This document shows, piece after piece, positions 1-64,000 of a stretch of DNA of 64,000 bases (positions are counted from its first letter, which is position 1; each line of letters begins with the position of its first letter). Source of the stretch: Butyrivibrio proteoclasticus. Lineage in GTDB: Bacteria; Bacillota; Clostridia; Lachnospirales; Lachnospiraceae. The notes under the pieces were generated by a model. It saw only the letters and a program-made list of their open reading frames with translations. It was not told the origin of the DNA and searched no databases. The position numbers and the translations under genes were made by a program. Location of the stretch: NCBI RefSeq assembly GCF_900115735.1, contig NZ_FOXO01000003.1, positions 62,001 to 126,000 on the forward strand, given 5' to 3'.

Positions 1-483
1 AATAGGATACGGCACAAAAGAAACTTTATAATTATAAGCGAATGTGCTCTGGTTCTTAACAACAAAGCTTCCGGATTTTTTTTGTATATACTCATATTCA
101 TCTACAAAATGAGATCTTGTAGAATTTCGATCCATTTCCTGAACCATTAAAATATCAGGATTTATCTCATCTATTCTGTCAATAATTCCATCAAGATTAT
201 GTCTGACTCTATCATATGTTGCAGTATTTACCATCTGCCCACCATCCATAAAGAAATCAGCATTGTCCCCAAGGGCTCCATATCCAATATTCCATGTCAT
301 TATCCTGATAGACTTATTGGTTTTTATTGTTTTGCCGCCATAATTTTCAATTTCCAGCTTTTCTACATCATCCGGTTTATACTCATCCATAGTAAGATAA
401 CCCAGTATTGTGACAAACAATAGCAAAACAAAAGCCAAAGCAGAACAAACTGTAATGATAAATGGTTTAACGATCTTTTTCAC
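1..483 (-). CDS. Endonuclease/exonuclease/phosphatase (EEP) family protein, membrane-anchored, 3' partial
   Basis: The gene runs off the left edge of the window, so only the N-terminal 161 codons are present. A GTG start at 483 follows a GGAGG ribosome site by a few bases. An N-terminal hydrophobic segment (about residues 6-28) should anchor the protein or serve as a signal. After a linker come the hallmarks of the EEP superfamily: RIMTWNIGYG (metal-binding Asn) and PDILMVQEMD (metal-binding Glu). Family members cleave phosphodiester or phosphomonoester bonds in nucleic acids, inositol phosphates or lipids. The anchor argues for an extracytoplasmic substrate, but the substrate cannot be told. 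A hairpin terminator sits directly upstream. Confidence 0.85.
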   Translation of the reverse strand, partial: MKKIVKPFIITVCSALAFVLLLFVTILGYLTMDEYKPDDVEKLEIENYGGKTIKTNKSIRIMTWNIGYGALGDNADFFMDGGQMVNTATYDRVRHNLDGIIDRIDEINPDILMVQEMDRNSTRSHFVDEYEYIQKKSGSFVVKNQSTFAYNYKVSFVPYPI

Positions 484-492
484 ATTTCCTCC

Positions 493-549
493 AAAAAAGA
501 AACTTCCGTTTCCAGGAATCTTACGAACACCTGGCAAACGGAAGTTTCT
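493..549 (-). terminator. Intrinsic terminator abutting the EEP gene ribosome site
   Basis: Left arm 498-516 and right arm 530-549 form a 19-bp stem with one bulged base. On the minus strand it is followed by six T residues (498-493). The T run ends one base before the GGAGG of the EEP gene, so the terminator occupies that gene's 5' leader. It ends the yihY/AI-2E/small-protein transcript and may let limited read-through into the EEP gene. Confidence 0.85.
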
Positions 550-560
550 AAAAAATACTT

Positions 561-770
561 TTAAAAATCTTCTTCCATAAGAGCAAGTTTTTTACCTCTT
601 GCTTTTCCTAATCCGTAACATACTGAAGCTACAACTATAACACAGACACAAGCAACAGCACATCCTATCATGAGCTTTTTTTGATCATCATCAAAGCCGT
701 TCCATATCTTCATGACATGATCAAACTTATCCTTAGCAAATTCAATTGCAGCATCCACAAATTCTGTCAT
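561..770 (-). CDS. Small single-pass membrane protein of unknown function (69 aa)
   Basis: The ATG at 770 is chosen over an upstream ATG at 788 because AGGAGGGGG lies 3-4 bases before it, and the upstream one would overlap the preceding gene's stop. The N-terminal half is amphipathic and charged (about residues 1-33), followed by one clear membrane segment rich in Val, Ala and Cys (about 35-56) and a short basic then acidic tail ending EEDF. I do not recognise a family. It is the last gene of a transcript with the AI-2E-family and YihY-family membrane proteins, separated by about 10 bases, and is followed by a strong terminator, so it is probably co-expressed with them. Confidence 0.7.
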   Translation of the reverse strand: MTEFVDAAIEFAKDKFDHVMKIWNGFDDDQKKLMIGCAVACVCVIVVASVCYGLGKARGKKLALMEEDF

Positions 771-780
771 AGTCCCCCTC

Positions 781-1953
781 CTATACATCTTTTTCTTTTA
801 TGACCTTATTGTAACTCTTTAGCTTTCTTTCCTCAAGTTTTTTAAGGCAATAGTCCTTCCAAACAAAGTCTATTATTGCTGCAAAAGGAATGGCTAAAAG
901 AATTCCTACAACTCCAAATAATCTGCCTCCCAAAATAATGGAGATCAGGATCATCAGAGGTGATACACCAAGACTCTCGCCAAAAAGCTTGGGCTTAAGG
1001 ACATAACCATCTATTGTCTGTAATATGATCGTAAATATCAGAAACCATACTGCATGCCATGGTTTTACAAGAACAAGGATAAATCCGCCAATGACCGCAC
1101 CAACAATAGGTCCAAATGTAGGAGCAAGATTGGTAACTCCAACAATTACTGAAATAAGCACAGAATAATTCATTCCTGTAATAAGCATAAATATGAAGTT
1201 GATAACACCCACGATAACGCCGTCAATAATATCAAAGCTTATATATCTGATGAGAATCTGATTACATCTCGCAAGAAAGTCTCCTGCATTAGTATATGTT
1301 TTCTCTTTTAATACAAGATTCATAACCCTTGATATTCCATTTATAAGTCTGTGCTTATCAAGCATAAGATAAATTGCCAGAATAAAAGCGATAACCGCAT
1401 CAAAAAAGCCTTTTCCAGCATTCAAAGATCCATCCAAAATATTCTGCATATTCTGCTGATTTGTAAAATACTTACTAATATTATCAAGAGCTCTTTCACC
1501 AAGACCAGCAAGTCCGCTAATGTCTATTCCCAAGACCTTATTGCCGGACTGACTCTCAAAGCTATCGAGTAACTGCTGTGATGAAGCTATGTATGATCCC
1601 AGATTCGAGGCAAAAGTCGCCACGCTGTCTGCAACCTGAGGAATAAGTGCAACAAACAAAAGAACTACCGCGGCTATGATAACAACTATTGTTGTCGCAA
1701 CCGATAGCTTCCACTTTGTCTTTTCATTCTTGATTTTTTTAAAAACAGAGCCGTTAAAAGTACGGGCTAACGGATCAAAAATATATGCTATTACTGCTCC
1801 TATAACCACAGGTTTGATAAATCCATATAAATCCCCAAATAAACGAAAAATTTCAGGAAGATGTGACAACAGCATATAAAATAAAACTGCAGAGCAGGTT
1901 GCAATCGAATAAGACACCCACCTTTTCTTAAACCACTTACCATTGAATTTCAT
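781..1953 (-). CDS. AI-2E family transporter (PF01594, YtvI/PerM-like)
   Basis: This 390-residue protein has about eight hydrophobic segments. Its pattern is typical of the AI-2E/PerM family: two N-terminal helices, a long soluble loop (about residues 110-180), then a helical C-terminal half with the family motif LAPTFGPIVGAVIGG near residue 265 and a proline/glycine-rich segment near 330. Length fits the family. Members have been linked to autoinducer-2 export, sporulation (YtvI) and Na+/H+ exchange, so the substrate is uncertain. AAGGAGGT precedes the ATG at good spacing. It lies 25 bases downstream of the YihY-family gene and just ahead of a small membrane protein, forming a three-gene membrane operon. 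Confidence 0.88.
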   Translation of the reverse strand: MKFNGKWFKKRWVSYSIATCSAVLFYMLLSHLPEIFRLFGDLYGFIKPVVIGAVIAYIFDPLARTFNGSVFKKIKNEKTKWKLSVATTIVVIIAAVVLLFVALIPQVADSVATFASNLGSYIASSQQLLDSFESQSGNKVLGIDISGLAGLGERALDNISKYFTNQQNMQNILDGSLNAGKGFFDAVIAFILAIYLMLDKHRLINGISRVMNLVLKEKTYTNAGDFLARCNQILIRYISFDIIDGVIVGVINFIFMLITGMNYSVLISVIVGVTNLAPTFGPIVGAVIGGFILVLVKPWHAVWFLIFTIILQTIDGYVLKPKLFGESLGVSPLMILISIILGGRLFGVVGILLAIPFAAIIDFVWKDYCLKKLEERKLKSYNKVIKEKDV

Positions 1954-1977
1954 AACTACCTCCTTAAAGGAAAATGA

Positions 1978-2895
1978 TCATCCAAATTCATCATATTTTC
2001 TGGGTTTTCTCAGTTGCTTTGTACTTTTCTTTTTAGCTTTTTTCCTAACTGTTTTCTGATGATGGTCCTGATATAAAAGCTTAACCGCAGGATGAAAAAA
2101 TCTGTTGATAAAAGCCCCAATAAAAAAAATATACATACAGGAATACAGCCAAAACATCATGATCACAGGCGTAGCCAGACTCCCGTAAAGAGAATAGTTG
2201 TCAGTCAGATCAACATAAACAGAGAATATCCATGAAAAGACATACCAGACAACTGCTGAAAAAACTGCTCCCGGAAGCTGATATATAAATTTAAATTTTG
2301 CACTTGGAACATAGGTATAAATAAGTGCAAACATAAAAAGCGCAATTCCTATAACAAGTATAAATCTAAAATTAACCAGAAATGTAAAAACATATGAAAC
2401 CGGCAAATACAATTTAATAAAAAATCCTTCTATCAGTTTTCCAAAAACCATGAGCACCAACATAAGGAGCATGATAACGATCATTACCAATGTATAAGCC
2501 GAAGCAATGAGTCTTAAATAAAAATAATTTCTTCGTTCATCAATGTCATAGATACAGTTAAGCCCTCTGATAAGAGCTAGCATTCCAAGTGATCCCGCCC
2601 AGATAGTTATGATAGCAGAAAAAGACAATATAGCCGGAGACTGCATATAGGCTTCGTCAACAAGTCTTACAATGATATCATGGGCAAAATACGGTGTAGC
2701 CTGAATAATAGCTCGCACCAGATCCTCTTTGGTAGCTGTAGTGTATGGCAATATAGATGTAATCAAAAGAAGCAGGGGGATAAAAGAAAGTATAAGAAAA
2801 AAAGCTGTGCTGCTTGCAAATGCTGCGATATTCTTTTTTTGCATTTTCGTAGCAAAGTCCACTCCCATTGCTATAAGTGCAGCTTTTACATTCAT
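1978..2895 (-). CDS. YihY/virulence factor BrkB family membrane protein
   Basis: A 305-residue integral membrane protein with about six transmembrane segments. It shows the YihY/BrkB family pattern: a hydrophobic N-terminus with SFIPLLLLITSILPY near residue 37, and a conserved C-terminal core reading YGSLATPVIMMFWLY near residue 240. The tail (last 30 residues) is very rich in Lys and Arg and should be cytoplasmic. The family was once called ribonuclease BN, which is now known to be wrong; its true function is unsettled. AGGGAG precedes the ATG. It is the first gene of a transcript that continues through the AI-2E-family gene. Confidence 0.88.
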   Translation of the reverse strand: MNVKAALIAMGVDFATKMQKKNIAAFASSTAFFLILSFIPLLLLITSILPYTTATKEDLVRAIIQATPYFAHDIIVRLVDEAYMQSPAILSFSAIITIWAGSLGMLALIRGLNCIYDIDERRNYFYLRLIASAYTLVMIVIMLLMLVLMVFGKLIEGFFIKLYLPVSYVFTFLVNFRFILVIGIALFMFALIYTYVPSAKFKFIYQLPGAVFSAVVWYVFSWIFSVYVDLTDNYSLYGSLATPVIMMFWLYSCMYIFFIGAFINRFFHPAVKLLYQDHHQKTVRKKAKKKSTKQLRKPRKYDEFG

Positions 2896-2920
2896 AACAA
2901 ATCTCCCTATTGGCAGTACA

Positions 2921-2956
2921 AAAGGAAAAAGCAGCCACTATTTCATGGCTGCTTTT
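2921..2956 (-). terminator. Intrinsic terminator, probably of the 6S-like RNA
   Basis: Perfect 11-bp stem (2927-2937 with 2946-2956) around an 8-base loop. On the minus strand it runs into TTTTTCCTTTT. It lies just upstream of the YihY-family gene and about 50 bases beyond the end of the structured region at 3000-3190, so it most likely ends that RNA and separates it from the membrane-protein operon. Confidence 0.75.
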
Positions 2957-2994
2957 GATTCCTAATTGACCCCAAAATGCCGTTTCCTGTTATT

Positions 2995-3190
2995 TGACTC
3001 CTAGCTAACGCCAGGTGGGTTACCGCAACCATTATCGCTGTCTTCCTCTCCCAAAGCTTGTTCTGCGCATGCGCAGAGCCGAAGGCGTGACATAAAAAAT
3101 GGTGATGTAGGAGTCCCGTTTAAAGTAATGTAGGTTCAAATTACACAGGAGATGTCGGACACCCCAGGAGAAGTACTTGTGTACTTCTAA
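2995..3190 (-). ncRNA. ssrS: Probable 6S RNA (ssrS-like) structured noncoding RNA
   Basis: About 195 bases between pepP and the YihY gene hold no credible coding frame but show dense structure. A good promoter (TTGAAA, 16 bases, TATAAT at 3223-3196) starts transcription near 3188, and a terminator follows at 2956-2921. CTCCTGG near the 5' end can pair with CTAGGAG near the 3' end to close a long rod. An apical hairpin contains TGCGCATGCGCA. Length, closing stem and apical hairpin fit bacterial 6S RNA, which binds the housekeeping RNA polymerase. The extra hairpin at the very 5' end (arms AGAAGTAC/GTACTTCT) is unusual. A covariance search against RF00013 would settle it; the class is an inference, the RNA unit itself is well supported. 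Confidence 0.6.
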
Positions 3191-3195
3191 ACTCT

Positions 3196-3223
3196 ATTAT
3201 ATTCAAAACGCCTTATTTTTCAA
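3196..3223 (-). promoter_or_regulatory. Sigma-A type promoter of the 6S-like RNA
   Basis: On the minus strand TTGAAA (3223-3218) and TATAAT (3201-3196) are separated by 16 bases. It lies downstream of the pepP stop codon, so the RNA below is an independent unit and not just a 3' UTR. Confidence 0.7.
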
Positions 3224-3269
3224 GGGGCTTCACGTTTTTTAACACTATTTTTATGAAAACTTAAACTTA

Positions 3270-5093
3270 TTAAATTGCCCTTGTAGCCTCTTTTAACCAC
3301 TTCTTTACATCTTCATCATCGATGAAAGGAGACACCTTTTCATAAACCATCTTGTGGTAATTGTTGAGTTTTTCAATATCCTTAGGCTGCATATACTTCT
3401 TATCAATTGCCTCGAGATCAATAGGTGCATAAGTAAGATGGTCGAATCCAAGGAATCTTCCATACTCATTAGTTTCTCTTTCAACTACCTCAACAATATT
3501 CTCAATTCGAATACCGTGGCTTCCTTCAATGTAAACGCCTGGTTCATCAGAAACTATCATACCCGGCTGAAGAACTGCTTCATGCATGCCTTCATTGAAT
3601 CTCCATCTGATGCTATGAGGTCCCTCATGAACGTTAAGCATATATCCGATTCCGTGCCCTGTTCCATGGTTATAATCAATGCCCATTTCCCAAAGTGCCA
3701 TTCTTGCAAAAGTATCCACGTTTCTGCCGGTACAGCCTTCCATAAATTTGGAAGATGCAAGGTTAAGCATTCCCATTACAGTTGCTGTGTAGTGCTTCTT
3801 TATTTCATCTGAAATCTCACCCACTACTATAGTTCTGGTAACATCAGTTGTTCCGCCCATATATGTAGCGCCTGAATCAACAAGCAGCATACCATCAGCT
3901 TTAACTTCAGCTGCGTTATCTTTAGTAGCCTCATAATGAGCCATTGCAGCATTAGATTTGTAAGCGCTGATAGTAGGGAATGAAAGCTCTATAAAGCCCG
4001 GCAGTTCTGCTCTCATGCCATCAAGCTTTTCAGCAGCAGTATACTCAGTCATAGGAATCTTTCCAACATTCTTTTTTACCCAATAAATAAACTTGGTAAG
4101 AACAACGCTGTCCTTTAAATATACTTCTCTGATGTTTTTCAGTTCAGTGTCATTTTTAACAGCCTTCATAATCTCGGTAGGGTCTTTCTCATTTTTCAAA
4201 AGAACTCCTGCCTCTTTTGTTCTGTCAAGAAGTGTTTTATATGTAAGGAAATTAGTGTTTCTCTTATCGCAAAGAACATTTCCATCAAGTTTAACTTCTG
4301 AGATAAAATTCATTACCTCATGATAATCTTTGAGCTCGATGCCCACTTTGTCGCAGTATGCTCTTACTTCATCTGTCACCTCTTTTTCCTGAACAAAGAG
4401 AACAAATCTGTCAAAAGTAATATATGCATAAGCAAGCGCAACAGGATTGCATTCAACATCGCTTCCACGAAGGTTTGTAAGCCACATGATATCATCAAGC
4501 TTACTTAACAGATGGGCAGTTGCTCCGAACTCTCTCATCTTGCTTCTGACATTTGCAAGCTTCTCCTTAAATGATCTGCCACAAAGCTCGTCAGACAGTA
4601 CATACATATCGTGACAAGGAAGTGCAGGTCTGTCAGTCCAGACATCCTCAGCAAGATCTTTATCGATCTTGTATTTTACAGCTTTGCCGGAAAGCTTTTT
4701 CTCATAATTCTCACCAACACTGGTTGATATAACTTTTCCATCAAAGCCTAATGTCTCTCCATCTTTCATATTGTCAAAAAGAAATTCTGCAATTGTAGGA
4801 ACACCCGGATTGAGCATCATAAAGAGTTCTACTCCTGTGCCCTTCATCTGATTCTCTGCCTGGATGAAATATCTTCCATCAGTCCACATTCCTGCAAAAT
4901 TCTGTGATACTACCAGTGTTCCGTTAGATCCGTCAAATCCGCAGAAATACTCTCTTACTTTGAAGAAATCTGCAGAATATTCAGAATTGTGATAGTCTGA
5001 AGTTGGCATAATATAGTAATCAATGCCGTTTTTTGCCATTGCAGCGCGCAATTTCTCAAGTCTGTCTTTTATAACTGTATTCTCTTTTGCCAT
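3270..5093 (-). CDS. pepP: Xaa-Pro aminopeptidase (M24 family, long form)
   Basis: A 607-residue aminopeptidase P: it removes N-terminal residues preceding proline from peptides in the cytoplasm. It has the three-domain layout of the long (eukaryote-like, about 600 aa) form: two creatinase N-terminal domains (about 1-310), the pita-bread M24 domain, and the M24 C-terminal extension (about 550-607). The dinuclear metal ligands are all present: Asp406, Asp417, His480 (in GTGHGIG), Glu517 (in DEPGVY) and Glu531 (in IRIEN). GCAGGAGG precedes the ATG. It is transcribed alone, divergently from deoC. No signal peptide. Confidence 0.95.
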   Translation of the reverse strand: MAKENTVIKDRLEKLRAAMAKNGIDYYIMPTSDYHNSEYSADFFKVREYFCGFDGSNGTLVVSQNFAGMWTDGRYFIQAENQMKGTGVELFMMLNPGVPTIAEFLFDNMKDGETLGFDGKVISTSVGENYEKKLSGKAVKYKIDKDLAEDVWTDRPALPCHDMYVLSDELCGRSFKEKLANVRSKMREFGATAHLLSKLDDIMWLTNLRGSDVECNPVALAYAYITFDRFVLFVQEKEVTDEVRAYCDKVGIELKDYHEVMNFISEVKLDGNVLCDKRNTNFLTYKTLLDRTKEAGVLLKNEKDPTEIMKAVKNDTELKNIREVYLKDSVVLTKFIYWVKKNVGKIPMTEYTAAEKLDGMRAELPGFIELSFPTISAYKSNAAMAHYEATKDNAAEVKADGMLLVDSGATYMGGTTDVTRTIVVGEISDEIKKHYTATVMGMLNLASSKFMEGCTGRNVDTFARMALWEMGIDYNHGTGHGIGYMLNVHEGPHSIRWRFNEGMHEAVLQPGMIVSDEPGVYIEGSHGIRIENIVEVVERETNEYGRFLGFDHLTYAPIDLEAIDKKYMQPKDIEKLNNYHKMVYEKVSPFIDDEDVKKWLKEATRAI

Positions 5094-5183
5094 TTAATAA
5101 ATCCTCCTGCAAAACACTATTTTATATTTTATGATTTAAGTATATAATTATCAATACATTCTTGATTTGAAAAAGGAGTTGTT

Positions 5184-5843
5184 ATGGAAGAAAAAGATAT
5201 TTTAAAGCTTATTGACCACACACTTTTAAAGGCTGATGCCACATGGGAGCAGATCGTTGCACTTTGCGATGAAGCAGTTAAATACGGAACTGCTACCGTA
5301 TGCATCCCACAGACATATCTTAAAAGAGTTCACGATAAATATGGCGACAGCTTAAAGCTCTGCACAGTTATTGGCTTCCCTCTTGGTTACAACTCAACTT
5401 CATCAAAAGTTGTAGAAGCAAAGGATTCTATCGCTGATGGTGCAGACGAAATTGATACTGTTGTAAATATCAGTGATGTTAAAAATCACAGATACGATGA
5501 GGTAAGAAAAGAGCTTAAGATGATCCGTGAGGCTTGCGGAGATAAACTCCTTAAAGTTATCATCGAGACTTGTTATCTTACAGAAGAAGAAAAGATTGAG
5601 CTTTGCAAGATCGTTACAGAAGCTAAGGCAGACTATATCAAGACTTCAACAGGCTTTGGAAGCGCAGGCGCTACTCTTGAAGATATCGAACTCTTCAAAA
5701 AGCACATTGGTCCTGATGTTAAGATCAAAGCTGCTGGTGGAATCCGTACAATAGAGGATGCTCTTGCTTATGCAAATGCAGGCTGCAGCCGTATTGGTTC
5801 TTCAAAGGTTGCTCCGCTTATCGCAGCAAAATATAACCTTTAA
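5184..5843 (+). CDS. deoC: Deoxyribose-phosphate aldolase
   Basis: A 219-residue class I aldolase that splits 2-deoxy-D-ribose 5-phosphate into glyceraldehyde 3-phosphate and acetaldehyde, the last step of deoxynucleoside salvage. The Schiff-base lysine is Lys153 in IKTSTGF; the catalytic partners Asp91 (EIDTVVN) and Lys182 (KAAGGIR) are also in place. Length is typical of the short bacterial form. AAAGGAG lies 5 bases before the ATG. The gene stands alone with a shared terminator to its right; no deoxynucleoside kinase, phosphorylase or transporter is nearby. Confidence 0.96.
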   Translation: MEEKDILKLIDHTLLKADATWEQIVALCDEAVKYGTATVCIPQTYLKRVHDKYGDSLKLCTVIGFPLGYNSTSSKVVEAKDSIADGADEIDTVVNISDVKNHRYDEVRKELKMIREACGDKLLKVIIETCYLTEEEKIELCKIVTEAKADYIKTSTGFGSAGATLEDIELFKKHIGPDVKIKAAGGIRTIEDALAYANAGCSRIGSSKVAPLIAAKYNL

Positions 5844-5885
5844 TTCTAATCAGAAAATACATGTCTCCCTAGGAGAATGCCAATA

Positions 5886-5921
5886 AAAAAACTCACACAG
5901 TTTTGTCTGCGTGAGTTTTTT
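5886..5921. terminator. Bidirectional terminator between deoC and citrate synthase
   Basis: Arms 5886-5900 and 5907-5921 form a 15-bp stem with one mismatch, flanked by A6 on the left and T6 on the right, so it can act on both converging transcripts. Confidence 0.85.
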
Positions 5922-5935
5922 ACATGTTATTCTAA

Positions 5936-7306
5936 TTATCGCTCCGACATAGGAACATATTCTTTTCGTGGCTCTATAGCCATATACGCAGGTCTTATTA
6001 TCTTACCATTATTAGCAAGTTCTTCCATTCTGTGTGCACTCCATCCAACAATCCTTGCAATAGCAAAAATAGTCGGGTAAAGTTCTTCCGGAAGTTCAAG
6101 CATTCTATAAACAAAACCAGAATAAAAATCCACGTTGGCACTTACGCCTTTATACATTTTCCTCTCACCGCTGATGATTCTTGGTGCAAGGCGCTCTATC
6201 ATTTCATAAAGAGCAAGTTCATCTTCTCTTTTCTTTTCAACAGCGAGCTTTTCTACAAAGCTCTTTAGTATCATAGCTCTTGGATCAGATTTAGAATAAA
6301 TAGCATGACCAATACCGTAAATCAGTCCTGATCTGTCAAATGCCTCTTTATTCAAAATCTTGTCCAGGTACGCTCCTACCTCTTCTTCATCTTTCCAGTC
6401 TTTTACATTTTCCTCAATATCATCAACCATGTGCACAACCTTGATGTTTGCGCCACCGTGACGAGGACCCTTTAAAGAACCAATTGCAGCTGCAATAACG
6501 GAGTAAGTATCCGTAAGGCTCGAGCTCACTACGTGAGTTGTAAAAGATGAATTGTTACCACCGCCATGCTCCATATGAAGCACCAGACAAATATCCAAAA
6601 GCTTGGCTTCAAGCTCCGTATACTTGCTGTCAGGTCTAAGCAGATAAAGAATCGTCTCTGCTGTAGAAAGTTCCTCCCTTGGCGGATGGATAATAAGGGA
6701 ATTGCCTTCATGATAATGATTGTAAGCATGGTACCCGTAAATTGATAAAAGCGGGAACATGCTGATCAACTGAAGTGACTGCCTAAGTACATTAGGAAGT
6801 GAAACATCATCAGCAAGATCGTCATAGGCATAAAGAGTCAGAACACTTCTTGCAAGGGTGTTCATCATGTCACGGCTTGGAGCCTTCATGATGACATCTC
6901 TTACAAAGCTCGGTGGAAGACTCTTATAAAATCCAAGTAATTTTTCAAATTCAAACAGCTCTTTTCCAGAAGGAAGTTTATCAAATAAGAGAAGGTATGC
7001 GCATTCTTCAAACGCAAATCTGTTCTCTTTAACTGCAGCATCGATCAGGTTGTGGACATCATAGCCTCTAAAGTATATTTCACCGTCTTTCGGTATTTCT
7101 TTGCCATCAACAACCTCTTTGGCAATGATCTCTGAAATCCTTGTAAGACCGGTAAGTACACCCTTTCCGTTTAAGTCTCTAAGTCCTCTCTTAACATCAT
7201 ACTTGATAAAAAGATCATTCTCAATCTGATCAGCAGCTTCTGAAAGCTTAGATAACTCAACAATCTCCGGTGTGTTATCCGAGTAGTACCCTTTTCCTAA
7301 ATCCAT
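5936..7306 (-). CDS. gltA: Citrate synthase
   Basis: This 456-residue enzyme condenses oxaloacetate with acetyl-CoA to citrate. It carries the family's catalytic residues: His in LHMEHGGGNNSSF, His in GPRHGGAN, and Asp in NVDFYSGF. I start it at the ATG at 7306, because AGGAGG sits five bases upstream; the longer GTG frame at 7312 would overlap that ribosome site. The N-terminal 90 residues are longer than in minimal citrate synthases, as seen in several Clostridia. It is the last gene of a thrC / small membrane protein / gltA operon. In a fermentative anaerobe it probably feeds an incomplete TCA branch towards 2-oxoglutarate and glutamate; that is an inference. Confidence 0.95.
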   Translation of the reverse strand: MDLGKGYYSDNTPEIVELSKLSEAADQIENDLFIKYDVKRGLRDLNGKGVLTGLTRISEIIAKEVVDGKEIPKDGEIYFRGYDVHNLIDAAVKENRFAFEECAYLLLFDKLPSGKELFEFEKLLGFYKSLPPSFVRDVIMKAPSRDMMNTLARSVLTLYAYDDLADDVSLPNVLRQSLQLISMFPLLSIYGYHAYNHYHEGNSLIIHPPREELSTAETILYLLRPDSKYTELEAKLLDICLVLHMEHGGGNNSSFTTHVVSSSLTDTYSVIAAAIGSLKGPRHGGANIKVVHMVDDIEENVKDWKDEEEVGAYLDKILNKEAFDRSGLIYGIGHAIYSKSDPRAMILKSFVEKLAVEKKREDELALYEMIERLAPRIISGERKMYKGVSANVDFYSGFVYRMLELPEELYPTIFAIARIVGWSAHRMEELANNGKIIRPAYMAIEPRKEYVPMSER

Positions 7307-7332
7307 ACGCACCTCCTGTTATATAAGCATTT

Positions 7333-7674
7333 TTAGTAGAATTTCTTTTTCCCTTTCTCAATAAAGAGATTACCAATGATATAGAATGCAAGAACAATAA
7401 TGTAAACAATAGCATGCAGGTCAGGTCTTGCATACAAGTCACATCCGATTCCCACAAGTCCTAATACAATCAGTATCAGTCCCTGCAAAAAATGTCTTGG
7501 GAAAGCATAAGTCTTGAAGCCTTCCCTGTCTTTCATTTTTTTGACATTAACTGAAGGAGGAACCATTATTCCTACTTTTATTATATCATTAGCTTTCATC
7601 TGCTCGGCATAATAAATTATGATTACGCCGCCAAAAACAATCAAAATATCGAATATATTACTGAATGAATCCAT
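7333..7674 (-). CDS. Small three-helix membrane protein of unknown function
   Basis: A 113-residue protein with about three hydrophobic segments (residues 7-24, 60-80 and 86-106) and a basic C-terminus ending EKGKKKFY. The loop after the first helix contains a conserved-looking VGIMVPP. I recognise no named family. It starts 4 bases after the thrC stop and ends 26 bases before the citrate synthase start, so the three genes form one transcript. Whether its job relates to either enzyme cannot be said from sequence. Confidence 0.75.
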   Translation of the reverse strand: MDSFSNIFDILIVFGGVIIIYYAEQMKANDIIKVGIMVPPSVNVKKMKDREGFKTYAFPRHFLQGLILIVLGLVGIGCDLYARPDLHAIVYIIVLAFYIIGNLFIEKGKKKFY

Positions 7675-7678
7675 TTAC

Positions 7679-9172
7679 TTACAGGCCAAGGAATTTCCTT
7701 ACTGCCTTCTCCATTTCTGTTTTATTTACTACTGTCTTGTGTAATACGTCAGCTGTTCTGATAGAGGTTACAGCCTCAGGTATTTCAACCTTTGAAACCT
7801 CGCTGAGCTTATCAGCAAGTTCAAAGTCGTCCTTGCCCTCTTCTGCAATTTGAAGAGCGTTGATAACGCTTCTGGTGAACTTGTATGGGCTTGCTGTAGA
7901 AGCAATAACTGAAACAGTCTTATCGCCTGTTTCTTTTACGTATTTATTATATACACAGCTTGCTACAGCTGTGTATGTATCAATAAGATATCCTGTCTTA
8001 TCAAAAAGATTTTTAATAGTTTCAAATGTCTCTTCTTCAGAAGCATAACCACCAAAGAAATCTGTGAGTTTTCCTCTCATTTCATCTGTGATTTCATACT
8101 TTCCATCCTTAGAAAGCTTTTCCATAAACTCAGCGTCTTTTGCAGAATTATCACCAGAAATATGGTAAATCAGTCTTTCAAGGTTAGATGAAATAAGGAT
8201 ATCCATCGAAGGTGATGCCGTAAGAACAAAATCACGGTTTCTGTCATACTCACCTGTCTTAAAGAAATCAAAAAGGACCTTATTTGAATTGGATGCACAA
8301 ATAAGCTTTGAAATAGGCACACCCATATTTTTGGCATAGTATGCTGCAAGAATATTGCCGAAGTTGCCTGTCGGAACAACTACATTTATGCAATCGCCAT
8401 CTGCAATTCTGCCCTCTTTAAGAAGTTTTGCATAAGAATAAACATAATAAACAATCTGAGGAACAAGTCGTCCAATATTGATAGAATTTGCTGATGAGAA
8501 CTGGAATCCCTTGCCATCCATTTCTTTTGCAAGCTCAGGATCTGTAAAAATCTTTTTAACACCTGTCTGTGCATCGTCGAAATTACCCTCGATACCTATA
8601 ACGCATGTGTTAGCACCTTTTTGTGTAACCATCTGCTTTTCCTGGATAGGGCTTACACCGTGCTTGGGGTAAAAGACAATAATCTTTGTGCCTGGAACAT
8701 CTGCAAAACCTGCAAGCGCAGCCTTTCCTGTATCTCCACTTGTCGCTGTAAGAATAACTATCTCATTTTTTACATTATTCTTTTTTGCAGCTGTAACCAT
8801 AAGATAAGGCAGAATTGACAAAGCCATATCCTTAAAAGCAATAGTTGAACCATGATACAGCTCAAGATAAAAAGCTCCGTCTGCTTCTGTTAAAGGAGCT
8901 ATCTCCTGTGTATCAAATTTGGAATCATATGCATGTGTAATGCAGTATTTGAGCTCTTCCTCTGTATAATCAGTCAGGAATAACTTCATTACTTCGTAAG
9001 CCGTTTCCTGGTAGCTTAAAGATGCAATTTCTTTAAGTGATTTTTCAAGATGTGGAATATGATCCGGAACATATAAACCACCATCGCCCGCAAGACCTTT
9101 TAAGATAGCTTCAGATGCATGAATACTGCCTAAAGCTCCTCTTGTGCTACTGTACAAAACTTCCTTTGCCAT
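7679..9172 (-). CDS. thrC: Threonine synthase
   Basis: A 497-residue PLP enzyme converting O-phospho-L-homoserine to L-threonine. It belongs to the longer bacterial/fungal class: an N-terminal domain starting VLYSSTRG, then the PLP lysine near residue 114 in TIAFKDMAL, the phosphate-binding TSGDTGKAA loop near 150, and a C-terminal domain with TASPYKF. The ATG at 9172 is preferred because GAGGAG lies eight bases before it; a GTG at 9181 overlaps that site. It heads an operon with a small membrane protein and gltA. No T-box or other leader is visible in the 130-base gap upstream. Confidence 0.95.
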   Translation of the reverse strand: MAKEVLYSSTRGALGSIHASEAILKGLAGDGGLYVPDHIPHLEKSLKEIASLSYQETAYEVMKLFLTDYTEEELKYCITHAYDSKFDTQEIAPLTEADGAFYLELYHGSTIAFKDMALSILPYLMVTAAKKNNVKNEIVILTATSGDTGKAALAGFADVPGTKIIVFYPKHGVSPIQEKQMVTQKGANTCVIGIEGNFDDAQTGVKKIFTDPELAKEMDGKGFQFSSANSINIGRLVPQIVYYVYSYAKLLKEGRIADGDCINVVVPTGNFGNILAAYYAKNMGVPISKLICASNSNKVLFDFFKTGEYDRNRDFVLTASPSMDILISSNLERLIYHISGDNSAKDAEFMEKLSKDGKYEITDEMRGKLTDFFGGYASEEETFETIKNLFDKTGYLIDTYTAVASCVYNKYVKETGDKTVSVIASTASPYKFTRSVINALQIAEEGKDDFELADKLSEVSKVEIPEAVTSIRTADVLHKTVVNKTEMEKAVRKFLGL

Positions 9173-9313
9173 TGCCTTCACTCCTCTTTTGTTGATAAAA
9201 TAGTGTTGTGATGTAAATCACGCACTACATGGTTAGTATACCATACTGCCAAACAGTATATCCATAATAATTTAGCACTTTGAATTAGTAAAGTAAATAG
9301 CGGGGGACTACTT

Positions 9314-10126
9314 TTGAAGCAAAGAGAACATACCGGAGTGTATAAGACGGCTTTAAAAAACGGCACACCGTCTTACAGAACATCCATAATCTACAATGGA
9401 AAGCACATTTCACTTGGCTCATATCCAACTCTAAAAAAAGCCAGTGCTGTTTATGATGAAAGCTACTACATTCTCCATAGTGAAAGCTTTGTAATTTCTT
9501 CCTACAAAAAAGGAATGAATCTTCCCTTTGAAAAGTGCGTGATATTAATTAACTTTCGTGACAAAGGCATATATATCCCCAATCCAATCTATCTTGAAAA
9601 AAAATACTTTCTTTACTACTTATCTCCTGATGAAATCTTGAAATTTGATATAGATGATCTTTTTTACTACTCATCACACAAGATTATGAAACGCGGAGGG
9701 CATCTTTTTGTCGCAGATTACGGAAGCCAGATATCTATTATGCAGCGCTATGGAATAAAGAGTTATGCCGTATCCGGCAGAGACTATCTTTTTGCAAATG
9801 ACGATCCTTTTGATTTAAGATATGAAAATATAATTATTCTCAATCGTTACCACGGTGTAAGGCAGTTTGCCCACAAAGGATTTATCCGATACAAAACCTT
9901 CATCCACATAAAAAGTAATTACGTTGTAGGCGTGTACAATTCTGAGATTGAAGCTGCCATAGCTTATAATAAAGCTGCAGATATTCTTATGAAGAACGGG
10001 ATAAATAAAAAATATCAGTTAAACTATATCGAAGATCTCAGCGCTTCGCAGTACGCCGACCTATATTTAAAAGTAAAAATCCCAAAGAAAATTTACGCAT
10101 TAAAAAACAATAGCATTAAATCATAA
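9314..10126 (+). CDS. AP2-like DNA-binding domain protein (two AP2 units, degenerate HNH-like middle)
   Basis: A 270-residue basic protein. The N-terminal 55 residues (GVYKT, YRTSIIYNGKHISLGSY, KASAVYDES) and the stretch at about 192-245 (YKTFIHIKSNYVVGVY, EAAIAYNKAADIL) both fit the AP2/ERF-like fold: three strands, a G-x-Y/F turn and a helix. Between them, DPFDLRYENIIIL resembles the N-x-R-x-E-N-L end of HNH-AP2 homing endonucleases, but the catalytic histidines are not evident. I infer a DNA-binding protein derived from an HNH-AP2 nuclease. The start is a TTG at 9314, seven bases after GGGGGA; there is no better candidate. It stands alone next to a terminator, outside any visible phage. 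Confidence 0.65.
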   Translation: MKQREHTGVYKTALKNGTPSYRTSIIYNGKHISLGSYPTLKKASAVYDESYYILHSESFVISSYKKGMNLPFEKCVILINFRDKGIYIPNPIYLEKKYFLYYLSPDEILKFDIDDLFYYSSHKIMKRGGHLFVADYGSQISIMQRYGIKSYAVSGRDYLFANDDPFDLRYENIIILNRYHGVRQFAHKGFIRYKTFIHIKSNYVVGVYNSEIEAAIAYNKAADILMKNGINKKYQLNYIEDLSASQYADLYLKVKIPKKIYALKNNSIKS

Positions 10127-10185
10127 TTCTATATGTGGATATATCAAATTTTAATTAGATTATTTTAGTTCTATGTACTAAACTA

Positions 10186-10233
10186 AAATTGCTGCCTGGG
10201 TTTTTCTTTCTTTCCCCACGGCAGCATTTTTTA
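10186..10233 (+). terminator. Terminator after the AP2-domain gene
   Basis: GCTGCC (10191-10196) pairs with GGCAGC (10220-10225), extended by flanking A/T pairs, followed by ATTTTTT. It separates the AP2-domain gene from the MATE gene and makes any MATE start upstream of 10230 unlikely. Confidence 0.75.
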
Positions 10234-10257
10234 TCAAATTTAGGAGTATCATTTCAT

Positions 10258-11616
10258 ATGGCAAATCCCATTTCACAAAAGTATTCAAAAGACATGACAA
10301 ATGGCGATACCTTCAGTCTTCTCATAAGCTTCATGGTACCGATGATGATAGGAAATATCTTCCAGCAGTTCTACAATATTGTAGATACCATTATCGCAGG
10401 AAAGTTCATTGATTCCAACGCTCTTGCTGCAGTAGGTTCAACCGGCCATATAACAAATCTCTTTTTTGCACTTGGAAACGGGCTTGCTACAGGAATAGGT
10501 ATTATTGTTTCTCAGTTCTTTGGCTCAGGCGATAATGACGGTGTAAGAAAAACAATTACAAATGCCTTCTTTATGGTGAGCGCAACATCTATATTCGTGG
10601 GATGTCTCGGTGCTTCTTTATCCCGCCCTGTGCTGATCTATGGTTTAAAAACTCCTGATGAAATCCTTGAAAACTCAGTAATATACATGTCTGTAACCTG
10701 CATAGGCTTTATAGGCACAGCTCTTTATAATACAATTTCCTACATCATGCGAGGAATCGGTGATTCCAAAACACCTCTTTATTTCCTTATTGTTTCCAGT
10801 GTTCTTAATATCCTGATGGATCTTGCCTTTGTTATTTACTTTGATCTTGGGGTAAAGGGGCTTGCTATAGCCACCATAACAGCTCAAGCGCTATCCGCTG
10901 TACTTTCAATTGGATATGCGCTCTTGAAAAATCCTGTTTTTAAATTTGAAAAAAGAGATTTCGTACTTGACAAAGATATAATAATCAAATGCTACGCTTT
11001 AGGTGGATCAATGGCGCTTCAAAGCGGACTAATAGCACTTTCCTTTGTCATACTCCAAAGAGTCATTAATTCTTTTGGAGCAGTTGTTATCGCTGCTTTC
11101 ACTACTACAAGCAAAATTGAAAACCTCGTAAATATGCAGTTCAAAGCTCTTGGAGATTCTTTGTCAACCTACTCAGGCCAGAATATTGGTGCCAGAAAAG
11201 GTGACAGAGTAAAGAAAGGTTACCGAGTTGGCATGACAATGATGGGCGTATACGCCCTTATTATGATTCCTCTTATGTGGATTTTGGGAGATTTCCTCAT
11301 GAGAGTATTTGTAAGTGAGCCTGAAGTAATAGCTTTTGGTAAAACAGCCATGAGAATTCTCTCAAGCTTTTATCTCCCACTAGGAACAATCTACGTCTGC
11401 CGCGGAATTCTTAACGGAGCTGGCGATGCCAAATTCCCACTGATATCCGGCATCTCAGAAATGATCGGCCGAGTAATATTCCCCGCCTTCTTCTGCTCCC
11501 TTCCCTTCCTCGGACCCTGGGGCCTATGGATATCCACTGGCATCACCTGGACAATAGTCGGTGTCACCGCCTTCATCCGCTACCACCAAAAGTCCTGGCG
11601 CCAAGGCCTATTCTAA
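10258..11616 (+). CDS. MATE family efflux transporter
   Basis: A 452-residue, roughly 12-helix antiporter of the MATE family, expelling drugs or metabolites with Na+ or H+. Typical signatures are MIGNIFQQFYNIVDTIIAG near residue 33, AAVGSTGHI near 60 and the matching second-half motif around 260-300. An in-frame ATG lies earlier at 10189, but it falls inside the preceding terminator; the ATG at 10258 with AGGAG 11 bases upstream is the better start. The last 60 codons (from about 11440) use C-ending, GC-rich codons far more than the rest, and the gene ends 27 bases before a giant palindrome. Confidence 0.9.
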   Translation: MANPISQKYSKDMTNGDTFSLLISFMVPMMIGNIFQQFYNIVDTIIAGKFIDSNALAAVGSTGHITNLFFALGNGLATGIGIIVSQFFGSGDNDGVRKTITNAFFMVSATSIFVGCLGASLSRPVLIYGLKTPDEILENSVIYMSVTCIGFIGTALYNTISYIMRGIGDSKTPLYFLIVSSVLNILMDLAFVIYFDLGVKGLAIATITAQALSAVLSIGYALLKNPVFKFEKRDFVLDKDIIIKCYALGGSMALQSGLIALSFVILQRVINSFGAVVIAAFTTTSKIENLVNMQFKALGDSLSTYSGQNIGARKGDRVKKGYRVGMTMMGVYALIMIPLMWILGDFLMRVFVSEPEVIAFGKTAMRILSSFYLPLGTIYVCRGILNGAGDAKFPLISGISEMIGRVIFPAFFCSLPFLGPWGLWISTGITWTIVGVTAFIRYHQKSWRQGLF

Positions 11617-11642
11617 CGCCATCGCTCCATCCCTGACAGTAG

Positions 11643-12001
11643 TGCCCCACCCGCAGAGTAGGCAACCACCCCGGAGAGAACCATTTGCGTGACATTTCGA
11701 GTTTAGAAGTTTATGGCAACAAATTTCCGCTTTGGGATTCCTTGGATCAAACTCACCGCTGACTACCGGCACTTATGGAACTGTGGGCTTCATTTTTCTC
11801 TGTCGCAAGAAAACGCCATTTTTCCTGTCAGAGAAAAAGGGAGCCCAATGTTCCTAAAAGTGCCTGGTGTCAGCGGCTCAGACATGTGATCCAAAAGCGG
11901 AATCCCAAAGAGGAAATTTGAATGCTCATAAACTTATCTAAACTCTCTTAGACACGCAAATGGTTCTCTCCGGGGTGGTTGCCTACTCTGCGTGTGGGGC
12001 A
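11643..12001. repeat. Giant 359-bp interrupted palindrome between convergent genes
   Basis: Outer arms 11643-11691 and 11953-12001 are 49 bp long and match at 48 positions as inverted copies. Inside them the sequence continues as an imperfect palindrome almost to the centre near 11822 (for example CTTTGGGATTCC at 11731-11742 against GGAATCCCAAAG at 11900-11911, and CACCGCTGAC against GTCAGCGG). Folded as RNA it would make one rod of about 175 bp. It fills the gap between the MATE gene (plus) and the ParB/HAD gene (minus); the right arm covers the last codons and stop of the latter. No coding frame of note lies inside. Confidence 0.85.
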
Positions 12002-12870
12002 TCTATTTTTTCGATGATCTCGATGGCCTTTTTGGACCATAGGGAGCCTGGGACTTCGAGGCCGTATTCTTCGAAGTCGCCTGTTCCGCTGTGAGTGCAG
12101 ATGACAGAGTCATTGTCGATGTGGATCGTTTTTGCGTACTTGTTTTTGATGAGGTTCATGACGGTCTTTTGGGACTCGGAGAACTTTACGTTCTTTTTTC
12201 CGGTTCCTGTTATGATTCCATCCACATGAACGAAGAATCTGTTGAAGTAGCGCCTTATGTCATCAATGGAATAGAACTCGGATGAGTATACAAATATGTC
12301 ATAACCATGAGTGGTCAGATAATTGAAAAGTGCCGGAATTCCGAGCATCATTTTCTTTTTTATTCTGGAACCGAAGTGGAATCCTGTTTCTTTTTCAATG
12401 TAATTGTCCCATCTGCTCTTGAATACTACTTCGTCCAGGTCCATGGTGACTCTTTTATCATGCTGTGATGATTCAACTATTCTTTGAAGTTCCTCCTCAC
12501 TCATCATGTTGATGATCTTTATAGGAACCTTTTTGATTTCAACTTTCAAAGCGGCTGCCCATCTGTGGTGACCATTAATGAGCATGTAGCCTTCAGGGTG
12601 AACCTTGCCAACGATAAGTGGTTCGCTTATTGGCACCTCACCCATTTTTAATCTTTCCCTGAATTTCCTTTCATAGTCAGCTATTATTCTATAGCTTGGA
12701 CCTATAGCAGGATCACTAAACTCATCATCAGGATTTGGATGAAGCTCCTTGCAATCATGCCATTTCACAAACATACGCTCGAAACGGCTCGCTTTAACAG
12801 GAACATATAGGCCTTTACCTTTTTCAATTTCATCACTAATAAACTGATCAAAAGAATTACTGCTCGCCAT
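11983..12870 (-). CDS. ParB-like/sulfiredoxin-fold domain fused to a HAD-like domain
   Basis: A 295-residue two-domain protein. Residues about 40-125 form a ParB N-terminal-like fold with the nucleotide-binding motif INGHHRWAAAL at 98-108. Residues about 141-290 look like a HAD phosphatase: motif I MDLDEVVF (143-150), motif II VYSS (194-197), and an acidic HIDNDS motif (250-255). A conventional ParB centromere-binding HTH is absent, so chromosome partition is unlikely. ParB-like enzymes such as SerK and SbnI phosphorylate free serine, so a small-molecule kinase paired with a phosphatase is one possibility. That is inference only. The last codons lie in a giant palindrome, and two more palindromes lie upstream. 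No clear SD: weak start context near 12870. Confidence 0.7.
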   Translation of the reverse strand: MASSNSFDQFISDEIEKGKGLYVPVKASRFERMFVKWHDCKELHPNPDDEFSDPAIGPSYRIIADYERKFRERLKMGEVPISEPLIVGKVHPEGYMLINGHHRWAAALKVEIKKVPIKIINMMSEEELQRIVESSQHDKRVTMDLDEVVFKSRWDNYIEKETGFHFGSRIKKKMMLGIPALFNYLTTHGYDIFVYSSEFYSIDDIRRYFNRFFVHVDGIITGTGKKNVKFSESQKTVMNLIKNKYAKTIHIDNDSVICTHSGTGDFEEYGLEVPGSLWSKKAIEIIEKIDAPHAE

Positions 12871-13022
12871 TCACATTACTCCATACAATAAAGCACGTTT
12901 TTTAGTTGACGTCATCATTATAACATTCATGTCTTTTTTCCTCGTTAACATATATAAAATTGCGATTAAATTACTATGAAAATTAGCAGAACAAAACGTT
13001 TCTCATACTTTCTTGCGAGTGG

Positions 13023-13218
13023 CATAAAATCCAGAAGTGCCCATAACTTCGGATAGATCTCGGAGTATTCGCAAAGACACAGTAAATATTAAATAATGCG
13101 CCTTGTTTTCTTTCATGATTATTCAAAACAGAAAACAAGGCTTTTATTTTATATTAACTGTCTCTATTGCTCATACTAAATCGCTCTATCCGAAGTTATG
13201 GGCACTTCTGGATTTATG
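13023..13218. repeat. 196-bp palindrome upstream of the ParB/HAD gene
   Basis: Arms 13023-13058 and 13185-13218 are inverted copies of about 34 bp with one inserted base. At the same centre of symmetry (near 13120) sits a perfect 12-bp stem (13100-13111 with 13130-13141) followed by TTTTATTTT on the plus strand. The element would fold into a single long rod with a terminator-like tip. No gene lies in it. Confidence 0.8.
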
Positions 13219-13256
13219 GTTTACTACACATATAAAGAATAATTTTTTTGCAAGAA

Positions 13257-13460
13257 CAGCAGACGAACTGAAAGTGTAGGCATAGTGATGTGAACGATTT
13301 ATTTTGAAATGATGATAAATGGATATAAATAAAACCACAAAAGACTTGTGTTCTGAATAAGTATGAAACAAGTCTTTTGTGGGTGTTTTATATCCAATTT
13401 ATCACATTGAAAAATATCAGAGTGAGCAGAGCTATACCTACACTTTCAGCTCGGCTGCAT
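13257..13460. repeat. Second palindrome (about 204 bp) next to the first
   Basis: Outer arms around 13264-13285 (GAACTGAAAGTGTAGGCATAG) and 13432-13453 are inverted copies with two mismatches. Inner arms 13321-13347 and 13370-13395, including CACAAAAGACTT, share the same centre near 13358, with further symmetric sequence between. Together with 13023-13218 it fills the 630-base gap between the ParB/HAD and MBL genes. A short closing match (ATACTTTCTTG near 13006 and CAAGAAAGTAT near 13468) could enclose both rods. Confidence 0.75.
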
Positions 13461-13498
13461 ACGTTTACAAGAAAGTATAATTTGTGAAGTCTTATAGT

Positions 13499-14809
13499 TT
13501 AGAATGAAATTGTCTCTCCCTCCTGTGGAAGAATTATCTTTTCAACTTTTTCAGACTTAAACTGTTCAGGTCTGAAGCTGTGTAGCGGTATAAGTGTCTT
13601 TGGTGCAATCTCATCAACTGTACTTCTGAGATAATATGGCTCAGCATGTCCGCCCAGTCCACACTTTGTATAATTTAGTCCAAGCACATCTAAAAGGTCA
13701 TAGAACTTTTTAAACGAAGGATCATAGTCCCCGAGAGGTGCTCCGTCCATATGCAGGTATAAGGAAATGCATTCTTTAAGGTCAAAGAGTTCATATACAT
13801 TCTTATAATCCTGCTGAAGGATATATTTACCTGCATCAGCCATAAGCTCTTTTCTTGTAACAATTTTTTTCCCTTTTAATAATGGAGCATTAAGTTCTCC
13901 TCCATCAGGAAGATATACTTCAAAATAATCTTCAGGATAAAAAGCCGCAACATAATCAGCCTGCGCAGGTTCAAGGGCGAATACTCTTCCGCACTCTTTT
14001 AATGCACCAATCATTCTATGAACTCGTTCAACATTACGATTGTAATTATTTATAACGATAAGACCATTCTCTTCGATGGCATGAGCTTTCATATCATCTA
14101 GTAAGGTCCACTCACTGTTATCTCTTACAGGACCTTCAAGCGATAACATATCTACATCCCCAAAACTTATGGTAACTCCTTCAGTTATCATGTAATCTGC
14201 ACCTTTGCACTTTTCAGCAAAAGCCTTACTAATTTCAGGGTGATATCCGTGGTATCTGTAATCGCCTGTATAGCATAGCTTTCCATCATCAGTCTCAATG
14301 ATAAATCCACAGGCACCTAAAACGTCATGATCAACCTGGACACAAGTAACCTTGATGTCCCCTACAGTTATAGAAGCATCATAATCAATAGGAAGTACGT
14401 TCTCATGCTCTCTAAGCTCAAGTTCTCCCATAACTCCAAGTTCATGATAAAGAACTGCTGAGTCTCTGCTCATATATACAGGAAGTTTACTTGCAAGGCT
14501 TCCGAGGCCTCCCATATGGTCGATATGCATGTGAGAAATGATAACAAACACTTCCTTATCAACTTCACCATATGCCTTAAGACCAAGTTCATGAGCATCT
14601 TTTTCCTCATATATCCCATCAACTTTGTCAAGAACTCCAAGTCTTACAAGGTCTATTGTCTCTTTGCCTTTTCTGACCTTAACTTTATCATCTATTCTGT
14701 CAGCATGAGCATATCCAAAATCAAAGATACAGATTGCCTTATCAGTTTCTACAGCAACAACTGTACCGCCTATTTCACGTAACCCGCTATAAAACTTAAG
14801 ATTAGTCAT
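13499..14809 (-). CDS. MBL-fold metallo-hydrolase (RNase J/beta-CASP-like)
   Basis: A 436-residue metallo-beta-lactamase-fold hydrolase. The zinc motif HMHIDH is at 93-98, with further ligands His161 (QVDHDVLGACG) and Asp183 (YTGDYRYHG), and a C-terminal LIPLHSFRPEQF near 413, like the histidine that closes RNase J and beta-CASP active sites. The 230-residue insert after the MBL core fits a beta-CASP domain, suggesting RNA processing or another phosphodiester substrate. The N-terminal FYSGLREIGGT resembles the RNase J GGxxEIG start. It is smaller than RNase J (about 555 aa) and lacks its C-terminal domain. It is transcribed alone; its product may be a nuclease, but a small-molecule hydrolase is not excluded. 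Confidence 0.8.
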   Translation of the reverse strand: MTNLKFYSGLREIGGTVVAVETDKAICIFDFGYAHADRIDDKVKVRKGKETIDLVRLGVLDKVDGIYEEKDAHELGLKAYGEVDKEVFVIISHMHIDHMGGLGSLASKLPVYMSRDSAVLYHELGVMGELELREHENVLPIDYDASITVGDIKVTCVQVDHDVLGACGFIIETDDGKLCYTGDYRYHGYHPEISKAFAEKCKGADYMITEGVTISFGDVDMLSLEGPVRDNSEWTLLDDMKAHAIEENGLIVINNYNRNVERVHRMIGALKECGRVFALEPAQADYVAAFYPEDYFEVYLPDGGELNAPLLKGKKIVTRKELMADAGKYILQQDYKNVYELFDLKECISLYLHMDGAPLGDYDPSFKKFYDLLDVLGLNYTKCGLGGHAEPYYLRSTVDEIAPKTLIPLHSFRPEQFKSEKVEKIILPQEGETISF

Positions 14810-14851
14810 ACCAATTACTCCTTAACTAATTAACATTTCAGGGCATTCATG

Positions 14852-14934
14852 AAGAAAGCCTTTCTTATCCAATGAAACTTCCATTCCATTAGATAAGAAA
14901 AGCCTCCTACTACAAAGTAGAAGGCCCCTGTGAT
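14852..14934. repeat. Two adjacent short hairpins flanking the tandem array
   Basis: An imperfect stem pairs GCCTTTCTTATC (about 14858-14869) with GATAAGAAAAGCC (about 14892-14904), and a second pairs CCTCCTACTAC with GTAGAAGG just after it. They lie between the MBL gene start and the tandem repeat array and are noncoding. Confidence 0.45.
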
Positions 14935-15223
14935 TCTTGTAGCCTTGGCTAACGCCAAGGCTACAAGAATTCGTAAATCAATATGCTCGCTTTCGCTCGC
15001 ATATCTTTTTTACTTTTTCTTGTAAACAAATAATGATATACGCCTTGGCTGATGCCAAGGCTACAAGAATTCGTAAATCGATATGCTCGCTTCGCTCGCA
15101 TATCTTTTTACTTTTTCTTGTAAACAATTAATGATACACGCCTTGGCTGATGCCAAGGCTACAAGAATTCGTAAATCGATATGCTCGCTTCGCTCGCATA
15201 TCTTTTTTACTCATTCTTGTTAC
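14924..15223. repeat. Tandem array of three ~100-bp double-hairpin units
   Basis: Three copies start at 14942, 15042 and 15140 (periods 100 and 98; the last is shortened at about 84). Each has a stem GCCTTGGC-4-GCCAAGGC, the segment CTACAAGAATTCGTAAATC, a second stem GATATGC...GCATATC, then a T-rich tract and TTGTAAACAA. In the first copy the stem is a perfect 17-bp palindrome (ATTCTTGTAGCCTTGGC). Copies differ by a handful of substitutions. The array lies 3' of the binding-protein gene and would be in its 3' UTR on the minus strand. It is not CRISPR: units are directly abutting and there are no variable spacers. Confidence 0.85.
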
Positions 15224-15283
15224 GGTCATGAAGTCAAACTGTGTTACGCAAGCAAGCTTGCTAACACATTTGACTTATGACGC
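15223..15283 (-). terminator. Long imperfect hairpin downstream of the sugar-binding protein gene
   Basis: On the minus strand GTCATAAGTCAAATGTGTTAGC pairs with GCGTAACACAGTTTGACTTCATGAC, giving more than 20 bp with two small interruptions, just after the stop codon. A run of six A, not T, follows at about 20 bases, so it looks more like an RNA 3'-end stabiliser than a classical terminator. Confidence 0.5.
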
Positions 15284-15291
15284 GTATATCA

Positions 15292-16614
15292 TTAATACTG
15301 TGCATTGATTGTGCTAAGGATTGTGTCGAACCAGGTCTGAGCATCAGCCTTGTCAAGAACGAGCTGCTCGAATGCAGGAGAAACGCTGTTTCTGATGTCG
15401 TTTGATGCGTCAAATGTTGGTGAGTAGAAGAAGTCCTTAGACTGCTCATAGCAAGCTGCTGCGCAGATGTTCTCCTCCATGTATGCCTTGTATTCAGCTG
15501 TCTCATAAGCTGACTGTCTTACTGGAAGGTATCCTGTTGAAACAGCCCACTTAGATGTTGACTCTGTGCTTGTAAGGAACTTGAGGTACTCCCAAGCTGC
15601 AAGCTGCTTGTTTGTATCCTGTGAGAACATAACGATGTTTGTTCCTGCCATGTTAGCTGCGTTTACTTTGTTTCCTGGAAGTGGAGCTACACCAAGTTCC
15701 CATCCTTCTGCTGTGATGTAAGAAACACCTGCAGAAGAACCAACGTAGCTGGCAATGTTCTGGTTGCTGATTACGTTTGAGAAGTATCCATCTTCACCAA
15801 CAAGACGAGCATATCCATTGCTGTAAAGGTTTGAAAGATACTCAAATGCCTCACGGCCACCGTCTGTATCAAATAAAGCACCTGTCTCATCAACGAAGTT
15901 CTCACCATTCTGCTTAAGAGTAGCTTCGATAGCACCTGTGCTGTCATCATATCCGATGAAAGCGATTCCCTTAGCATCTTTTACGATCTTAGCGTCAGCT
16001 TCTACATCAGCCCATGTCTTAGGAGCTTCAATTCCAAGTTCATCAAAGAGTGTCTTGTTGTAGAAAAGAACGTATGTTGACTTGTTGAATGGTACAGCGT
16101 GAACGAATCCGAATTCTGAGCACTCACCACGGTAAGCTTCTACAATGTCATCCCAGTTGTCGAAATCGTTAGCAACAAAATCATCGAGGTGAACAATCTT
16201 GTCAAGATAAGGTGTAAGCCAGTTGTTGTAAGCCTGTGTAAGATCTGGAAGTGCATCTGCTGCAGCACTAGCCTGAAGCTTTGTCTGAAGGTCACTTGCA
16301 TATCCCTGGTTTACAAGAGTAACAGTGATACCATACTCGTTTGTAGAATTGAACTCATCTGTAAGTGCTGTAAGAGTCTCTTCAAGATTACCTGTCATGT
16401 AATGCCAGAATGTGATCTCTGTAGGCTCGATAGACTTTGTAGCAGCTGCTTCATCAGCGGCTGTAGCAGCGTCAGATGCTACCTCTGTAGCTTCTGTAAC
16501 CTGTGCATCAGATGTTGTCTCAGGTGTCTGTGTGCTGCTCTGTCCGCAGCCAGCAAGCATAGATGTTGCCATGATAGTAGCAAGAATACTTGCACCTAAC
16601 TTTTTCATTTTCAT
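15292..16614 (-). CDS. Sugar ABC transporter substrate-binding lipoprotein (family 1)
   Basis: A 440-residue lipoprotein. The ATG at 16614 is chosen (GGGAG nine bases upstream); upstream in-frame codons have no ribosome site. Residues 1-23 are a lipoprotein signal with lipobox LAGC, so Cys23 is lipidated. A Thr/Ala/Glu-rich linker (about 27-60) is followed by a typical family 1 binding protein fold: ITFWHYMTGN, then TLVNQGYASDLQTKL and LPDLTQAYNNW. It is the last gene of an operon with an ATPase and two permeases, and captures a sugar outside the cell. The sugar is not identifiable; the neighbouring rhamnose genes hint at a rhamnose-containing substrate. Confidence 0.92.
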   Translation of the reverse strand: MKMKKLGASILATIMATSMLAGCGQSSTQTPETTSDAQVTEATEVASDAATAADEAAATKSIEPTEITFWHYMTGNLEETLTALTDEFNSTNEYGITVTLVNQGYASDLQTKLQASAAADALPDLTQAYNNWLTPYLDKIVHLDDFVANDFDNWDDIVEAYRGECSEFGFVHAVPFNKSTYVLFYNKTLFDELGIEAPKTWADVEADAKIVKDAKGIAFIGYDDSTGAIEATLKQNGENFVDETGALFDTDGGREAFEYLSNLYSNGYARLVGEDGYFSNVISNQNIASYVGSSAGVSYITAEGWELGVAPLPGNKVNAANMAGTNIVMFSQDTNKQLAAWEYLKFLTSTESTSKWAVSTGYLPVRQSAYETAEYKAYMEENICAAACYEQSKDFFYSPTFDASNDIRNSVSPAFEQLVLDKADAQTWFDTILSTINAQY

Positions 16615-16745
16615 TTGAAAATTCTCCCTTCTTTGCCCATACGGGTACTTAAAATACATATGACATCCTGAATCATTACTCAAGATGTTATCATCAACGG
16701 CTCACGCCATGTTGACCTGACTTAATACCTGCCTATAGTTTTGTA

Positions 16746-17585
16746 TTATCCCTTAAGTCCGCTTCTTGTTACACCTTCAATGATGTACTTTCTAAGGAAC
16801 AGATAGATAATTATGATAGGCATTACCAAAATACATGAAGCAGCCATTATAAGTTCTGTTGAAGAGCCTGCCTCTGTCTGGAAACGAACAAGACCATTTG
16901 AAAGAACTCTCATCTCCTGTGAGTTAGTAACAAGAAGTGGCCACAGGAATGCATTCCATGAACTGATAATGTTCAGTATCGCAATTGAGAAAATAGCCTG
17001 TTTGTTCATAGGTACCATGATTTTGATCATGTATTTAAAATCTGAGCACTTATCAACCTTAGCAGCAAGGTAAAGTGATTCAGGAACCTGCATAAAGAAT
17101 CTTGTAAGCAGATAAATGTAGAACGCACTTGAAATCCAAGGCACGATCATAGCCCTATATGAATCAATCCATTTAAGTTTGATGATTGTCTCATAGTTTG
17201 TGATGATAAGCATCTCGCCGGGAATCATAAGTGTTGCCAAAAACAGTGAAAATACTGTCTTCTTTCCAGGAAAGTTCAATCTTGAAAATGCAAATGCAGA
17301 AAGAACTGTTGTAACCAAAACTCCGGCTGTAGTGCATATTGTAACAATAATTGTGTTTACAAGATATCTTGCAAATGGTGCTGCCTCCCAGGCTGACTTA
17401 TAGTTGAGCCACTGAGGTACTTCCGGGAAAAGTGCAGGTGGAACCTGAACAAGTTCAGCCGGTGTCTTAAGCGATGAAGATATCATCCAGATGAAAGGAA
17501 GTATAGTAAATACTGAACCCGCAACGAGGATTACATACTTTAAAACTTCCGCGATTATATTTACAACTTTTCTATTATTCTTCAT
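16746..17585 (-). CDS. Sugar ABC transporter permease (MalG/UgpE-like)
   Basis: A 279-residue inner-membrane permease of the carbohydrate uptake CUT1 family with six hydrophobic segments. The cytoplasmic EAA loop that contacts the ATPase is around residues 170-190 (LYLAAKVDKCSDFKYMIKI), and the C-terminus (YIIEGVTRSGLKG) is the one usual for MalG/UgpE proteins. AGGGAGGG precedes the ATG. It starts 11 bases after the preceding permease and ends about 130 bases before the binding-protein start. Confidence 0.93.
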   Translation of the reverse strand: MKNNRKVVNIIAEVLKYVILVAGSVFTILPFIWMISSSLKTPAELVQVPPALFPEVPQWLNYKSAWEAAPFARYLVNTIIVTICTTAGVLVTTVLSAFAFSRLNFPGKKTVFSLFLATLMIPGEMLIITNYETIIKLKWIDSYRAMIVPWISSAFYIYLLTRFFMQVPESLYLAAKVDKCSDFKYMIKIMVPMNKQAIFSIAILNIISSWNAFLWPLLVTNSQEMRVLSNGLVRFQTEAGSSTELIMAASCILVMPIIIIYLFLRKYIIEGVTRSGLKG

Positions 17586-17596
17586 GGCGCCCTCCC

Positions 17597-18475
17597 TTAG
17601 TTTTTACCCTTACGTCCGCCAGTTACTCTGAGCTGGATCTGTGTAAGCGCAAGTATTATCAGGAACAATACAACACTACCTGCGGCAGCAACGCCATATT
17701 TATAGCTGTTGTAGAACTTATCATAAATGTAGTAAACAATTGTCATTGCGCTGTTGGCTGGACCTGCCTTGCCCTGGAACAGTGAAAATACTTCATTGTA
17801 AACCTTAAATGCTCCGATCATACCGATGACACTTGAATAAACAATCATAGGCGCAAGTGAAGGAACAGTAATTCTTGTAAACACACGAAAGCGTGGTGTT
17901 GAATCAATTCTGGCTGCTCTGTAAAGATCTTCAGGTATTGTCTGAAGCCCTGCAAGGAAGATCAAGATATTAAACGCCATGCTCTTCCAAATAGCAAATA
18001 TTATAAGTGCAGGCATTGCATATTCAGGAAGGTTAAGCCACTGGATAGGCTCAATTCCAAAAATGCTAAGCACATAATTTATAAGACCATAGTTACTGTT
18101 AAACATCCATCTCCATACAATACCGATTGCAATTACGCTGGTAACATACGGAAGGAAGTATATAGTCTGAAATAATGCCTTTAATTTCTTGCAGCTATTG
18201 ATAAGAACTGCAAAAAGAAGTGACAAAATAATTGAAGCAGGCACTACGCAGATAACATAGATTGCTGTGTTCAAAAGTGACTTTCCAAAATCAGGATCTG
18301 AAAACAAAGCCTGATAATTTTCAAAGCCGATTGAAGTGTAACCATCATTGATAATGCTATAGTTACCTAAAAAGCTCATAATAATCGCTCTTACCAAAGG
18401 ATAAAGAGTAAAGCAGATCATAATGATTATTGATGGAAGGAGGTAGAGATACCCCTTAAAGCTCTTTTTGTCCAT
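17597..18475 (-). CDS. Sugar ABC transporter permease (MalF/UgpA-like)
   Basis: A 292-residue CUT1 permease with six membrane helices, partner of the MalG-like permease downstream. The N-terminal LYLLPSIIIMICFTLYPLV start and the EAA loop LYRAARIDSTPRFRVFTRI (about residues 195-213) are typical of the family. GAAGGGAG precedes the ATG. It follows the ATPase gene by about 20 bases in the same operon. Confidence 0.93.
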   Translation of the reverse strand: MDKKSFKGYLYLLPSIIIMICFTLYPLVRAIIMSFLGNYSIINDGYTSIGFENYQALFSDPDFGKSLLNTAIYVICVVPASIILSLLFAVLINSCKKLKALFQTIYFLPYVTSVIAIGIVWRWMFNSNYGLINYVLSIFGIEPIQWLNLPEYAMPALIIFAIWKSMAFNILIFLAGLQTIPEDLYRAARIDSTPRFRVFTRITVPSLAPMIVYSSVIGMIGAFKVYNEVFSLFQGKAGPANSAMTIVYYIYDKFYNSYKYGVAAAGSVVLFLIILALTQIQLRVTGGRKGKN

Positions 18476-18495
18476 GATAATCTCCCTTCTCCAAA

Positions 18496-19539
18496 TCAGA
18501 ATCTGCCAATAAGCATTTCATTGTCATCAAATACAAGAATATGTCCATCGCGAACAGATACTCCAAACTTATCACCAACTGCTACCTGCATGTATGAATG
18601 TACAAGTACTCTTACGTTAGTGTTTCCAAGCTTGGTAAAGATGAGAAGGTCACGGCCTGTCATACGAATGTTATTTACCTCAAGAATTGCTCCGTTATCA
18701 TCAACAAAGAATGACTCAGGTCTTATACCAGCCTTGTAATGTCCATCAGCAAGAGAAACTCCCTTTCTGAGAACTATTCCGTTTGCAGTTATTACACCAT
18801 CCTTAACATCAATCTCAATGTTGTTAATTTCAGGCATGCCAAGGAAATTAGCTACAAAAGAGTTTGCAGGATTCAGATACATTGTCTGCGGAACCTCATA
18901 CTGCTGAAGAACACCTGTCTTCATAACAGCGATACGGTCTGAAATACTCATAGCCTCTTCCTGGTCATGTGTAACGAAAATAGTTGTGATCTTAACTTCC
19001 TGCTGGATACGTCTGATCTCTTCTCTTGTAGCAACACGAAGTTTTGCATCAAGGTTTGATAAAGGTTCGTCAAGAAGCAGAACCTGAGGCTTTTTAACGA
19101 GTGCTCTTGCAATTGCAACTCGCTGCTGCTGTCCGCCTGAAAGCTCGCTTGGACGTCTCTTCATATATTCATCGATTTTTACAACTTTGGCAATTTCAAA
19201 GGCTTCCTCACGTGCCTGAGCCTTCTTCATACCTCTGTTGATCAAAGGAAATGTGATATTATCCTCTACTGTCATATGTGGATACAATGCATAGTTCTGG
19301 AACACCAGTCCAATTTCACGATCCTCTGGAGGAATAGATGTAACATCTTTATCACCAAAATAAATTTTTCCTTCTGTAGGAGTTGTAAGTCCGGAGAGCA
19401 TGAAAAGAGTTGTTGACTTACCGCAGCCTGATGGTCCGAGAAGACCTACGAGTTCGCCATCCTTAATACACAGGTTCATGTGATCTACAGCATTAAGGTT
19501 GCCATATGTTTTTGTTAAGTTTTCAATTCTAATATCCAT
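18496..19539 (-). CDS. Sugar ABC transporter ATP-binding protein (UgpC/MsmX/MalK-like)
   Basis: A 347-residue ATPase that powers the CUT1 sugar importer. Walker A GPSGCGKS is at 35-42, the Q-loop VFQNYALYPHMTV near 80, the signature LSGGQQQR near 133, Walker B VLLLDEP near 156 and the switch THD near 190. The C-terminal 110 residues form the TOBE/OB regulatory domain typical of MalK-class proteins. It is the first gene of the four-gene operon, with GGTAGGTAG before the ATG. MsmX-type ATPases can serve several transporters; here it is encoded with its own permeases. Confidence 0.93.
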   Translation of the reverse strand: MDIRIENLTKTYGNLNAVDHMNLCIKDGELVGLLGPSGCGKSTTLFMLSGLTTPTEGKIYFGDKDVTSIPPEDREIGLVFQNYALYPHMTVEDNITFPLINRGMKKAQAREEAFEIAKVVKIDEYMKRRPSELSGGQQQRVAIARALVKKPQVLLLDEPLSNLDAKLRVATREEIRRIQQEVKITTIFVTHDQEEAMSISDRIAVMKTGVLQQYEVPQTMYLNPANSFVANFLGMPEINNIEIDVKDGVITANGIVLRKGVSLADGHYKAGIRPESFFVDDNGAILEVNNIRMTGRDLLIFTKLGNTNVRVLVHSYMQVAVGDKFGVSVRDGHILVFDDNEMLIGRF

Positions 19540-19654
19540 TTCTACCTACCCTAATTAAACTAAATTTACAGTGCAGCCTTTCATTATACATTAAAACCCA
19601 AAAAAATAAAAACTTTATTAATAAAAAATTAAAATTTTCTTTAATGTCAAATTT

Positions 19655-19683
19655 AAAGCCCACCAGAAAATCTGATGGGCTTT
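19655..19683 (-). terminator. Intrinsic terminator of the rhamnose operon
   Basis: AAAGCCCA...TGGGCTTT stem of about 12 bp with one mismatch around a 5-base A/T loop, just after the rhaB stop. The minus-strand tail is AAATTTGACATT, so the T run is weak. It separates rhaB from the ABC transporter operon. Confidence 0.7.
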
Positions 19684-19699
19684 GAAAGTTTATGATCAT

Positions 19700-21124
19700 T
19701 TAATATTTAATTACGCCAAATGACTGGTATACACACTCTCTAAACTCTGAAAGGCTTGAAAATACGCCATTTGAAAGCATCTGTGCTCCGATATTGCCTA
19801 TAGCAGTAGCTTCTCCTGGACCGGCATTGACTGAGCGCCCTGTTTCTGCAGCTGTCAACTCATTTAGATAAACTGCATTTGATCCGCCTCCAACTATATT
19901 TACAGAATTAAATTTCTTTCCGGTGATGTTTTCTATTTCTTCCGTTGTCTCTTTGTAACATTTTGCGAGGCTTCTGTAGATTACTCTTGCTATCTCCCAT
20001 GGAGTTACAGGAACTTGCATGCCGCACTCACGGCAGGCATTCTGAATTTCTCTTATCATAGAGTCAGGATTTAAAAATCTGCCATCATTAGCTGCAACAA
20101 TAGAATCTATAGTCTCCTCTTTTGCCCTGTCACAAAGATTTGCAAAAGAATAATCATCATCCTTATTTTTTCCGGGATAATCAAATCCTGCTTCAAATTC
20201 TTTTTTCACAGACTGGATCATCCAAAGGCCCATGATATTCTTAAGGAATCTATATCTCTTCTCATATCCGCCTTCATTTGTGAAGTTGGCATTTTTAGCT
20301 TCTTTCGAACAATTTGCTTTTGGAAGCTCACATCCCATAAGTGACCATGTTCCGGAAGAAATATAAAGAGTGTTTTCTTCAGTGCATGGCACACTCATAA
20401 CTGCAGAGCCCGTATCATGCGTAGCAGGAAGGACAACCTTAAGATCAAATCCAACCTTTTCTGCTATTTCTCTCTTTAAAGGTCCCACTACTGTTCCGGG
20501 CATAGAGAGTTCTCCAAAAAGTTCATCAGGAAAGTCCAGCTTTTTAATAAGCTCGTGATCCCACTCGCCTGTTTTTGCATTGAGAAGCTGTGTTGTTGAA
20601 GCATTGGTATATTCCTGTTTTCTGACTCCTGTCAAAAGGAAATTGAAATAGTCAGGAACCATAAGAAGCGTCCTTGCTTCTTTTAACTTCTCAGGCTCTT
20701 TTGTCTTAAGTGCCATAAGCTGATAGATTGTGTTAAAAATGGCCTTCTGGATTCCTGTTCTTTCATAAAGCTCATCTTCGGAAATGATCTTATATACTTC
20801 TTCATCCATTCCCGCAGTTCTGTCATCACGGTAAGCAACCAGGTCTCCAATCCTCTTGTCATCCTTATCAAGAAGACAAAAATCAACGCCCCAGGTGTCA
20901 ATTCCCATAGTCACAGGAATCTTGCCGATCTCCTTGCACTTTTTCATACCTTCCAGAATGTCATCAAAAAGTTTTTCAGCATTCCAGATCTTGTGACCAT
21001 CCTTGTCTTCCATGCCATTGTAAAAGCGGTATACTTCTTCAAGTACTATCCTGCCATCTTCCATATGCGCCAGGATATGTCTGCCGGATGACGCTCCTAT
21101 ATCAACTGCTAAATAGTATTCCAT
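19700..21124 (-). CDS. rhaB: Rhamnulokinase
   Basis: A 474-residue FGGY-family kinase that phosphorylates L-rhamnulose at position 1 with ATP. The N-terminal phosphate loop AVDIGASSGRH (6-16), the sugar-binding GIDTWGVDF near 93 and VAYRDDRT near 117, and the C-terminal ATP-binding VGGGSNAVYLNELTA near 415 are as in RhaB. Length fits. It starts 12 bases after the rhaD stop, and is the last gene of the minus-strand rhaA-rhaD-rhaB operon. A typical terminator follows. Confidence 0.95.
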   Translation of the reverse strand: MEYYLAVDIGASSGRHILAHMEDGRIVLEEVYRFYNGMEDKDGHKIWNAEKLFDDILEGMKKCKEIGKIPVTMGIDTWGVDFCLLDKDDKRIGDLVAYRDDRTAGMDEEVYKIISEDELYERTGIQKAIFNTIYQLMALKTKEPEKLKEARTLLMVPDYFNFLLTGVRKQEYTNASTTQLLNAKTGEWDHELIKKLDFPDELFGELSMPGTVVGPLKREIAEKVGFDLKVVLPATHDTGSAVMSVPCTEENTLYISSGTWSLMGCELPKANCSKEAKNANFTNEGGYEKRYRFLKNIMGLWMIQSVKKEFEAGFDYPGKNKDDDYSFANLCDRAKEETIDSIVAANDGRFLNPDSMIREIQNACRECGMQVPVTPWEIARVIYRSLAKCYKETTEEIENITGKKFNSVNIVGGGSNAVYLNELTAAETGRSVNAGPGEATAIGNIGAQMLSNGVFSSLSEFRECVYQSFGVIKY

Positions 21125-21136
21125 AGTAAGTCTCCA

Positions 21137-21985
21137 TTAAACTTCGCCAATAATATCGCTCTTTTTTGTATAAAGACATTCTTCATTTACCTTGATTCCA
21201 AATGGGCCGTTAAGAGCTCTGAAATCATCAGGTTCAATTGTCTGTCTCTTTTTGTTTGTCATGGACATCACCTTGACAAGAACTTCTGCTGCCTTTTCTA
21301 CTGTATGCATAAGTCCGAATGCAATGTCAAAATCTGTTCCGCATGCAAACATTCCATGATGAGCCCAGATAGCTACATCCTGCTTCTTCATGATCTCTGA
21401 AGTTGCAACAGCGATTTCTTTTCCTCCGGGAACCATCCACGGCACAACTCCGATTCCATCAGGGAATACTACAGGGCACTCTGTAGCCATTTCCCAGATT
21501 TCTCTTGTGAATACTTTTCCATCAAGAGGAAGAACATAAGTAAGCGCTATTGTGTTTGCAGGATGGCAGTGATATACCACTCTGATCTCAGGATTTCTCT
21601 TCTTGCAAACTTCAAGATTCATAAGGTGTGAAGAAAGTTCTGATGTTGGCCTTCCGCCTTCAACAAGTCCCCATAAAATTTTGTAATTCTCACCCTGGTC
21701 ATCAACTTTGATAATGCAGACATTTGCTGCAGGATCGATCTCTACATTTCTGAAGTACTTACCTGAACCTGTGACCATAAAATACTCACCGGCCAAATCT
21801 TTTACTGTTGTTCCGATTGGTTTCCACTCAGAAGACTCATCTAGTTCCTCTTTTACTGATTCAATTTCCTCAGGCTTGATCCTGTAACTTAAATTACCGC
21901 CGTTTCTCTCATGCCATCCCTGGTAAAAACCGTCAACGCACATGCGGCAAAATCCTTTTGCAAACTTAGCATCCAATACTTTCAT
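21137..21985 (-). CDS. rhaD: Rhamnulose-1-phosphate aldolase
   Basis: A 282-residue class II (zinc) aldolase of the AraD/FucA family, cleaving L-rhamnulose 1-phosphate into dihydroxyacetone phosphate and L-lactaldehyde. Features are GWHERNGGNLSYR near 23-35, the phosphate-binding TGSGKYFRNV near 73, the zinc ligands in YHCHPANT near 139-146 and AHHGMFACGTDF near 208. Length is close to E. coli RhaD (274). It is the middle gene of the rha operon, with three hairpins in the gap to rhaA upstream, and lies 12 bases from rhaB. Confidence 0.95.
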   Translation of the reverse strand: MKVLDAKFAKGFCRMCVDGFYQGWHERNGGNLSYRIKPEEIESVKEELDESSEWKPIGTTVKDLAGEYFMVTGSGKYFRNVEIDPAANVCIIKVDDQGENYKILWGLVEGGRPTSELSSHLMNLEVCKKRNPEIRVVYHCHPANTIALTYVLPLDGKVFTREIWEMATECPVVFPDGIGVVPWMVPGGKEIAVATSEIMKKQDVAIWAHHGMFACGTDFDIAFGLMHTVEKAAEVLVKVMSMTNKKRQTIEPDDFRALNGPFGIKVNEECLYTKKSDIIGEV

Positions 21986-22019
21986 TTCTAAAAATCTCCT
22001 TAATCCAAATATTTACTTA

Positions 22020-22141
22020 TGCATTCTTGAATCAACAATTCAAGAATGCATCAACCAAGCCAATTTAAATCGACTTCGTCGATGAGGCTTGGTTGACTCT
22101 TCACTCATATTCTCACGAAATCCGCAGTATATGCGGATTTC
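22020..22141 (-). repeat. Three consecutive hairpins in the rhaA-rhaD gap
   Basis: Hairpin A is a perfect 13-bp stem (22020-22032 with 22038-22050). Hairpin B has an 11-bp outer stem (22051-22061 with 22086-22096) and an inner ATCGAC-TTC-GTCGAT stem. Hairpin C is a perfect 10-bp stem (22117-22126 with 22132-22141). None has a T run. They are likely RNA processing or stability elements that set the ratio of rhaA to rhaDB message; that is inference. Confidence 0.7.
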
Positions 22142-22160
22142 TGAAATTTAGTTCAAGAAG

Positions 22161-23411
22161 TCATGCTCTTTTAGAAAGAACATTTTTCTCATATTCCATA
22201 CAGTCTTTGAACCAGTCTTCTTCAAGAGCTACACCATTTTTCTCACAGTAATAATTCCAAACATCACCCATAGGAAGCATCTTAATCTGCTCTGTAAGAG
22301 ACATGAGTTCTGTAAAGTTCTGAGCATTCTGAAGCTCAGTGAACTTCTCCATTGGCTGAAGCTCTGCATATAAAAGAGCCTTCAGGAAATTTCTCATTCC
22401 GTTTGTCCATGCAGAAATACGATTAATGCTTGCATCAAAGTAGTCCATTCCAATGTAGAATCTGTCAGCACCATTTCTTACGATTTCCTGAGCAAGATCC
22501 CTTGCATCATCGTTGAAAATAACAACGTGATCTGAATCCCAACGAACAGGACGTGATACATGAAGAGCCATCTTATCATAGAAAAGAAGCATTGAGCTAA
22601 GCTTGTCAGCTACATTCTCTGTAGGATGGAAATGTCCTGTATCAATTAGGCACATTACGTTATTTTTGGCAGCGTAGTTCATGTAGAACTCATGACTTCC
22701 CACTGTGTATGACTCTGCGCCAATTCCAAATACCTTTGACTCAACAGCAACCGCAACTTTATTCTTGTCATAAGGTGTTGCAAGAATTTCATCAAGAGAA
22801 GCCTTCAGTCTTTCTCTTGGAGCTTTTCTGTCACCAGGTACATCCTTAAGTCCATCAGGAATCCAGATGTTCATCATGCAGACCTGACCTGTTTCAGATG
22901 CGAGATACTCAGAAATTCTAAGACATGCCTGACCGTGTCTTATCCAGAATTTTCTTACATCCTCATCTGCAGCTGAAAGCGTTCCGTTATCGGACTTTGG
23001 ATGGCTGAAATATGTTGGGTTAAAGTCAATTCCAAGCCCTCTTTCCTTTGCAAACTCTGCCCATTTTTTAAAGTGCTTTGGCTCAAGGGCGTCTCTGTCA
23101 GCCCACTCTCCATCCTCAAAAATAGCATATGAAGCATGAAGATTGATTTTGTGCTTACCGGGAACAAGGCTAAGTGTCTTATCGATATCAGCCATAAGCT
23201 CCTCCGGAGTTGTTGCCTTATATGGATAATTACCTGTTGTCTGAATTCCGCCTGTAAGAGGTCCTTTCTGATCAAAGCCTATTACATCATCTCCCTGCCA
23301 GCAGTGCATTGAGAGCTTTATTTTTGAGAGCTCGCTAATTGCTTTCTCTGTATCAACGCCAATTTTGGAATAGCGCATTTTTGCTTCTTCGTATCTTTCT
23401 TTAACTGTCAT
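22161..23411 (-). CDS. rhaA: L-rhamnose isomerase
   Basis: A 416-residue isomerase interconverting L-rhamnose and L-rhamnulose, first step of the pathway. The N-terminal LSMHCWQGDDVIGF and LHASYAIF, the mid-protein AVESKVFGIGAESYTVGSHEF and the metal-binding LIDTGHFHPTEN, with HVSRPVRWDSDHVV and MDYFDASINRISAW, are characteristic RhaA blocks. Length matches E. coli RhaA (419). It is the first gene of the operon, with AAGGAGAAGGGG before the ATG, and is transcribed divergently from the AraC regulator. Confidence 0.97.
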   Translation of the reverse strand: MTVKERYEEAKMRYSKIGVDTEKAISELSKIKLSMHCWQGDDVIGFDQKGPLTGGIQTTGNYPYKATTPEELMADIDKTLSLVPGKHKINLHASYAIFEDGEWADRDALEPKHFKKWAEFAKERGLGIDFNPTYFSHPKSDNGTLSAADEDVRKFWIRHGQACLRISEYLASETGQVCMMNIWIPDGLKDVPGDRKAPRERLKASLDEILATPYDKNKVAVAVESKVFGIGAESYTVGSHEFYMNYAAKNNVMCLIDTGHFHPTENVADKLSSMLLFYDKMALHVSRPVRWDSDHVVIFNDDARDLAQEIVRNGADRFYIGMDYFDASINRISAWTNGMRNFLKALLYAELQPMEKFTELQNAQNFTELMSLTEQIKMLPMGDVWNYYCEKNGVALEEDWFKDCMEYEKNVLSKRA

Positions 23412-23589
23412 TCCCCTTCTCCTTCTCGTGAACTATATATTTGTGTACAAAAATATATCTGCATTTGCACATACTACTTTTATTACTAATATCAAGAATA
23501 ATAAAAAAAGGGCTTCAATTTAAGGTCTTTTAAAAACAAAAAATACGTCCTTTCTTGCAAAGTTCCTAAATAATACTTAAAATATAACC

Positions 23590-24567
23590 ATGAATAAAAA
23601 AATACTTGAAATATTAAATCCTATAACCGATGAAGAAAAAGCCATTTTAGATGGAGCAGAGCACATAAACAGGAATTTATACTATAGTGATGAGAAGTCC
23701 TCTACCCCCGACGATGAAATCGATTCTTCCAGAGTACTGCAGGATGGTAAACTCATAGATATGCGTCCTCATGTGCGCTTTATTCACTTCCCTCTCCACA
23801 CTCACAACTATGTAGAATTCATCTATATGTGTCAGGGTGAAACGACGCACATAATAGACGGCCAGCGTATAGTACTAAAAGAGGGTGATCTTCTTTTCAT
23901 GAACCAGCACGCGAGGCAGGAAATACTCCCGGCAGGCGAAAACGATATTGCTGTTAATTTCATGATTCTTCCGGAGTTTTTTGACACAGCCTTTTCAATG
24001 CTTGAAAAAAACGAGAGTCCCCTAAGAGATTTTTTGGTAAGCTGTCTGACCAAGAAAAATGCAGATGGCAACTTTCTGTATTTTAAAGTATCTGATATTC
24101 CTCAGATTCAGAACATAATGGAAAACATGATTTGGAATATGATTGGCACCGACAGTACCGACTATCAAAATGTAAATCAGGTAACAATCGGACTTTTATT
24201 CTTGAACCTCCTAAAACACACAGAATCCATCGGTGTATCAAGAACTTCCTATGATCAGGAAATAATGTTTAAACTCTTAAGGTACATAGATACAGATTAC
24301 AGAGACGCCTCACTTACTTCTTTTTCAAATTCTGTCAGTGAAGACCCTTACGTTCTTAGCAGGATCATAAAGAAAAATACAGGAAGTACTTTCAAAGAAC
24401 TATTGCAATCAAAAAGATTGAACAAAGCTCAGGAACTACTTAAAAACACAAATATTTCAATAGCCGATATTTCTGTGATGGTAGGATATGATAACACCAG
24501 TTTTTTTCATAGGCTGTTCAGAAGAAATTTTGGCTGCAGTCCGAGAGATTTCAGGTTGAATTCATAG
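23590..24567 (+). CDS. AraC-family transcriptional regulator of rhamnose genes (probable)
   Basis: A 325-residue regulator with an N-terminal cupin-like sensor (about 60-130; RFIHFPLHTHNYVEFIYM, GQRIVLKEGDLLFMN) and a C-terminal double helix-turn-helix of the AraC/XylS type (about 235-325; ISIADISVMVGYDNTSFFHRLFRRNFGCSPRDFR). It sits divergent to rhaA with a 178-base shared gap, so it very probably controls the rha operon in response to rhamnose. No Shine-Dalgarno sequence precedes the ATG (AAAATATAACC only), so it may be leaderless or poorly translated. It differs from E. coli RhaS/RhaR enough that I do not assign either name. Confidence 0.88.
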   Translation: MNKKILEILNPITDEEKAILDGAEHINRNLYYSDEKSSTPDDEIDSSRVLQDGKLIDMRPHVRFIHFPLHTHNYVEFIYMCQGETTHIIDGQRIVLKEGDLLFMNQHARQEILPAGENDIAVNFMILPEFFDTAFSMLEKNESPLRDFLVSCLTKKNADGNFLYFKVSDIPQIQNIMENMIWNMIGTDSTDYQNVNQVTIGLLFLNLLKHTESIGVSRTSYDQEIMFKLLRYIDTDYRDASLTSFSNSVSEDPYVLSRIIKKNTGSTFKELLQSKRLNKAQELLKNTNISIADISVMVGYDNTSFFHRLFRRNFGCSPRDFRLNS

Positions 24568-24653
24568 TTTATTCCGTATATACTATTATAGCATTTGTTG
24601 TTTACATAAATTGCATATGAAATTTTAAATCTTGAATAGTGAAGGTATATTTC

Positions 24654-25535
24654 ATGTCAGATAAGCAAAAGAAAATTGTATCCACTCTAAGATGGGATTG
24701 TATCAGACTAGTTGTAGTGCTTCTTGCAGCATTGCTAATGTCTATCAATATCCAGACTTTCATTAATGGTGGCGGACTTATCCCGGGAGGTGCACAGGGA
24801 CTTACGATCGTTATCCAAAGAGCAGCTCTTAAGTATCTGAGCCTTCAGATTGCCTACTCTCCTATAAATATTTGCTTAAACGCAATTCCTGTCTATATCG
24901 GTTTTCGTTACATTGGCAAAAAATTTACTTTGTTTTCAATGATCATGGTTTTGGCCAATGGTTTTTTTGTAGATGTCATTCCGATTCACACCGTTACCCA
25001 TGACCCGCTTCTTGTGGCTGTTTTCGGTGGTATCTTAAATGCAGTTGCAATTACCATGTGTCTTGAGGTCGATGCAACAAGCGGAGGAACAGACTTTATT
25101 TCTATTTTCCTATCTCAAAGAAAAGGAATCGACGCATTTCCTATAATCCTTGCAGGAAATGTAATAGTTCTTACCATAGCCGGCGCAATGTTTGGATGGG
25201 AAAAGGCTCTTTACTCAATGATCTTCCAGTATGTATCCACGCAGACCCTGCACGTACTTTATCGAACATATCAACAAAGAACTCTTTTTATCATTACTGA
25301 TATGCCTGACAAAGTATGTTCAATGATTTATTCAACATGCAGTCACGGCGCAACTCTTATTGATGGCGAAGGCTCTTATGCCCATAAAAACAAAAAGATT
25401 GTATATTCGATTGTAAGTGCTTCCGATACCAGAAAGCTTATTCCTAAGATAAAAGAGATTGACCCAAACGCATTTATCAATTCTATCCGCACCGAAGAAG
25501 TTATGGGTAACTTCTATATGAGGCCAAGAGATTAA
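24654..25535 (+). CDS. YitT family membrane protein (DUF161 + DUF2179)
   Basis: A 293-residue protein with five or six N-terminal membrane segments and a C-terminal soluble domain (about 215-290) typical of DUF2179. Family marks include INGGGLIPGGAQGLTIV near residue 41, EVDATSGGTDFISIFLS near 145 and YSIVSASDTRKLIPKI near 260. The start is the ATG at 24654, eight bases after GAAGG. Function is not established; it stands alone between the AraC regulator and the terminator of the Pel operon. Confidence 0.88.
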   Translation: MSDKQKKIVSTLRWDCIRLVVVLLAALLMSINIQTFINGGGLIPGGAQGLTIVIQRAALKYLSLQIAYSPINICLNAIPVYIGFRYIGKKFTLFSMIMVLANGFFVDVIPIHTVTHDPLLVAVFGGILNAVAITMCLEVDATSGGTDFISIFLSQRKGIDAFPIILAGNVIVLTIAGAMFGWEKALYSMIFQYVSTQTLHVLYRTYQQRTLFIITDMPDKVCSMIYSTCSHGATLIDGEGSYAHKNKKIVYSIVSASDTRKLIPKIKEIDPNAFINSIRTEEVMGNFYMRPRD

Positions 25536-25544
25536 AACAGTATT

Positions 25545-25588
25545 AAAAAACTGATTCATGAACTTTAAATTCATGAACCAGTTTTTTT
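25545..25588. terminator. Bidirectional terminator between YitT and the Pel operon
   Basis: AAAAAACTGATTCATGAA (25545-25562) pairs with TTCATGAACCAGTTTTTTTT (25570-25588) apart from one bulge. A run on the left and T run on the right let it stop both the yitT-type transcript (plus) and the end of the Pel operon (minus, last stop at 25604). Confidence 0.85.
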
Positions 25589-25603
25589 ATTGAGAAAGTT
25601 TTC

Positions 25604-26980
25604 TTATTTTTTACTCCATAAAAGAGACTTTGTGCCTTCGCGCTGCGCCTGCATGTTCAGATAAACTGATGGCTCATTTTTCCCCTGTTCTTCTATTCCC
25701 ACGTAAATCTTTGTTCCGTCTTCTTTCAGCAGATCACTTGATACTCTTATAGTGCTCTGCATCTCCTGATCCTGACATAACTTTTTCAGATCCATAGAAA
25801 TCAGGGATTTCTCCAGCACCGTACCATTTTGATCTTCAATATAAATATACGGTAACAGATCAAAATACACAGGTGCAACGCCGTCATTTGTCATTGTTAT
25901 GCCTATTTCTGTAATGTTATTAACTGCATTTCTCATACTAAACGAGCTAACTCTGTATCTATAGCCAACAGTTCTCAGGACATCACATGCAGCTTCCAAT
26001 ACTCCGTCATCCCCTCTTGGGCATTCAGGTACCATAGGTCCTATAAATGTCATGTGAGAATCTTCAAGTAAAGATAGCGTTTTATCCAGATCATCTCCAA
26101 GCATAGTACTCATAGGTATTGAACTTGTAAACTCTCCGCCTATAGGTGCTATATTCCATACATCCTGAGCACTCCTTAAACCATTTTCTTCTTTGGTTGC
26201 ATTATAGTAGCCGCCGTTTTCTATCCAGCCAAGCCACTCCAGAGTATCCTCTTCTGCTCCTGTCATATCATTGAAAACGCCAAAGTCTTCAGGCATCTCC
26301 GCAAAAGGTCTTCTCATCAAAAGCCGCGCATAAGGAAAAGCATTCACATATTGCCCCACGTAAATGCTTCTAATCTCTGTCAGAGGCATTTTAGGAATTC
26401 CTGCAGGATAATATGTGTGCCACTCTCCCCAGTGCCCAAGGCTTCCAAGCTCAACATAAGCAAGGAACCCATCTTCTGAAAAATGCCTTCCTATCTCATT
26501 TATAACCTTTTCGTGTTCACTGATAAATGTCTTATTATTGTAATCAGGACAATATCCACACCCGTACTCTATCGTATAGAATTCTCCATCTTTTGTCTTT
26601 TCATAGAGCCAGTCCGGAATATCCATATGTTCTTCACTCTTTGGATAATCGCAAACAAATCTAAGGACAAGATGCTTGCCCTCTTTTCTCCATTCATCAA
26701 GATGATTGTCTGCCTCAATATCATCCCAGGCATAAACGCCTTCTTCAGGCTCAAGTTCTCGCCATTTCAAATTCATATAAACAAGAGTACTTGTCTGACA
26801 TAGTTCCACACTATCACAATCAGGCGCAAATCCCATATACGGATTGGGATAAACGCCATCATCCGCCTTATAAGTGATTACTTTTTCTTTTCTGAAATTA
26901 AAGAACATATAAAATGCTCCAACCAAAACCGCTGCAAAAATTGTAAAGACAAACAGCAGCATCAGCTTTTTTTTATGCAT
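25604..26980 (-). CDS. DUF4832-type TIM-barrel protein, membrane-anchored, last gene of the Pel operon
   Basis: A 458-residue protein with an N-terminal signal or anchor (about residues 5-27) and an extracytoplasmic domain. YPNPYMGFAP near residue 45, DDIEADNHLDEW and AYVELGSLGHWGEWH (about 190) resemble DUF4832/GH-like TIM barrels found next to cell-surface polysaccharide genes; the C-terminal 120 residues look like a beta-sandwich. A glycosidase or carbohydrate-binding role is inferred. The ATG at 26980 overlaps the stop of the DUF4956 gene (ATGCATAA) and has GGGGAG four bases upstream; an ATG 12 bases earlier is also possible. Translational coupling shows it belongs to the Pel operon. Confidence 0.72.
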   Translation of the reverse strand: MHKKKLMLLFVFTIFAAVLVGAFYMFFNFRKEKVITYKADDGVYPNPYMGFAPDCDSVELCQTSTLVYMNLKWRELEPEEGVYAWDDIEADNHLDEWRKEGKHLVLRFVCDYPKSEEHMDIPDWLYEKTKDGEFYTIEYGCGYCPDYNNKTFISEHEKVINEIGRHFSEDGFLAYVELGSLGHWGEWHTYYPAGIPKMPLTEIRSIYVGQYVNAFPYARLLMRRPFAEMPEDFGVFNDMTGAEEDTLEWLGWIENGGYYNATKEENGLRSAQDVWNIAPIGGEFTSSIPMSTMLGDDLDKTLSLLEDSHMTFIGPMVPECPRGDDGVLEAACDVLRTVGYRYRVSSFSMRNAVNNITEIGITMTNDGVAPVYFDLLPYIYIEDQNGTVLEKSLISMDLKKLCQDQEMQSTIRVSSDLLKEDGTKIYVGIEEQGKNEPSVYLNMQAQREGTKSLLWSKK

Positions 26981-27644
26981 TGTACTCCCCATTATACTGA
27001 ATGAGTGTTACATCTTTTACGTTATCAATATTTCTGATTTTCTCTTCAAAGAAGAAATCATCGCCCTTTACATTTACTTCTACAGCAAGCTCTGTAACAT
27101 TGCCTCTCATTGTCTTGGACTTTATGAAGTATTTCTTTTTACCAAATGCTCTTAGTATCTCATCACCGGTCTCTACTCCCTCGTAATGAATAACAGCAAT
27201 ATAAATCTTACCGTTTGATGATTTTGAATAGAAAATGGCAATCATGATTATCATGATAACTGCTGCAGCAAGTGTAAGCGCGTACATTCCGGCGCCCGCT
27301 GTAATACCGGTTGTTATAGACCAGAACAGATATAAAAGATCAAGTGGATCCTTGACTGCAGTTCTAAATCTTACAATTGAAAGTGCACCCACCATACCAA
27401 GAGAAATAACAACATTGGTACTGATTGCCAATGTAACCATACACGTAAGAACACACATGCCGATAAGTGTTACAGCAAAACTCTTTGAAAAAATGACACC
27501 TGCATAAAATCTTCTATATACAAGGTAGATCAAAATACCTAACAAAAGTGCAATAAACAGTGCAATTGCAATATTTCCGACGTCATAGGTTGAATAGGTA
27601 TCAGAATTTAAAATTGATTTTTTGATCATGTCTTTAACGCTCAT
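26973..27644 (-). CDS. DUF4956 membrane protein
   Basis: A 223-residue protein with four hydrophobic segments (about residues 25-150) and a soluble alpha/beta C-terminal domain (about 155-223). The motif MVGALSIVRFRTAVKDPLDLLYLFW near 90-110 is the signature of DUF4956. This family is very often next to VTC-domain and CotH genes, as here. Its start overlaps the VTC stop by four bases (ATGA type), and its end overlaps the DUF4832 start. The function is not known; partnership with the VTC protein is inferred. Confidence 0.85.
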   Translation of the reverse strand: MSVKDMIKKSILNSDTYSTYDVGNIAIALFIALLLGILIYLVYRRFYAGVIFSKSFAVTLIGMCVLTCMVTLAISTNVVISLGMVGALSIVRFRTAVKDPLDLLYLFWSITTGITAGAGMYALTLAAAVIMIIMIAIFYSKSSNGKIYIAVIHYEGVETGDEILRAFGKKKYFIKSKTMRGNVTELAVEVNVKGDDFFFEEKIRNIDNVKDVTLIQYNGEYNA

Positions 27645-28369
27645 ATAATATTCCTCTCATCTACATAATTATCGCTACCATTAAGGTACGCGGTCTTATC
27701 ACAACATAAAACATATTTTGACGCAGCTGTAAATTCACTTGAAGCAGGCGGACAAAGATCCCTTACAAGCTGCGGTAAAAATTCCGTATACTTTACCTCC
27801 ATAATGAGTTTATCCGCCGGAAGTGCAGCCAGTGTTGGAAGAGTAGCATCGAATATATCGTAACTTCCAATTGCAGCTCTAACCTTTTTATCAAAGGTGA
27901 TTCTGACCGTCCCTGCATCATGAATATAAGGAGTTCTGTCATAATCAACAATAACACGTGGTCTTAAAACATTACTTACACATTCAACATAAAATTCTTT
28001 TAACAGATTATTGTCTTTTTGCAAAAGAAATCCATAATCTCCGTCAAGTATTCTGTAAACCTCATCTCTAGTGAGCTTTGCCGATTCTTTATAAATGTAC
28101 TTATCGTTTTTTATTTTTCTTTCGAGCTTAATACCTTTATCAGAAAAATTATAAATCCTGATCCTGTATTTTTTTCTGAAGAAAACACCCATATCTTTTT
28201 CTTCATAAGCGCTGTTAAAGTAATCATCAAAATATAAACTTCTAATAAGATATTCTCCATTCACAGCATTGGGATCAAGTTTAAAGTAAGGCGAAAGCCT
28301 TGACTTTAAGGTTTCAAACTCCCCATAGCTGATCAGATATTTCCACTCATGTCTAAAGGTTTTATCCAT
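27641..28369 (-). CDS. VTC-domain (polyphosphate polymerase-like) protein
   Basis: A 242-residue protein of the VTC (vacuolar transporter chaperone) triphosphate-tunnel family. It keeps the basic and acidic residues that line the tunnel in Vtc4-type polyphosphate polymerases: HEWKYLIS, KYRIRIYNF, KLERKIKND, RPRVIVDYDRTPY and IMEVKYTEFLP. It has no membrane anchor and should be cytosolic. It lies between CotH and DUF4956 genes, a set seen together in many bacteria. It may supply polyphosphate or a phosphorylated group for surface modification; the substrate is unproven. Confidence 0.85.
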   Translation of the reverse strand: MDKTFRHEWKYLISYGEFETLKSRLSPYFKLDPNAVNGEYLIRSLYFDDYFNSAYEEKDMGVFFRKKYRIRIYNFSDKGIKLERKIKNDKYIYKESAKLTRDEVYRILDGDYGFLLQKDNNLLKEFYVECVSNVLRPRVIVDYDRTPYIHDAGTVRITFDKKVRAAIGSYDIFDATLPTLAALPADKLIMEVKYTEFLPQLVRDLCPPASSEFTAASKYVLCCDKTAYLNGSDNYVDERNII

Positions 28370-28397
28370 ATATGCACCGCTCTATCAATAATATTCG

Positions 28398-30197
28398 TTA
28401 TTCAACGACAGTATATCTGTCTATTGTACCATCTTCATTTATATAAAAACATAGCACACCATATGTTTTTCCAAGTTCAGCATCTTCATAATAATCAAAA
28501 CACTCCTGAGAATTGCCATTTTCGTCAATAGCATTCACCGAAAGGAAGTATTCGCCAGGTTCAGGAACATCGCAGCTAAACTTTGTCCATACACCTTCAT
28601 AAGAAGCCACTACGTCATCTCCATTGGAATTTCTAGACAAAACTGCCCTGTAAGTAACATCATCATGCTGAAAATCATAAGCAGTATCCCAGTTCATAAG
28701 AAGCTTTCCATCCTCAATAGCCGGTTCTCCAACATAGAAAGGCAACGGCTTTTCCAATGATGCAAGATAGCTTTCATAGTTCTCCTCAATCTGAGAAGGA
28801 AGTTCCAAAGCTACCTCATCATATTGCTCCGGAGTCAGCTGTTCATATGTGATATCGGGAGCATCCCATAAATACTGTTCTACTACTGCCCTGTAATCTG
28901 TTATAAGCTCACTGATTCTATTTGGAGTAATAACATTTTCTTTTAAATCAAGAATAGCATCATCAAGCTCTTTTCTAAAGCTATCAGATTTCAAGCATCT
29001 ATTAAATAACACATTTCCCCAATAGTTACTTACACCTTTTTCCCAGCTTCCATAATCTGATCTGGTTAGTAATTCATTTTCTTTAGTCCTGAAAGTACCA
29101 TCTAAGTCCCAGCTAATAAAATACCACACTTTTTCATTCTTGGGACTATAAAGATAGCAGTTTCTGCTCTGGGTATCAACATTTCCTGTCAAAAGATTAA
29201 ACGCAAGCCAATATGCAAGATTTTCCCTATCAAAATGCTCGTCTAGCACTTCATCTATCGAAATGGAATAATCATTAAGATCATTGAGCATATCAATGAG
29301 TTTTGTATGGTCGCTATCACCTTTTATTTCGAGGTACTGTTCAAATTTACTGACATCGTACTCAGGATCTGTCTCAAGTTTTATAACATCTTCATATCTG
29401 AAAAACTCAAAAAAGTTCACCTTATAAAGCTGACCATATCTGTCAAGGCCATGAGCCCTGAGAGCTGTTTTATTTAGCTGCTCAACCTGCGTATACAATC
29501 CATAATCTTCAAATCCGTCATCACTTCCATCTGTAAGATCATTGACATAAAGATGTACAAACTGGGTTCTAAGACTCATTAGCTGATCCACATTTTTCAA
29601 AATATCAAAGCCCAATTTATTTCTAAATCTAAGTCCATCAGTCTGATGCTTATTTAATGATATGGTAGTCTGACCATTCCAATTACCCTGATTCTCTTTG
29701 AGCTTGATCTTATAGTTCTTTTGATAATTTCTGCTTGAAGTCTGACCTCTTATCTGAACAGTCGCATTAGGAGCCGTCCTTCCGTATCCAAGATTCCCTG
29801 CTGGAATCCCCTCTTCTGTTCCCACCTGTAAAAGAGCTTCCACCTTATACCTTGGAATACCAAGTTCATCGTAGTAATAAGCAGAATGTGAATTCACTTC
29901 TTCCCAAGTATGATTTGTTCCTTCGCCAGCATTGCCCTGCCTGACAGTCAGATACATTGTCACTACATTTGTTCCATCATCCTCATACAAAGCATCCACA
30001 TCACGAATATGGCTGTTATCATTTCGAGACGTATTGATATTTATATTGTCTATGGCCTGCAAAAGAGTATTTGTCTCTACCTGCGTCTGATTATCCTCAT
30101 TAAAATAGTAATTATAGAGGTTGCTTCCGGCAATTGCAGCAGCGATCACAACAAACGCAAATATTATTCCTATAGCTTTTCTTTTTTTCTTTCTCAT
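28398..30197 (-). CDS. CotH-like kinase family protein, membrane-anchored
   Basis: A 599-residue protein with an N-terminal membrane segment (about 8-28) and a CotH kinase domain at about 130-410. The conserved region reads HQTDGLRFRNKLGFDIL, DYGLYTQVEQLNKTAL, LLTGNVDTQSRNCYLYSP and FISWDLDGTF, including the catalytic Asp and the N-x-Y-L-Y and WDLDGT motifs. Spore-coat CotH phosphorylates other coat proteins; here the protein is anchored outside and co-transcribed with Pel genes. The C-terminal 110 residues look like an Ig/fibronectin-type domain. It precedes the VTC gene by 28 bases. Its target is not known. Confidence 0.87.
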   Translation of the reverse strand: MRKKKRKAIGIIFAFVVIAAAIAGSNLYNYYFNEDNQTQVETNTLLQAIDNININTSRNDNSHIRDVDALYEDDGTNVVTMYLTVRQGNAGEGTNHTWEEVNSHSAYYYDELGIPRYKVEALLQVGTEEGIPAGNLGYGRTAPNATVQIRGQTSSRNYQKNYKIKLKENQGNWNGQTTISLNKHQTDGLRFRNKLGFDILKNVDQLMSLRTQFVHLYVNDLTDGSDDGFEDYGLYTQVEQLNKTALRAHGLDRYGQLYKVNFFEFFRYEDVIKLETDPEYDVSKFEQYLEIKGDSDHTKLIDMLNDLNDYSISIDEVLDEHFDRENLAYWLAFNLLTGNVDTQSRNCYLYSPKNEKVWYFISWDLDGTFRTKENELLTRSDYGSWEKGVSNYWGNVLFNRCLKSDSFRKELDDAILDLKENVITPNRISELITDYRAVVEQYLWDAPDITYEQLTPEQYDEVALELPSQIEENYESYLASLEKPLPFYVGEPAIEDGKLLMNWDTAYDFQHDDVTYRAVLSRNSNGDDVVASYEGVWTKFSCDVPEPGEYFLSVNAIDENGNSQECFDYYEDAELGKTYGVLCFYINEDGTIDRYTVVE

Positions 30198-30210
30198 ATA
30201 GATGCCTTTC

Positions 30211-31662
30211 TTATGCAGTTTTTGAATTTCTGCTTATAAATTCATACAATCTGCTACCAAGCCCATACCTTTTTTCTGCAACAATTGGCTGCGAACTTAA
30301 AATGTGATACGGAAGCTTTTGGGTATAATTCATAAGTTTTTTCAAGGTAAAAATCAGGTATACTATACTGCTTAAAGTAAATGCAAAGCCATAATACTTA
30401 GGATCAAGCTGCAGCGACATAAGGCTTAAAACAGTTGACAATGTTCCAAAGATGATAGCAGAACTTCTGGCATCTTTGTAATCCGTAAAGTACATAAGAA
30501 TAAGCATCAATACGTTTCCCACTGCATATGCGCCATAACCAACACTAAGAATTCTGAAGAATCCTTCCATCAGAGAGTCAAATCCTAAAGGAAGTCTCTC
30601 CAAAACAACAAGACCAACTGAAAGAATAAGTGCAGTTGCATAGAATTGCCTTCTGGCAGTGTAAATAAGCTCATGTTCAAGCACTGTTAACATTTCATTT
30701 TCAGCCTGCTCTATCTCCATGATTGAACCCGTTCCGTTAAACAGATCATAGTATTTTCTATACTTTGGATAAAAATTCACTTCTACTGATGCAACAAAAT
30801 TTATTGTTGTTATAAGAATCGTAATAAAGGCAAACAGTGCCGCAACATCATGCTGTGGCGCTCCGTAGTACAGCCCTTTTACCTTGACACCCACATCACT
30901 CATCCACGCTATCACCAGATGTGAAAACAAACCTACATTGGTAAAAAAGCCGATAAGCATCAAATCGCTGTACTCATCAAACCACGGAAGAAATGAATAG
31001 TGATTTTCCATAGAATTTGGAAAATATCCGTATAATAGAATCATGTCATAAACTATCATAACTCCATAGCCAACACTTACGCTAAGCATAAGAATGTAGA
31101 TTGAAACTCCTAAAAATGCACATCCAAAAAATGCTGTAAGAACAGCAAAAATAATAGCATATATGTATGACAGGAGTATTCCTTTGTAATCCTTTACTGC
31201 CGTCAAATAGTTCATCTGCGTCCATGCAGCAGTAAGTTCCATGAACAAAATAAAATTAAGAACACTTAACAAAAAATCCAGTCCTGAAAAGCAAAGAAAA
31301 ACTATCCACAAAACGCCACCTGCAGGCATCATTATTCCAAGGATTCCTTCCAGCGAAGGCAGTACATCACTTTCCTTTCCATCATACAAAAGATCCGCAA
31401 CATATCTTGTCATTACCATTGAAAAGATACTGTTAAGTATCATTGACGCTATGAGACAATAAGTTATCATGCAGACCAGCAAATCCCGATCTGCCTCAAT
31501 TAGTCCTGCCACCTTCCCTATGTAGTTGATGCTAAGAAGAAACACTACACCCAGAAGCATAGGTCCCGCTGTAATCATACCTGTATAGCCATAGGCTTTT
31601 AGCATCGACAGGACGCCTGTGGCCCTAAAGAGCTTTTTTAACTCAAACCCTATACCCGCCAT
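30211..31662 (-). CDS. pelG: PelG-like polysaccharide exporter
   Basis: A 483-residue, roughly 12-helix flippase-like protein of the PelG family (MATE/MOP superfamily). The N-terminus MAGIGFELKKLFR, the loop RYVADLLYDGKES and the pattern around YPKYRKYYDLFNGTGS near residue 300 match PelG. It should move the Pel polymer through the membrane with PelF. It starts one base after the PelF stop. Confidence 0.92.
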   Translation of the reverse strand: MAGIGFELKKLFRATGVLSMLKAYGYTGMITAGPMLLGVVFLLSINYIGKVAGLIEADRDLLVCMITYCLIASMILNSIFSMVMTRYVADLLYDGKESDVLPSLEGILGIMMPAGGVLWIVFLCFSGLDFLLSVLNFILFMELTAAWTQMNYLTAVKDYKGILLSYIYAIIFAVLTAFFGCAFLGVSIYILMLSVSVGYGVMIVYDMILLYGYFPNSMENHYSFLPWFDEYSDLMLIGFFTNVGLFSHLVIAWMSDVGVKVKGLYYGAPQHDVAALFAFITILITTINFVASVEVNFYPKYRKYYDLFNGTGSIMEIEQAENEMLTVLEHELIYTARRQFYATALILSVGLVVLERLPLGFDSLMEGFFRILSVGYGAYAVGNVLMLILMYFTDYKDARSSAIIFGTLSTVLSLMSLQLDPKYYGFAFTLSSIVYLIFTLKKLMNYTQKLPYHILSSQPIVAEKRYGLGSRLYEFISRNSKTA

Positions 31663-33078
31663 TTACAATTTAACTCCATAGTAAATCTCATTATATAAAC
31701 TGTTATATTTTTTCATCATCTGTGGATGCTGAAAAAACTTCTCCACTCTCCTTTTCCCATTTTGTCCCATTTCTATGCGTACCTGTCTGTCACTGCACAT
31801 TTTGTCCATGGCTTTAGCCAATCCTTCTCTATGCATAGGCGGAACAATAAATCCTGCTGTACCAAAAAAATCGTCACTGGCTCCTTCTATAAGTTCCCTA
31901 CAACAGCCTACATCCGTTGTTACCACAGGCCTTCCCGATGCAAATGATTCAAGAACCGACAATGGCTGTCCCTCAGAAATACTGGTCAGAACCGTAAAAT
32001 CCAGTTTTTCCATATATTTCACAACATCAACCTGACCAACAAATTTCAGATTTTTTATTTCAAGACTTTCGACAAGCTGATAGCACTCCTCTGCGTATTC
32101 CTCATCATCAATTCCCCCAAGGATATGCAGTCTTACGTTATCTCTCATTCCAGTAAGCTCATGAAATGCATATATAAGTGTTTTAACATCCTTTATCTGG
32201 GCAATTCTTATTATCGCACCTATGTCTATAAAACCATCATCCTCTTTATACGGAATATTACAAAACCTCTCATACCTGATACCGTTCGGAATAACTCTGC
32301 ATTTTGAAGGCTCTGCTCCCAACTCAACCTGTATCTTGTTGGCATTTTCAAAAAGGCACGAAATAAAAGTTGCTCTTTTATAAACTACATCTGAAAGCAT
32401 GTAAAAAAACTTTATCCAATGCCTTTTAAATGCCGGTATCACCCACTGTGCCCTGATTATTTCTTCTTCTCTCTCTCTTGAATAAATGCCATGTTCAGAT
32501 AATATAATCGGTTTTCCTGTCATATAGTTTCCAAGGCAAGCTAAAAGGCCACCATATCCCGTACAGATCGTATGATAGATGTCAGCTTCAGGGATCTTAC
32601 TCCCAATCAGATAAAGTACCGGCAAAAGCATGGATCTAATAGTATGGAATGTCTCCGCAAAAGCCACATATGGGTACTTTTCCTTACAAAGACGCGTCAG
32701 GATTTCAAGAAATTCTTCGCTCATAAGAAAACTTGCAGGATTATAATGTCTTTTTTGATACATATCAAAAAGGATCTTCCAATCCGGCCTTTCACAGTCT
32801 ATAAGCTTTTCTATAGCTTCCTTCTCATCATCTGAGAGTTTAAACTTATCCTTCTTCCTTGCTCTTACCTTCAAAGCGTCATCCAAAAACACCTCATGAA
32901 CTTCTTTTACATTAGATGGCAATTCGTATTTATATTTTCCCTTGTCTTTGGCATGCGCACCGATAACCCACAAAATAAATGTGTGCTCCTGAAGAGCTTG
33001 GATATAGCCATGCATCCAGGTTGCAACTCCGCCATATGTATAAGGGTAACTTCCTTCAAGAATAAGACAAATTCTCAT
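31663..33078 (-). CDS. pelF: PelF-like GT4 glycosyltransferase
   Basis: A 471-residue cytosolic GT4 glycosyltransferase of the PelF family, which polymerises Pel from UDP-GalNAc/GlcNAc. The N-terminal ILEGSYPYTYGGVATWMHGYI (7-27) and the C-terminal E-x7-E motif EGQPLSVLE near residue 370 with VTTDVGCCREL fit closely. It is sandwiched between the PelA-type deacetylase gene (3 bases away) and pelG (1 base). There is no signal or membrane segment. Confidence 0.94.
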   Translation of the reverse strand: MRICLILEGSYPYTYGGVATWMHGYIQALQEHTFILWVIGAHAKDKGKYKYELPSNVKEVHEVFLDDALKVRARKKDKFKLSDDEKEAIEKLIDCERPDWKILFDMYQKRHYNPASFLMSEEFLEILTRLCKEKYPYVAFAETFHTIRSMLLPVLYLIGSKIPEADIYHTICTGYGGLLACLGNYMTGKPIILSEHGIYSREREEEIIRAQWVIPAFKRHWIKFFYMLSDVVYKRATFISCLFENANKIQVELGAEPSKCRVIPNGIRYERFCNIPYKEDDGFIDIGAIIRIAQIKDVKTLIYAFHELTGMRDNVRLHILGGIDDEEYAEECYQLVESLEIKNLKFVGQVDVVKYMEKLDFTVLTSISEGQPLSVLESFASGRPVVTTDVGCCRELIEGASDDFFGTAGFIVPPMHREGLAKAMDKMCSDRQVRIEMGQNGKRRVEKFFQHPQMMKKYNSLYNEIYYGVKL

Positions 33079-33081
33079 AAC

Positions 33082-34905
33082 CTACTTCCTTGTTATAGTT
33101 ACTGTTTCATTATTTGCATCAAGAAGATATAGCGTTTCATTAAGCTTTATCAGCTTTCCACCTTCAACTTTTACAAGTTTCCCTTCCGAAACTCTTATAA
33201 AATAATATGCATCATCGATAAGTCCGTCAGATGTGATAGTAAGCTGTAAGTCAGATATCTCTGTATCAGGTATTACATTGACATACCTCTGAACTGCTCC
33301 TGCCATGCATGATCCTGTCAGATGTCTTATATCAGGTGCTGAAGTATCTATCCAGGTCATATACTCATCAAGATTTCTGCTAAGTTGTTCCCAGCCTAAA
33401 GCTGCGCCTCTGTCTTCATCCAAAAGATCATCCGGATGCATGAAATGGGAAGCTACAAAGTGTAAATTCAGTTCTGAAAAAGACGCCAACTTCATGTAAT
33501 CGTCAATTATGCAACTGGATACTATTCTAGGCGTCTCAACAATCCCGTCCTCAGAAACTTCATACTCCTGAGAATATGCATCAGGTCCCTCAAAATAGAT
33601 ACTCGCTATCGCTTTGATATTCGGAAACTCTTCTCCTATAAGCGCCCTTCCTTCAGGAGATAAAACATCTGAAGGCGGCACATAAACAGAAAGTTCAGTA
33701 TTTGTAAAAATGCCCGTTGAAAACTTTGTCAGCTCATCAAGAGAATTGTACATGGCATCATAGCTTTCCCAAACCTTATAACCAATGTCATCTTCATAAA
33801 CATAATCCGGTCCGCACAAAGGCTGGTGATTGTAACCATGGTACCCAATCTCTCCCCCTTTATTAAGAAGCATATTCCCATAGTAGTAATAATCTGCTGT
33901 ACTTTCGTTGGAAGGAAGAATTTCTCCCGTATCATCCTCATACGTTTCAATTATCAAACCTGTGTAGGGAATATTATGTTTTTCTCCAAGAGAAAGAACT
34001 TTAGGCCACCAAACAGCTGAGTAAAACTGGGCAATTCCCATTCCGTAATCTCTCCTGATATACTCACCGTCACCAGATGGAGTAGGTGATGGAAAATCAT
34101 CAAGATAAAAAGTGGAAGCATTTATGACAGGGTAAACAAAAATATCCTCCAAAAGTGTATAAGCACTTGAATAAATCCCCCTGTAAGCCTTTGAAACATA
34201 ACTAAAGTTACAGACAACAAACTTTCCTTTTCCATATTCCTGACTCCACACAAGCGGCACATTGTCTGTCGTATGCGCATATACTTTAGTATCAGATCCA
34301 AGCTGTACAGTCAGGGCTGACTCATATGCATCATCAACATAATATGTCTTTTGAGCCCCCAGCATATAATTCTCATCAGAAACAAAATCTCTTACAGGAA
34401 CAAAGTTATCTCCAATCTCAACTATCCCTAGTTTTGAAGTGATAATATCAAAGACCTCTGACCTTGTCGGAGTTATTCCTATAAGCAATCGTCCACCACT
34501 TTTCACCCAGTCAGTAAGTGTAAGGATATCTTCACCAAATACCGTGTAGTCATTAGTTGCAATAACAACTGTTTTATAATCTGACAGTCTGTCTTTTTTT
34601 CTGTTATCTTCAATTGAGTTCTTAGCCAAATCAATAATGTCATAGGAAACTCTCATGTCGGCAAATATCTGTTCATACTGTGGTGTAATCAATATGCTTG
34701 TATCGTTACCACTATCTGATATCAATAAACAACTCTTTTTTGACGAAAGTTCTTTCATATGAACAACGTTATCTGTAGGAAGAAGCGTCACCTGCTCATC
34801 GGTCCCCTCGTATAGGATTCCGACACGCTCAATAAGAAGCAGTAAAAACATTGCAAAAAAGCCAATGGTCACATTTGCCAAAGCAATAAATCGTTTTTTC
34901 TTCAT
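33082..34905 (-). CDS. pelA: PelA-type polysaccharide deacetylase (DUF2194), membrane-anchored
   Basis: A 607-residue protein with an N-terminal membrane anchor (about 8-27), a central region resembling glutamine-amidotransferase-like folds (about 50-260) and a deacetylase (CE4-like) domain. Metal-site motifs are YLDDFPSP and IGYHGYNHQP. It corresponds to the deacetylase half of PelA; the hydrolase half is absent, as in Gram-positive clusters that encode only the deacetylase domain. The ATG at 34905 overlaps the PelE stop (ATGA) and has GAGGAG eight bases upstream, so a longer frame from 34929 is rejected. It should deacetylate the emerging polymer. Confidence 0.88.
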   Translation of the reverse strand: MKKKRFIALANVTIGFFAMFLLLLIERVGILYEGTDEQVTLLPTDNVVHMKELSSKKSCLLISDSGNDTSILITPQYEQIFADMRVSYDIIDLAKNSIEDNRKKDRLSDYKTVVIATNDYTVFGEDILTLTDWVKSGGRLLIGITPTRSEVFDIITSKLGIVEIGDNFVPVRDFVSDENYMLGAQKTYYVDDAYESALTVQLGSDTKVYAHTTDNVPLVWSQEYGKGKFVVCNFSYVSKAYRGIYSSAYTLLEDIFVYPVINASTFYLDDFPSPTPSGDGEYIRRDYGMGIAQFYSAVWWPKVLSLGEKHNIPYTGLIIETYEDDTGEILPSNESTADYYYYGNMLLNKGGEIGYHGYNHQPLCGPDYVYEDDIGYKVWESYDAMYNSLDELTKFSTGIFTNTELSVYVPPSDVLSPEGRALIGEEFPNIKAIASIYFEGPDAYSQEYEVSEDGIVETPRIVSSCIIDDYMKLASFSELNLHFVASHFMHPDDLLDEDRGAALGWEQLSRNLDEYMTWIDTSAPDIRHLTGSCMAGAVQRYVNVIPDTEISDLQLTITSDGLIDDAYYFIRVSEGKLVKVEGGKLIKLNETLYLLDANNETVTITRK

Positions 34906-35795
34906 GCGCCCATCTCCTCTTTTTTCCACAGCTTCACTATATCCCTTATTTCTTTGGAATAATAATTACCGCTTTCAGATGTGGTTTTTATCATTTCTTT
35001 TAACTTAATACTGGCACCCGTCTCATAATAATATCTGAAACGCAGAAGCCAGTTCCTCTCATCAGAGGGCCAATTTTGCTCCATCGTAGAAAGAGCGACA
35101 TCTGCTCTGATATAGAGTTTTGAATCCAAAAGGCTCTTAACAAGTCTCTCGTAATCATCAATATTGGGATTAAGCGTAAGCTTTGTTATGAGTAGCTGGT
35201 GGTAGGTATTTCTCTGAATCTCAAGAAGTTGTCCCTGAACCATACCGCTTGATATATACTGGGCAAGAAAAGATACGTATTCATCAAGAAGTCCTTCCTT
35301 GCCGGGATTGGTAGCATATTCGCTGCTGTACTCCTGAAGTTTTAATTCATATTCTTTAGACAATTCAACCATGGCAGTTGTTGCATAATGAACCACTTCC
35401 ACATCATCATTCATTCTTGCCTGATTGATGACAGGAATATATTTTTTTGTATCGGTCATAAGAACATCCATCATAACTGATCGTCTTACAGTAGGATCAT
35501 TCATGATAAGTGCGTCCTCAAGAGGAACAATATCATCAGACTCTGCTTCCTGCCTAGGTAAAAGAGACTGTTCAATAAGATTACTCCTCATAAGTTCAAG
35601 GTCTCCGTTCTTATTGCCAACCTTTCCAAGCTTTATCATAACAGTTATTATCACAGCGCAAAGAGCGCCCCATAGCGGAATGCAAACAACCATGACCATC
35701 ATGAGACTATCCACTTTTAAAACGCCAAGCTTCATAAAAACGAATACAGCAAGGCATATACCAAAATGTATGAGCAGAAAAATAAGCACTATCAT
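34902..35795 (-). CDS. pelE: PelE-like membrane protein
   Basis: A 297-residue protein with two N-terminal membrane helices (about 3-22 and 30-55) and a helical soluble C-terminal region (about 95-290) that looks TPR-like. This layout and the position between pelD and pelA fit PelE, which binds PelD and PelG in the inner-membrane synthesis complex. Sequence motifs are weak, so the name depends on context. It overlaps both neighbours by four bases (ATGA), indicating translational coupling. Confidence 0.75.
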   Translation of the reverse strand: MIVLIFLLIHFGICLAVFVFMKLGVLKVDSLMMVMVVCIPLWGALCAVIITVMIKLGKVGNKNGDLELMRSNLIEQSLLPRQEAESDDIVPLEDALIMNDPTVRRSVMMDVLMTDTKKYIPVINQARMNDDVEVVHYATTAMVELSKEYELKLQEYSSEYATNPGKEGLLDEYVSFLAQYISSGMVQGQLLEIQRNTYHQLLITKLTLNPNIDDYERLVKSLLDSKLYIRADVALSTMEQNWPSDERNWLLRFRYYYETGASIKLKEMIKTTSESGNYYSKEIRDIVKLWKKEEMGA

Positions 35796-37897
35796 CCCAC
35801 ACTCTCCACTACATCACACTTAAGCCCCATATTACGAAATCTCTTTAGCACAATAGATTCACTGCTTTCATCCACCTGTGAAGCCAAAAGATATATATTG
35901 TTGTCCCTGCCAAGGCCAACAATATCATTGTTACGAATCTTGGTCTGAAGCATTTCATCAATCTCCATAATGGTTCTGTTTTCTCGCATGATCCTAAAGA
36001 GTCTAAAATCTGTCAATTTATTATCAGCCATTTCTTTCTGAATTTTAAATTGCTGGATAAAATAGTCATATTTAGCGATCTGAGTGCCCTCGACATAAGT
36101 TTTATCTGCAACAACTTTTTGATATTCCCAGGCTTTGATTATGAAGTTCTCCATAAGTCCGCTTAAAATTCTGATAAGATTTGTGTAATATGTGCTGATC
36201 TGGATATACTCAACTTGATATATCATTATCAAAACACTAAGGACGCCATCTGACTTTATCCCGGCGACATAGGTTGGATATCCCTCTCTTACATCCCTGT
36301 TGAACCAGATTTCGCCCTTCTTAACTTCCTCTATAACCTGACTGTAATCCTCCAGATTTATTGATTTTTTTAGTTTTACACTTATTTGCTCTGAAGCAAC
36401 GTTAAGTCTTGCAAATCTTGCGTTTGGATCATTAATTGTATAGATAGCAATTGATCTGTTATCAAGGACATCTTCCATAACAGGAATAGATTCAGCAAAA
36501 ATTTCCTCAGGAACAGTAGTACTAAGCTTCTTTACAACATCAAATATTCTTCCAAAGCCATCTCTACTCCCTATAAGATCCTGTTTATACTGATTCTTAT
36601 ACTCCATTGCCTCTTCATATAGCCTGTTAACAAAGTCTTTTTCCTCTTTGAGAAGCTTGTTTTCATCTGTTATAAATGTTCGCTCTTCATCCCGGCTTTG
36701 TTTGATATATCCGCAAACAGCAGCTGCAACCAAAAGAAGTATAAACGGTATCCAATTGCTTGGATCATAAAACAATAACAATCCATTAGTTCCCTGCCTA
36801 TAATAAGCCAGAATCAACGAAAGTATTTCTATAAATGCTGTGATACCGCCAACACCTGTTCCATATACCAATGCCATCAGAACTACAAACAATAGCCTCA
36901 CATCAATCATCCTGAACTGCACACTACCATTAGAATAATAGTTATATATTTCAACCAAAAACGCTCCAAGGATAAGCTCAACAAGCATCATTATTTTTCC
37001 ATTCAACCTGAGTTTATCACGTATTATTTCTGTTATTTTTCTTTTGGCATGATAATTATTCCGATATTCCTCCACATAGTTTTCTATTTCAGCTACCGCA
37101 TCTTTTTTGGCAAACCAGCCATAGAACTGCCTTGCTACATCCTGTCCATAGTCAAAACGTCCTTTTATGGATGATCCGATATAAGACACATTTGCCATCT
37201 TATAAATCTTCCTTATCGATGAAAAAGCCTCTTCATAAGTAGTACTTGCGCCACTTCTAAGATATATGGTCTCATAGGTTCCATAGCTGTACTCATCTTC
37301 TTCCCAGGCATCAAACATTCTTTTCAAAAAAGCAGCCAGATCGTCAACAGACAAAAAATCTGCTATCTCATCGCCCATTGCTTTGATCTCAACTTTTTCA
37401 TTTCTTTCAAGGGAATCAAAAATACGACACCAGAAATCATCTTTATAGTGCCCACTTATCAAATGCGGTGAATATATGATTTTTACTGAAATTTGGTATT
37501 GTTCAGCATAATATCTGCAGATAGACTCTACAGAACTGTATATGATAGAGTCACTGTTCTCAATATCAAGAAGTGCCTCATCAGATGTAATGTAAACAAA
37601 TTGTTTTACTTTAGACTTTCTACAAAGCGAAAGGACATTTCGAAGCTGCTCAATCTCACCAACTTCGTAACTGTCCTTATTTATAAAATGCGACACAAAT
37701 ACAACGCGCTCGAAGCCGTAGGTAAAAAACAGAGTCGTAAAATCGTCACCCATTATTGATTTTTTAAACCATCTGATATTACCTGCCTTTTTACTCTCAA
37801 GCTCTTGTCCGCAAAGTATTATATTATCTGCGCCAAATGCAGTTTCGAGGGAATCCTTCGAAAAATAACCATTACTACCTACTACAAGAGTATCCAT
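35792..37897 (-). CDS. pelD: SDR-PelD fusion, c-di-GMP receptor of Pel synthesis
   Basis: A 701-residue protein. Residues 1-250 look like an atypical SDR/NAD-epimerase fold (VVGSNGYFS near the start and YITSDEALL near 105). Then come four hydrophobic segments (about 300-400), a coiled coil, a GAF-like domain (about 450-590) and a degenerate GGDEF domain. RNND (655-658) lies four residues before GRDNN (663-667), which is the exact spacing of a c-di-GMP I-site before a dead GGDEF. I infer it activates the Pel complex on binding c-di-GMP. SDR-fused PelD has been described in Gram-positive Pel clusters. It is spaced 48 bases from the GH3-like gene. Confidence 0.88.
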   Translation of the reverse strand: MDTLVVGSNGYFSKDSLETAFGADNIILCGQELESKKAGNIRWFKKSIMGDDFTTLFFTYGFERVVFVSHFINKDSYEVGEIEQLRNVLSLCRKSKVKQFVYITSDEALLDIENSDSIIYSSVESICRYYAEQYQISVKIIYSPHLISGHYKDDFWCRIFDSLERNEKVEIKAMGDEIADFLSVDDLAAFLKRMFDAWEEDEYSYGTYETIYLRSGASTTYEEAFSSIRKIYKMANVSYIGSSIKGRFDYGQDVARQFYGWFAKKDAVAEIENYVEEYRNNYHAKRKITEIIRDKLRLNGKIMMLVELILGAFLVEIYNYYSNGSVQFRMIDVRLLFVVLMALVYGTGVGGITAFIEILSLILAYYRQGTNGLLLFYDPSNWIPFILLLVAAAVCGYIKQSRDEERTFITDENKLLKEEKDFVNRLYEEAMEYKNQYKQDLIGSRDGFGRIFDVVKKLSTTVPEEIFAESIPVMEDVLDNRSIAIYTINDPNARFARLNVASEQISVKLKKSINLEDYSQVIEEVKKGEIWFNRDVREGYPTYVAGIKSDGVLSVLIMIYQVEYIQISTYYTNLIRILSGLMENFIIKAWEYQKVVADKTYVEGTQIAKYDYFIQQFKIQKEMADNKLTDFRLFRIMRENRTIMEIDEMLQTKIRNNDIVGLGRDNNIYLLASQVDESSESIVLKRFRNMGLKCDVVESVG

Positions 37898-37944
37898 TAC
37901 GGCCTATTCTCCCTAAATACTTTATTCCCCACTTACGTTCTGCC

Positions 37945-39234
37945 TTAATTTCCTTTTGCTATCTCCTCTACTCTGTCAGCATATTTTATTCTATATATCC
38001 TGTTAAGCGATTCATCAATCCTTTCCTCTGATATTTCCCCATTATTAACAGCTTCTAAAAGACCATTATATGCTGTCTCAAAATCCTCAGGAAGGTAGAT
38101 TATATCCGCACCGGCCTTTATTGCCATAACTGCTGCCTGATCCGATGTGTAATACTCTGTGATAGCCCCATCATCCAGAGCTCCGGTAACTACTATTCCA
38201 TCAAAGCCCAAAACTCCTCTTAATTCATCCTCTATGATCACAGATGAAAGTGAAGCAGGAGTGTTATCCCCAACCACGTTTGGAAAAGAGGCATTTGAAA
38301 TCATAATTGCTGTAACATTTCCATTGTCTATCACATTTTTAAACAATGCATATTCACTTGTAGCAAGCATCTCTGTGGAGTCATCAATCTGCTCCATGCT
38401 GCTTGAAGTATCCCCCTGCTTAGGGAAAGAATATGCACATGACCATATTCCCTCATCATGAAGTGCCTGCGTAAATGATGCCGTCACATTTTTTACCGTA
38501 TCTATATCTGTACCATAAAACCCATTTTCTGTGAAATCCATATTGGGTGAAAGATCAAAATTAAAACCATATTTATACATAGAATCTGCAACAGCTTGTC
38601 CATTTTCTGCAGCTGCATTTTCATCCGTAAAATCTTTTATCTCACCAAGTCCAATCGATGAACTGATCGCACCGTTTCCCCATTCATTAACCATGGTAAA
38701 AATAGGATATTTACTCATAGAAGATGTAGTAGCAAGCATTTCAGTTATCTGATCTTCAGACTTAATATTCTTGGCTGAATAAACTATACCGCCTACTGCA
38801 TATTGAGAAAGAGCATCCTGCGTGCCACTTCCGGCCTTAACCGCAGTTGCCACACCGGTAAGCTGTTCAGGTGTAATGATAAAAAGACCTGCAACCTTAT
38901 CCTCAACCGGCATTGCCTCTATCATATCTGAAACGACTTCATTCATTATATCTTCTTCAGACATCTCCTCAGGCTCACTTACAGCCTCAGGAGTCTCAAT
39001 AACTATTTCCTGACTGCTTTCAAGAACTGAAGCCTCCTCTTCTCCTTCTGAAGACTCAGCATTTTTCCCTCCACCAAACAAATTCTTTAAAAAAATCACC
39101 CCAAAAACGATAGCCAAAACAAACAGTATAACAACAAAAGTCAGTAATATATACGCAATGAGCTGGCTCCTTTTTCTCCTGTTTCTCCGGGCCATTCGCT
39201 GCTCATCAAAATCCTGTTCATCTAATCTACTCAT
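37945..39234 (-). CDS. Membrane-anchored GH3-like protein lacking catalytic motifs, first gene of the Pel operon
   Basis: A 429-residue protein: a basic cytosolic tail (1-23), a membrane helix (about 25-48), an acidic linker and a GH3 N-terminal (NagZ/BglX-like) TIM barrel. The family's key motifs are degraded. The usual VDxEGG reads VNEWGN; the usual KHFPGHGDT reads YSFPKQGDT (268-276), losing Lys and His; the nucleophile motif VxTDALxMGA reads VVTGALDDGA, with Gly351 where the Asp should be. It is probably a non-hydrolytic polymer-binding protein. The ATG at 39234 follows GGGGA by five bases; the earlier ATG at 39312 would need a longer N-terminus without ribosome site. Confidence 0.8.
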   Translation of the reverse strand: MSRLDEQDFDEQRMARRNRRKRSQLIAYILLTFVVILFVLAIVFGVIFLKNLFGGGKNAESSEGEEEASVLESSQEIVIETPEAVSEPEEMSEEDIMNEVVSDMIEAMPVEDKVAGLFIITPEQLTGVATAVKAGSGTQDALSQYAVGGIVYSAKNIKSEDQITEMLATTSSMSKYPIFTMVNEWGNGAISSSIGLGEIKDFTDENAAAENGQAVADSMYKYGFNFDLSPNMDFTENGFYGTDIDTVKNVTASFTQALHDEGIWSCAYSFPKQGDTSSSMEQIDDSTEMLATSEYALFKNVIDNGNVTAIMISNASFPNVVGDNTPASLSSVIIEDELRGVLGFDGIVVTGALDDGAITEYYTSDQAAVMAIKAGADIIYLPEDFETAYNGLLEAVNNGEISEERIDESLNRIYRIKYADRVEEIAKGN

Positions 39235-39374
39235 AAAATCCCCGTTAACTGCAAAACTTTTTCTGTTATCTATTTTATCATATTTTATAAGTCCAATGAA
39301 GAACCAATGCATAGTCTTTCTATACTATTCACAAAAAATTCAGAGAATATAACTGCACATCAAAAGTTCTGTCC

Positions 39375-39426
39375 GGAACCAAAAATCAAGGGCAGAAGCT
39401 TCATCATATTACCTGCTTCTGCCCTT
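39375..39426 (-). terminator. Terminator inside the Pel operon leader
   Basis: AAGGGCAGAAGC (39388-39399) pairs perfectly with GCTTCTGCCCTT (39415-39426). On the minus strand it is followed by GATTTTTGG. It lies 150 bases upstream of the first gene of the operon and downstream of a strong promoter, so it is either the end of a separate RNA or a conditional terminator. Confidence 0.7.
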
Positions 39427-39774
39427 ATACCGAGTACTCATCATCTAAATTAAAATTCTCTGCGTCCAATGGACCCTTCCTCCGATTCTCAGCTCATCGT
39501 TCCATTAACTTTTGCATTCATATGCTGTGGTTGCAAGATTTAAACATGCCCTAACCACTAATCATGTACTTGAATTGCTGTCATTCTTATTACTTCTTTG
39601 AACTTCGAACTTAAAACTTTAAAAAACTAAACTTAGTATGCTGGTGGACCGTACCATCCTTTCTCTGAATATTTTAATTAACTATCCCTTTGGACCGTAC
39701 CTCCCTTTCTTTCTCCAATCTGTAATCTATACTATATATTGATTGGAAAAGTATTTTTGTATCTCTTACTTGAT
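39388..39774 (-). ncRNA. Candidate leader or independent noncoding RNA of the Pel operon
   Basis: Between the promoter at 39809-39781 and the hairpin at 39426-39388 lies about 385 bases of minus-strand transcript with no credible gene. It holds the motif GGTACGGTCCA twice (near 39700 and 39650) and a third partial version (GGAAGGGTCCA near 39472), plus several GGA triplets and a short GTCC-ATT-GGAC hairpin. No known riboswitch core is apparent to me. It could be a regulated leader or a small RNA. The remaining intergenic sequence to 40260 is AT-rich with two palindromes. Confidence 0.45.
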
Positions 39775-39780
39775 GGTTTT

Positions 39781-39809
39781 ATTATATTTTCATCCTTTCA
39801 TTTTGTCAA
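39781..39809 (-). promoter_or_regulatory. Consensus sigma-A promoter of the Pel operon
   Basis: TTGACA (39809-39804) and TATAAT (39786-39781) are both exact consensus and 17 bases apart on the minus strand. Transcription should start near 39774, giving a leader of about 540 bases to the first gene. Such a perfect promoter suggests strong transcription that is limited later. Confidence 0.8.
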
Positions 39810-39880
39810 TACATTTTATAATTTTCTTTTATTTATTTTGACTACTTAATTATCATCCTTTAGTATTCAGTTAATTATTC

Positions 39881-39927
39881 TAATTGTATATTCTTTATAT
39901 ACAATTAGGTATATTACTTTAATATAC
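39881..39927. promoter_or_regulatory. Two AT-rich palindromes upstream of the Pel promoter
   Basis: TAATTGTATA...TATACAATTA (39881-39907, 10-bp arms) and GTATATTA...TAATATAC (39909-39927, 8-bp arms) share a TATAC-containing core and have centres 24 bases apart. They lie between the Pel operon and the lipid kinase gene and could be operators for either. No cognate regulator is known here. Confidence 0.35.
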
Positions 39928-40260
39928 AAAAGGATGCCTATATATTGTATTTTTCACGATGCTCAATTCTCATACACTTAAAAGCGCTCCCCCAAAAACT
40001 TGTATTCTTTTCGAAATTTAGTTTATATTTATATGTTCTCAAAAAATAATTTTTCTTGAACCTGTGCCTGAGTTTTGCCACTTTGAATCAAAAGATAAAA
40101 GCCAGTCAAGTATTTTTTTGTTTTTCTAAAGAAAAAACAAAAACCTATGTATAAATGCTCTGTACATAAGACACAAAAATAATTATGATATTACAAGGGC
40201 TTATAATTACGCCCATTTATTCAATCTACAAATTCCAATATAAGAAAAGGAACTTCACCC

Positions 40261-41256
40261 ATGTACCACTGCATAGTAAACCCATCTGCACGCTCAGGAA
40301 AAGGCAAGGCAATTTGGGAAAAGCTCGAGTTAAAACTCTTGGAAAAGAAAATTGATTATACAGCTTACATGACAAAAGGCCCGGGAGATGGGACGATACT
40401 TGCTAAAAAAATTTCTTCAACCGAAAAATCCACAGACAATCTCGCAAGAAAAAGTGAGCCAAACAATTATATTAAAATAATTGTTTTGGGCGGTGACGGA
40501 ACTCTCAACGAAGTAATGAACGGAATATCAGACTTTGACAAAGTTCTCGTGGGATATGTTCCTATCGGTTCTTCCAATGATTTTGCAAGAGATCTCGCTT
40601 ACTCAAAAAATATAGACACCCTTTTGGATACAATTTTAGATGGAAAAGTTGTAAGAAAACTTGATCTTGGAAAACTTACATTTAATTCAATGACAGCTCC
40701 AATGTCCAGACTACATGAAAAAAATATATCTAAAACAAGAATTTTTGATGTCAGCTCAGGAATCGGATTCGATGCGGCAGTCTGCGAAGAAGCGCTTTCT
40801 TCAGGCACCAAAAACTTTCTTAACAGAATTGGACTAGGAAAGCTTACCTACGGACTCATAGCCATAAAACAACTCCTTAAAGCTGATAAAATACCTTGTG
40901 AGATTGAACTTGATAACGGGCAGGTCATACATTTAAAACGTTTTATTTTTATTGCATCAATGATCCATCACTATGAAGGCGGAGGCTTTAACTTTGCTCC
41001 ACATGCAGATTTAGCTGACGGTAAATTTGATCTGGTATATGCTGGTGATATGCCGCCACTACGAATGATATTCGCCCTACCCTTATCATTTTTTGGCAAA
41101 CACTACTGGATAAAGGGAATTGGGCATCATGTAGTAAAGGAAGTCACTATCAAACCACTTCTCCCCATGTGGGTCCACACAGATGGCGAAGTTTCTGTAA
41201 AATCCGACAACATAACTCTTGAGTGCTTACAAGAAAAACTCCAGCTCATGTGCTGA
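40261..41256 (+). CDS. Diacylglycerol kinase family lipid kinase (DgkB/YegS-like)
   Basis: A 331-residue soluble kinase of the DAGK catalytic family. The N-terminal IVNPSARSGKG (6-16) and the nucleotide-binding VLGGDGTLNEV near residue 77 are classic; PIGSSNDFARDL near 100 and the C-terminal beta-sandwich with HTDGE near 305 follow. It is likely to phosphorylate diacylglycerol to phosphatidic acid, recycling lipid from teichoic-acid or capsule synthesis, although related proteins act on other lipids. AAAAGGA precedes the ATG. It is transcribed alone. Confidence 0.88.
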   Translation: MYHCIVNPSARSGKGKAIWEKLELKLLEKKIDYTAYMTKGPGDGTILAKKISSTEKSTDNLARKSEPNNYIKIIVLGGDGTLNEVMNGISDFDKVLVGYVPIGSSNDFARDLAYSKNIDTLLDTILDGKVVRKLDLGKLTFNSMTAPMSRLHEKNISKTRIFDVSSGIGFDAAVCEEALSSGTKNFLNRIGLGKLTYGLIAIKQLLKADKIPCEIELDNGQVIHLKRFIFIASMIHHYEGGGFNFAPHADLADGKFDLVYAGDMPPLRMIFALPLSFFGKHYWIKGIGHHVVKEVTIKPLLPMWVHTDGEVSVKSDNITLECLQEKLQLMC

Positions 41257-41258
41257 AA

Positions 41259-41390
41259 AGAATGTCGCTTGCGACATTCTCGCGCCGAGCGCGGTTGCAT
41301 TTATGCAACATCTTCCAATCGCGCGATGTGCGCATCCATAGCGGAGCGATTTTTTATAACATAGGAAGCAATTTCCTATGTTATAAAAAA
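41259..41390 (+). terminator. Complex 3' region of the lipid kinase gene: several hairpins
   Basis: In order: AGAATGTCGC-TT-GCGACATTCT (41259-41280, perfect 10-bp), TTGCAT..ATGCAA (41295-41308), a stem AATCGC..GCGATT with T6 (41317-41352), and a perfect 18-bp stem with 5-base loop (41350-41367 with 41373-41390). The T run after 41346 makes the third a usable plus-strand terminator; the last can act in both directions. Confidence 0.7.
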
Positions 41391-41423
41391 GCTTTGGACT
41401 TCATTAAAAGTCCAAAGCTTTTT
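41386..41423 (-). terminator. Terminator of glyA
   Basis: Perfect 16-bp stem (41386-41401 with 41408-41423) around a six-base loop. The A-rich left side is shared with the preceding hairpin, giving T5-6 after the stem on the minus strand. Confidence 0.85.
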
Positions 41424-41430
41424 ATATTGA

Positions 41431-42669
41431 TCAGTCAAGCGGATACTTATCTGTAAGGCTCTTGATGATAGCTCTTGCTTCATCATTCCTTTCGCCCTTG
41501 TTTTTGATAACGATTGCTATTGCTTCAGCAATATTATCCATATCCTCTTTATTCATTCCTCTCGTTGTAACAGCTGCTGTTCCAAGACGGATTCCACTTG
41601 TTACAAAAGGAGACTGCTGCTCATTTGGAATGGTGTTCTTATTGGCTGTAATATGAGCATCATCAAGCCATGCCTCAACTTCTTTTCCTGTAAGGCCAAA
41701 ATTTGTCAGGTCAACAAGCATAAGGTGATTATCTGTTCCACCGGAAACAATCTTGATTCCCCTCTGCATAAGTCCATCACAAAGAGCTTTGCAGTTCTCA
41801 ACTACATCCGTTGCATATTTCTTAAATTCAGGAGAAAGAGCTTCTTTAAAGCATACAGCCTTAGCTGCAATAACGTGTTCAAGCGGGCCGCCCTGAATTC
41901 CAGGGAATACAGCCTTATTAATTTTAAACTTATCCTGAGCTGACTGATTCCAAAGAATTAGGCCGCCTCTTGGTCCACGGAGTGTTTTATGAGTTGTTGT
42001 AGTTACAACATCTGCATATGGAAATGGGCTTGGATGAACACCTGCAGCAACCAGTCCTGCGATATGTGCCATATCTACCATAAGGATAGCGCCACATGCA
42101 TCTGCTGCCTCTCTGAACTTCTTAAAGTCAATTATTCTACAATATGCTGATGCACCGGCAATGATAAGTTTAGGTTTGTGCTCTACAGCAAGTTTGTACA
42201 TCTGGTCGTAATCAAGGAAGCCATTTTCATCAACACCATAAGGAACTACGTTAAAATATGTTCCTGAAATATTAGCCGGACTGCCATGTGTAAGATGACC
42301 GCCCTGATTGAGATTCATACCCATAATGGTATCTCCTGGCTGAAGCAGAGCAAACTGAACAGCGAGGTTTGCCTGTGCGCCTGAATGAGGCTGAACATTT
42401 GCATAGTCGCAGCCAAAAAGCTCTTTGGCTCTCTCAATTGCAAGCTTTTCAACTTCATCAACTACAAAACATCCACCATAGTATCTTTTTCCGGGAAGTC
42501 CCTCTGCATATTTGTTAGTTAACGGACTGCCCATAGCTGCCATAACAGCTTTGCTCGTCCAGTTCTCTGACGCAATAAGTTCAATGTGATCATTCTGTCT
42601 TGCAACCTCTTTTTCAATAAGAGCTGCAATCTCCGGGTCAACTTTCCTGACTTCTTCCAGTGAGTACAT
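41431..42669 (-). CDS. glyA: Serine hydroxymethyltransferase
   Basis: A 412-residue PLP enzyme interconverting serine and glycine with tetrahydrofolate, the main source of one-carbon units. The PLP lysine is Lys228 in [23 protein letters not shown] (31-39), [13 protein letters not shown] (54-66) and [10 protein letters not shown] (95-104) are standard. TAGGAGGAG precedes the ATG. It is a single-gene unit with its own terminator. Confidence 0.97.
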
Positions 42670-42772
42670 TTTTCGCTCCTCCTAAACATTTTTACAATTT
42701 AATGTGTTAAAGTTACACACATGGCATATCGTAACATATAACCCCTAAAAAATCTAGGTGTTTTTCTAAACA

Positions 42773-42817
42773 AAAAACTCTCAATATGCTACTTTTAACT
42801 GCACACAGAGAGTTTTT
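42773..42817 (-). terminator. Terminator of the GH31 gene
   Basis: AAAAACTCTC (42773-42782) pairs with GAGAGTTTTT (42808-42817) around a 25-base loop. On the minus strand the stem is followed by T6. It lies between the GH31 stop and the glyA start. Confidence 0.7.
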
Positions 42818-42833
42818 GTTCTTAAATCCAATA

Positions 42834-44822
42834 TTATATTTTACAGAACACAGGAATTGACTCAAGCGGCGCTTTTGATATTATTATCTGCCCACCTTCG
42901 TAAACTTTTTCATCACGGATATCCTTCCACCGCCCCTTTGGAAGATATACATTTCTCTCAAAGCAGTTAAGATCAGTGACAGGCGCAACAAGATATGAAT
43001 CGCCAAACATATACTCATCAAAAGTTTCCCAGCACTTTTCATCTTCAGGAAACTCATAGAAAAGAGTTCTCAAAAGAGGCGAACCGTTTTTGCTGCTTTC
43101 ATCAAACATGCTCTTGATATATGGTTTTAACTCAAGGCGAAGCTGTAACTGCTTTTTTAGGATATCATAAACTTCTTCTCCATAACTCCATAGCTCATTA
43201 GGCTGCCCCGTGTGAAGATAACCACCTCCAAAGTCTCTGTTATCAAGAGGTGCAATATCATAAGGGCCTCTATCACCGTGCATCCTGAGTACAGGAGAAA
43301 ATACTGCAAATTCAAACCATCTGACAAGGAGCTGCTTAAAATCAGGATCATTTACATCATCTGTCATAAAGCCACCAACATCAGTAGTCCACCAGGAAAT
43401 GCCACAAAGCCCCATATTAAGTCCTGCTGCAATCTGATCTTTCAGGGCTTCAAAGGTACTTGGTACATCACCTGACCACACAACATTTCCATATTTTTGA
43501 CTTCCTGCCCAGGCAGATCTTAAAAGATTGACAACCGGCTTATCAGTCTCTTTTTTCATATTCTCGTAAAAGAGCCTGCTATAGTACTGAGGATAAATAT
43601 TGCTGACTTCAAGTCCCGGTCCAAGATAATATCTAAGCTGATCAAAATCATATTTAACAAGATCAGGCTCCGAATTATCAAGCCAGAACATATCTATTCC
43701 AAGGTCGTAATAGTTCTTTTTACAAACGTTCCATACATATTCTCTTGTTTCAGGATTGGTTGCATCAAGAATAGTGCAATCCCCCTGGTAATCATAGTTT
43801 TGCAGGCCGCCGCGCTCATTTTTCACCAAAAGGCCTTTCTCGAGCATATCATAAAAATGCTCGCTTCTCTTATCAACGCTAGGCCATACAGAAACAACAA
43901 CTTTAATTCCCATGCTGTGGAGTTCATCTACCATAGCTTTCGGATCAGGCCAGTAGGTCTCATCAAACTTCCAGTCTCCCTGCACCGTCCAGTGAAAGAA
44001 GTCAATAACGATACAGTCGATAGGTATTCCCTCATCCTTGCACTTATGAGCAACCTCAAGCACTTCTTTTTGTGTGCGGTAGCGAAGCTTGCACTGCCAA
44101 AGCCCCATCAGATCCTCTGGCATTTCGGGAGTTCTTCCGGATACAGAAGTGTAATTTTCCAAAATACCTTTCGGAGTATCAGATACAGTGAGCCAATAGT
44201 CCATTTCCTTTGTAGCCTCTGCCACCCATTCAGTATAATTCATGCCAAATGAAGCTCTTCCAACAGCAGGATTATTCCACAAGAAACCATAGCCCAAGCT
44301 CGATACTTCAAACGGAACAGACACCTGAGAATTGCGCTGTTCAAGATCAAGAATACAGCCTTTTAGATTGTTGTACGGATGCTGGTACTGACCCATACCA
44401 AAGATTTTTTCCCCATCATTACTCTCGAACTTGACAGTTATCCTGTAATCGCCGCCCACATGTGGCTTGTAATCACGGTTAATGTATTTCAGACACCTCG
44501 ACTCTTTAGACTCTGTACCGCCATAGCATCTATAATACTCCCTAAGAATCATGGAGTCATCCTTGTAAAAAGAAATAACTCCCGCAAAATTGACAGTTGC
44601 CTTAACACGCCCATTAACTATGGTTGCAAAAGGCCCATCTTCCCTTTGGGAAATGATAACTTCAGTCCTTGCACTTTTCTTTTCAAGCGCCCAATTATTC
44701 CCGGTAAACTCCGGATACATCGTACTTCTGACTCTGAGTGAATCTTCTCCCCAGCCCTCGATTCTAAGGGTCTCACCCTGTCTTTTTGCTACTAATGCCC
44801 CATTTTCATTAGTAAAAACCAT
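42834..44822 (-). CDS. Glycoside hydrolase family 31 (alpha-glucosidase/alpha-xylosidase)
   Basis: A 662-residue cytosolic GH31 enzyme. The catalytic nucleophile is Asp382 in MFWLDNSEPD and the acid/base is Asp452 in VWSGDVPSTF, both in place. The N-terminal beta-sandwich (about 1-230) precedes the (beta/alpha)8 barrel (about 235-560) and the C-terminal sandwich. WLDNSEP fits the alpha-xylosidase/YicI-like side of the family better than the WNDMNEP of alpha-glucosidases, so release of alpha-xylose or alpha-glucose from oligosaccharides is likely. There is no signal peptide. The ATG at 44822 follows GGGGAGG by five bases. It is a single-gene unit. Confidence 0.9.
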   Translation of the reverse strand: MVFTNENGALVAKRQGETLRIEGWGEDSLRVRSTMYPEFTGNNWALEKKSARTEVIISQREDGPFATIVNGRVKATVNFAGVISFYKDDSMILREYYRCYGGTESKESRCLKYINRDYKPHVGGDYRITVKFESNDGEKIFGMGQYQHPYNNLKGCILDLEQRNSQVSVPFEVSSLGYGFLWNNPAVGRASFGMNYTEWVAEATKEMDYWLTVSDTPKGILENYTSVSGRTPEMPEDLMGLWQCKLRYRTQKEVLEVAHKCKDEGIPIDCIVIDFFHWTVQGDWKFDETYWPDPKAMVDELHSMGIKVVVSVWPSVDKRSEHFYDMLEKGLLVKNERGGLQNYDYQGDCTILDATNPETREYVWNVCKKNYYDLGIDMFWLDNSEPDLVKYDFDQLRYYLGPGLEVSNIYPQYYSRLFYENMKKETDKPVVNLLRSAWAGSQKYGNVVWSGDVPSTFEALKDQIAAGLNMGLCGISWWTTDVGGFMTDDVNDPDFKQLLVRWFEFAVFSPVLRMHGDRGPYDIAPLDNRDFGGGYLHTGQPNELWSYGEEVYDILKKQLQLRLELKPYIKSMFDESSKNGSPLLRTLFYEFPEDEKCWETFDEYMFGDSYLVAPVTDLNCFERNVYLPKGRWKDIRDEKVYEGGQIIISKAPLESIPVFCKI

Positions 44823-44862
44823 TGTTGCCTCCCCTAACATATATATTTAATGATCTAAAAAA

Positions 44863-44897
44863 GACCTCAATCACCAATATTTTTGGAAATTGAGGTC
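44863..44897 (-). terminator. Terminator of the PAP2 gene
   Basis: GACCTCAAT (44863-44871) pairs with ATTGAGGTC (44889-44897). On the minus strand the stem is followed by TTTTTT. It separates the PAP2 gene from the GH31 gene. Confidence 0.85.
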
Positions 44898-44903
44898 AAA
44901 TTT

Positions 44904-45623
44904 TTAATTATAACGTACAGCCAGTTCTTCCTCTCTTCTCTTGCAAAAAGCCTCCAATATGGAAGTATGATATACAACAAGGTAAAGAATAATTGCCATA
45001 ATAAACGCTGTAATCACATCATACATAGAGTGCTGCTTGATAAACAATGTAGAAAGAATTATCGATGTCCCTATAATATCGCTTACAACCTTACCCGTTT
45101 TATTAAAACGTCTGCTGCGATGGATTGCTATCATGGATCCAATTGAATTATATACATGAATACTTGGCCATAAATTTGCAGCTGTATCACTTTTGTAAAT
45201 TATTGCAACCAAATGTGTAAATACATTATCCCTTGGCATAACAGCAGGTCTAAGCTGATGCATATTCGGAAACAAAGTCGAGATAATGAGAAAAATTGTC
45301 ATACCTGTTGCCAAAAATGCAAAGTTTTTGTAATAATCCTCTACATCGCAGGAAAACATAAAAAACAAAAGCGTAAGCGAAACATACAAAAACCACATAT
45401 AATACGGAATAACAAAAGCTTCTACAAAAGGGATCATATCATCAATAGCAGTATGGATAACTGCATAATGGGAAAATCTGTGTTTCTCAATCAAGATAAA
45501 CCACATCAGATAAATGGGTCCATACACTAAAATAGGTGTCGAGAGTTTTAGCATATCTCGCCAATAATCCCTGTTCAGTGGCCTTCCTATCCACTCTTCA
45601 ATTTTTACTTTCATGTTTTTCAT
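44904..45623 (-). CDS. PAP2 family membrane phosphatase
   Basis: A 239-residue protein with about six membrane segments. It has the phosphatase motifs of the PAP2 superfamily: WPSIHVYNS (motif 2, about residue 152) and STLFIKQHSMYDVITAF (motif 3, about 192-208), with QLRPA near 122 as part of motif 1. Members dephosphorylate phosphatidic acid, undecaprenyl pyrophosphate or similar lipids at the membrane. The substrate is unknown. TGAGGAG precedes the ATG. Confidence 0.85.
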   Translation of the reverse strand: MKNMKVKIEEWIGRPLNRDYWRDMLKLSTPILVYGPIYLMWFILIEKHRFSHYAVIHTAIDDMIPFVEAFVIPYYMWFLYVSLTLLFFMFSCDVEDYYKNFAFLATGMTIFLIISTLFPNMHQLRPAVMPRDNVFTHLVAIIYKSDTAANLWPSIHVYNSIGSMIAIHRSRRFNKTGKVVSDIIGTSIILSTLFIKQHSMYDVITAFIMAIILYLVVYHTSILEAFCKRREEELAVRYN

Positions 45624-45710
45624 AAACTCCTCAATTTAGAAAGAACACATATCAACTTCGTATTATTTTATCACTAAATTACAGTAATACAAGCCGAACA
45701 AATTATAAAG

Positions 45711-45728
45711 AATCTGTTAACTCAGATT
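45711..45728 (-). terminator. Short hairpin after the glycosyltransferase gene
   Basis: AATCTG..CAGATT (6-bp stem, 6-base loop) right after the GT2 stop, followed on the minus strand by CTTTATAATTT. The short stem makes it a weak terminator candidate. Confidence 0.4.
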
Positions 45729-45729
45729 T

Positions 45730-46755
45730 TTAATTGAAGTGGAATATTTTCTGAAGGAGCTTGTATCCAGCAAGTGTGATCTTTCTTCCGCCCTTTCCGG
45801 GAAGATAGATATATGTTCCTTCAATACTGTATCTGATCTTAAGATAGAGCCAGTAGTTCTTGTCCTTAATATATTCAAGCAGTTCTTTTCTCTTTTTCAG
45901 GTTCTCAGGAGTATCCTCCGTGATCAACAGAACTGATGAAATAGCTGTAATGATCTCGAGATAGTTAAACATATATTTATGTCTTTCTCTCTGAGAACGT
46001 ATCATTCCATAGTTTTCTACGTAATAATCAACCATGAGCTTATTTACACGGAGCTGCTGGTCAATACGTGAAAGCATGATTTTCTGGTTAACCGACTGAT
46101 CCTCGCGGCCAATGTAATAATAATAGAAATTGACATCGAGGTAATACATAGTCTTAACAAAAGGAAGTGGATTAAATACATAAATGTTATCCACATAGAA
46201 TGTGTGCTCAGGAAGCTTAAGTCCACAATCTTTCAACAGTTTTGTTCTGAAAATGACAGAATGCATCAAAAGGTAATGCCCCTTTGGAGTTCTCTTAATA
46301 TCTTTCCATGTAAAGAGCTCCTCAATTGGGAACATTGAATTGTAACGCATAACTTTATGTCTCTTCTCACCAACTTTGTTGTAAACAAAGTTACTAATAA
46401 GAAGGTCTAGCTGTTTTTCACCTCCTGCAAGCTCAGCAAGAGTAGAAAGTATCTTTCTGTAAGCTATTTCTTTTACCCAGTCGTCCGAATCAACCACCTT
46501 AAAGAATAAACCTGTGGCAGCTTCAAGCCCTGCATTTACAGCACTGCCATGTCCGCCGTTTGGCTTATGGATTGCCTTACAGATTGTTGGATACTTTTGA
46601 GCATATTCATCAGCAATTTCCGCTGTTCTATCCTTTGATCCATCATCTACTATAAGAATTTCTACATCTTCTCCGCCTACAAGCAGGGATTCTATACATT
46701 TTGACATATACCCTTCTGAATTATAGCAAGGTATTGCAACCGAAAGTAATTTCAT
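45730..46755 (-). CDS. GT2 family glycosyltransferase
   Basis: A 341-residue cytosolic GT-A glycosyltransferase. SVAIPCYNSEGYM (5-17), the nucleotide-binding ILIVDDGSKDRT (33-44), GGHGSAVNAGLE and the metal-binding VVDSDDWV (88-95) are the family signature. No membrane segments, so it may act on a lipid-linked or protein acceptor in the cytoplasm. The acceptor is unknown. It follows DUF1653 by 3 bases; AAGGAG precedes the ATG. Confidence 0.88.
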   Translation of the reverse strand: MKLLSVAIPCYNSEGYMSKCIESLLVGGEDVEILIVDDGSKDRTAEIADEYAQKYPTICKAIHKPNGGHGSAVNAGLEAATGLFFKVVDSDDWVKEIAYRKILSTLAELAGGEKQLDLLISNFVYNKVGEKRHKVMRYNSMFPIEELFTWKDIKRTPKGHYLLMHSVIFRTKLLKDCGLKLPEHTFYVDNIYVFNPLPFVKTMYYLDVNFYYYYIGREDQSVNQKIMLSRIDQQLRVNKLMVDYYVENYGMIRSQRERHKYMFNYLEIITAISSVLLITEDTPENLKKRKELLEYIKDKNYWLYLKIRYSIEGTYIYLPGKGGRKITLAGYKLLQKIFHFN

Positions 46756-46758
46756 TTT

Positions 46759-47439
46759 TCAACTCCTTAATCTGGTACTCTCAAATTTTTCCATTGTTGT
46801 AAGACAGGTTCTAAGATCATTGTACCTGTCGTACACATCTCCTTCGTTAACAACAACGCCAAGTGACATGGCCATGATATCTATCATATCATTTGTTATA
46901 ACAGGACGAAGCTTAGACAAAATATCTTTTTTATCCACAGCAAGATCTGCGTCCATAAACTCTATAACAAGTGGATTCAGATTCAGTTCTTTTGCCTCTG
47001 CATCAATGGATTTATCCATTATTTCTGAATGATGGTAAGGTTCGCTTCTAAACTGCTTTCTGATTTCTTCCTTTTCAGCAATATCGCTTTTTTCTTTTCT
47101 TTCAACTTCGCCTTCAGGTCTTATTACATTTTCACTTTTCACTATAGAGTCAGATTCCTCTTTTTTACCGGAACCGCTCTCCTGTGTGAGCCTTCCATCA
47201 GAGTCTCTCTCTATCCTCTCAAAACGATATTTCTGTTTAACACTGGGGTATTTAACATGATCAACTTCAGACATGAACATATTAAGCGGTCTTACATAAA
47301 CTTTGTAATCGCCATAAAGAGCCTGGTATACTACCATCTCTTCTCTTGTTTCAGAATGGATTGCTACAGAAATGATCTGGTACATATTCCCCTTAAAATG
47401 CCTAAACAATTCAAAAGGCACCGGTCTTTGTCTCTCCAT
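46759..47439 (-). CDS. DUF1653 domain protein
   Basis: A 226-residue protein. The first 75 residues form a DUF1653 domain (VPFELFRHFKGNMYQIISVAIHSET, VVYQALYGDYKVYVRP, FMSEVDHVKYP), a small beta-fold of unknown role. The middle (about 80-135) is charged and low complexity, and the C-terminal part (about 145-226) is a helical domain with VITNDMIDIMAMSLGV. The extra C-terminal domain is not part of the usual single-domain DUF1653 proteins. It lies just upstream of the GT2 gene in one transcript. Confidence 0.82.
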   Translation of the reverse strand: MERQRPVPFELFRHFKGNMYQIISVAIHSETREEMVVYQALYGDYKVYVRPLNMFMSEVDHVKYPSVKQKYRFERIERDSDGRLTQESGSGKKEESDSIVKSENVIRPEGEVERKEKSDIAEKEEIRKQFRSEPYHHSEIMDKSIDAEAKELNLNPLVIEFMDADLAVDKKDILSKLRPVITNDMIDIMAMSLGVVVNEGDVYDRYNDLRTCLTTMEKFESTRLRS

Positions 47440-47548
47440 ACTCCTTCTCCCCTAAATTATAAAAACCAATTTTCTAAATATAGATTTATTCACAAAATAT
47501 TTAGCCAATATGTTGTATAGTATAACCCGATTGCCACAGATTTTCAAA

Positions 47549-48565
47549 TTACCGTTTTCTGGTTGTTCCGATAATGACCATTTCTACACTGATAATATAA
47601 TCAAGCTTACCGGTTTTTACCGCTTCATCATTGGCTGCGCACAGCTCAAGCGCCCTTCGAAGTTCTTCAAATGAATATATTCTCGCCCAACTCTCATACT
47701 TTCCCACAAGAAACGGTGCTATTCCCACGCCTGATGCTATCTGTGCTCTGTCCTTGTGATTAGCACTCATCTCTTTTACCTGAAGCATGATATTAAACTG
47801 CCTGGTAATAAGTGCCAGTATCTTGGCGGGTGGCTCTTTTAATGCCAAAAGATCGTAGTAAAGGTCAATAGCCTTTTTCTGGTCCTGAGAAGCAATTGCA
47901 TCAGTCATAGCAAAAATCCTACTTGTAAGCCACCCTGCACAAACTGCATTTATATCCTCGACAGTTATCTCATCTTTGTCAATACAATAGCAAACAAGCT
48001 TTTCTATTTCGGTACTGATATTGGACATATCTGTGCCAACTCGTTCAAGAAAAAAAGCTGCTGCCCTCGGAGATATTTTTTTCCCCTCCGAAGCAAATTT
48101 TCCTGCTATCCACCTCTTTAAGGTATCTTCATCCTGTGTGTCACAATTCATTTCAAAGCCTATCTTACTGACAGCCTTAAAAATGTCTTTTCTCTTATCA
48201 ATCTCTTTTTCTACAAAAATAAAATACGTCGTCTCTGAAGGCTTTTTAAGATAATCTGAAAGCTCCGGGCACCCGTTCTTAAAAAAGCCACTATTTTCAA
48301 TAAGGATGACTCTTTTATCTGATAAAAAAGGCATAGTCTCTGCCATATCTATGACCTGTGCCGGATTAATCTGATCTCCCTCATACTTTGTAAAATTCAT
48401 GGAAGAAGCACCGCCATCAAGGGCCTTCACAAGTTTGTCCCTGTTCTGAAGTCTAAGATACGCTTCCTCTCCATATATCAGATAGCATCTTTTAAACGTT
48501 CCATTCTTTATATCATCATTAAGTTGTCTCTGTTTAACGGGAAAATCCGTTGTTTTAGCTGCCAT
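47549..48565 (-). CDS. holA: DNA polymerase III delta subunit
   Basis: A 338-residue clamp-loader subunit which opens the sliding clamp. The N-terminal RCYLIYGEEAYLRLQNRDKL, the mid-protein ILIENSGFF and the C-terminal region GVAPFLVGKYESWARIYSFEELRRALE are typical of HolA. Length is normal. It lies downstream of comEC, a common arrangement in Firmicutes (comEC-holA). Confidence 0.93.
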   Translation of the reverse strand: MAAKTTDFPVKQRQLNDDIKNGTFKRCYLIYGEEAYLRLQNRDKLVKALDGGASSMNFTKYEGDQINPAQVIDMAETMPFLSDKRVILIENSGFFKNGCPELSDYLKKPSETTYFIFVEKEIDKRKDIFKAVSKIGFEMNCDTQDEDTLKRWIAGKFASEGKKISPRAAAFFLERVGTDMSNISTEIEKLVCYCIDKDEITVEDINAVCAGWLTSRIFAMTDAIASQDQKKAIDLYYDLLALKEPPAKILALITRQFNIMLQVKEMSANHKDRAQIASGVGIAPFLVGKYESWARIYSFEELRRALELCAANDEAVKTGKLDYIISVEMVIIGTTRKR

Positions 48566-48621
48566 AAAATCACACTCCGTAGACTATTCTAGCAGAAGCA
48601 TATATAAAAAGCCACTAATGC

Positions 48622-50904
48622 TCACTCCAAAAAGCTCATTATTTTTATGTGATCACCATTCACCTCAATTGTTATGCATCCATCTTCATCTGTCCTGTAG
48701 GTTGCAGCTGTGATGCTCTTTAATCTATCAAGAGTTTCCTTATGAGGATGCCCGTACTTATTGTCCACTCCGCAGGAAATAAGCGCAAATTTAGGCTTTG
48801 TAAGTTCAAGGAATTCCTCATCTGTAGTGTACATTGAACCGTGATGTGCTACTTTTAGAAGAGTCACATCTGTTCTGCTTAATTTTAGTATATTCTTAAC
48901 ATTATCAAGTCCCTCTTTCTCCATATCGCCTGTGAAAAGAGCTGTAAAATTCCCATACTCCATATAAAGAACTGTAGAATAGGCATTTGCTCCTTCAGTT
49001 ATCATATTTTTTTGAGGATTCAGGCATAAAAACGATGCTTCTGCCATATTAAAGCTTTCACCTGTGTTTATATAGATTATTGGAACACCAAGCTCTATTG
49101 CCCTCTTTTCAACATGATTAAAATTCTCACCCCTGGACTTTTCCGACACTTCAGGAAGAATTAGTTTCTTTATACATATTCCTCCCTTTTCCATATCATC
49201 CATTATTTCCAGAAGTCCGCTTATATGATCCTCATCCTCATGAGTTACTACAGCAGCATCTATTTTCCCGACGCCCTTGTACTTCAAAAAAGGGATAATC
49301 TTATATTTTCCGACATTTTTACAACTGGTGCTTCCCCCATCAATAAGAAGGTTTTTCCCTGAAGAAGATATTAAAATACCATCTCCCTGCCCTACATCAA
49401 TCATATTTATTTCAAGGTCCGGATGAATCCTGAAAGTAAGAACCACTATGGAAAATAAAAGAAAGAAATATTTGAGCGCATCGACTTTAAGAAGTTTATT
49501 GCGAGTGCTATTTTCGCTTACCAGCCCATGCCTCTCATAATTTAAAACTGCCAAAAGAGAGCTCACAAGAATCACATAGGTAACAACCTGAACTTCTGAA
49601 GAGTGCCCCACATACCAGGTAAACCCTCCATGAAATCTGCTAAGACTACATGACGCCTTGTAAAACAAAAGAATAAAATGAGTACCTATACCAAGTGCTT
49701 TTCCGATAAGAACAAGTAGTGCACCAATAGTCATACTCATTATTCCCATAACCATCAGAACTCCCATAAGTGGCAAAACCACCAGATTTAGAATTATCGA
49801 TCCAATTGGGTAAACATAATAAAAAGATGTATACACAGGAAGCGTAACGATCATTATTGCAAGACATGTGGTGATAGAATCAAAACACTTCTTCGTAACT
49901 TTTTTTAGAAAGCTCTCATCTTCATCGTTAACAAATTTCATTGAAAATGACTCATAACTTAAAGACAGCGGCGCTAAAACAGGCTTTACCAAAGCTATTC
50001 CAACAATTGCGCCAAATGAAAACAAAAATCCGCTATTATATAAATACAAAGGCTGTTCAAGCAATAGCAAAATAAATGCCATCGAAAGGCTTGTGAAAAT
50101 ATCATATGTTCTCCCAATTAGCGGTGCCAACAAGCGAAATGTAAACATCAATATAGCTCTAAAGGCAGATGTATTCATTCCACACATAGACCCGTAACAA
50201 AACATGATAATAATCGCCAATGCTGTTGCCATTCCGCCAGGAGCTCTTATTTTCCTTAAAAGTCTATATATCCCCATACCAATTATAGATATGTGAAGGC
50301 CACTCACCGCCAGAATATGCATGATTCCGGAATCCTTATATAGATCCTTTATTTCCTCGTCCATAAAAGATTTGTTTCCAAGAAGCATTGCTTTCATAAT
50401 AGCAGCATCCTCTTCATCCATGCTCTCATCAAGATTTCTTTCAAAAAACAGACGCATTTTATACAAGCTTTCTTTAAAAATATCTTTCTTACCATTGTTC
50501 TTTTCCACACGAGCATTTTTTATACAATATGCAATTTTTAAAGTTGAGTAATAAAGGCGAGAGTCAAATTCACCGGGATTTCTTGGCTCCTGAAATACTT
50601 TCATCTTACCTGCGACCAGAACTGTCTCACCAATAGAGGGCTCATATGAGCCGGCAGATAAATAACATTCGATATATTCAAATTTTCCTTTTAAGGATTT
50701 TTCCGGAACCAGATAAAGAGCTGTGTATATATCGCCCAGAGAGTTTTTCTTTTGTTCCTTATGGATAACTACCCCAACAACTTTGATTGTTTCTTTAAAA
50801 CTCTCTTCAGGCTCATATACTATCAGTTTAGAACTAAAAAGCTCAAGATAAATATAGACAATCACCGCCATTATAAGCGCAACTGCGCAAAGCGGTCTTT
50901 TCAT
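48622..50904 (-). CDS. comEC: DNA internalization protein ComEC/Rec2
   Basis: A 760-residue polytopic protein forming the DNA-uptake channel. A DUF4131-like region (about 20-150) is followed by the competence domain with about eight helices (IMHILAVSGLHISIIGMGIYR near 190) and a C-terminal MBL-fold domain (about 505-760) with GQGDGILIS, THEDEDHISG, TGDMEKEG and KVAHHGSMYTTDEEF. The full three-domain form suggests a working channel, consistent with comEA nearby. GGAG precedes the ATG. It is co-transcribed with the GerMN lipoprotein upstream and holA downstream. Confidence 0.95.
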   Translation of the reverse strand: MKRPLCAVALIMAVIVYIYLELFSSKLIVYEPEESFKETIKVVGVVIHKEQKKNSLGDIYTALYLVPEKSLKGKFEYIECYLSAGSYEPSIGETVLVAGKMKVFQEPRNPGEFDSRLYYSTLKIAYCIKNARVEKNNGKKDIFKESLYKMRLFFERNLDESMDEEDAAIMKAMLLGNKSFMDEEIKDLYKDSGIMHILAVSGLHISIIGMGIYRLLRKIRAPGGMATALAIIIMFCYGSMCGMNTSAFRAILMFTFRLLAPLIGRTYDIFTSLSMAFILLLLEQPLYLYNSGFLFSFGAIVGIALVKPVLAPLSLSYESFSMKFVNDEDESFLKKVTKKCFDSITTCLAIMIVTLPVYTSFYYVYPIGSIILNLVVLPLMGVLMVMGIMSMTIGALLVLIGKALGIGTHFILLFYKASCSLSRFHGGFTWYVGHSSEVQVVTYVILVSSLLAVLNYERHGLVSENSTRNKLLKVDALKYFFLLFSIVVLTFRIHPDLEINMIDVGQGDGILISSSGKNLLIDGGSTSCKNVGKYKIIPFLKYKGVGKIDAAVVTHEDEDHISGLLEIMDDMEKGGICIKKLILPEVSEKSRGENFNHVEKRAIELGVPIIYINTGESFNMAEASFLCLNPQKNMITEGANAYSTVLYMEYGNFTALFTGDMEKEGLDNVKNILKLSRTDVTLLKVAHHGSMYTTDEEFLELTKPKFALISCGVDNKYGHPHKETLDRLKSITAATYRTDEDGCITIEVNGDHIKIMSFLE

Positions 50905-50918
50905 ATAAAACTCCTAAA

Positions 50919-51866
50919 TCATTCTACAATATCAAGATTTCTCTCATAAGGACCTGATATTGCAAAATCCATAAATGTAAATGAAGTTTCTCCATTCACG
51001 GAAAGAACTACTTTATTGACATCAGAAAACTCCGTAATGGTATTCACTATTGAATAAAGAGCAACTTCTGCTGATACACTCTGCGTTTGAGTCAGGAATG
51101 TTGAATCAAAATCTATATAGCAGACTCCATCTTTAATATTTACACTTTTTATCTTGCTATCCCTATTAACTGTAGGAAATGCGATATCTGTATTTGGTCC
51201 GCTTATAACCTGCTCTGCAGCAAGCCTTTCCATTGAAATATTACTGTTGTAAACAACCGATCTGTAAACCGGAACAAGCTTTGTCCCGGTTTCATTTGCA
51301 AAATACAACTTTAATTCAATCTTTTCATAGGTACTTATTTCTTTGCCCACATTATAGATGAAAGTATCAGCAGACATATTTCCAATTACATTTCCAGAAT
51401 GGTCCGTAAGAGGTGTCCCTTCCACTTGAAAGGTAACATATTCAACATCCTCAAGCTGAGTAAAAGTCCTGACAATAGCAGCTCTGTCGAGTATCTCTAT
51501 AGTTCTTCCAAGTTCATTGTACTTACGGTCAAAATTAAGTGTAAGCAGCTTATCCTTAAGTGAATAATTAATAAGCTTAATATCGCCAGCAATCGGTGCC
51601 TCATACTGAAGCCTGTCAGGCATAGTTTCAAGCATAGTAATCAGTTCATTTACAACAGCCTCTAAATCAGACATATCAGCCTGAATTTCATAGCTTTCTG
51701 AAATAATCCCAGTTTCACTGCTGTTTACATAGTAAACCATGAAATCATCGGCATCACCATGATTTTTTCTTTCACACCCAACTGTCAGAATAGAAATCAT
51801 CACTCCAATACAGGCAAACATTATTCTTTTGTATAGCATTTGTCTCTTATTCATATTATTAATCAT
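50919..51866 (-). CDS. GerMN-domain lipoprotein, partner of the two-component system
   Basis: A 315-residue lipoprotein with a lipobox around ISILTVGC (about residue 30) and two tandem GerMN domains (about 65-185 and 190-310; LRAA-like pattern with LTLNFDRKYNEL and CYIDFDSTFL as the repeat cores). GerMN is found in the germination/sporulation protein GerM and in LpqB of the actinobacterial MtrAB system. The ATG at 51866 overlaps the histidine kinase stop (ATGA), so it is coupled to the kinase. It probably senses or modulates cell-wall signals, by analogy with LpqB. Confidence 0.85.
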   Translation of the reverse strand: MINNMNKRQMLYKRIMFACIGVMISILTVGCERKNHGDADDFMVYYVNSSETGIISESYEIQADMSDLEAVVNELITMLETMPDRLQYEAPIAGDIKLINYSLKDKLLTLNFDRKYNELGRTIEILDRAAIVRTFTQLEDVEYVTFQVEGTPLTDHSGNVIGNMSADTFIYNVGKEISTYEKIELKLYFANETGTKLVPVYRSVVYNSNISMERLAAEQVISGPNTDIAFPTVNRDSKIKSVNIKDGVCYIDFDSTFLTQTQSVSAEVALYSIVNTITEFSDVNKVVLSVNGETSFTFMDFAISGPYERNLDIVE

Positions 51867-53377
51867 TTTGACCCTACACAAATAAGCGGAATTCTCACAA
51901 CAAACGTTGTACCCTCTCCAAGAGTACTCTTAACATCTATTGAACCTCTGTGCATGAGTACCGCATTTCTGGCAATGGAAAGTCCAAGGCCTGTACCGCC
52001 AATTTCCCTTGATCGTGACTTATCAACTCTATAAAATCTCTCATAAATATGATCCAGGCTATCTTTCGGGATACCAATTCCAGTATCAATTACCTTAATT
52101 GAAAAATACTGATGATCCGCATCAAGTTCAACCTTAACAGTACCGTTTTCTTTGTTATACTTTATAGCATTTTCAACCAGATTCATGATCACAAGTGATA
52201 TTTTCACCTCATCAATCTCGGCAGTAATTGCTCTGTTGCTCTCAAGCGTAAGATCAATATTGTGTTTTCTTGCAATAGGGCGCATTCTCTTTAGAACTAC
52301 TTCTGTAAGATTCACAACATCAACTGATGTTATAGAAAGTCCCGATGCCTTTTTGTCCATCTTAACAAGCGCCAGAAGGTCGTTTATTATCTTATCCTCT
52401 CTGTCAATCTCTTCACCTATATCCGTCATGAATTCCCTATATACTTCATTGGGAACGTCTTCTTGAGCCAAAAGGGAATCAGCCAAAACCTTGATAGAGG
52501 TTATCGGTGTCTTAAGTTCATGTGACACGTTGGATACAAATTCCTGTCGCGAATCATCAAGAACCTTCATACGCCTCAAAAGGGCATTGAACGCATTGAT
52601 TATCTGCTCAGTCTCCAGGTAGTTAGGCCCGACTACAGGTTTATCTGTGTAGCCCGCTTTAACGTCATTGATAGCAGCTGTAATTCTGTCGAAAGGCTTA
52701 AGCAGTGCGTATGAAACCAGTGCTGAGAACACTAGAATTATGGTTACAATAAGCGTTTCAAGAGTTGTTGCACGTCTGCTTAAGATTTCTAGCGTATTGG
52801 CAATAGTTTCAGTTGATACACTCGTCAAAAGAACTCCTCTGACAACTTCATTGGAATTTCCTGCCACCGCTATATCACCCTCTTCAATAAGTTCAGTTGT
52901 TACTATAGGAGTGATCATTTCAATATAACCATTCGAACTGTCATATTTTGACAAAGTTCCCCTTGATCCTGTCTTTAGACAATTAACAACCTCTTCGGAA
53001 ATAATGGTTTTTCCCTGACTGATATTATATGTATCCTTTACAACCTTTAAATCATCATTGATAACCATTACACGGCCATCATAAAGGTTAGCAATCATAT
53101 CAAGTTCTGCATTAATAACTTCTGAAGAAGTATCCTGCAGATAATTATAAGTAATAAGATGATTGGCAAGAATACGCAACTGCGTCTGAACTTCCGTTGA
53201 TTTAACGTTGACAGCACGATCTTCATAGCTCTGTAATATCAGGGCATGCATAACTAAACAAGAAAGCAATCCCGTAATAGAAACCACTATGAAAAATCGC
53301 ACTCTTAGACTCTTGAAAATATTTCTTATATTGAGCTGAATAGCTATATCTCTTACTTTAGACAAAAAAAGACTCAT
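51863..53377 (-). CDS. Membrane sensor histidine kinase (WalK/MtrB-like)
   Basis: A 504-residue sensor kinase. Two membrane helices (about 28-50 and 205-226) enclose an extracytoplasmic domain of about 155 residues. Then come HAMP (about 227-275), HisKA with His286 in SNVSHELKTPITS, and HATPase_c with NLVENAIKYN, DTGIGIPKD and GTGLGLSI. It phosphorylates the response regulator encoded 13 bases upstream. It lacks an evident PAS domain, unlike WalK. No clear ribosome site precedes the ATG. Confidence 0.92.
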   Translation of the reverse strand: MSLFLSKVRDIAIQLNIRNIFKSLRVRFFIVVSITGLLSCLVMHALILQSYEDRAVNVKSTEVQTQLRILANHLITYNYLQDTSSEVINAELDMIANLYDGRVMVINDDLKVVKDTYNISQGKTIISEEVVNCLKTGSRGTLSKYDSSNGYIEMITPIVTTELIEEGDIAVAGNSNEVVRGVLLTSVSTETIANTLEILSRRATTLETLIVTIILVFSALVSYALLKPFDRITAAINDVKAGYTDKPVVGPNYLETEQIINAFNALLRRMKVLDDSRQEFVSNVSHELKTPITSIKVLADSLLAQEDVPNEVYREFMTDIGEEIDREDKIINDLLALVKMDKKASGLSITSVDVVNLTEVVLKRMRPIARKHNIDLTLESNRAITAEIDEVKISLVIMNLVENAIKYNKENGTVKVELDADHQYFSIKVIDTGIGIPKDSLDHIYERFYRVDKSRSREIGGTGLGLSIARNAVLMHRGSIDVKSTLGEGTTFVVRIPLICVGSK

Positions 53378-53390
53378 ACTTTTATTTTAA

Positions 53391-54071
53391 TCATCCTTGA
53401 AAATAGTAGCCACTGCCCCATTTTGTTCGTACATATCTTGGTTCACTCGGGTTACTCTCAAGTTTTTCACGAAGTCTTCTGATATGAACATCGACAGTTC
53501 TCTCATCCCCCGGATAGTCAGTTCCCCATATGGTATGCAAAAGTTCTTCTCTTGAGTATACCCTTCCGGCATTAGAAGCAAGGTGTTCCAAAAGTTCATA
53601 CTCCCTACTGGTAACATTTATTTCTCTATCTTTCACAAAAACTCTTCTGTAAGCTTCGTTGAGTTTAAGATCTCCAAATGTCAAAGTCTTTTCAGGTGTC
53701 ACTGTCCTACCGGTTCTTCTGATGATTGCCTTAATCCTAGCCTTCACTTCAAGAATATTGAAAGGCTTGGTCATATAGTCATCTGCACCATATTCAAGAC
53801 CAAGAATCTTATCCATATCATCACCCTTTGCTGTAAGCATGATGATAGGAACATTTGAAAATTCCCTGATCTGCTGGCATACTTCAAAGCCCGTAAGTCC
53901 GGGAAGCATCACATCAAGTAGAATAATGTCATATGTATTAGTCCTTGCCATCTCAAGAGCTGTCTGGCCATCATAAGCACAGTCACAAACTATATCATCC
54001 TGTTCCAGACTAAACTTAATACCTTTAACTATTGCTTTTTCATCATCTACTACAAGTGCTTTCTTACTCAT
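53391..54071 (-). CDS. OmpR-family response regulator (WalR/MtrA-like)
   Basis: A 226-residue response regulator with a receiver domain (phosphorylation at Asp53, acidic pair Asp9/Asp10, Lys103 region ADDYMTKPFN) and a C-terminal winged-helix DNA-binding domain (about 130-226, GDERTVDVHIRRLREKLE and YVRTKWGSGYYF). It pairs with the kinase downstream. GGAG lies five bases before the ATG. The control target is not visible; genes for GerMN and ComEC follow in the same transcript. Confidence 0.94.
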   Translation of the reverse strand: MSKKALVVDDEKAIVKGIKFSLEQDDIVCDCAYDGQTALEMARTNTYDIILLDVMLPGLTGFEVCQQIREFSNVPIIMLTAKGDDMDKILGLEYGADDYMTKPFNILEVKARIKAIIRRTGRTVTPEKTLTFGDLKLNEAYRRVFVKDREINVTSREYELLEHLASNAGRVYSREELLHTIWGTDYPGDERTVDVHIRRLREKLESNPSEPRYVRTKWGSGYYFQG

Positions 54072-54094
54072 TACTTCTCCGCTTTCTAAAACTG

Positions 54095-54712
54095 TTAAAC
54101 TGTTATATATTCCTTTATTTTAGAAAAAAGTTTATCCTTAATGCCTGACACCTTCATAATATCTTCGATGCAGGCAAAATACCCACTTTGCTCCCGGTAT
54201 TCAACAATCTTACCGGCAACTTTCTCCCCAATTCCAGGAATAGTTTTTAGTTCCTCCTTTGTGGCTTTGTTAATATTAATAAGCCCATTGCTGCCTGATT
54301 CACCAGTGATATCCGTACTATCTGCAACAAGGCCATTTTTAACTTCGTCTTTAGTTGGAATCATGAGTTTGGTGCCATCCTCGACTTTGGCTGCAAGATT
54401 GATATAAGTATCATCTGCGCCATCGGCGAAACCACCTGCTGCCTTTACTGCATCATCTGCTCTCGAAACAGCCGGTAATTCATAAACACCAGGACAAATA
54501 ACTGCACCACATACATACACTACAATATTCGGATGCTCCTCAAAAGCAGTTGCAGTGTCATCCCCCGTGCTACAATTTTCATCAGAAATATCTTCAGACC
54601 CCTCATCATCTATAGTATCATTAAGAACTATATCCGAATCATATCTGGCATTTGTACACCCAGCCAGAATAATAGCCATAGTGCAACAAAATAGAAATAT
54701 AAACTTGCGCAT
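54095..54712 (-). CDS. comEA: ComEA-like DNA-binding lipoprotein
   Basis: A 205-residue protein with a lipoprotein signal (lipobox LAGC near residue 19), an SLBB domain (about 68-130, VYVCGAVICPGVYELP) and a helix-hairpin-helix at the C-terminus (about 145-205, ININKATKEELKTIPGIGEKVAGKIVEYR). The layout is that of ComEA, which binds DNA at the cell surface for uptake by ComEC. Its anchor is a lipid rather than the usual membrane helix. AGGAGG precedes the ATG, and a promoter lies upstream. Confidence 0.88.
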   Translation of the reverse strand: MRKFIFLFCCTMAIILAGCTNARYDSDIVLNDTIDDEGSEDISDENCSTGDDTATAFEEHPNIVVYVCGAVICPGVYELPAVSRADDAVKAAGGFADGADDTYINLAAKVEDGTKLMIPTKDEVKNGLVADSTDITGESGSNGLININKATKEELKTIPGIGEKVAGKIVEYREQSGYFACIEDIMKVSGIKDKLFSKIKEYITV

Positions 54713-54748
54713 GTTTTCCTCCTAAGAGGAACCCCGCCATGCTTTTTT

Positions 54749-54777
54749 ATTCTAGTCGATTAAAAAAAATAACGCAA
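54749..54777 (-). promoter_or_regulatory. Candidate promoter of comEA
   Basis: TTGCGT (54777-54772) and TAGAAT (54754-54749) are 17 bases apart on the minus strand, about 40 bases before the comEA start. Confidence 0.45.
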
Positions 54778-54790
54778 GCATAAACAAAAA

Positions 54791-56281
54791 TTAATCACTT
54801 TCTTCTGTAAGTCCGTCTGTGACATCCAAATCTGTCGGATCAGGAAGGGTATCTTCCTCAAAATCCGTACCGGTAACCTGAGTCATGATATTCTCAGATA
54901 CATTTTTCAACGTAGAATTACAATCATCTCCGTTCCAGATCTTGGTAAATGCAATCTCAAGTTCCATCCACAAATTACTTGTCTCAATAGTTTTAGGCAT
55001 AGGTACTGAATCTGCATATACTTCAGTGAATGTATCAAGATTTTTGTCCCCATAATTAACACCGAAATGAGCAGCAGGCTTTCCGCCGAGTTTGTATATA
55101 TCTCCGGAATTATCATTTAAAAGATATTTGGCAAAAGAATTAGCTTCTGTAGGATGCTCAGTGTATCCGTTAACAACTATGCAGTCAGTAACTGACATAG
55201 TTATTGTCTTGTAATCTGAAGTTATATCAGGGATGTCAGCAACCTCAAAATCATATTCGCATTCACCGGAAGCTTTTGCTGCTTCTATCTTAGAAAGGAT
55301 ATCAGTAGTAGCAACAGTAAATACTATCTTGCCGTCAATAAAATCCTGAACAATCTGGTCATAATCAATTTCCTTTGCATCAATGGCAAAGAACTGATTG
55401 AGTTGCTGATATATCTTCATGCAACTGATGGTATCTGAATTATAAATATCTATGAGACTTACATCATCTCCTGCCTTACCACCTACATTCATGTAGTTTC
55501 CAACAAAGAAATAGTTATAAAAAATATCAGTAACATCCCATTTAAATACTGCTTCAACCTGATCAGGAGCATTATAGCTCTGAGCAAATTTCAAAATATC
55601 TGCAATAGTATGTGGAATTTTTTCCTCAACTCCTGCCTGAACCTCTTTATCTGAAATAGTTGATTTCTCATTGCTGTCTTCCTCTGTTGAAGCATCGGCT
55701 GAGCTGTCTGTAGCCGCATTTTCTTCTGCTTCCACACCTTCTGCCATGTCAATCTCAGCCTGAAGCTCTTCTCTTACCATGTTCTCAAGGTAAGTCTTGT
55801 TATAGACCAAAGAACTTGTCTCGTAATAGAAAGGATAAGCAATCAGCCTTCCATTATAAGTAACGGAATTAACTGCAGATGCAGGAAATGTCTCCTCATC
55901 CAAAAAATCAGCTCCGTTGTCAATCTCAAGAGCAAGTCCTGCCAAATAGGCCTTTTCAAGAGAATCATTTGTTATTATATAAAGATCAGGATAATTATCA
56001 TCTTCAAGAGAAGCCTTATTGATAGCTTCTAGATACTCAAGACCTGATACAAGTACAGGCTCGATACGCACTCTGCTGCGTGATTCAGAATAAGCAACCG
56101 CTTTATTCTGAAGATATGGAGTAAGCGCATCGTCCGTGTACCATATTCTTACAGTTGTCTTGTTCAGGTTAAAAAGAGAATAATCCTCAAACACGCTCTG
56201 CTTGGACTGCGCGTAAAGAATCGTACCAGATAACATACAAAGTATTAAAACAATAGAAAAAACTTTAACTCTTAATCTCAT
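54791..56281 (-). CDS. Extracellular solute-binding protein, orphan (family 1-like)
   Basis: A 496-residue protein with an N-terminal signal or anchor (about 4-25, lacking a lipobox Cys) followed by a family 1-like binding fold (TVRIWYTDD near 40, YPDLYIITND near 85, NGRLIAYPFYYETSSLVYNKTYL near 140). A Glu/Ala/Ser/Asp-rich insert (about 165-200) is unlike the rest. There is no permease or ATPase adjacent. The ATG at 56281 overlaps the argD stop (ATGA), so it is translationally coupled to the arginine operon. Length and insert are unusual. It may bind a sugar, peptide or amino acid. Confidence 0.8.
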   Translation of the reverse strand: MRLRVKVFSIVLILCMLSGTILYAQSKQSVFEDYSLFNLNKTTVRIWYTDDALTPYLQNKAVAYSESRSRVRIEPVLVSGLEYLEAINKASLEDDNYPDLYIITNDSLEKAYLAGLALEIDNGADFLDEETFPASAVNSVTYNGRLIAYPFYYETSSLVYNKTYLENMVREELQAEIDMAEGVEAEENAATDSSADASTEEDSNEKSTISDKEVQAGVEEKIPHTIADILKFAQSYNAPDQVEAVFKWDVTDIFYNYFFVGNYMNVGGKAGDDVSLIDIYNSDTISCMKIYQQLNQFFAIDAKEIDYDQIVQDFIDGKIVFTVATTDILSKIEAAKASGECEYDFEVADIPDITSDYKTITMSVTDCIVVNGYTEHPTEANSFAKYLLNDNSGDIYKLGGKPAAHFGVNYGDKNLDTFTEVYADSVPMPKTIETSNLWMELEIAFTKIWNGDDCNSTLKNVSENIMTQVTGTDFEEDTLPDPTDLDVTDGLTEESD

Positions 56282-57477
56282 AAACTCCTCAGACATGAAT
56301 CAAGTATACCTATCATGTCATCTACATTTTCCTTGGTTATAACAAGAGGAGGTACAAAACGAATAATATTCGATCCTGCATTTATCAAAATAAGACCATT
56401 TTCAAGTGCCTTATTGATAACTTCTGCAACAGGTCTGTCAAAAACAAGCCCCTGCATAAGTCCCATTCCTCTTCTGCACTGAATGAAGTCATAGCGCTCT
56501 ACGAGCTCATCTAAGCGCTTCTCCAGATAAGGAGCCACCTCATTCACATTCTCTATTATATTGTCCTGCTTAAATAAATCAAGTACTTTACCGACTGCAG
56601 CGCATGCAAAAGGATTACCGCCGTAAGTAGTACCATGGTCGCCTGCTACGAGGGAATTAGCCCCTACTTTTTCAGTCATAAGAAACGCTCCTACCGGTAC
56701 TCCGCACCCAAGAGCCTTTGCAGTTGTCATTATGTCAGGCTTTATACCGTATTTCTGCCATGCAAACATATTTCCTGTCCTTCCCATGCCGCACTGTATC
56801 TCATCAAGGATAAGAAGGATATCTTTTTCATCACAAAGTTCCCTTATCTTTGTGAGGAATTCCTCTGTTGCCGGATATATTCCGCCCTCTCCCTGTACTG
56901 TTTCAAGAATTATTGCGCAAGTCTTACCATTAACCTGTGAAAGAACGCTTTCAAAGTCATTAAGATCAGCAAACTTTATATTTCCGATCATAGGCTCAAA
57001 AGCCTCTCTGTAGTGAGGATTTCCAGTTACTGAAAGTGCTCCGAAAGTCCTGCCATGGAAAGAATGGTTCATAGCAATTATCTCATGATCAGTTTTTCCA
57101 TCCTTTAAAAATGCATACTTTCTGGCAGCCTTAAGTGCGCCTTCAACTGCTTCTGCGCCGCTGTTTGTAAAAAAGACTCTATCCATTTTAGAGACTTCTT
57201 TTAGCTTCTTTGCAGCTTCTATAGCCGGCACATTATAGTAATAATTGGATGTATGGAGAACCTTATCAATCTGAGCTTTTAATGTGTCATTGTATTCCTT
57301 GTTATTGTAACCAAGGGCAAAAACAGCAATACCTGCCACAAAATCAAGGTACTTTTTTCCATCGATATCATATAGATAGACTCCATCGCCCTTTTCAAGG
57401 ACAATCTGATATCTGTTATATGTATGAAGCAGTGCTTTCTCAGCCTCTTCGATATATGATTTCATCATTTCGCTCAT
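56278..57477 (-). CDS. argD: Acetylornithine aminotransferase
   Basis: A 399-residue class III PLP aminotransferase converting N-acetylglutamate semialdehyde to N-acetylornithine. The PLP lysine is Lys254 in MTTAKALGCG; the substrate site shows FTNSGAEAVEGALKAARK (103-120) and ILDEIQCGMGRTG (223-235). It is the fifth gene of the argC-GNAT-argJ-argB-argD operon. GGGAGAA lies before the ATG. The stop overlaps the following binding-protein start. Confidence 0.95.
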   Translation of the reverse strand: MSEMMKSYIEEAEKALLHTYNRYQIVLEKGDGVYLYDIDGKKYLDFVAGIAVFALGYNNKEYNDTLKAQIDKVLHTSNYYYNVPAIEAAKKLKEVSKMDRVFFTNSGAEAVEGALKAARKYAFLKDGKTDHEIIAMNHSFHGRTFGALSVTGNPHYREAFEPMIGNIKFADLNDFESVLSQVNGKTCAIILETVQGEGGIYPATEEFLTKIRELCDEKDILLILDEIQCGMGRTGNMFAWQKYGIKPDIMTTAKALGCGVPVGAFLMTEKVGANSLVAGDHGTTYGGNPFACAAVGKVLDLFKQDNIIENVNEVAPYLEKRLDELVERYDFIQCRRGMGLMQGLVFDRPVAEVINKALENGLILINAGSNIIRFVPPLVITKENVDDMIGILDSCLRSL

Positions 57478-57524
57478 AGCTTAAGTTCTCCCTTATTATT
57501 ATGTTTTTTAACTGCTGCCACTTC

Positions 57525-58397
57525 TTAGTCAGCTGTAAACATCGTTCCAACGCCCTTATTGGTAAATATTTCCAAAAGAAGGCAATGTGCTATTCTTCCA
57601 TCCAGAATATGGACACTGTTAACGCCCTGTCTTATGGCATCTGTGCAGTTATTAAGTTTTGGAAGCATTCCTCCGCCTATATTTCCACCGGCAATAAGTG
57701 CATCTGCCTCCGAGCATGTAAGCCTTGACAGGAACGATGAAGGATCGTTTATATCTTTATATACGCCCTCTATATCAGTCAAAAATGCGAGTTTATCTGC
57801 ACCAACAGCCTTTGCAATAGCACATGCCGCATCATCCGCGTTTATATTATATGTATCAAAGTTGTCATCAAATCCAACAGGTGCGATGACAGGAAGATAC
57901 TCATTATCAATAAGGTCAAATAATACCTTGGGATCAACCTTATCGATTTCACCAACAAAGCCAATATCCTTGCCATCTGAATATTTCTTTTTAACATGCA
58001 AAAGTCCTGAATCTTTTCCGCTTATTCCAATAGCCTTAACTCCAAGCTCCTGAACCATTGTAACCAGCTGCTTATTAACTCTGCCAAGGACCATCTCGGC
58101 TATTTCCATAGTCTCTGCATCAGTCACTCTAAGTCCGTTTACGAACCGGGCTTCTTTTCCCACTTTTGAAACCCAGGAACTGATGGCCTTTCCACCGCCA
58201 TGTACAATGATCGGTTTAAGTCCTACAAGCTTTAAAAGAGTAACATCTGTTATTACACTCTTTTGAAGTTCTTCGTTACTCATGGCACTACCGCCATATT
58301 TTACAACGATGATCTTCTTATTAAATTTCTGAATATATGGAAGGGCCTCAACCAGTACTTCTGCTTTTTTTAATACGCTTTCCATATCCTTATCCAT
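57525..58397 (-). CDS. argB: Acetylglutamate kinase
   Basis: A 290-residue kinase phosphorylating N-acetylglutamate. [12 protein letters not shown] (about 30-41), [12 protein letters not shown] near 63, and the C-terminal [29 protein letters not shown] are the standard motifs. The N-terminal extra helix present suggests the arginine-inhibited hexameric form. It lies 12 bases downstream of argJ in the arginine operon. Confidence 0.96.
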
Positions 58398-58409
58398 AGT
58401 AAGTCCTCC

Positions 58410-59633
58410 TTATGACCTGTAATCAGCATTGATCTTCACATAATCATATGTAAGATCGCATCCCCAAGCTGTTGCTGACTCATTACCTTCATGCATGTTG
58501 ACAAGTACGGTTACAGCATCAGCCTTCATGATCTGAAGTGCCTTATCTTCATCAAAATCAAGTGGTGTTCCCATATGAAATACTTCTATCTTGCCATTTA
58601 CACTTTCAAAGAAAAGTTCCACATCGTTCTGATCAAAGATTGCGCCGGAATATCCCATGGCACAAAGAAATCTTCCAAAATTAGCATCGCAGCCGTAGAT
58701 AGCTGCTTTTGAAAGATTTGATCCAACAATTGCTCTTGAAAGAGTTCTTGCGTCAGCTTTACTTTTTGCATTTATAACCTTTGCTTCAAAAAGCTTTGTT
58801 GCTCCCTCTCCATCTGAAGCCATTCTCTTTGCCAGATATGTGCAGACATATGAAAGAGCTTCTTTAAATGTTTCATAGTTATTATCTTTAATGCTGATGC
58901 AGTCATTGCCTGCAATACCATTTGCCATGCATAAAAGAGTATCATTCGTAGATGTATCACCATCAACTGTTATCATATTAAAAGTGTCTGCTACAACGTC
59001 TTTTACTGCTTCTTGAAGCAAGGATTTCTCAATATTTAAATCAGTTGACAGAAAAGCAAGCATCGTGCACATATTAGGATGGATCATTCCGGAGCCCTTG
59101 CTCATACCTCCAAGAGTGATTTCTTTTCCATCAATATCAAAGGTTACGGCAATCTCTTTATTAACCGTATCAGTTGTCATAATAGCCTTTGATGCTGCTG
59201 TTCCAGCTTCAATACTCTCATCAAGGCTTTCGCTCATCTTAGATACGCCAAGTGTTATCTTATCTACAGGAAGCTGCATCCCAATTACACCGGTAGATGC
59301 AACGCCAACAGATGTATGATCTACTCCAAGGCTCTTTTCCACTGCTTTAGCAACTGCCTCACAGGCATCAAAGCCCTCTTTTCCTGTGCATGCATTGGCT
59401 ATCCCTGAATTGATTACAACTGCCTGCATGGCATTTCCTGATTCAACTATTTTTTTATCCCATTGAACGCATGCTGCCTTAACCACATTAGAAGTAAAGG
59501 TCCCGGCACACACACATGGCACTGTAGAATAAATAAGCGCCATATCAGTCCTGTCTTTATATTTGATACCTGCTTCACAACTTGCTGCTTTAAATCCTTT
59601 AGCTGCTGTAATGCCACCTGTTATCTCTTTCAT
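58410..59633 (-). CDS. argJ: Bifunctional ornithine acetyltransferase/N-acetylglutamate synthase
   Basis: A 407-residue ArgJ which recycles the acetyl group from acetylornithine to glutamate; it may also use acetyl-CoA. The self-cleaving nucleophile Thr190 is in KGSGMIHPNMCTMLAF; here the residue before it is Cys instead of the usual Ala. Cleavage would give alpha and beta chains. The presence of ArgJ and absence of argA/argE in the window fit a cyclic pathway. It follows the GNAT gene after a hairpin. Confidence 0.95.
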   Translation of the reverse strand: MKEITGGITAAKGFKAASCEAGIKYKDRTDMALIYSTVPCVCAGTFTSNVVKAACVQWDKKIVESGNAMQAVVINSGIANACTGKEGFDACEAVAKAVEKSLGVDHTSVGVASTGVIGMQLPVDKITLGVSKMSESLDESIEAGTAASKAIMTTDTVNKEIAVTFDIDGKEITLGGMSKGSGMIHPNMCTMLAFLSTDLNIEKSLLQEAVKDVVADTFNMITVDGDTSTNDTLLCMANGIAGNDCISIKDNNYETFKEALSYVCTYLAKRMASDGEGATKLFEAKVINAKSKADARTLSRAIVGSNLSKAAIYGCDANFGRFLCAMGYSGAIFDQNDVELFFESVNGKIEVFHMGTPLDFDEDKALQIMKADAVTVLVNMHEGNESATAWGCDLTYDYVKINADYRS

Positions 59634-59692
59634 ATATCTGTCTCCACCTCTAATAACGATATTTTATTATCTGACTATATCTGGTCGGATGC

Positions 59693-59733
59693 GGATACCG
59701 TAACCGACCAAAATACGGTCGCTAACGGTAACC
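59693..59733 (-). repeat. Hairpin between the GNAT gene and argJ
   Basis: A 17-bp imperfect stem (GGATACCGTAACCGACC with GGTCGCTAACGGTAACC, three mismatches) around seven bases, without a T run. It lies in the arginine operon and could affect message stability or partial termination. Confidence 0.45.
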
Positions 59734-59736
59734 AGC

Positions 59737-60180
59737 TCATTTATTAAAAATAGTCAGATTATCTTCATTTAAAGCAAAATCGTAATAATTAAGATCTGTT
59801 CTTAGTGTCCATCCCATTTTCTGCCAGAACTTATTTCCAACTGTATTCGTAACAAAAGCATTCAGGCATACCTTGTTGATCTTTTCCTTTTTTAACTGTT
59901 CACAGCAAAATTCCACCATTTTTTTGCCGATTCCGTGCATTCTGTATTTCTCACTTACACATACATGATAGAGACAAGCCCTTCTTCCATCATGTCCGCA
60001 TAAAATAGCACCGACTATCTTTCCATCCTCCACATCAACTGCACTTGTAGTGGGATTTCTTTTTAAAAACATCTCTACGCCTTCTTTAGTATCGTCAATT
60101 GAACGGATTCCAAAACCATGTATCGACATCCAGAGCGCGTATACTTCATCATAATCATCAATTGTCATTGTACGAACCAT
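59737..60180 (-). CDS. GNAT family N-acetyltransferase
   Basis: A 147-residue GNAT protein. The acetyl-CoA binding segment CVSEKYRMHGIGKKMVEF (about 74-91) and the N-terminal MVRTMTIDDYDEVYALW are typical. Start taken at the ATG at 60180 with GGTGA upstream; an in-frame ATG at 60216 lies within argC and lacks a site. It sits between argC and argJ, so a role linked to acetylated arginine intermediates (for example N-acetylglutamate synthase of the short type) is possible, but its substrate is not known. Confidence 0.8.
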   Translation of the reverse strand: MVRTMTIDDYDEVYALWMSIHGFGIRSIDDTKEGVEMFLKRNPTTSAVDVEDGKIVGAILCGHDGRRACLYHVCVSEKYRMHGIGKKMVEFCCEQLKKEKINKVCLNAFVTNTVGNKFWQKMGWTLRTDLNYYDFALNEDNLTIFNK

Positions 60181-60203
60181 AGTTTCACCAACTTTTCTTT
60201 TTA

Positions 60204-61256
60204 TTAAGGGAAGCATGGAACAATCTCAAGTCCCATACTCTCTTTAAGTCCAAAGGCAATATTCATATTCTGAACTGCCTGTCCTGCAGCACCCTTTACA
60301 AGATTGTCGATGGCACCCATCATGATAATTCTTCCGGTGCGCTCATCGATTTTAAATCCAATATCAACATAATTACTACATTCAACCCATCTTGTTTCAG
60401 GATATACCCCCTCATCAAGAAGTCTGATAAAGTATTCATCCTTGTAATACTTTTCATAGGCTGCTCTTATGTCTGACTCGTTCGGAAGCTTGCCATCCTT
60501 TTTGACTAAAGTTGCATACTCCGTCGCAAGTATTCCTCTGTTCATAGGAACAAGGTGTGGCGTGAAATTTATCACCATTTCTTTTCCCGCAGCGTATCCG
60601 AGCTGTTCCTCGATTTCAGGTGTATGTCTGTGAGTAGCCACGCCATATGGTTTGCAGCTCTCATTAACTTCACAATAAAGATTGGCTACTTTCGCGCCTC
60701 TTCCTGCCCCCGAGACACCGCTTAGCGCGTCCACGATCAAAGTATCCGGCTCAATAAGTCCTTCTTTAATAAGAGGATATGCCGTGAGAATCGAACATGT
60801 TGTATAACATCCGGGATTTGCTATAAGTCTTGCATTTTTGATCTTATCCCTGTTTATTTCACAAAGACCATATACAGCTTCTTTTATAAATTCCGGAGCC
60901 TTATGCTCAATCTTGTACCATTTTTCATAAACCGATACATCTTTTAATCTGAAATCTGCTGAAAGATCAATTATCTTCACCTTATTTAGAATAGTTTCAT
61001 TAACAAGTGACGCACAAAGCCCCTGTGGAGTTGCTGTAAAAATAACATCTACCTCATCTGAAAGCTTATCCATGTTGTCATCCATGCATTTTGCATCTAT
61101 CAATTTAAAAAGGTTTCCATATATACTACTGTACTTCTCATCTATATAGCTTCTGGATCCATACCAAACGACTTCTGCTTCAGGATGTCCCTGCAATAAT
61201 CTTACAATTTCTGCACCCGCATAACCTGTGGCACCAATGATTCCTACTTTTATCAT
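60204..61256 (-). CDS. argC: N-acetyl-gamma-glutamyl-phosphate reductase
   Basis: A 350-residue NADPH-dependent reductase, step three of arginine synthesis. The NADP loop VGIIGATGYAGAE (4-16) and catalytic Cys150 in ANPGCYTTC are present, with GVSGAGRGAK later. The ATG at 61256 with AGGAGG eight bases upstream is preferred to an in-frame ATG at 61313 that precedes the ribosome site. It is the first gene of the arginine operon, divergent to argG. Confidence 0.96.
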   Translation of the reverse strand: MIKVGIIGATGYAGAEIVRLLQGHPEAEVVWYGSRSYIDEKYSSIYGNLFKLIDAKCMDDNMDKLSDEVDVIFTATPQGLCASLVNETILNKVKIIDLSADFRLKDVSVYEKWYKIEHKAPEFIKEAVYGLCEINRDKIKNARLIANPGCYTTCSILTAYPLIKEGLIEPDTLIVDALSGVSGAGRGAKVANLYCEVNESCKPYGVATHRHTPEIEEQLGYAAGKEMVINFTPHLVPMNRGILATEYATLVKKDGKLPNESDIRAAYEKYYKDEYFIRLLDEGVYPETRWVECSNYVDIGFKIDERTGRIIMMGAIDNLVKGAAGQAVQNMNIAFGLKESMGLEIVPCFP

Positions 61257-61284
61257 TTTTTGAAACCTCCTATGAACTTTTTTC

Positions 61285-61313
61285 AGTATACGACCTATAA
61301 AAAAAATATGCAA
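61285..61313 (-). promoter_or_regulatory. Promoter of the argC operon
   Basis: TTGCAT (61313-61308), 17 bases, TATACT (61290-61285) on the minus strand, about 30 bases before the argC start. Confidence 0.7.
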
Positions 61314-61321
61314 TAATCAAA

Positions 61322-61367
61322 ATAAATATTTATGCATATTTTTGAACTTTTATAAATAATTATACAT
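61322..61367. promoter_or_regulatory. Candidate ArgR boxes between argC and argG
   Basis: ATAAATATTTATGCAT (61322-61337) and TATAAATAATTATACAT (61351-61367) are AT-rich imperfect palindromes resembling ARG boxes (T-G-N-A-T-A-A-T-T-A-T-N-C-A type). They lie between the two divergent promoters, 29 bases apart, so one bound ArgR hexamer could repress both directions. Confidence 0.5.
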
Positions 61368-61373
61368 TTTGGG

Positions 61374-61402
61374 TTGCATTTTGTGTATAAAGAGTTTATA
61401 TT
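61374..61402 (+). promoter_or_regulatory. Promoter of argG
   Basis: TTGCAT (61374-61379), 17 bases, TATATT (61397-61402). It has the same -35 as the argC promoter on the other strand, consistent with shared regulation. Confidence 0.65.
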
Positions 61403-61451
61403 GTAATAAAATAAATTCGAGAAAACATAAAGAAAGACGAGGAGAGAAAAA

Positions 61452-62678
61452 ATGGCAAAAGAAAAGGTTATTCTTGCATATTCGGGCGGTTTGGATACTA
61501 CTGCTATCATACCCTGGCTTAAGGAAAACTTCGATTATGAAGTTGTTTGCGTTTGCATAGATTGCGGTCAGGAAGAGGAACTTGACGGTCTGAATGAAAG
61601 AGCATTAAGTTGCGGGGCAAGCAAACTCTATATATTAGATGTAGTTGATGAATTCTGTGATGAATATATAGTTCCTTGCGTAATGGCACACGCAGTTTAT
61701 GAAAATAAGTATCTTCTTGGCACATCAATGGCTCGTCCTCTTATTGCCAAAAAGCTTGTTGAAGTAGCAAGAAAAGAAGGTGCTGTAGCAATCTGCCATG
61801 GTGCAACCGGAAAAGGAAATGACCAGATCCGTTTCGAACTTGGAATCAAAGCTCTTGCTCCTGATATCAAAATTATCGCTGCATGGAGAAATGATAAGTG
61901 GACAATGGATTCACGTGAATCAGAAATTGAATACTGCAAAGCACATGGAATCAATCTTCCATTCTCAGCTGATTCAAGCTACAGCCGTGACAGAAACCTC
62001 TGGCATATTTCCCATGAGGGACTTGAACTTGAAGATCCTTCTTTAGAACCAAACTACAAGCATCTCTTAGTACTCGGCAAAACTCCTGAAGAAGCGCCTG
62101 ACACACCAACAACTGTCACAATGACATTCGAAGGTGGCGTTCCAAAGTCAGTTAACGGAAAAGAAATGAAGGTTTCAGATATTATCCGCACTCTCAATAA
62201 ACTTGGTGGCGATAATGGTATCGGCATCGTTGATATCGTTGAAAACCGTGTAGTAGGAATGAAGTCCCGTGGCGTATACGAGACTCCTGGAGGAACAATT
62301 CTTTACGAGGCTCACCAACAGCTTGAGGAGTTGATTTTAGATCGCGATACCTATACAATGAAGAAAGATATGGGCAACAAGTTTGCTGATATAGTATATG
62401 AAGGGAAATGGTTTACTCCTCTTCGTGAAGCAGAACAGGCATTTATTGAATCCACGCAGAAATATGTAACCGGTGAAGTAACCTTTAAACTTTACAAAGG
62501 TAATATTATTAAAGCCGGAACAACTTCTCCATACTCTCTCTACAACGAAAGCATTGCATCATTTAAGACAGGAGACCTTTACGATCACCATGATGCAGAG
62601 GGATTCATAAATCTGTTTGGCCTTTCTTCTAAGGTACGCGCTATGAAGATGCAGGAAGCCGAAAAGAACAGTAAGTAA
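61452..62678 (+). CDS. argG: Argininosuccinate synthase
   Basis: A 408-residue ATP-dependent ligase joining citrulline and aspartate. The N-terminal ATP pyrophosphatase loop AYSGGLDTT (9-17) and the GATGKGNDQIRFE motif near 117 are standard; IKIIAAWR and SREsEIEYC follow. GAGGAGAGA precedes the ATG. It shares the divergent regulatory region with argC. No argH or argF follows; the next gene overlaps its stop by one base. Confidence 0.97.
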   Translation: MAKEKVILAYSGGLDTTAIIPWLKENFDYEVVCVCIDCGQEEELDGLNERALSCGASKLYILDVVDEFCDEYIVPCVMAHAVYENKYLLGTSMARPLIAKKLVEVARKEGAVAICHGATGKGNDQIRFELGIKALAPDIKIIAAWRNDKWTMDSRESEIEYCKAHGINLPFSADSSYSRDRNLWHISHEGLELEDPSLEPNYKHLLVLGKTPEEAPDTPTTVTMTFEGGVPKSVNGKEMKVSDIIRTLNKLGGDNGIGIVDIVENRVVGMKSRGVYETPGGTILYEAHQQLEELILDRDTYTMKKDMGNKFADIVYEGKWFTPLREAEQAFIESTQKYVTGEVTFKLYKGNIIKAGTTSPYSLYNESIASFKTGDLYDHHDAEGFINLFGLSSKVRAMKMQEAEKNSK

Positions 62679-62971
62679 TGAATTCGCTCACTTGCTTAAT
62701 TGGTTACATCATTTTAGTGAACATAATTGGGTTTGCCCTAATGGGAATAGACAAGCGAAAGGCGCGTAAAAACGCCTTTCGCATTCCTGAGGCAACCCTT
62801 TTTTCTGTTGCAATAATTGGTGGAAGCCTCGGTTCCATAATTGGAATGCAGCTTTTCAGACATAAGACAGCGCATCTTTCATTCAAAATAGGGATGCCTG
62901 TTATTCTTTTGCTTCAATTATTGTTTGGTGTATTATTAATTGTAGTTCCGATCAATATTGATTTCATTTAA
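62678..62971 (+). CDS. DUF1294 membrane protein
   Basis: A 97-residue protein with three hydrophobic segments and the DUF1294 marks MGIDKRKARKNAFRIPEATLF and GGSLGSIIGMQLFRHKT. The ATG shares a base with the argG stop, indicating coupling. Function unknown. Confidence 0.82.
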   Translation: MNSLTCLIGYIILVNIIGFALMGIDKRKARKNAFRIPEATLFSVAIIGGSLGSIIGMQLFRHKTAHLSFKIGMPVILLLQLLFGVLLIVVPINIDFI

Positions 62972-62999
62972 TTGTTTTTTGGGGAAATGGGGAGGAAAA

Positions 63000-63743
63000 A
63001 TGCATATAGCTGTATGTGATGACAACATTGCTGACAGAAAGCAGACAGAAAGGCTTCTCGGCAGGCAATCAGACAGATTTTTTAAAGATTTTGGAGAAAG
63101 GATCTATATTGACTCCTATGGCAACATAGACGCTTTTATGCAGCATCCGCAAATGTATCATGGGCTGTTTATTGACATGGTAAGTAGCGATTTAGACGGC
63201 TGTCAGATAGCAAAGATGTTGCTTGCAGATGGCGTCACAAACCCAATCGTACTCTGCTCTTCTTCTATTGACTACAGAAAAAGAATTGCAGAGGAAGAAA
63301 TAAATGAACCAAATATCTTTTTCTTGGACAAGCCAATAAAAGTTGCTGATCTTACGGCAACAATGGATGAAATAAAGAAATGGATGGGTGATCCTATCCA
63401 AACTTTGGAACTTAGAGGACAACACGGGACAATCTATGCCAAGGGAGATGACATAATATGCGTTATTAAAAAAGGCGCTGAACTTTTCATCCACCTTGCC
63501 GATGGACGCATTCAGGTCGTCATGGATGACATCTATAATTTCTACGATCAGTGCGCTATTTTCCCTCAGATTTGCCCTGTATCCGATACCACACTTATCA
63601 ACATAAATCACATATCAAAAACTGCCTTTATGAGAGTTACCATGGACAACAGAAACTCTTATCCTATTTCTCTCACCTATATAAATTCAATTAAACAGGC
63701 AAAAGAAATATGTGAACGTTTAGCAAGTGAAAAACAGTCTTAA
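63000..63743 (+). CDS. LytTR-family response regulator
   Basis: A 247-residue regulator with an N-terminal receiver domain (Asp7/Asp8, phosphorylation at Asp59, Lys near 108 in FFLDKPIKV) and a C-terminal LytTR DNA-binding domain (about 140-240, ending TTLININHISKTAFMRVTM). The ATG at 63000 is preferred since GGGGAGG lies four bases upstream. No histidine kinase is adjacent in the window. LytTR regulators often control surface or quorum-type functions. Confidence 0.87.
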   Translation: MHIAVCDDNIADRKQTERLLGRQSDRFFKDFGERIYIDSYGNIDAFMQHPQMYHGLFIDMVSSDLDGCQIAKMLLADGVTNPIVLCSSSIDYRKRIAEEEINEPNIFFLDKPIKVADLTATMDEIKKWMGDPIQTLELRGQHGTIYAKGDDIICVIKKGAELFIHLADGRIQVVMDDIYNFYDQCAIFPQICPVSDTTLININHISKTAFMRVTMDNRNSYPISLTYINSIKQAKEICERLASEKQS

Positions 63744-63787
63744 ATACGTTTGTTTACTGGCAGTTGCACACGTGGTATCATTTTGAT

Positions 63788-63804
63788 GTAGTATTCAATA
63801 CTAC
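63788..63804. promoter_or_regulatory. Short perfect palindrome upstream of the DegV gene
   Basis: GTAGTATT-C-AATACTAC, an 8-bp perfect inverted repeat with a one-base centre, about 40 bases before the DegV start. It could be an operator. Confidence 0.35.
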
Positions 63805-63840
63805 GTTTTGTATTATGTGTACTAATTTTTTGGAGGATCT

Positions 63841-64000
63841 ATGAGTTATAAAATTGTAGTAGACAGTTGTTGTGACCTGCCGGTTGAGTACAGAAAAAAT
63901 CCCAAGTTTCAGGTAGTACCTCTTATACTTGAGATTGATGACAACATTATAGTTGATGATGACACTTTTGATCAGGCAGATTACCTTGCTAAGGTTGCAG
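63841..64000 (+). CDS. DegV family protein, 3' partial
   Basis: Runs off the right edge. The first 53 codons read like a DegV protein: KIVVDSCCDLP (the conserved Asp-Ser start of the fatty acid-binding fold), then VVPLILEIDD. Members bind fatty acids for phosphorylation by FakA. GGAGG lies before the ATG. Confidence 0.85.
   Translation, partial: MSYKIVVDSCCDLPVEYRKNPKFQVVPLILEIDDNIIVDDDTFDQADYLAKVA

Follow-up and report, generated by a model that had tools for sequence, protein, structure and literature searches.

A Pel operon of nine genes in Butyrivibrio proteoclasticus, downstream of a conserved structured RNA and a resident GH3-like gene

In Butyrivibrio proteoclasticus, nine genes make up a Pel operon of the type described for streptococci and clostridia, which probably lies directly behind a resident locus made up of a structured RNA and a GH3-like gene, with read-through from that locus into pel as the most likely arrangement. 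Judged by gene content, the Pel part is of a kind already known; this cluster type has been in the literature since 2020. For the RNA itself (39,785 to 39,380), we propose a reading that we hold with evenly divided confidence: it would be one copy of an undescribed class of stand-alone Lachnospiraceae ncRNA, with a promoter, GGUACRGWCC-type repeats, covarying helices, and a terminator, that has been kept beside GH3 across genera even where catalytic residues are missing. In one Butyrivibrio lineage, this locus would have captured the Pel operon and would now supply its transcription.

The window is the whole stretch of DNA analyzed here, 64,000 nucleotides of contig NZ_FOXO01000003.1, and all positions refer to it. 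The features of the locus, in the direction of transcription, are as follows.

39,781 to 39,809, minus strand: TTGACA-17-TATAAT promoter predicted for the RNA (12/12 consensus; conserved in relatives)
39,380 to 39,785, minus strand: conserved structured RNA of ~400 nt, ends approximate (alignments, covariation, no Rfam match)
39,388 to 39,426, minus strand: terminator-like 12-bp hairpin at the RNA 3' end, followed by a short T run (sequence reading and alignments)
37,945 to 39,234, minus strand: membrane-anchored GH3-like protein without GH3 catalytic motifs (PF00933, 4.3e-38)
35,792 to 37,897, minus strand: PelD; degenerate epimerase-like domain at the N terminus, RxxD I-site (position, homologues, RxxD)
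34,902 to 35,795, minus strand: PelE-like protein (position; homologues at other pel loci)
33,082 to 34,929, minus strand: PelA deacetylase, DUF2194 (PF09960, 1.2e-150; 9ZAU, E 4.9e-57)
31,663 to 33,078, minus strand: PelF glycosyltransferase (NF038011, 9.5e-100)
30,211 to 31,662, minus strand: PelG (PF16933, 1.4e-131)
28,398 to 30,197, minus strand: CotH-like protein (PF08757; profile matches solved CotH 5jd9, 1.3e-15)
27,641 to 28,369, minus strand: VTC-domain protein (PF09359; profile matches yeast Vtc4 3g3q, 7.3e-06)
26,973 to 27,644, minus strand: DUF4956 membrane protein (PF16316)
25,604 to 26,992, minus strand: DUF4832 protein, likely a surface glycoside hydrolase (PF16116; activity of S. 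intermedius SIR_1591)
25,545 to 25,587, minus strand: 20-pair terminator-like hairpin closing the run (terminator scan)

ORF calls and family searches recovered ten minus-strand genes in the order GH3-like, pelD, pelE, pelA, pelF, pelG, cotH, VTC, DUF4956, and DUF4832, with the domains that the preliminary description had assigned to them. Their spacings, in transcription order, are 47, -4, -28, 3, 0, 13, 28, -4, and -20 nt, and a scan of 24,000 to 42,000 placed no terminator-like match between any two of the ten genes, which bears out the claim of a continuous run. Terminator-like matches in that interval stand at chance level (10 vs 9.9 expected), and promoter-like matches overall do as well (67 vs 60.3 +/- 7.9); the TTGACA-17-TATAAT element is the only 12-of-12 match in the promoter scan. 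The upstream end set earlier at 39,809 does coincide with this perfect promoter, but a 12-bp hairpin and short T run intervene before the first gene; with a loop of 15 nt, the hairpin (39,426 to 39,388) was beyond what the terminator scan could list. The designation of a ten-gene operon also needs to be narrowed. All ten ORFs are present, but GH3 is common to relatives without pel at that site, and the conserved Pel unit is therefore the nine genes pelD-E-A-F-G, cotH, VTC, DUF4956, and DUF4832 (37,897 to 25,604, minus strand).

The core order is that of deacetylase-type Gram-positive Pel clusters, as first described: PelF and PelG are adjacent and accompanied by PelD, PelE, and PelA_DA. Profile matches to PelF and PelG, two of the three Pel proteins on whose detection that description had made itself depend, were both found at the values listed above. 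PelD and PelE are named differently. The one above-cut-off family match of PelD is to the epimerase-like domain, a single-sequence search gave no meaningful match, and the name comes from position, homologues at the same place, and the RxxD site; PelE has no Pfam family above cut-off and is named from position and same-place homologues. RxxD is present in 63 of 63 PelD rows having letters there (alignment of 65 rows), and binding of c-di-GMP is predicted. Aligned to 9ZAU and compared by eye, PelA_DA carries the DD, HxxxH, catalytic His, and Arg motifs of carbohydrate esterases as named in the available text of PMC13254593.

The last four genes form a contiguous block behind the Pel core, as the preliminary description stated, and cotH, VTC, DUF4956, and DUF4832 are all contiguous with pel. 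The profile alignment of CotH to 5jd9 takes in NxD and WDxD segments, which may hold the core residues of a putative protein kinase. In VTC, RxR, ERK, and other residues are invariant in 16 homologues and align with Vtc4; some of these may be the basic and acidic tunnel-domain residues of a putative polyphosphate polymerase. Single-sequence searches of VTC and CotH returned no meaningful match, and the DUF4832 profile matched none of the solved structures searched. The set is not new; the available text of PMC7112168 (2020) already places CotH, a polyphosphate polymerase, DUF4956, and DUF4832 behind pelDEADAFG. According to the portions available of PMC12345266 (2025), Streptococcus intermedius in which SIR_1594 to SIR_1591 were each deleted still produced Pel, two of the four deletions altered Pel level and aggregation, and SIR_1591, the DUF4832 protein, is a glycoside hydrolase; by analogy, the DUF4832 protein here is likely a surface glycoside hydrolase. 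CotH and VTC-DUF4956 are accessory, and the latter pair is a portable module that also occurs without pel. The added genes may, as the preliminary description proposed, modify, anchor, or phosphorylate the polymer or a partner. Of the 30 best DUF4956 loci, 29 have VTC and DUF4956 as adjacent genes, and pairs outside pel have no CotH beside them; four of seven scanned neighbors are Cthe_2159 carbohydrate-binding proteins.

By analogy with studied relatives, the polymer would be Pel and its synthesis would be under c-di-GMP control. In such a pathway, c-di-GMP would bind the RxxD site of PelD, PelF would polymerize GalNAc units, PelG would export the chain, PelA_DA would partly deacetylate it, and the polymer would be trimmed or released by the DUF4832 hydrolase, with CotH and VTC-DUF4956 in accessory roles. 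That the cluster makes something other than Pel is quite improbable. Whitfield et al., in the available text of PMC7112168, do not assign a function to divergent clusters, those of Roseburia among them, whereas PelF, PelG, and PelA_DA here are clear homologues with aligning deacetylase motifs, and S. intermedius, whose cluster has these same genes, is described in PMC12345266 as producing a GalNAc-rich polymer.

The GH3-like gene, in our reading, would be part of an older locus with the structured RNA as its upstream neighbor, and transcription from GH3 would run into pel in ten species. In these ten Butyrivibrio species, including the source of the window, the pel genes begin 4-53 nt downstream of GH3 and no terminator intervenes, so that GH3 transcription most likely continues into pel. 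Inspection by eye showed a hairpin with a T run behind GH3 at 12 of 18 pel-free loci and at 0 of 10 pel loci; five of the 18 have no evident terminator there, and one has a hairpin without a T run. A candidate promoter of pel itself, a 9-of-12 match, lies inside the GH3 3' end (38,006 to 37,978). Among 20 fetched RNA loci without adjacent pel, 19 carry GH3 next to SHMT/DagK and downstream of the RNA, and YitT follows GH3 in 9 of the 20 stretches; in 8 of the 10 GH3-headed pel loci, YitT follows the cluster. Of the other two, L112 has no YitT behind the cluster within the fetched stretch, and in L114 the stretch ends behind the cluster. At L109, the cluster lacks VTC and DUF4956. GH3-linked pel clusters form one clade, but two clusters nested in it are not GH3-linked, and more than one event is therefore needed.

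These comparisons lead us to reject a Pel ancestry for GH3: in relatives, the gene belongs to a core locus, next to SHMT/DagK and often YitT, including at sites that lack pel. Its ORF opens at 39,312, with the likely start at 39,234. The catalytic Asp and the KHFPGHG motif are gone in all ten pel-linked copies, none of which is predicted to be an active hexosaminidase. Motif loss is common to 29 genus copies without pel beside them as well (KH gone in all), and is thus not tied to pel; having lost its catalytic motifs, the Butyrivibrio protein appears to be a pseudoenzyme. GH3 might still serve Pel as a functional tenth gene in the ten species, perhaps as a surface protein recruited to the operon, in that a carbohydrate fold could bind polymer and pelD follows within 4-53 nt in 10/10 GH3-headed loci. 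We consider this unlikely, given that the motif loss extends to pel-free copies and that GH3 heads only 10 of the 20 genus loci with above-cut-off pelG, some of the other ten being cut by contig ends.

The RNA has no match among Rfam families. At gathering score, Rfam 15 gave none for the RNA in the window or in 17 relative loci, and E-value mode over 39,200 to 40,300 gave just five matches, far below threshold; membership of an Rfam-known family is accordingly rejected. A CsrB-like sponge was also rejected (by hand reckoning, not all GGUACRGWCC-type repeats contain GGA, and GGA did not look more frequent than composition predicts), as was LoaP as a partner (the genome's one above-cut-off LoaP lies on a different contig, with no link). 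In three papers on ncRNA discovery (PMC11109978, PMC8040213, and PMC6429828), a word search of the main text returned one passage, which is unrelated. The source genome has a single full-length copy; outside the window, our RNA model R2 has one match (E 3.5e-5) whose 5' part looks different.

With GH3 loci located by protein alone (n=80), R2 matches 73 (E <= 0.01), all upstream and on the GH3 strand, and a promoter match is found in 67 of the 73. R2 has no match at this threshold at L284 (matched partly by R1), L286, L290, L325, L326, L345, and L346. Among 299 sampled family genomes, R2 matches 86 (E <= 0.01) and the earlier model R1 matches 8. Of 30 GH3 loci collected before these, namely the 30 best matches of a search with a cut-off of E <= 1e-40, R2 matches 18 (E <= 1e-5), nine of which are training members. 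The 3' 211 nt of the RNA occur in 54 of 79 genus genomes vs above-cut-off pelG in 20 of 79, and a pel-specific leader is rejected.

Helices covary in relatives. Alignment A8 holds 13 copies, all outside the genus (L192, present in A7, was dropped, and L189, L190, L191, L198, L199, and L200 are not included); A9 holds 26 of the 27 R2 matches of at least 86 bits among the 73, L321 having been left out without test. Three pairs in A9 show double changes vs 1.3 in shuffles (15 of 500 reach 3), a count that leans to structure because a structure-containing model was used to select and trim the rows. Pair types do not exceed shuffles in A8 (207/500 reach) or A9 (186/500 reach). Helix P4, of four pairs, has no double change in A8, with 75.5% of cells paired, and the first helix in A9 has one-sided changes only. 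The nine pel-linked Butyrivibrio copies alone show slight covariation (3/60 pairs). The 12-bp terminator-like helix keeps its pairing in relatives despite sequence change.

To judge from sequence, the RNA is probably transcribed, and we lean slightly toward a stand-alone ncRNA rather than a leader; a stand-alone gene would have a promoter and terminator of its own, for which the promoter matches and the hairpin at its 3' end are candidates. The alternative, somewhat less probable, is a cis-acting, attenuator- or riboswitch-like leader of GH3 that in ten species would hence also control pel through terminator passage. The near-fixed position in front of GH3, the terminator-like 3' end, and the terminator-free GH3-pelD interval fit such a leader; against it, the gene next to R2 matches away from GH3 is on the opposite strand in 8 of the 19 loci having one, a 599-aa gene separates the RNA from GH3 at L118, and no GH3 follows the RNA at L173.

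The RNA matters more than the Pel part: among gut and rumen bacteria, it is a concrete candidate for an ncRNA class not described before, and its fixed place beside a glycosidase apparently turned pseudoenzyme in one genus offers a handle on its function. The site would further illustrate how transcription from a resident locus can take over a polysaccharide operon. For Pel, a known biofilm pathway is extended to a Butyrivibrio whose genome has 41 GGDEF matches and whose PelD retains the c-di-GMP site, which makes cotH-type Pel testable under a c-di-GMP control reportedly absent in streptococci.

Relative to known systems, the RNA resembles attenuator leaders and stand-alone bacterial ncRNAs in its consensus promoter, covarying helices, and terminator-like 3' hairpin, but differs in lacking an Rfam 15 family. 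The GH3-like protein shares fold family and overall alignment with NagZ-type GH3 beta-N-acetylhexosaminidases (6k5j, YbbD), but is membrane-anchored and without their catalytic Asp and KHFPGHG. Finally, compared with streptococcal and clostridial pelDEADAFG as presented in the available text of PMC7112168 and, for S. intermedius, PMC12345266, the nine genes are identical in kind, and both systems have a PelD with a degenerate N-terminal epimerase-like domain and a truncated, deacetylase-only PelA. PelD here retains a GGDEF-like C-terminal part with RxxD, which those sources report as missing in streptococci, and, unlike those clusters, the one here is preceded by a structured RNA and a resident GH3-like gene.

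A preliminary description took the minus-strand run at 25,604-39,809 for a Pel-like core flanked on both sides by extra genes, ten in all and coupled, and its open reading frames, order, overlaps and domains are all borne out. As a single unit it holds in part: nine pel genes stand as a published cluster, whereas the GH3-like gene at the head is a resident gene of a locus with its own RNA, behind which the pel block lies.

39,809-39,781, minus strand: promoter
39,785-39,380, minus strand: conserved, structured RNA
15132-15291, minus strand: Clostridiales-1 RNA (RF01699, 78.9 bits)
2965-3173, minus strand: 6S/SsrS RNA (RF00013, 57.8 bits)

In the conserved stretch of about 400 nt between the promoter and GH3, neither strand has an open reading frame reaching 80 aa. 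It folds better than 100 of 100 shuffles (z -2.6) and ends 3' in a 12-bp hairpin (z -3.9, computed on 71 nt). By nhmmer, the RNA is present in 10/10 GH3-headed pel loci and in 0/60 other fetched pel loci (E <= 0.1); in locus L118, a 599-aa gene separates it from GH3. Its 3' 211 nt occur in 54 of 79 sampled Butyrivibrio genomes (E <= 0.01), and beyond the genus the layout is constant and the sequence altered. Rfam returned no family at gathering score for this RNA or for its counterparts in 17 relative loci, and RF01699 had no likeness to it when the sequence was read by eye.

Thirteen copies aligned blind to structure (alignment A8) support a 20-pair structure of three helices, with 92.5% paired cells and changes on both sides in nine pairs. 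The covariation score was 0.289 versus 0.188 +/- 0.016 after shuffling (0/500 shuffles reached 0.289); sliding the partners gave no score above 0.118. A second alignment (A9) of 26 further copies, none identical to the A8 set and with rows picked by a model that already contained this structure, gave 99.0% paired cells and a score of 0.226 versus 0.173 +/- 0.008 (0/500). The number of pair types showed no excess over shuffles in either alignment. Support is strongest for the first helix (A8) and the terminator helix (both alignments). In locus L203 of genome G184, the RNA upstream of GH3 spans about 1.1 kb and carries five or more consecutive GGTAY-type elements, a pattern suggestive of growth through repetition of a module.

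A model built from A8 (R2) was tested on 80 named GH3-like loci that a protein search alone had identified, the best 80 of 179 relatives, none containing a training sequence. In a search of both strands it matched 73 (E <= 0.01), in all 73 cases upstream of GH3 and on the strand of that gene. In the 700 nt ahead of the match, the promoter pattern TTGACA-16..18-TATA[AC]T is found in 67/73 loci, a looser pattern in 72/73 and a GGTAY-type element in 63/73; strict and looser promoter patterns each occur in 0/73 of the 700-nt GH3-internal control stretches. Titles of the GH3-locus records include Butyrivibrio, Kineothrix, Eisenbergiella and Acetatifactor. Sixty RNA-less pel loci (1.08 Mb) served as a control and yielded no match at E <= 0.01 and two at E <= 1. 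Among whole genomes, R2 matches 86 of 299 Lachnospiraceae (E <= 0.01; some of these trained R2) and 18 of 295 across the order (E <= 0.001), of which 17 belong to the family and one does not. The window's own genome has a second, weaker match outside the window (43.4 bits; C40:54361-54517, or L247:2862-3018, minus strand) with a 3' end similar to that of the RNA and a differing 5' part; a similar one is found in genome G207 (L248).

Since its position ahead of GH3 is almost invariant, the RNA may still be a leader of that gene. Twenty R2 matches without an adjoining GH3 gene, chosen from the family-genome matches, bear on this: the next gene is on the opposite strand in 8 of the 19 that have one, and a leader could not serve such a gene. 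Because of these opposite-strand neighbors, together with the RNA's promoter and terminator, a stand-alone noncoding RNA is slightly favored over a leader. By eye, several GH3 copies seem to carry their own -10-like element behind the RNA terminator.

The organism is a Butyrivibrio, the closest named GH3 loci being those of Butyrivibrio sp. Su6 (85% protein identity) and AE2015 (86%). Within the genus, 20/79 genomes carry pelG above cut-off; half of the 20 loci, the window among them, have GH3 at the head of the cluster. Contig ends truncate, or almost truncate, three genus pel loci (L116, L123, L125). Twenty loci were fetched that have the RNA and no adjoining pel. The first gene after the RNA is GH3 in 19 of them, at a distance of 1,082 nt in L172, and only L173 has no GH3 behind the RNA; the neighbors include SHMT (20/20), DagK (19/20) and, behind GH3, YitT (9/20). 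Eight of the ten pel loci with GH3 at their head have YitT beyond the cluster; of the other two, L114 ends there and L112 has none within the stretch. In these eight loci the pel block thus sits between GH3 and YitT, inserted into their order. Where pel is lacking behind GH3, a hairpin and T run follow the gene in 12 of 18 loci, as against 0/10 pel-bearing loci (both by eye), and pelD starts 4-53 nt behind GH3 in the ten GH3-headed loci (ORF call). Some genomes with a pel-less GH3 or RNA locus carry pel at another place: G365 (L113, L174), G299 (L120, L176), G300 (L122, L175) and G375 (L108, L173). In a tree of PelA, PelF and PelG, all ten GH3-linked clusters fall in one clade (local support 1.0), within which L108 and L113, not GH3-linked, are nested. 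The simplest of the possible histories is one insertion followed by two moves.

Aligned to solved GH3 enzymes, the window's GH3 has Gly at the Asp position and YSFPKQG in place of KHFPGHG, residues that we take to be catalytic. Both motifs are lost in 10/10 pel-linked copies; across 29 genus copies, KH is gone in all and Asp retained in 7. Among 81 sequences (the 80 loci plus the window), Asp is kept in 52 and KH in 33, none of the latter from a Butyrivibrio-titled record. The predicted pseudoenzyme state is thus a feature of the genus, independent of pel. By eye, L203 and L206 have a long acidic-codon run ahead of the GH3 domain at the gene start; Butyrivibrio GH3 has there a short basic tail, then a membrane anchor.

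At the other end of the run, the accessory VTC-DUF4956 pair is portable. DUF4956 occurs in 219/299 sampled family genomes versus 53/299 for PelG; of the best 30 DUF4956 loci, examined with 1.5 kb flanks, 29 include a VTC gene and none has a pel-type CotH gene or PelG. Cthe_2159 carbohydrate-binding proteins account for 4/7 neighboring proteins scanned (from 7 of 8 larger stretches); in L378, L380, L381 and L384, stretches without pel, their gene adjoins the pair. PMC12345266 reports that the three-gene arrangement was not found outside pel; the present sample likewise has no such trio there, but the pair is common elsewhere in it. Two genus loci (L109, L113) keep CotH and DUF4832 and lack VTC and DUF4956, and are natural variants usable for testing the pair's role. 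We speculate that the pair may synthesize polyphosphate and transport it for surface use, with CotH as its outer partner in pel; the Streptococcus intermedius polymerase deletion is reported in that study to have no aggregation phenotype.

Within the core, residues 139-606 mark the span over which the window's PelA_DA aligns to 9ZAU, a B. cereus enzyme of solved structure, and by eye the motifs that its authors name in PMC13254593 match up. PelD has the RxxD site in 63/63 rows with letters there (65 rows in all); the genome has 41 GGDEF matches and a single pelG. PMC7112168 describes CotH-like, poly-phosphate polymerase, DUF4956 and DUF4832 genes contiguous behind pelDEADAFG in streptococci and clostridia, with PelD bearing an extra N-terminal epimerase domain that is apparently inactive. 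PMC12345266 reports deletion of each gene in S. intermedius: Pel needs all five core genes, loss of SIR_1592 (DUF4956) or SIR_1594 (CotH) alters Pel level and lowers aggregation, and SIR_1591 (DUF4832) is an active glycoside hydrolase whose deletion has no phenotype.

The RNA is the part of the locus that deserves follow-up. The corrected anatomy, a resident GH3 and RNA with a pel block behind, is a new arrangement; set against the streptococcal and clostridial pelDEADAFG and accessory set described in PMC7112168 and PMC12345266, the window has the same nine genes, and its Pel operon is one more example of an already published type.
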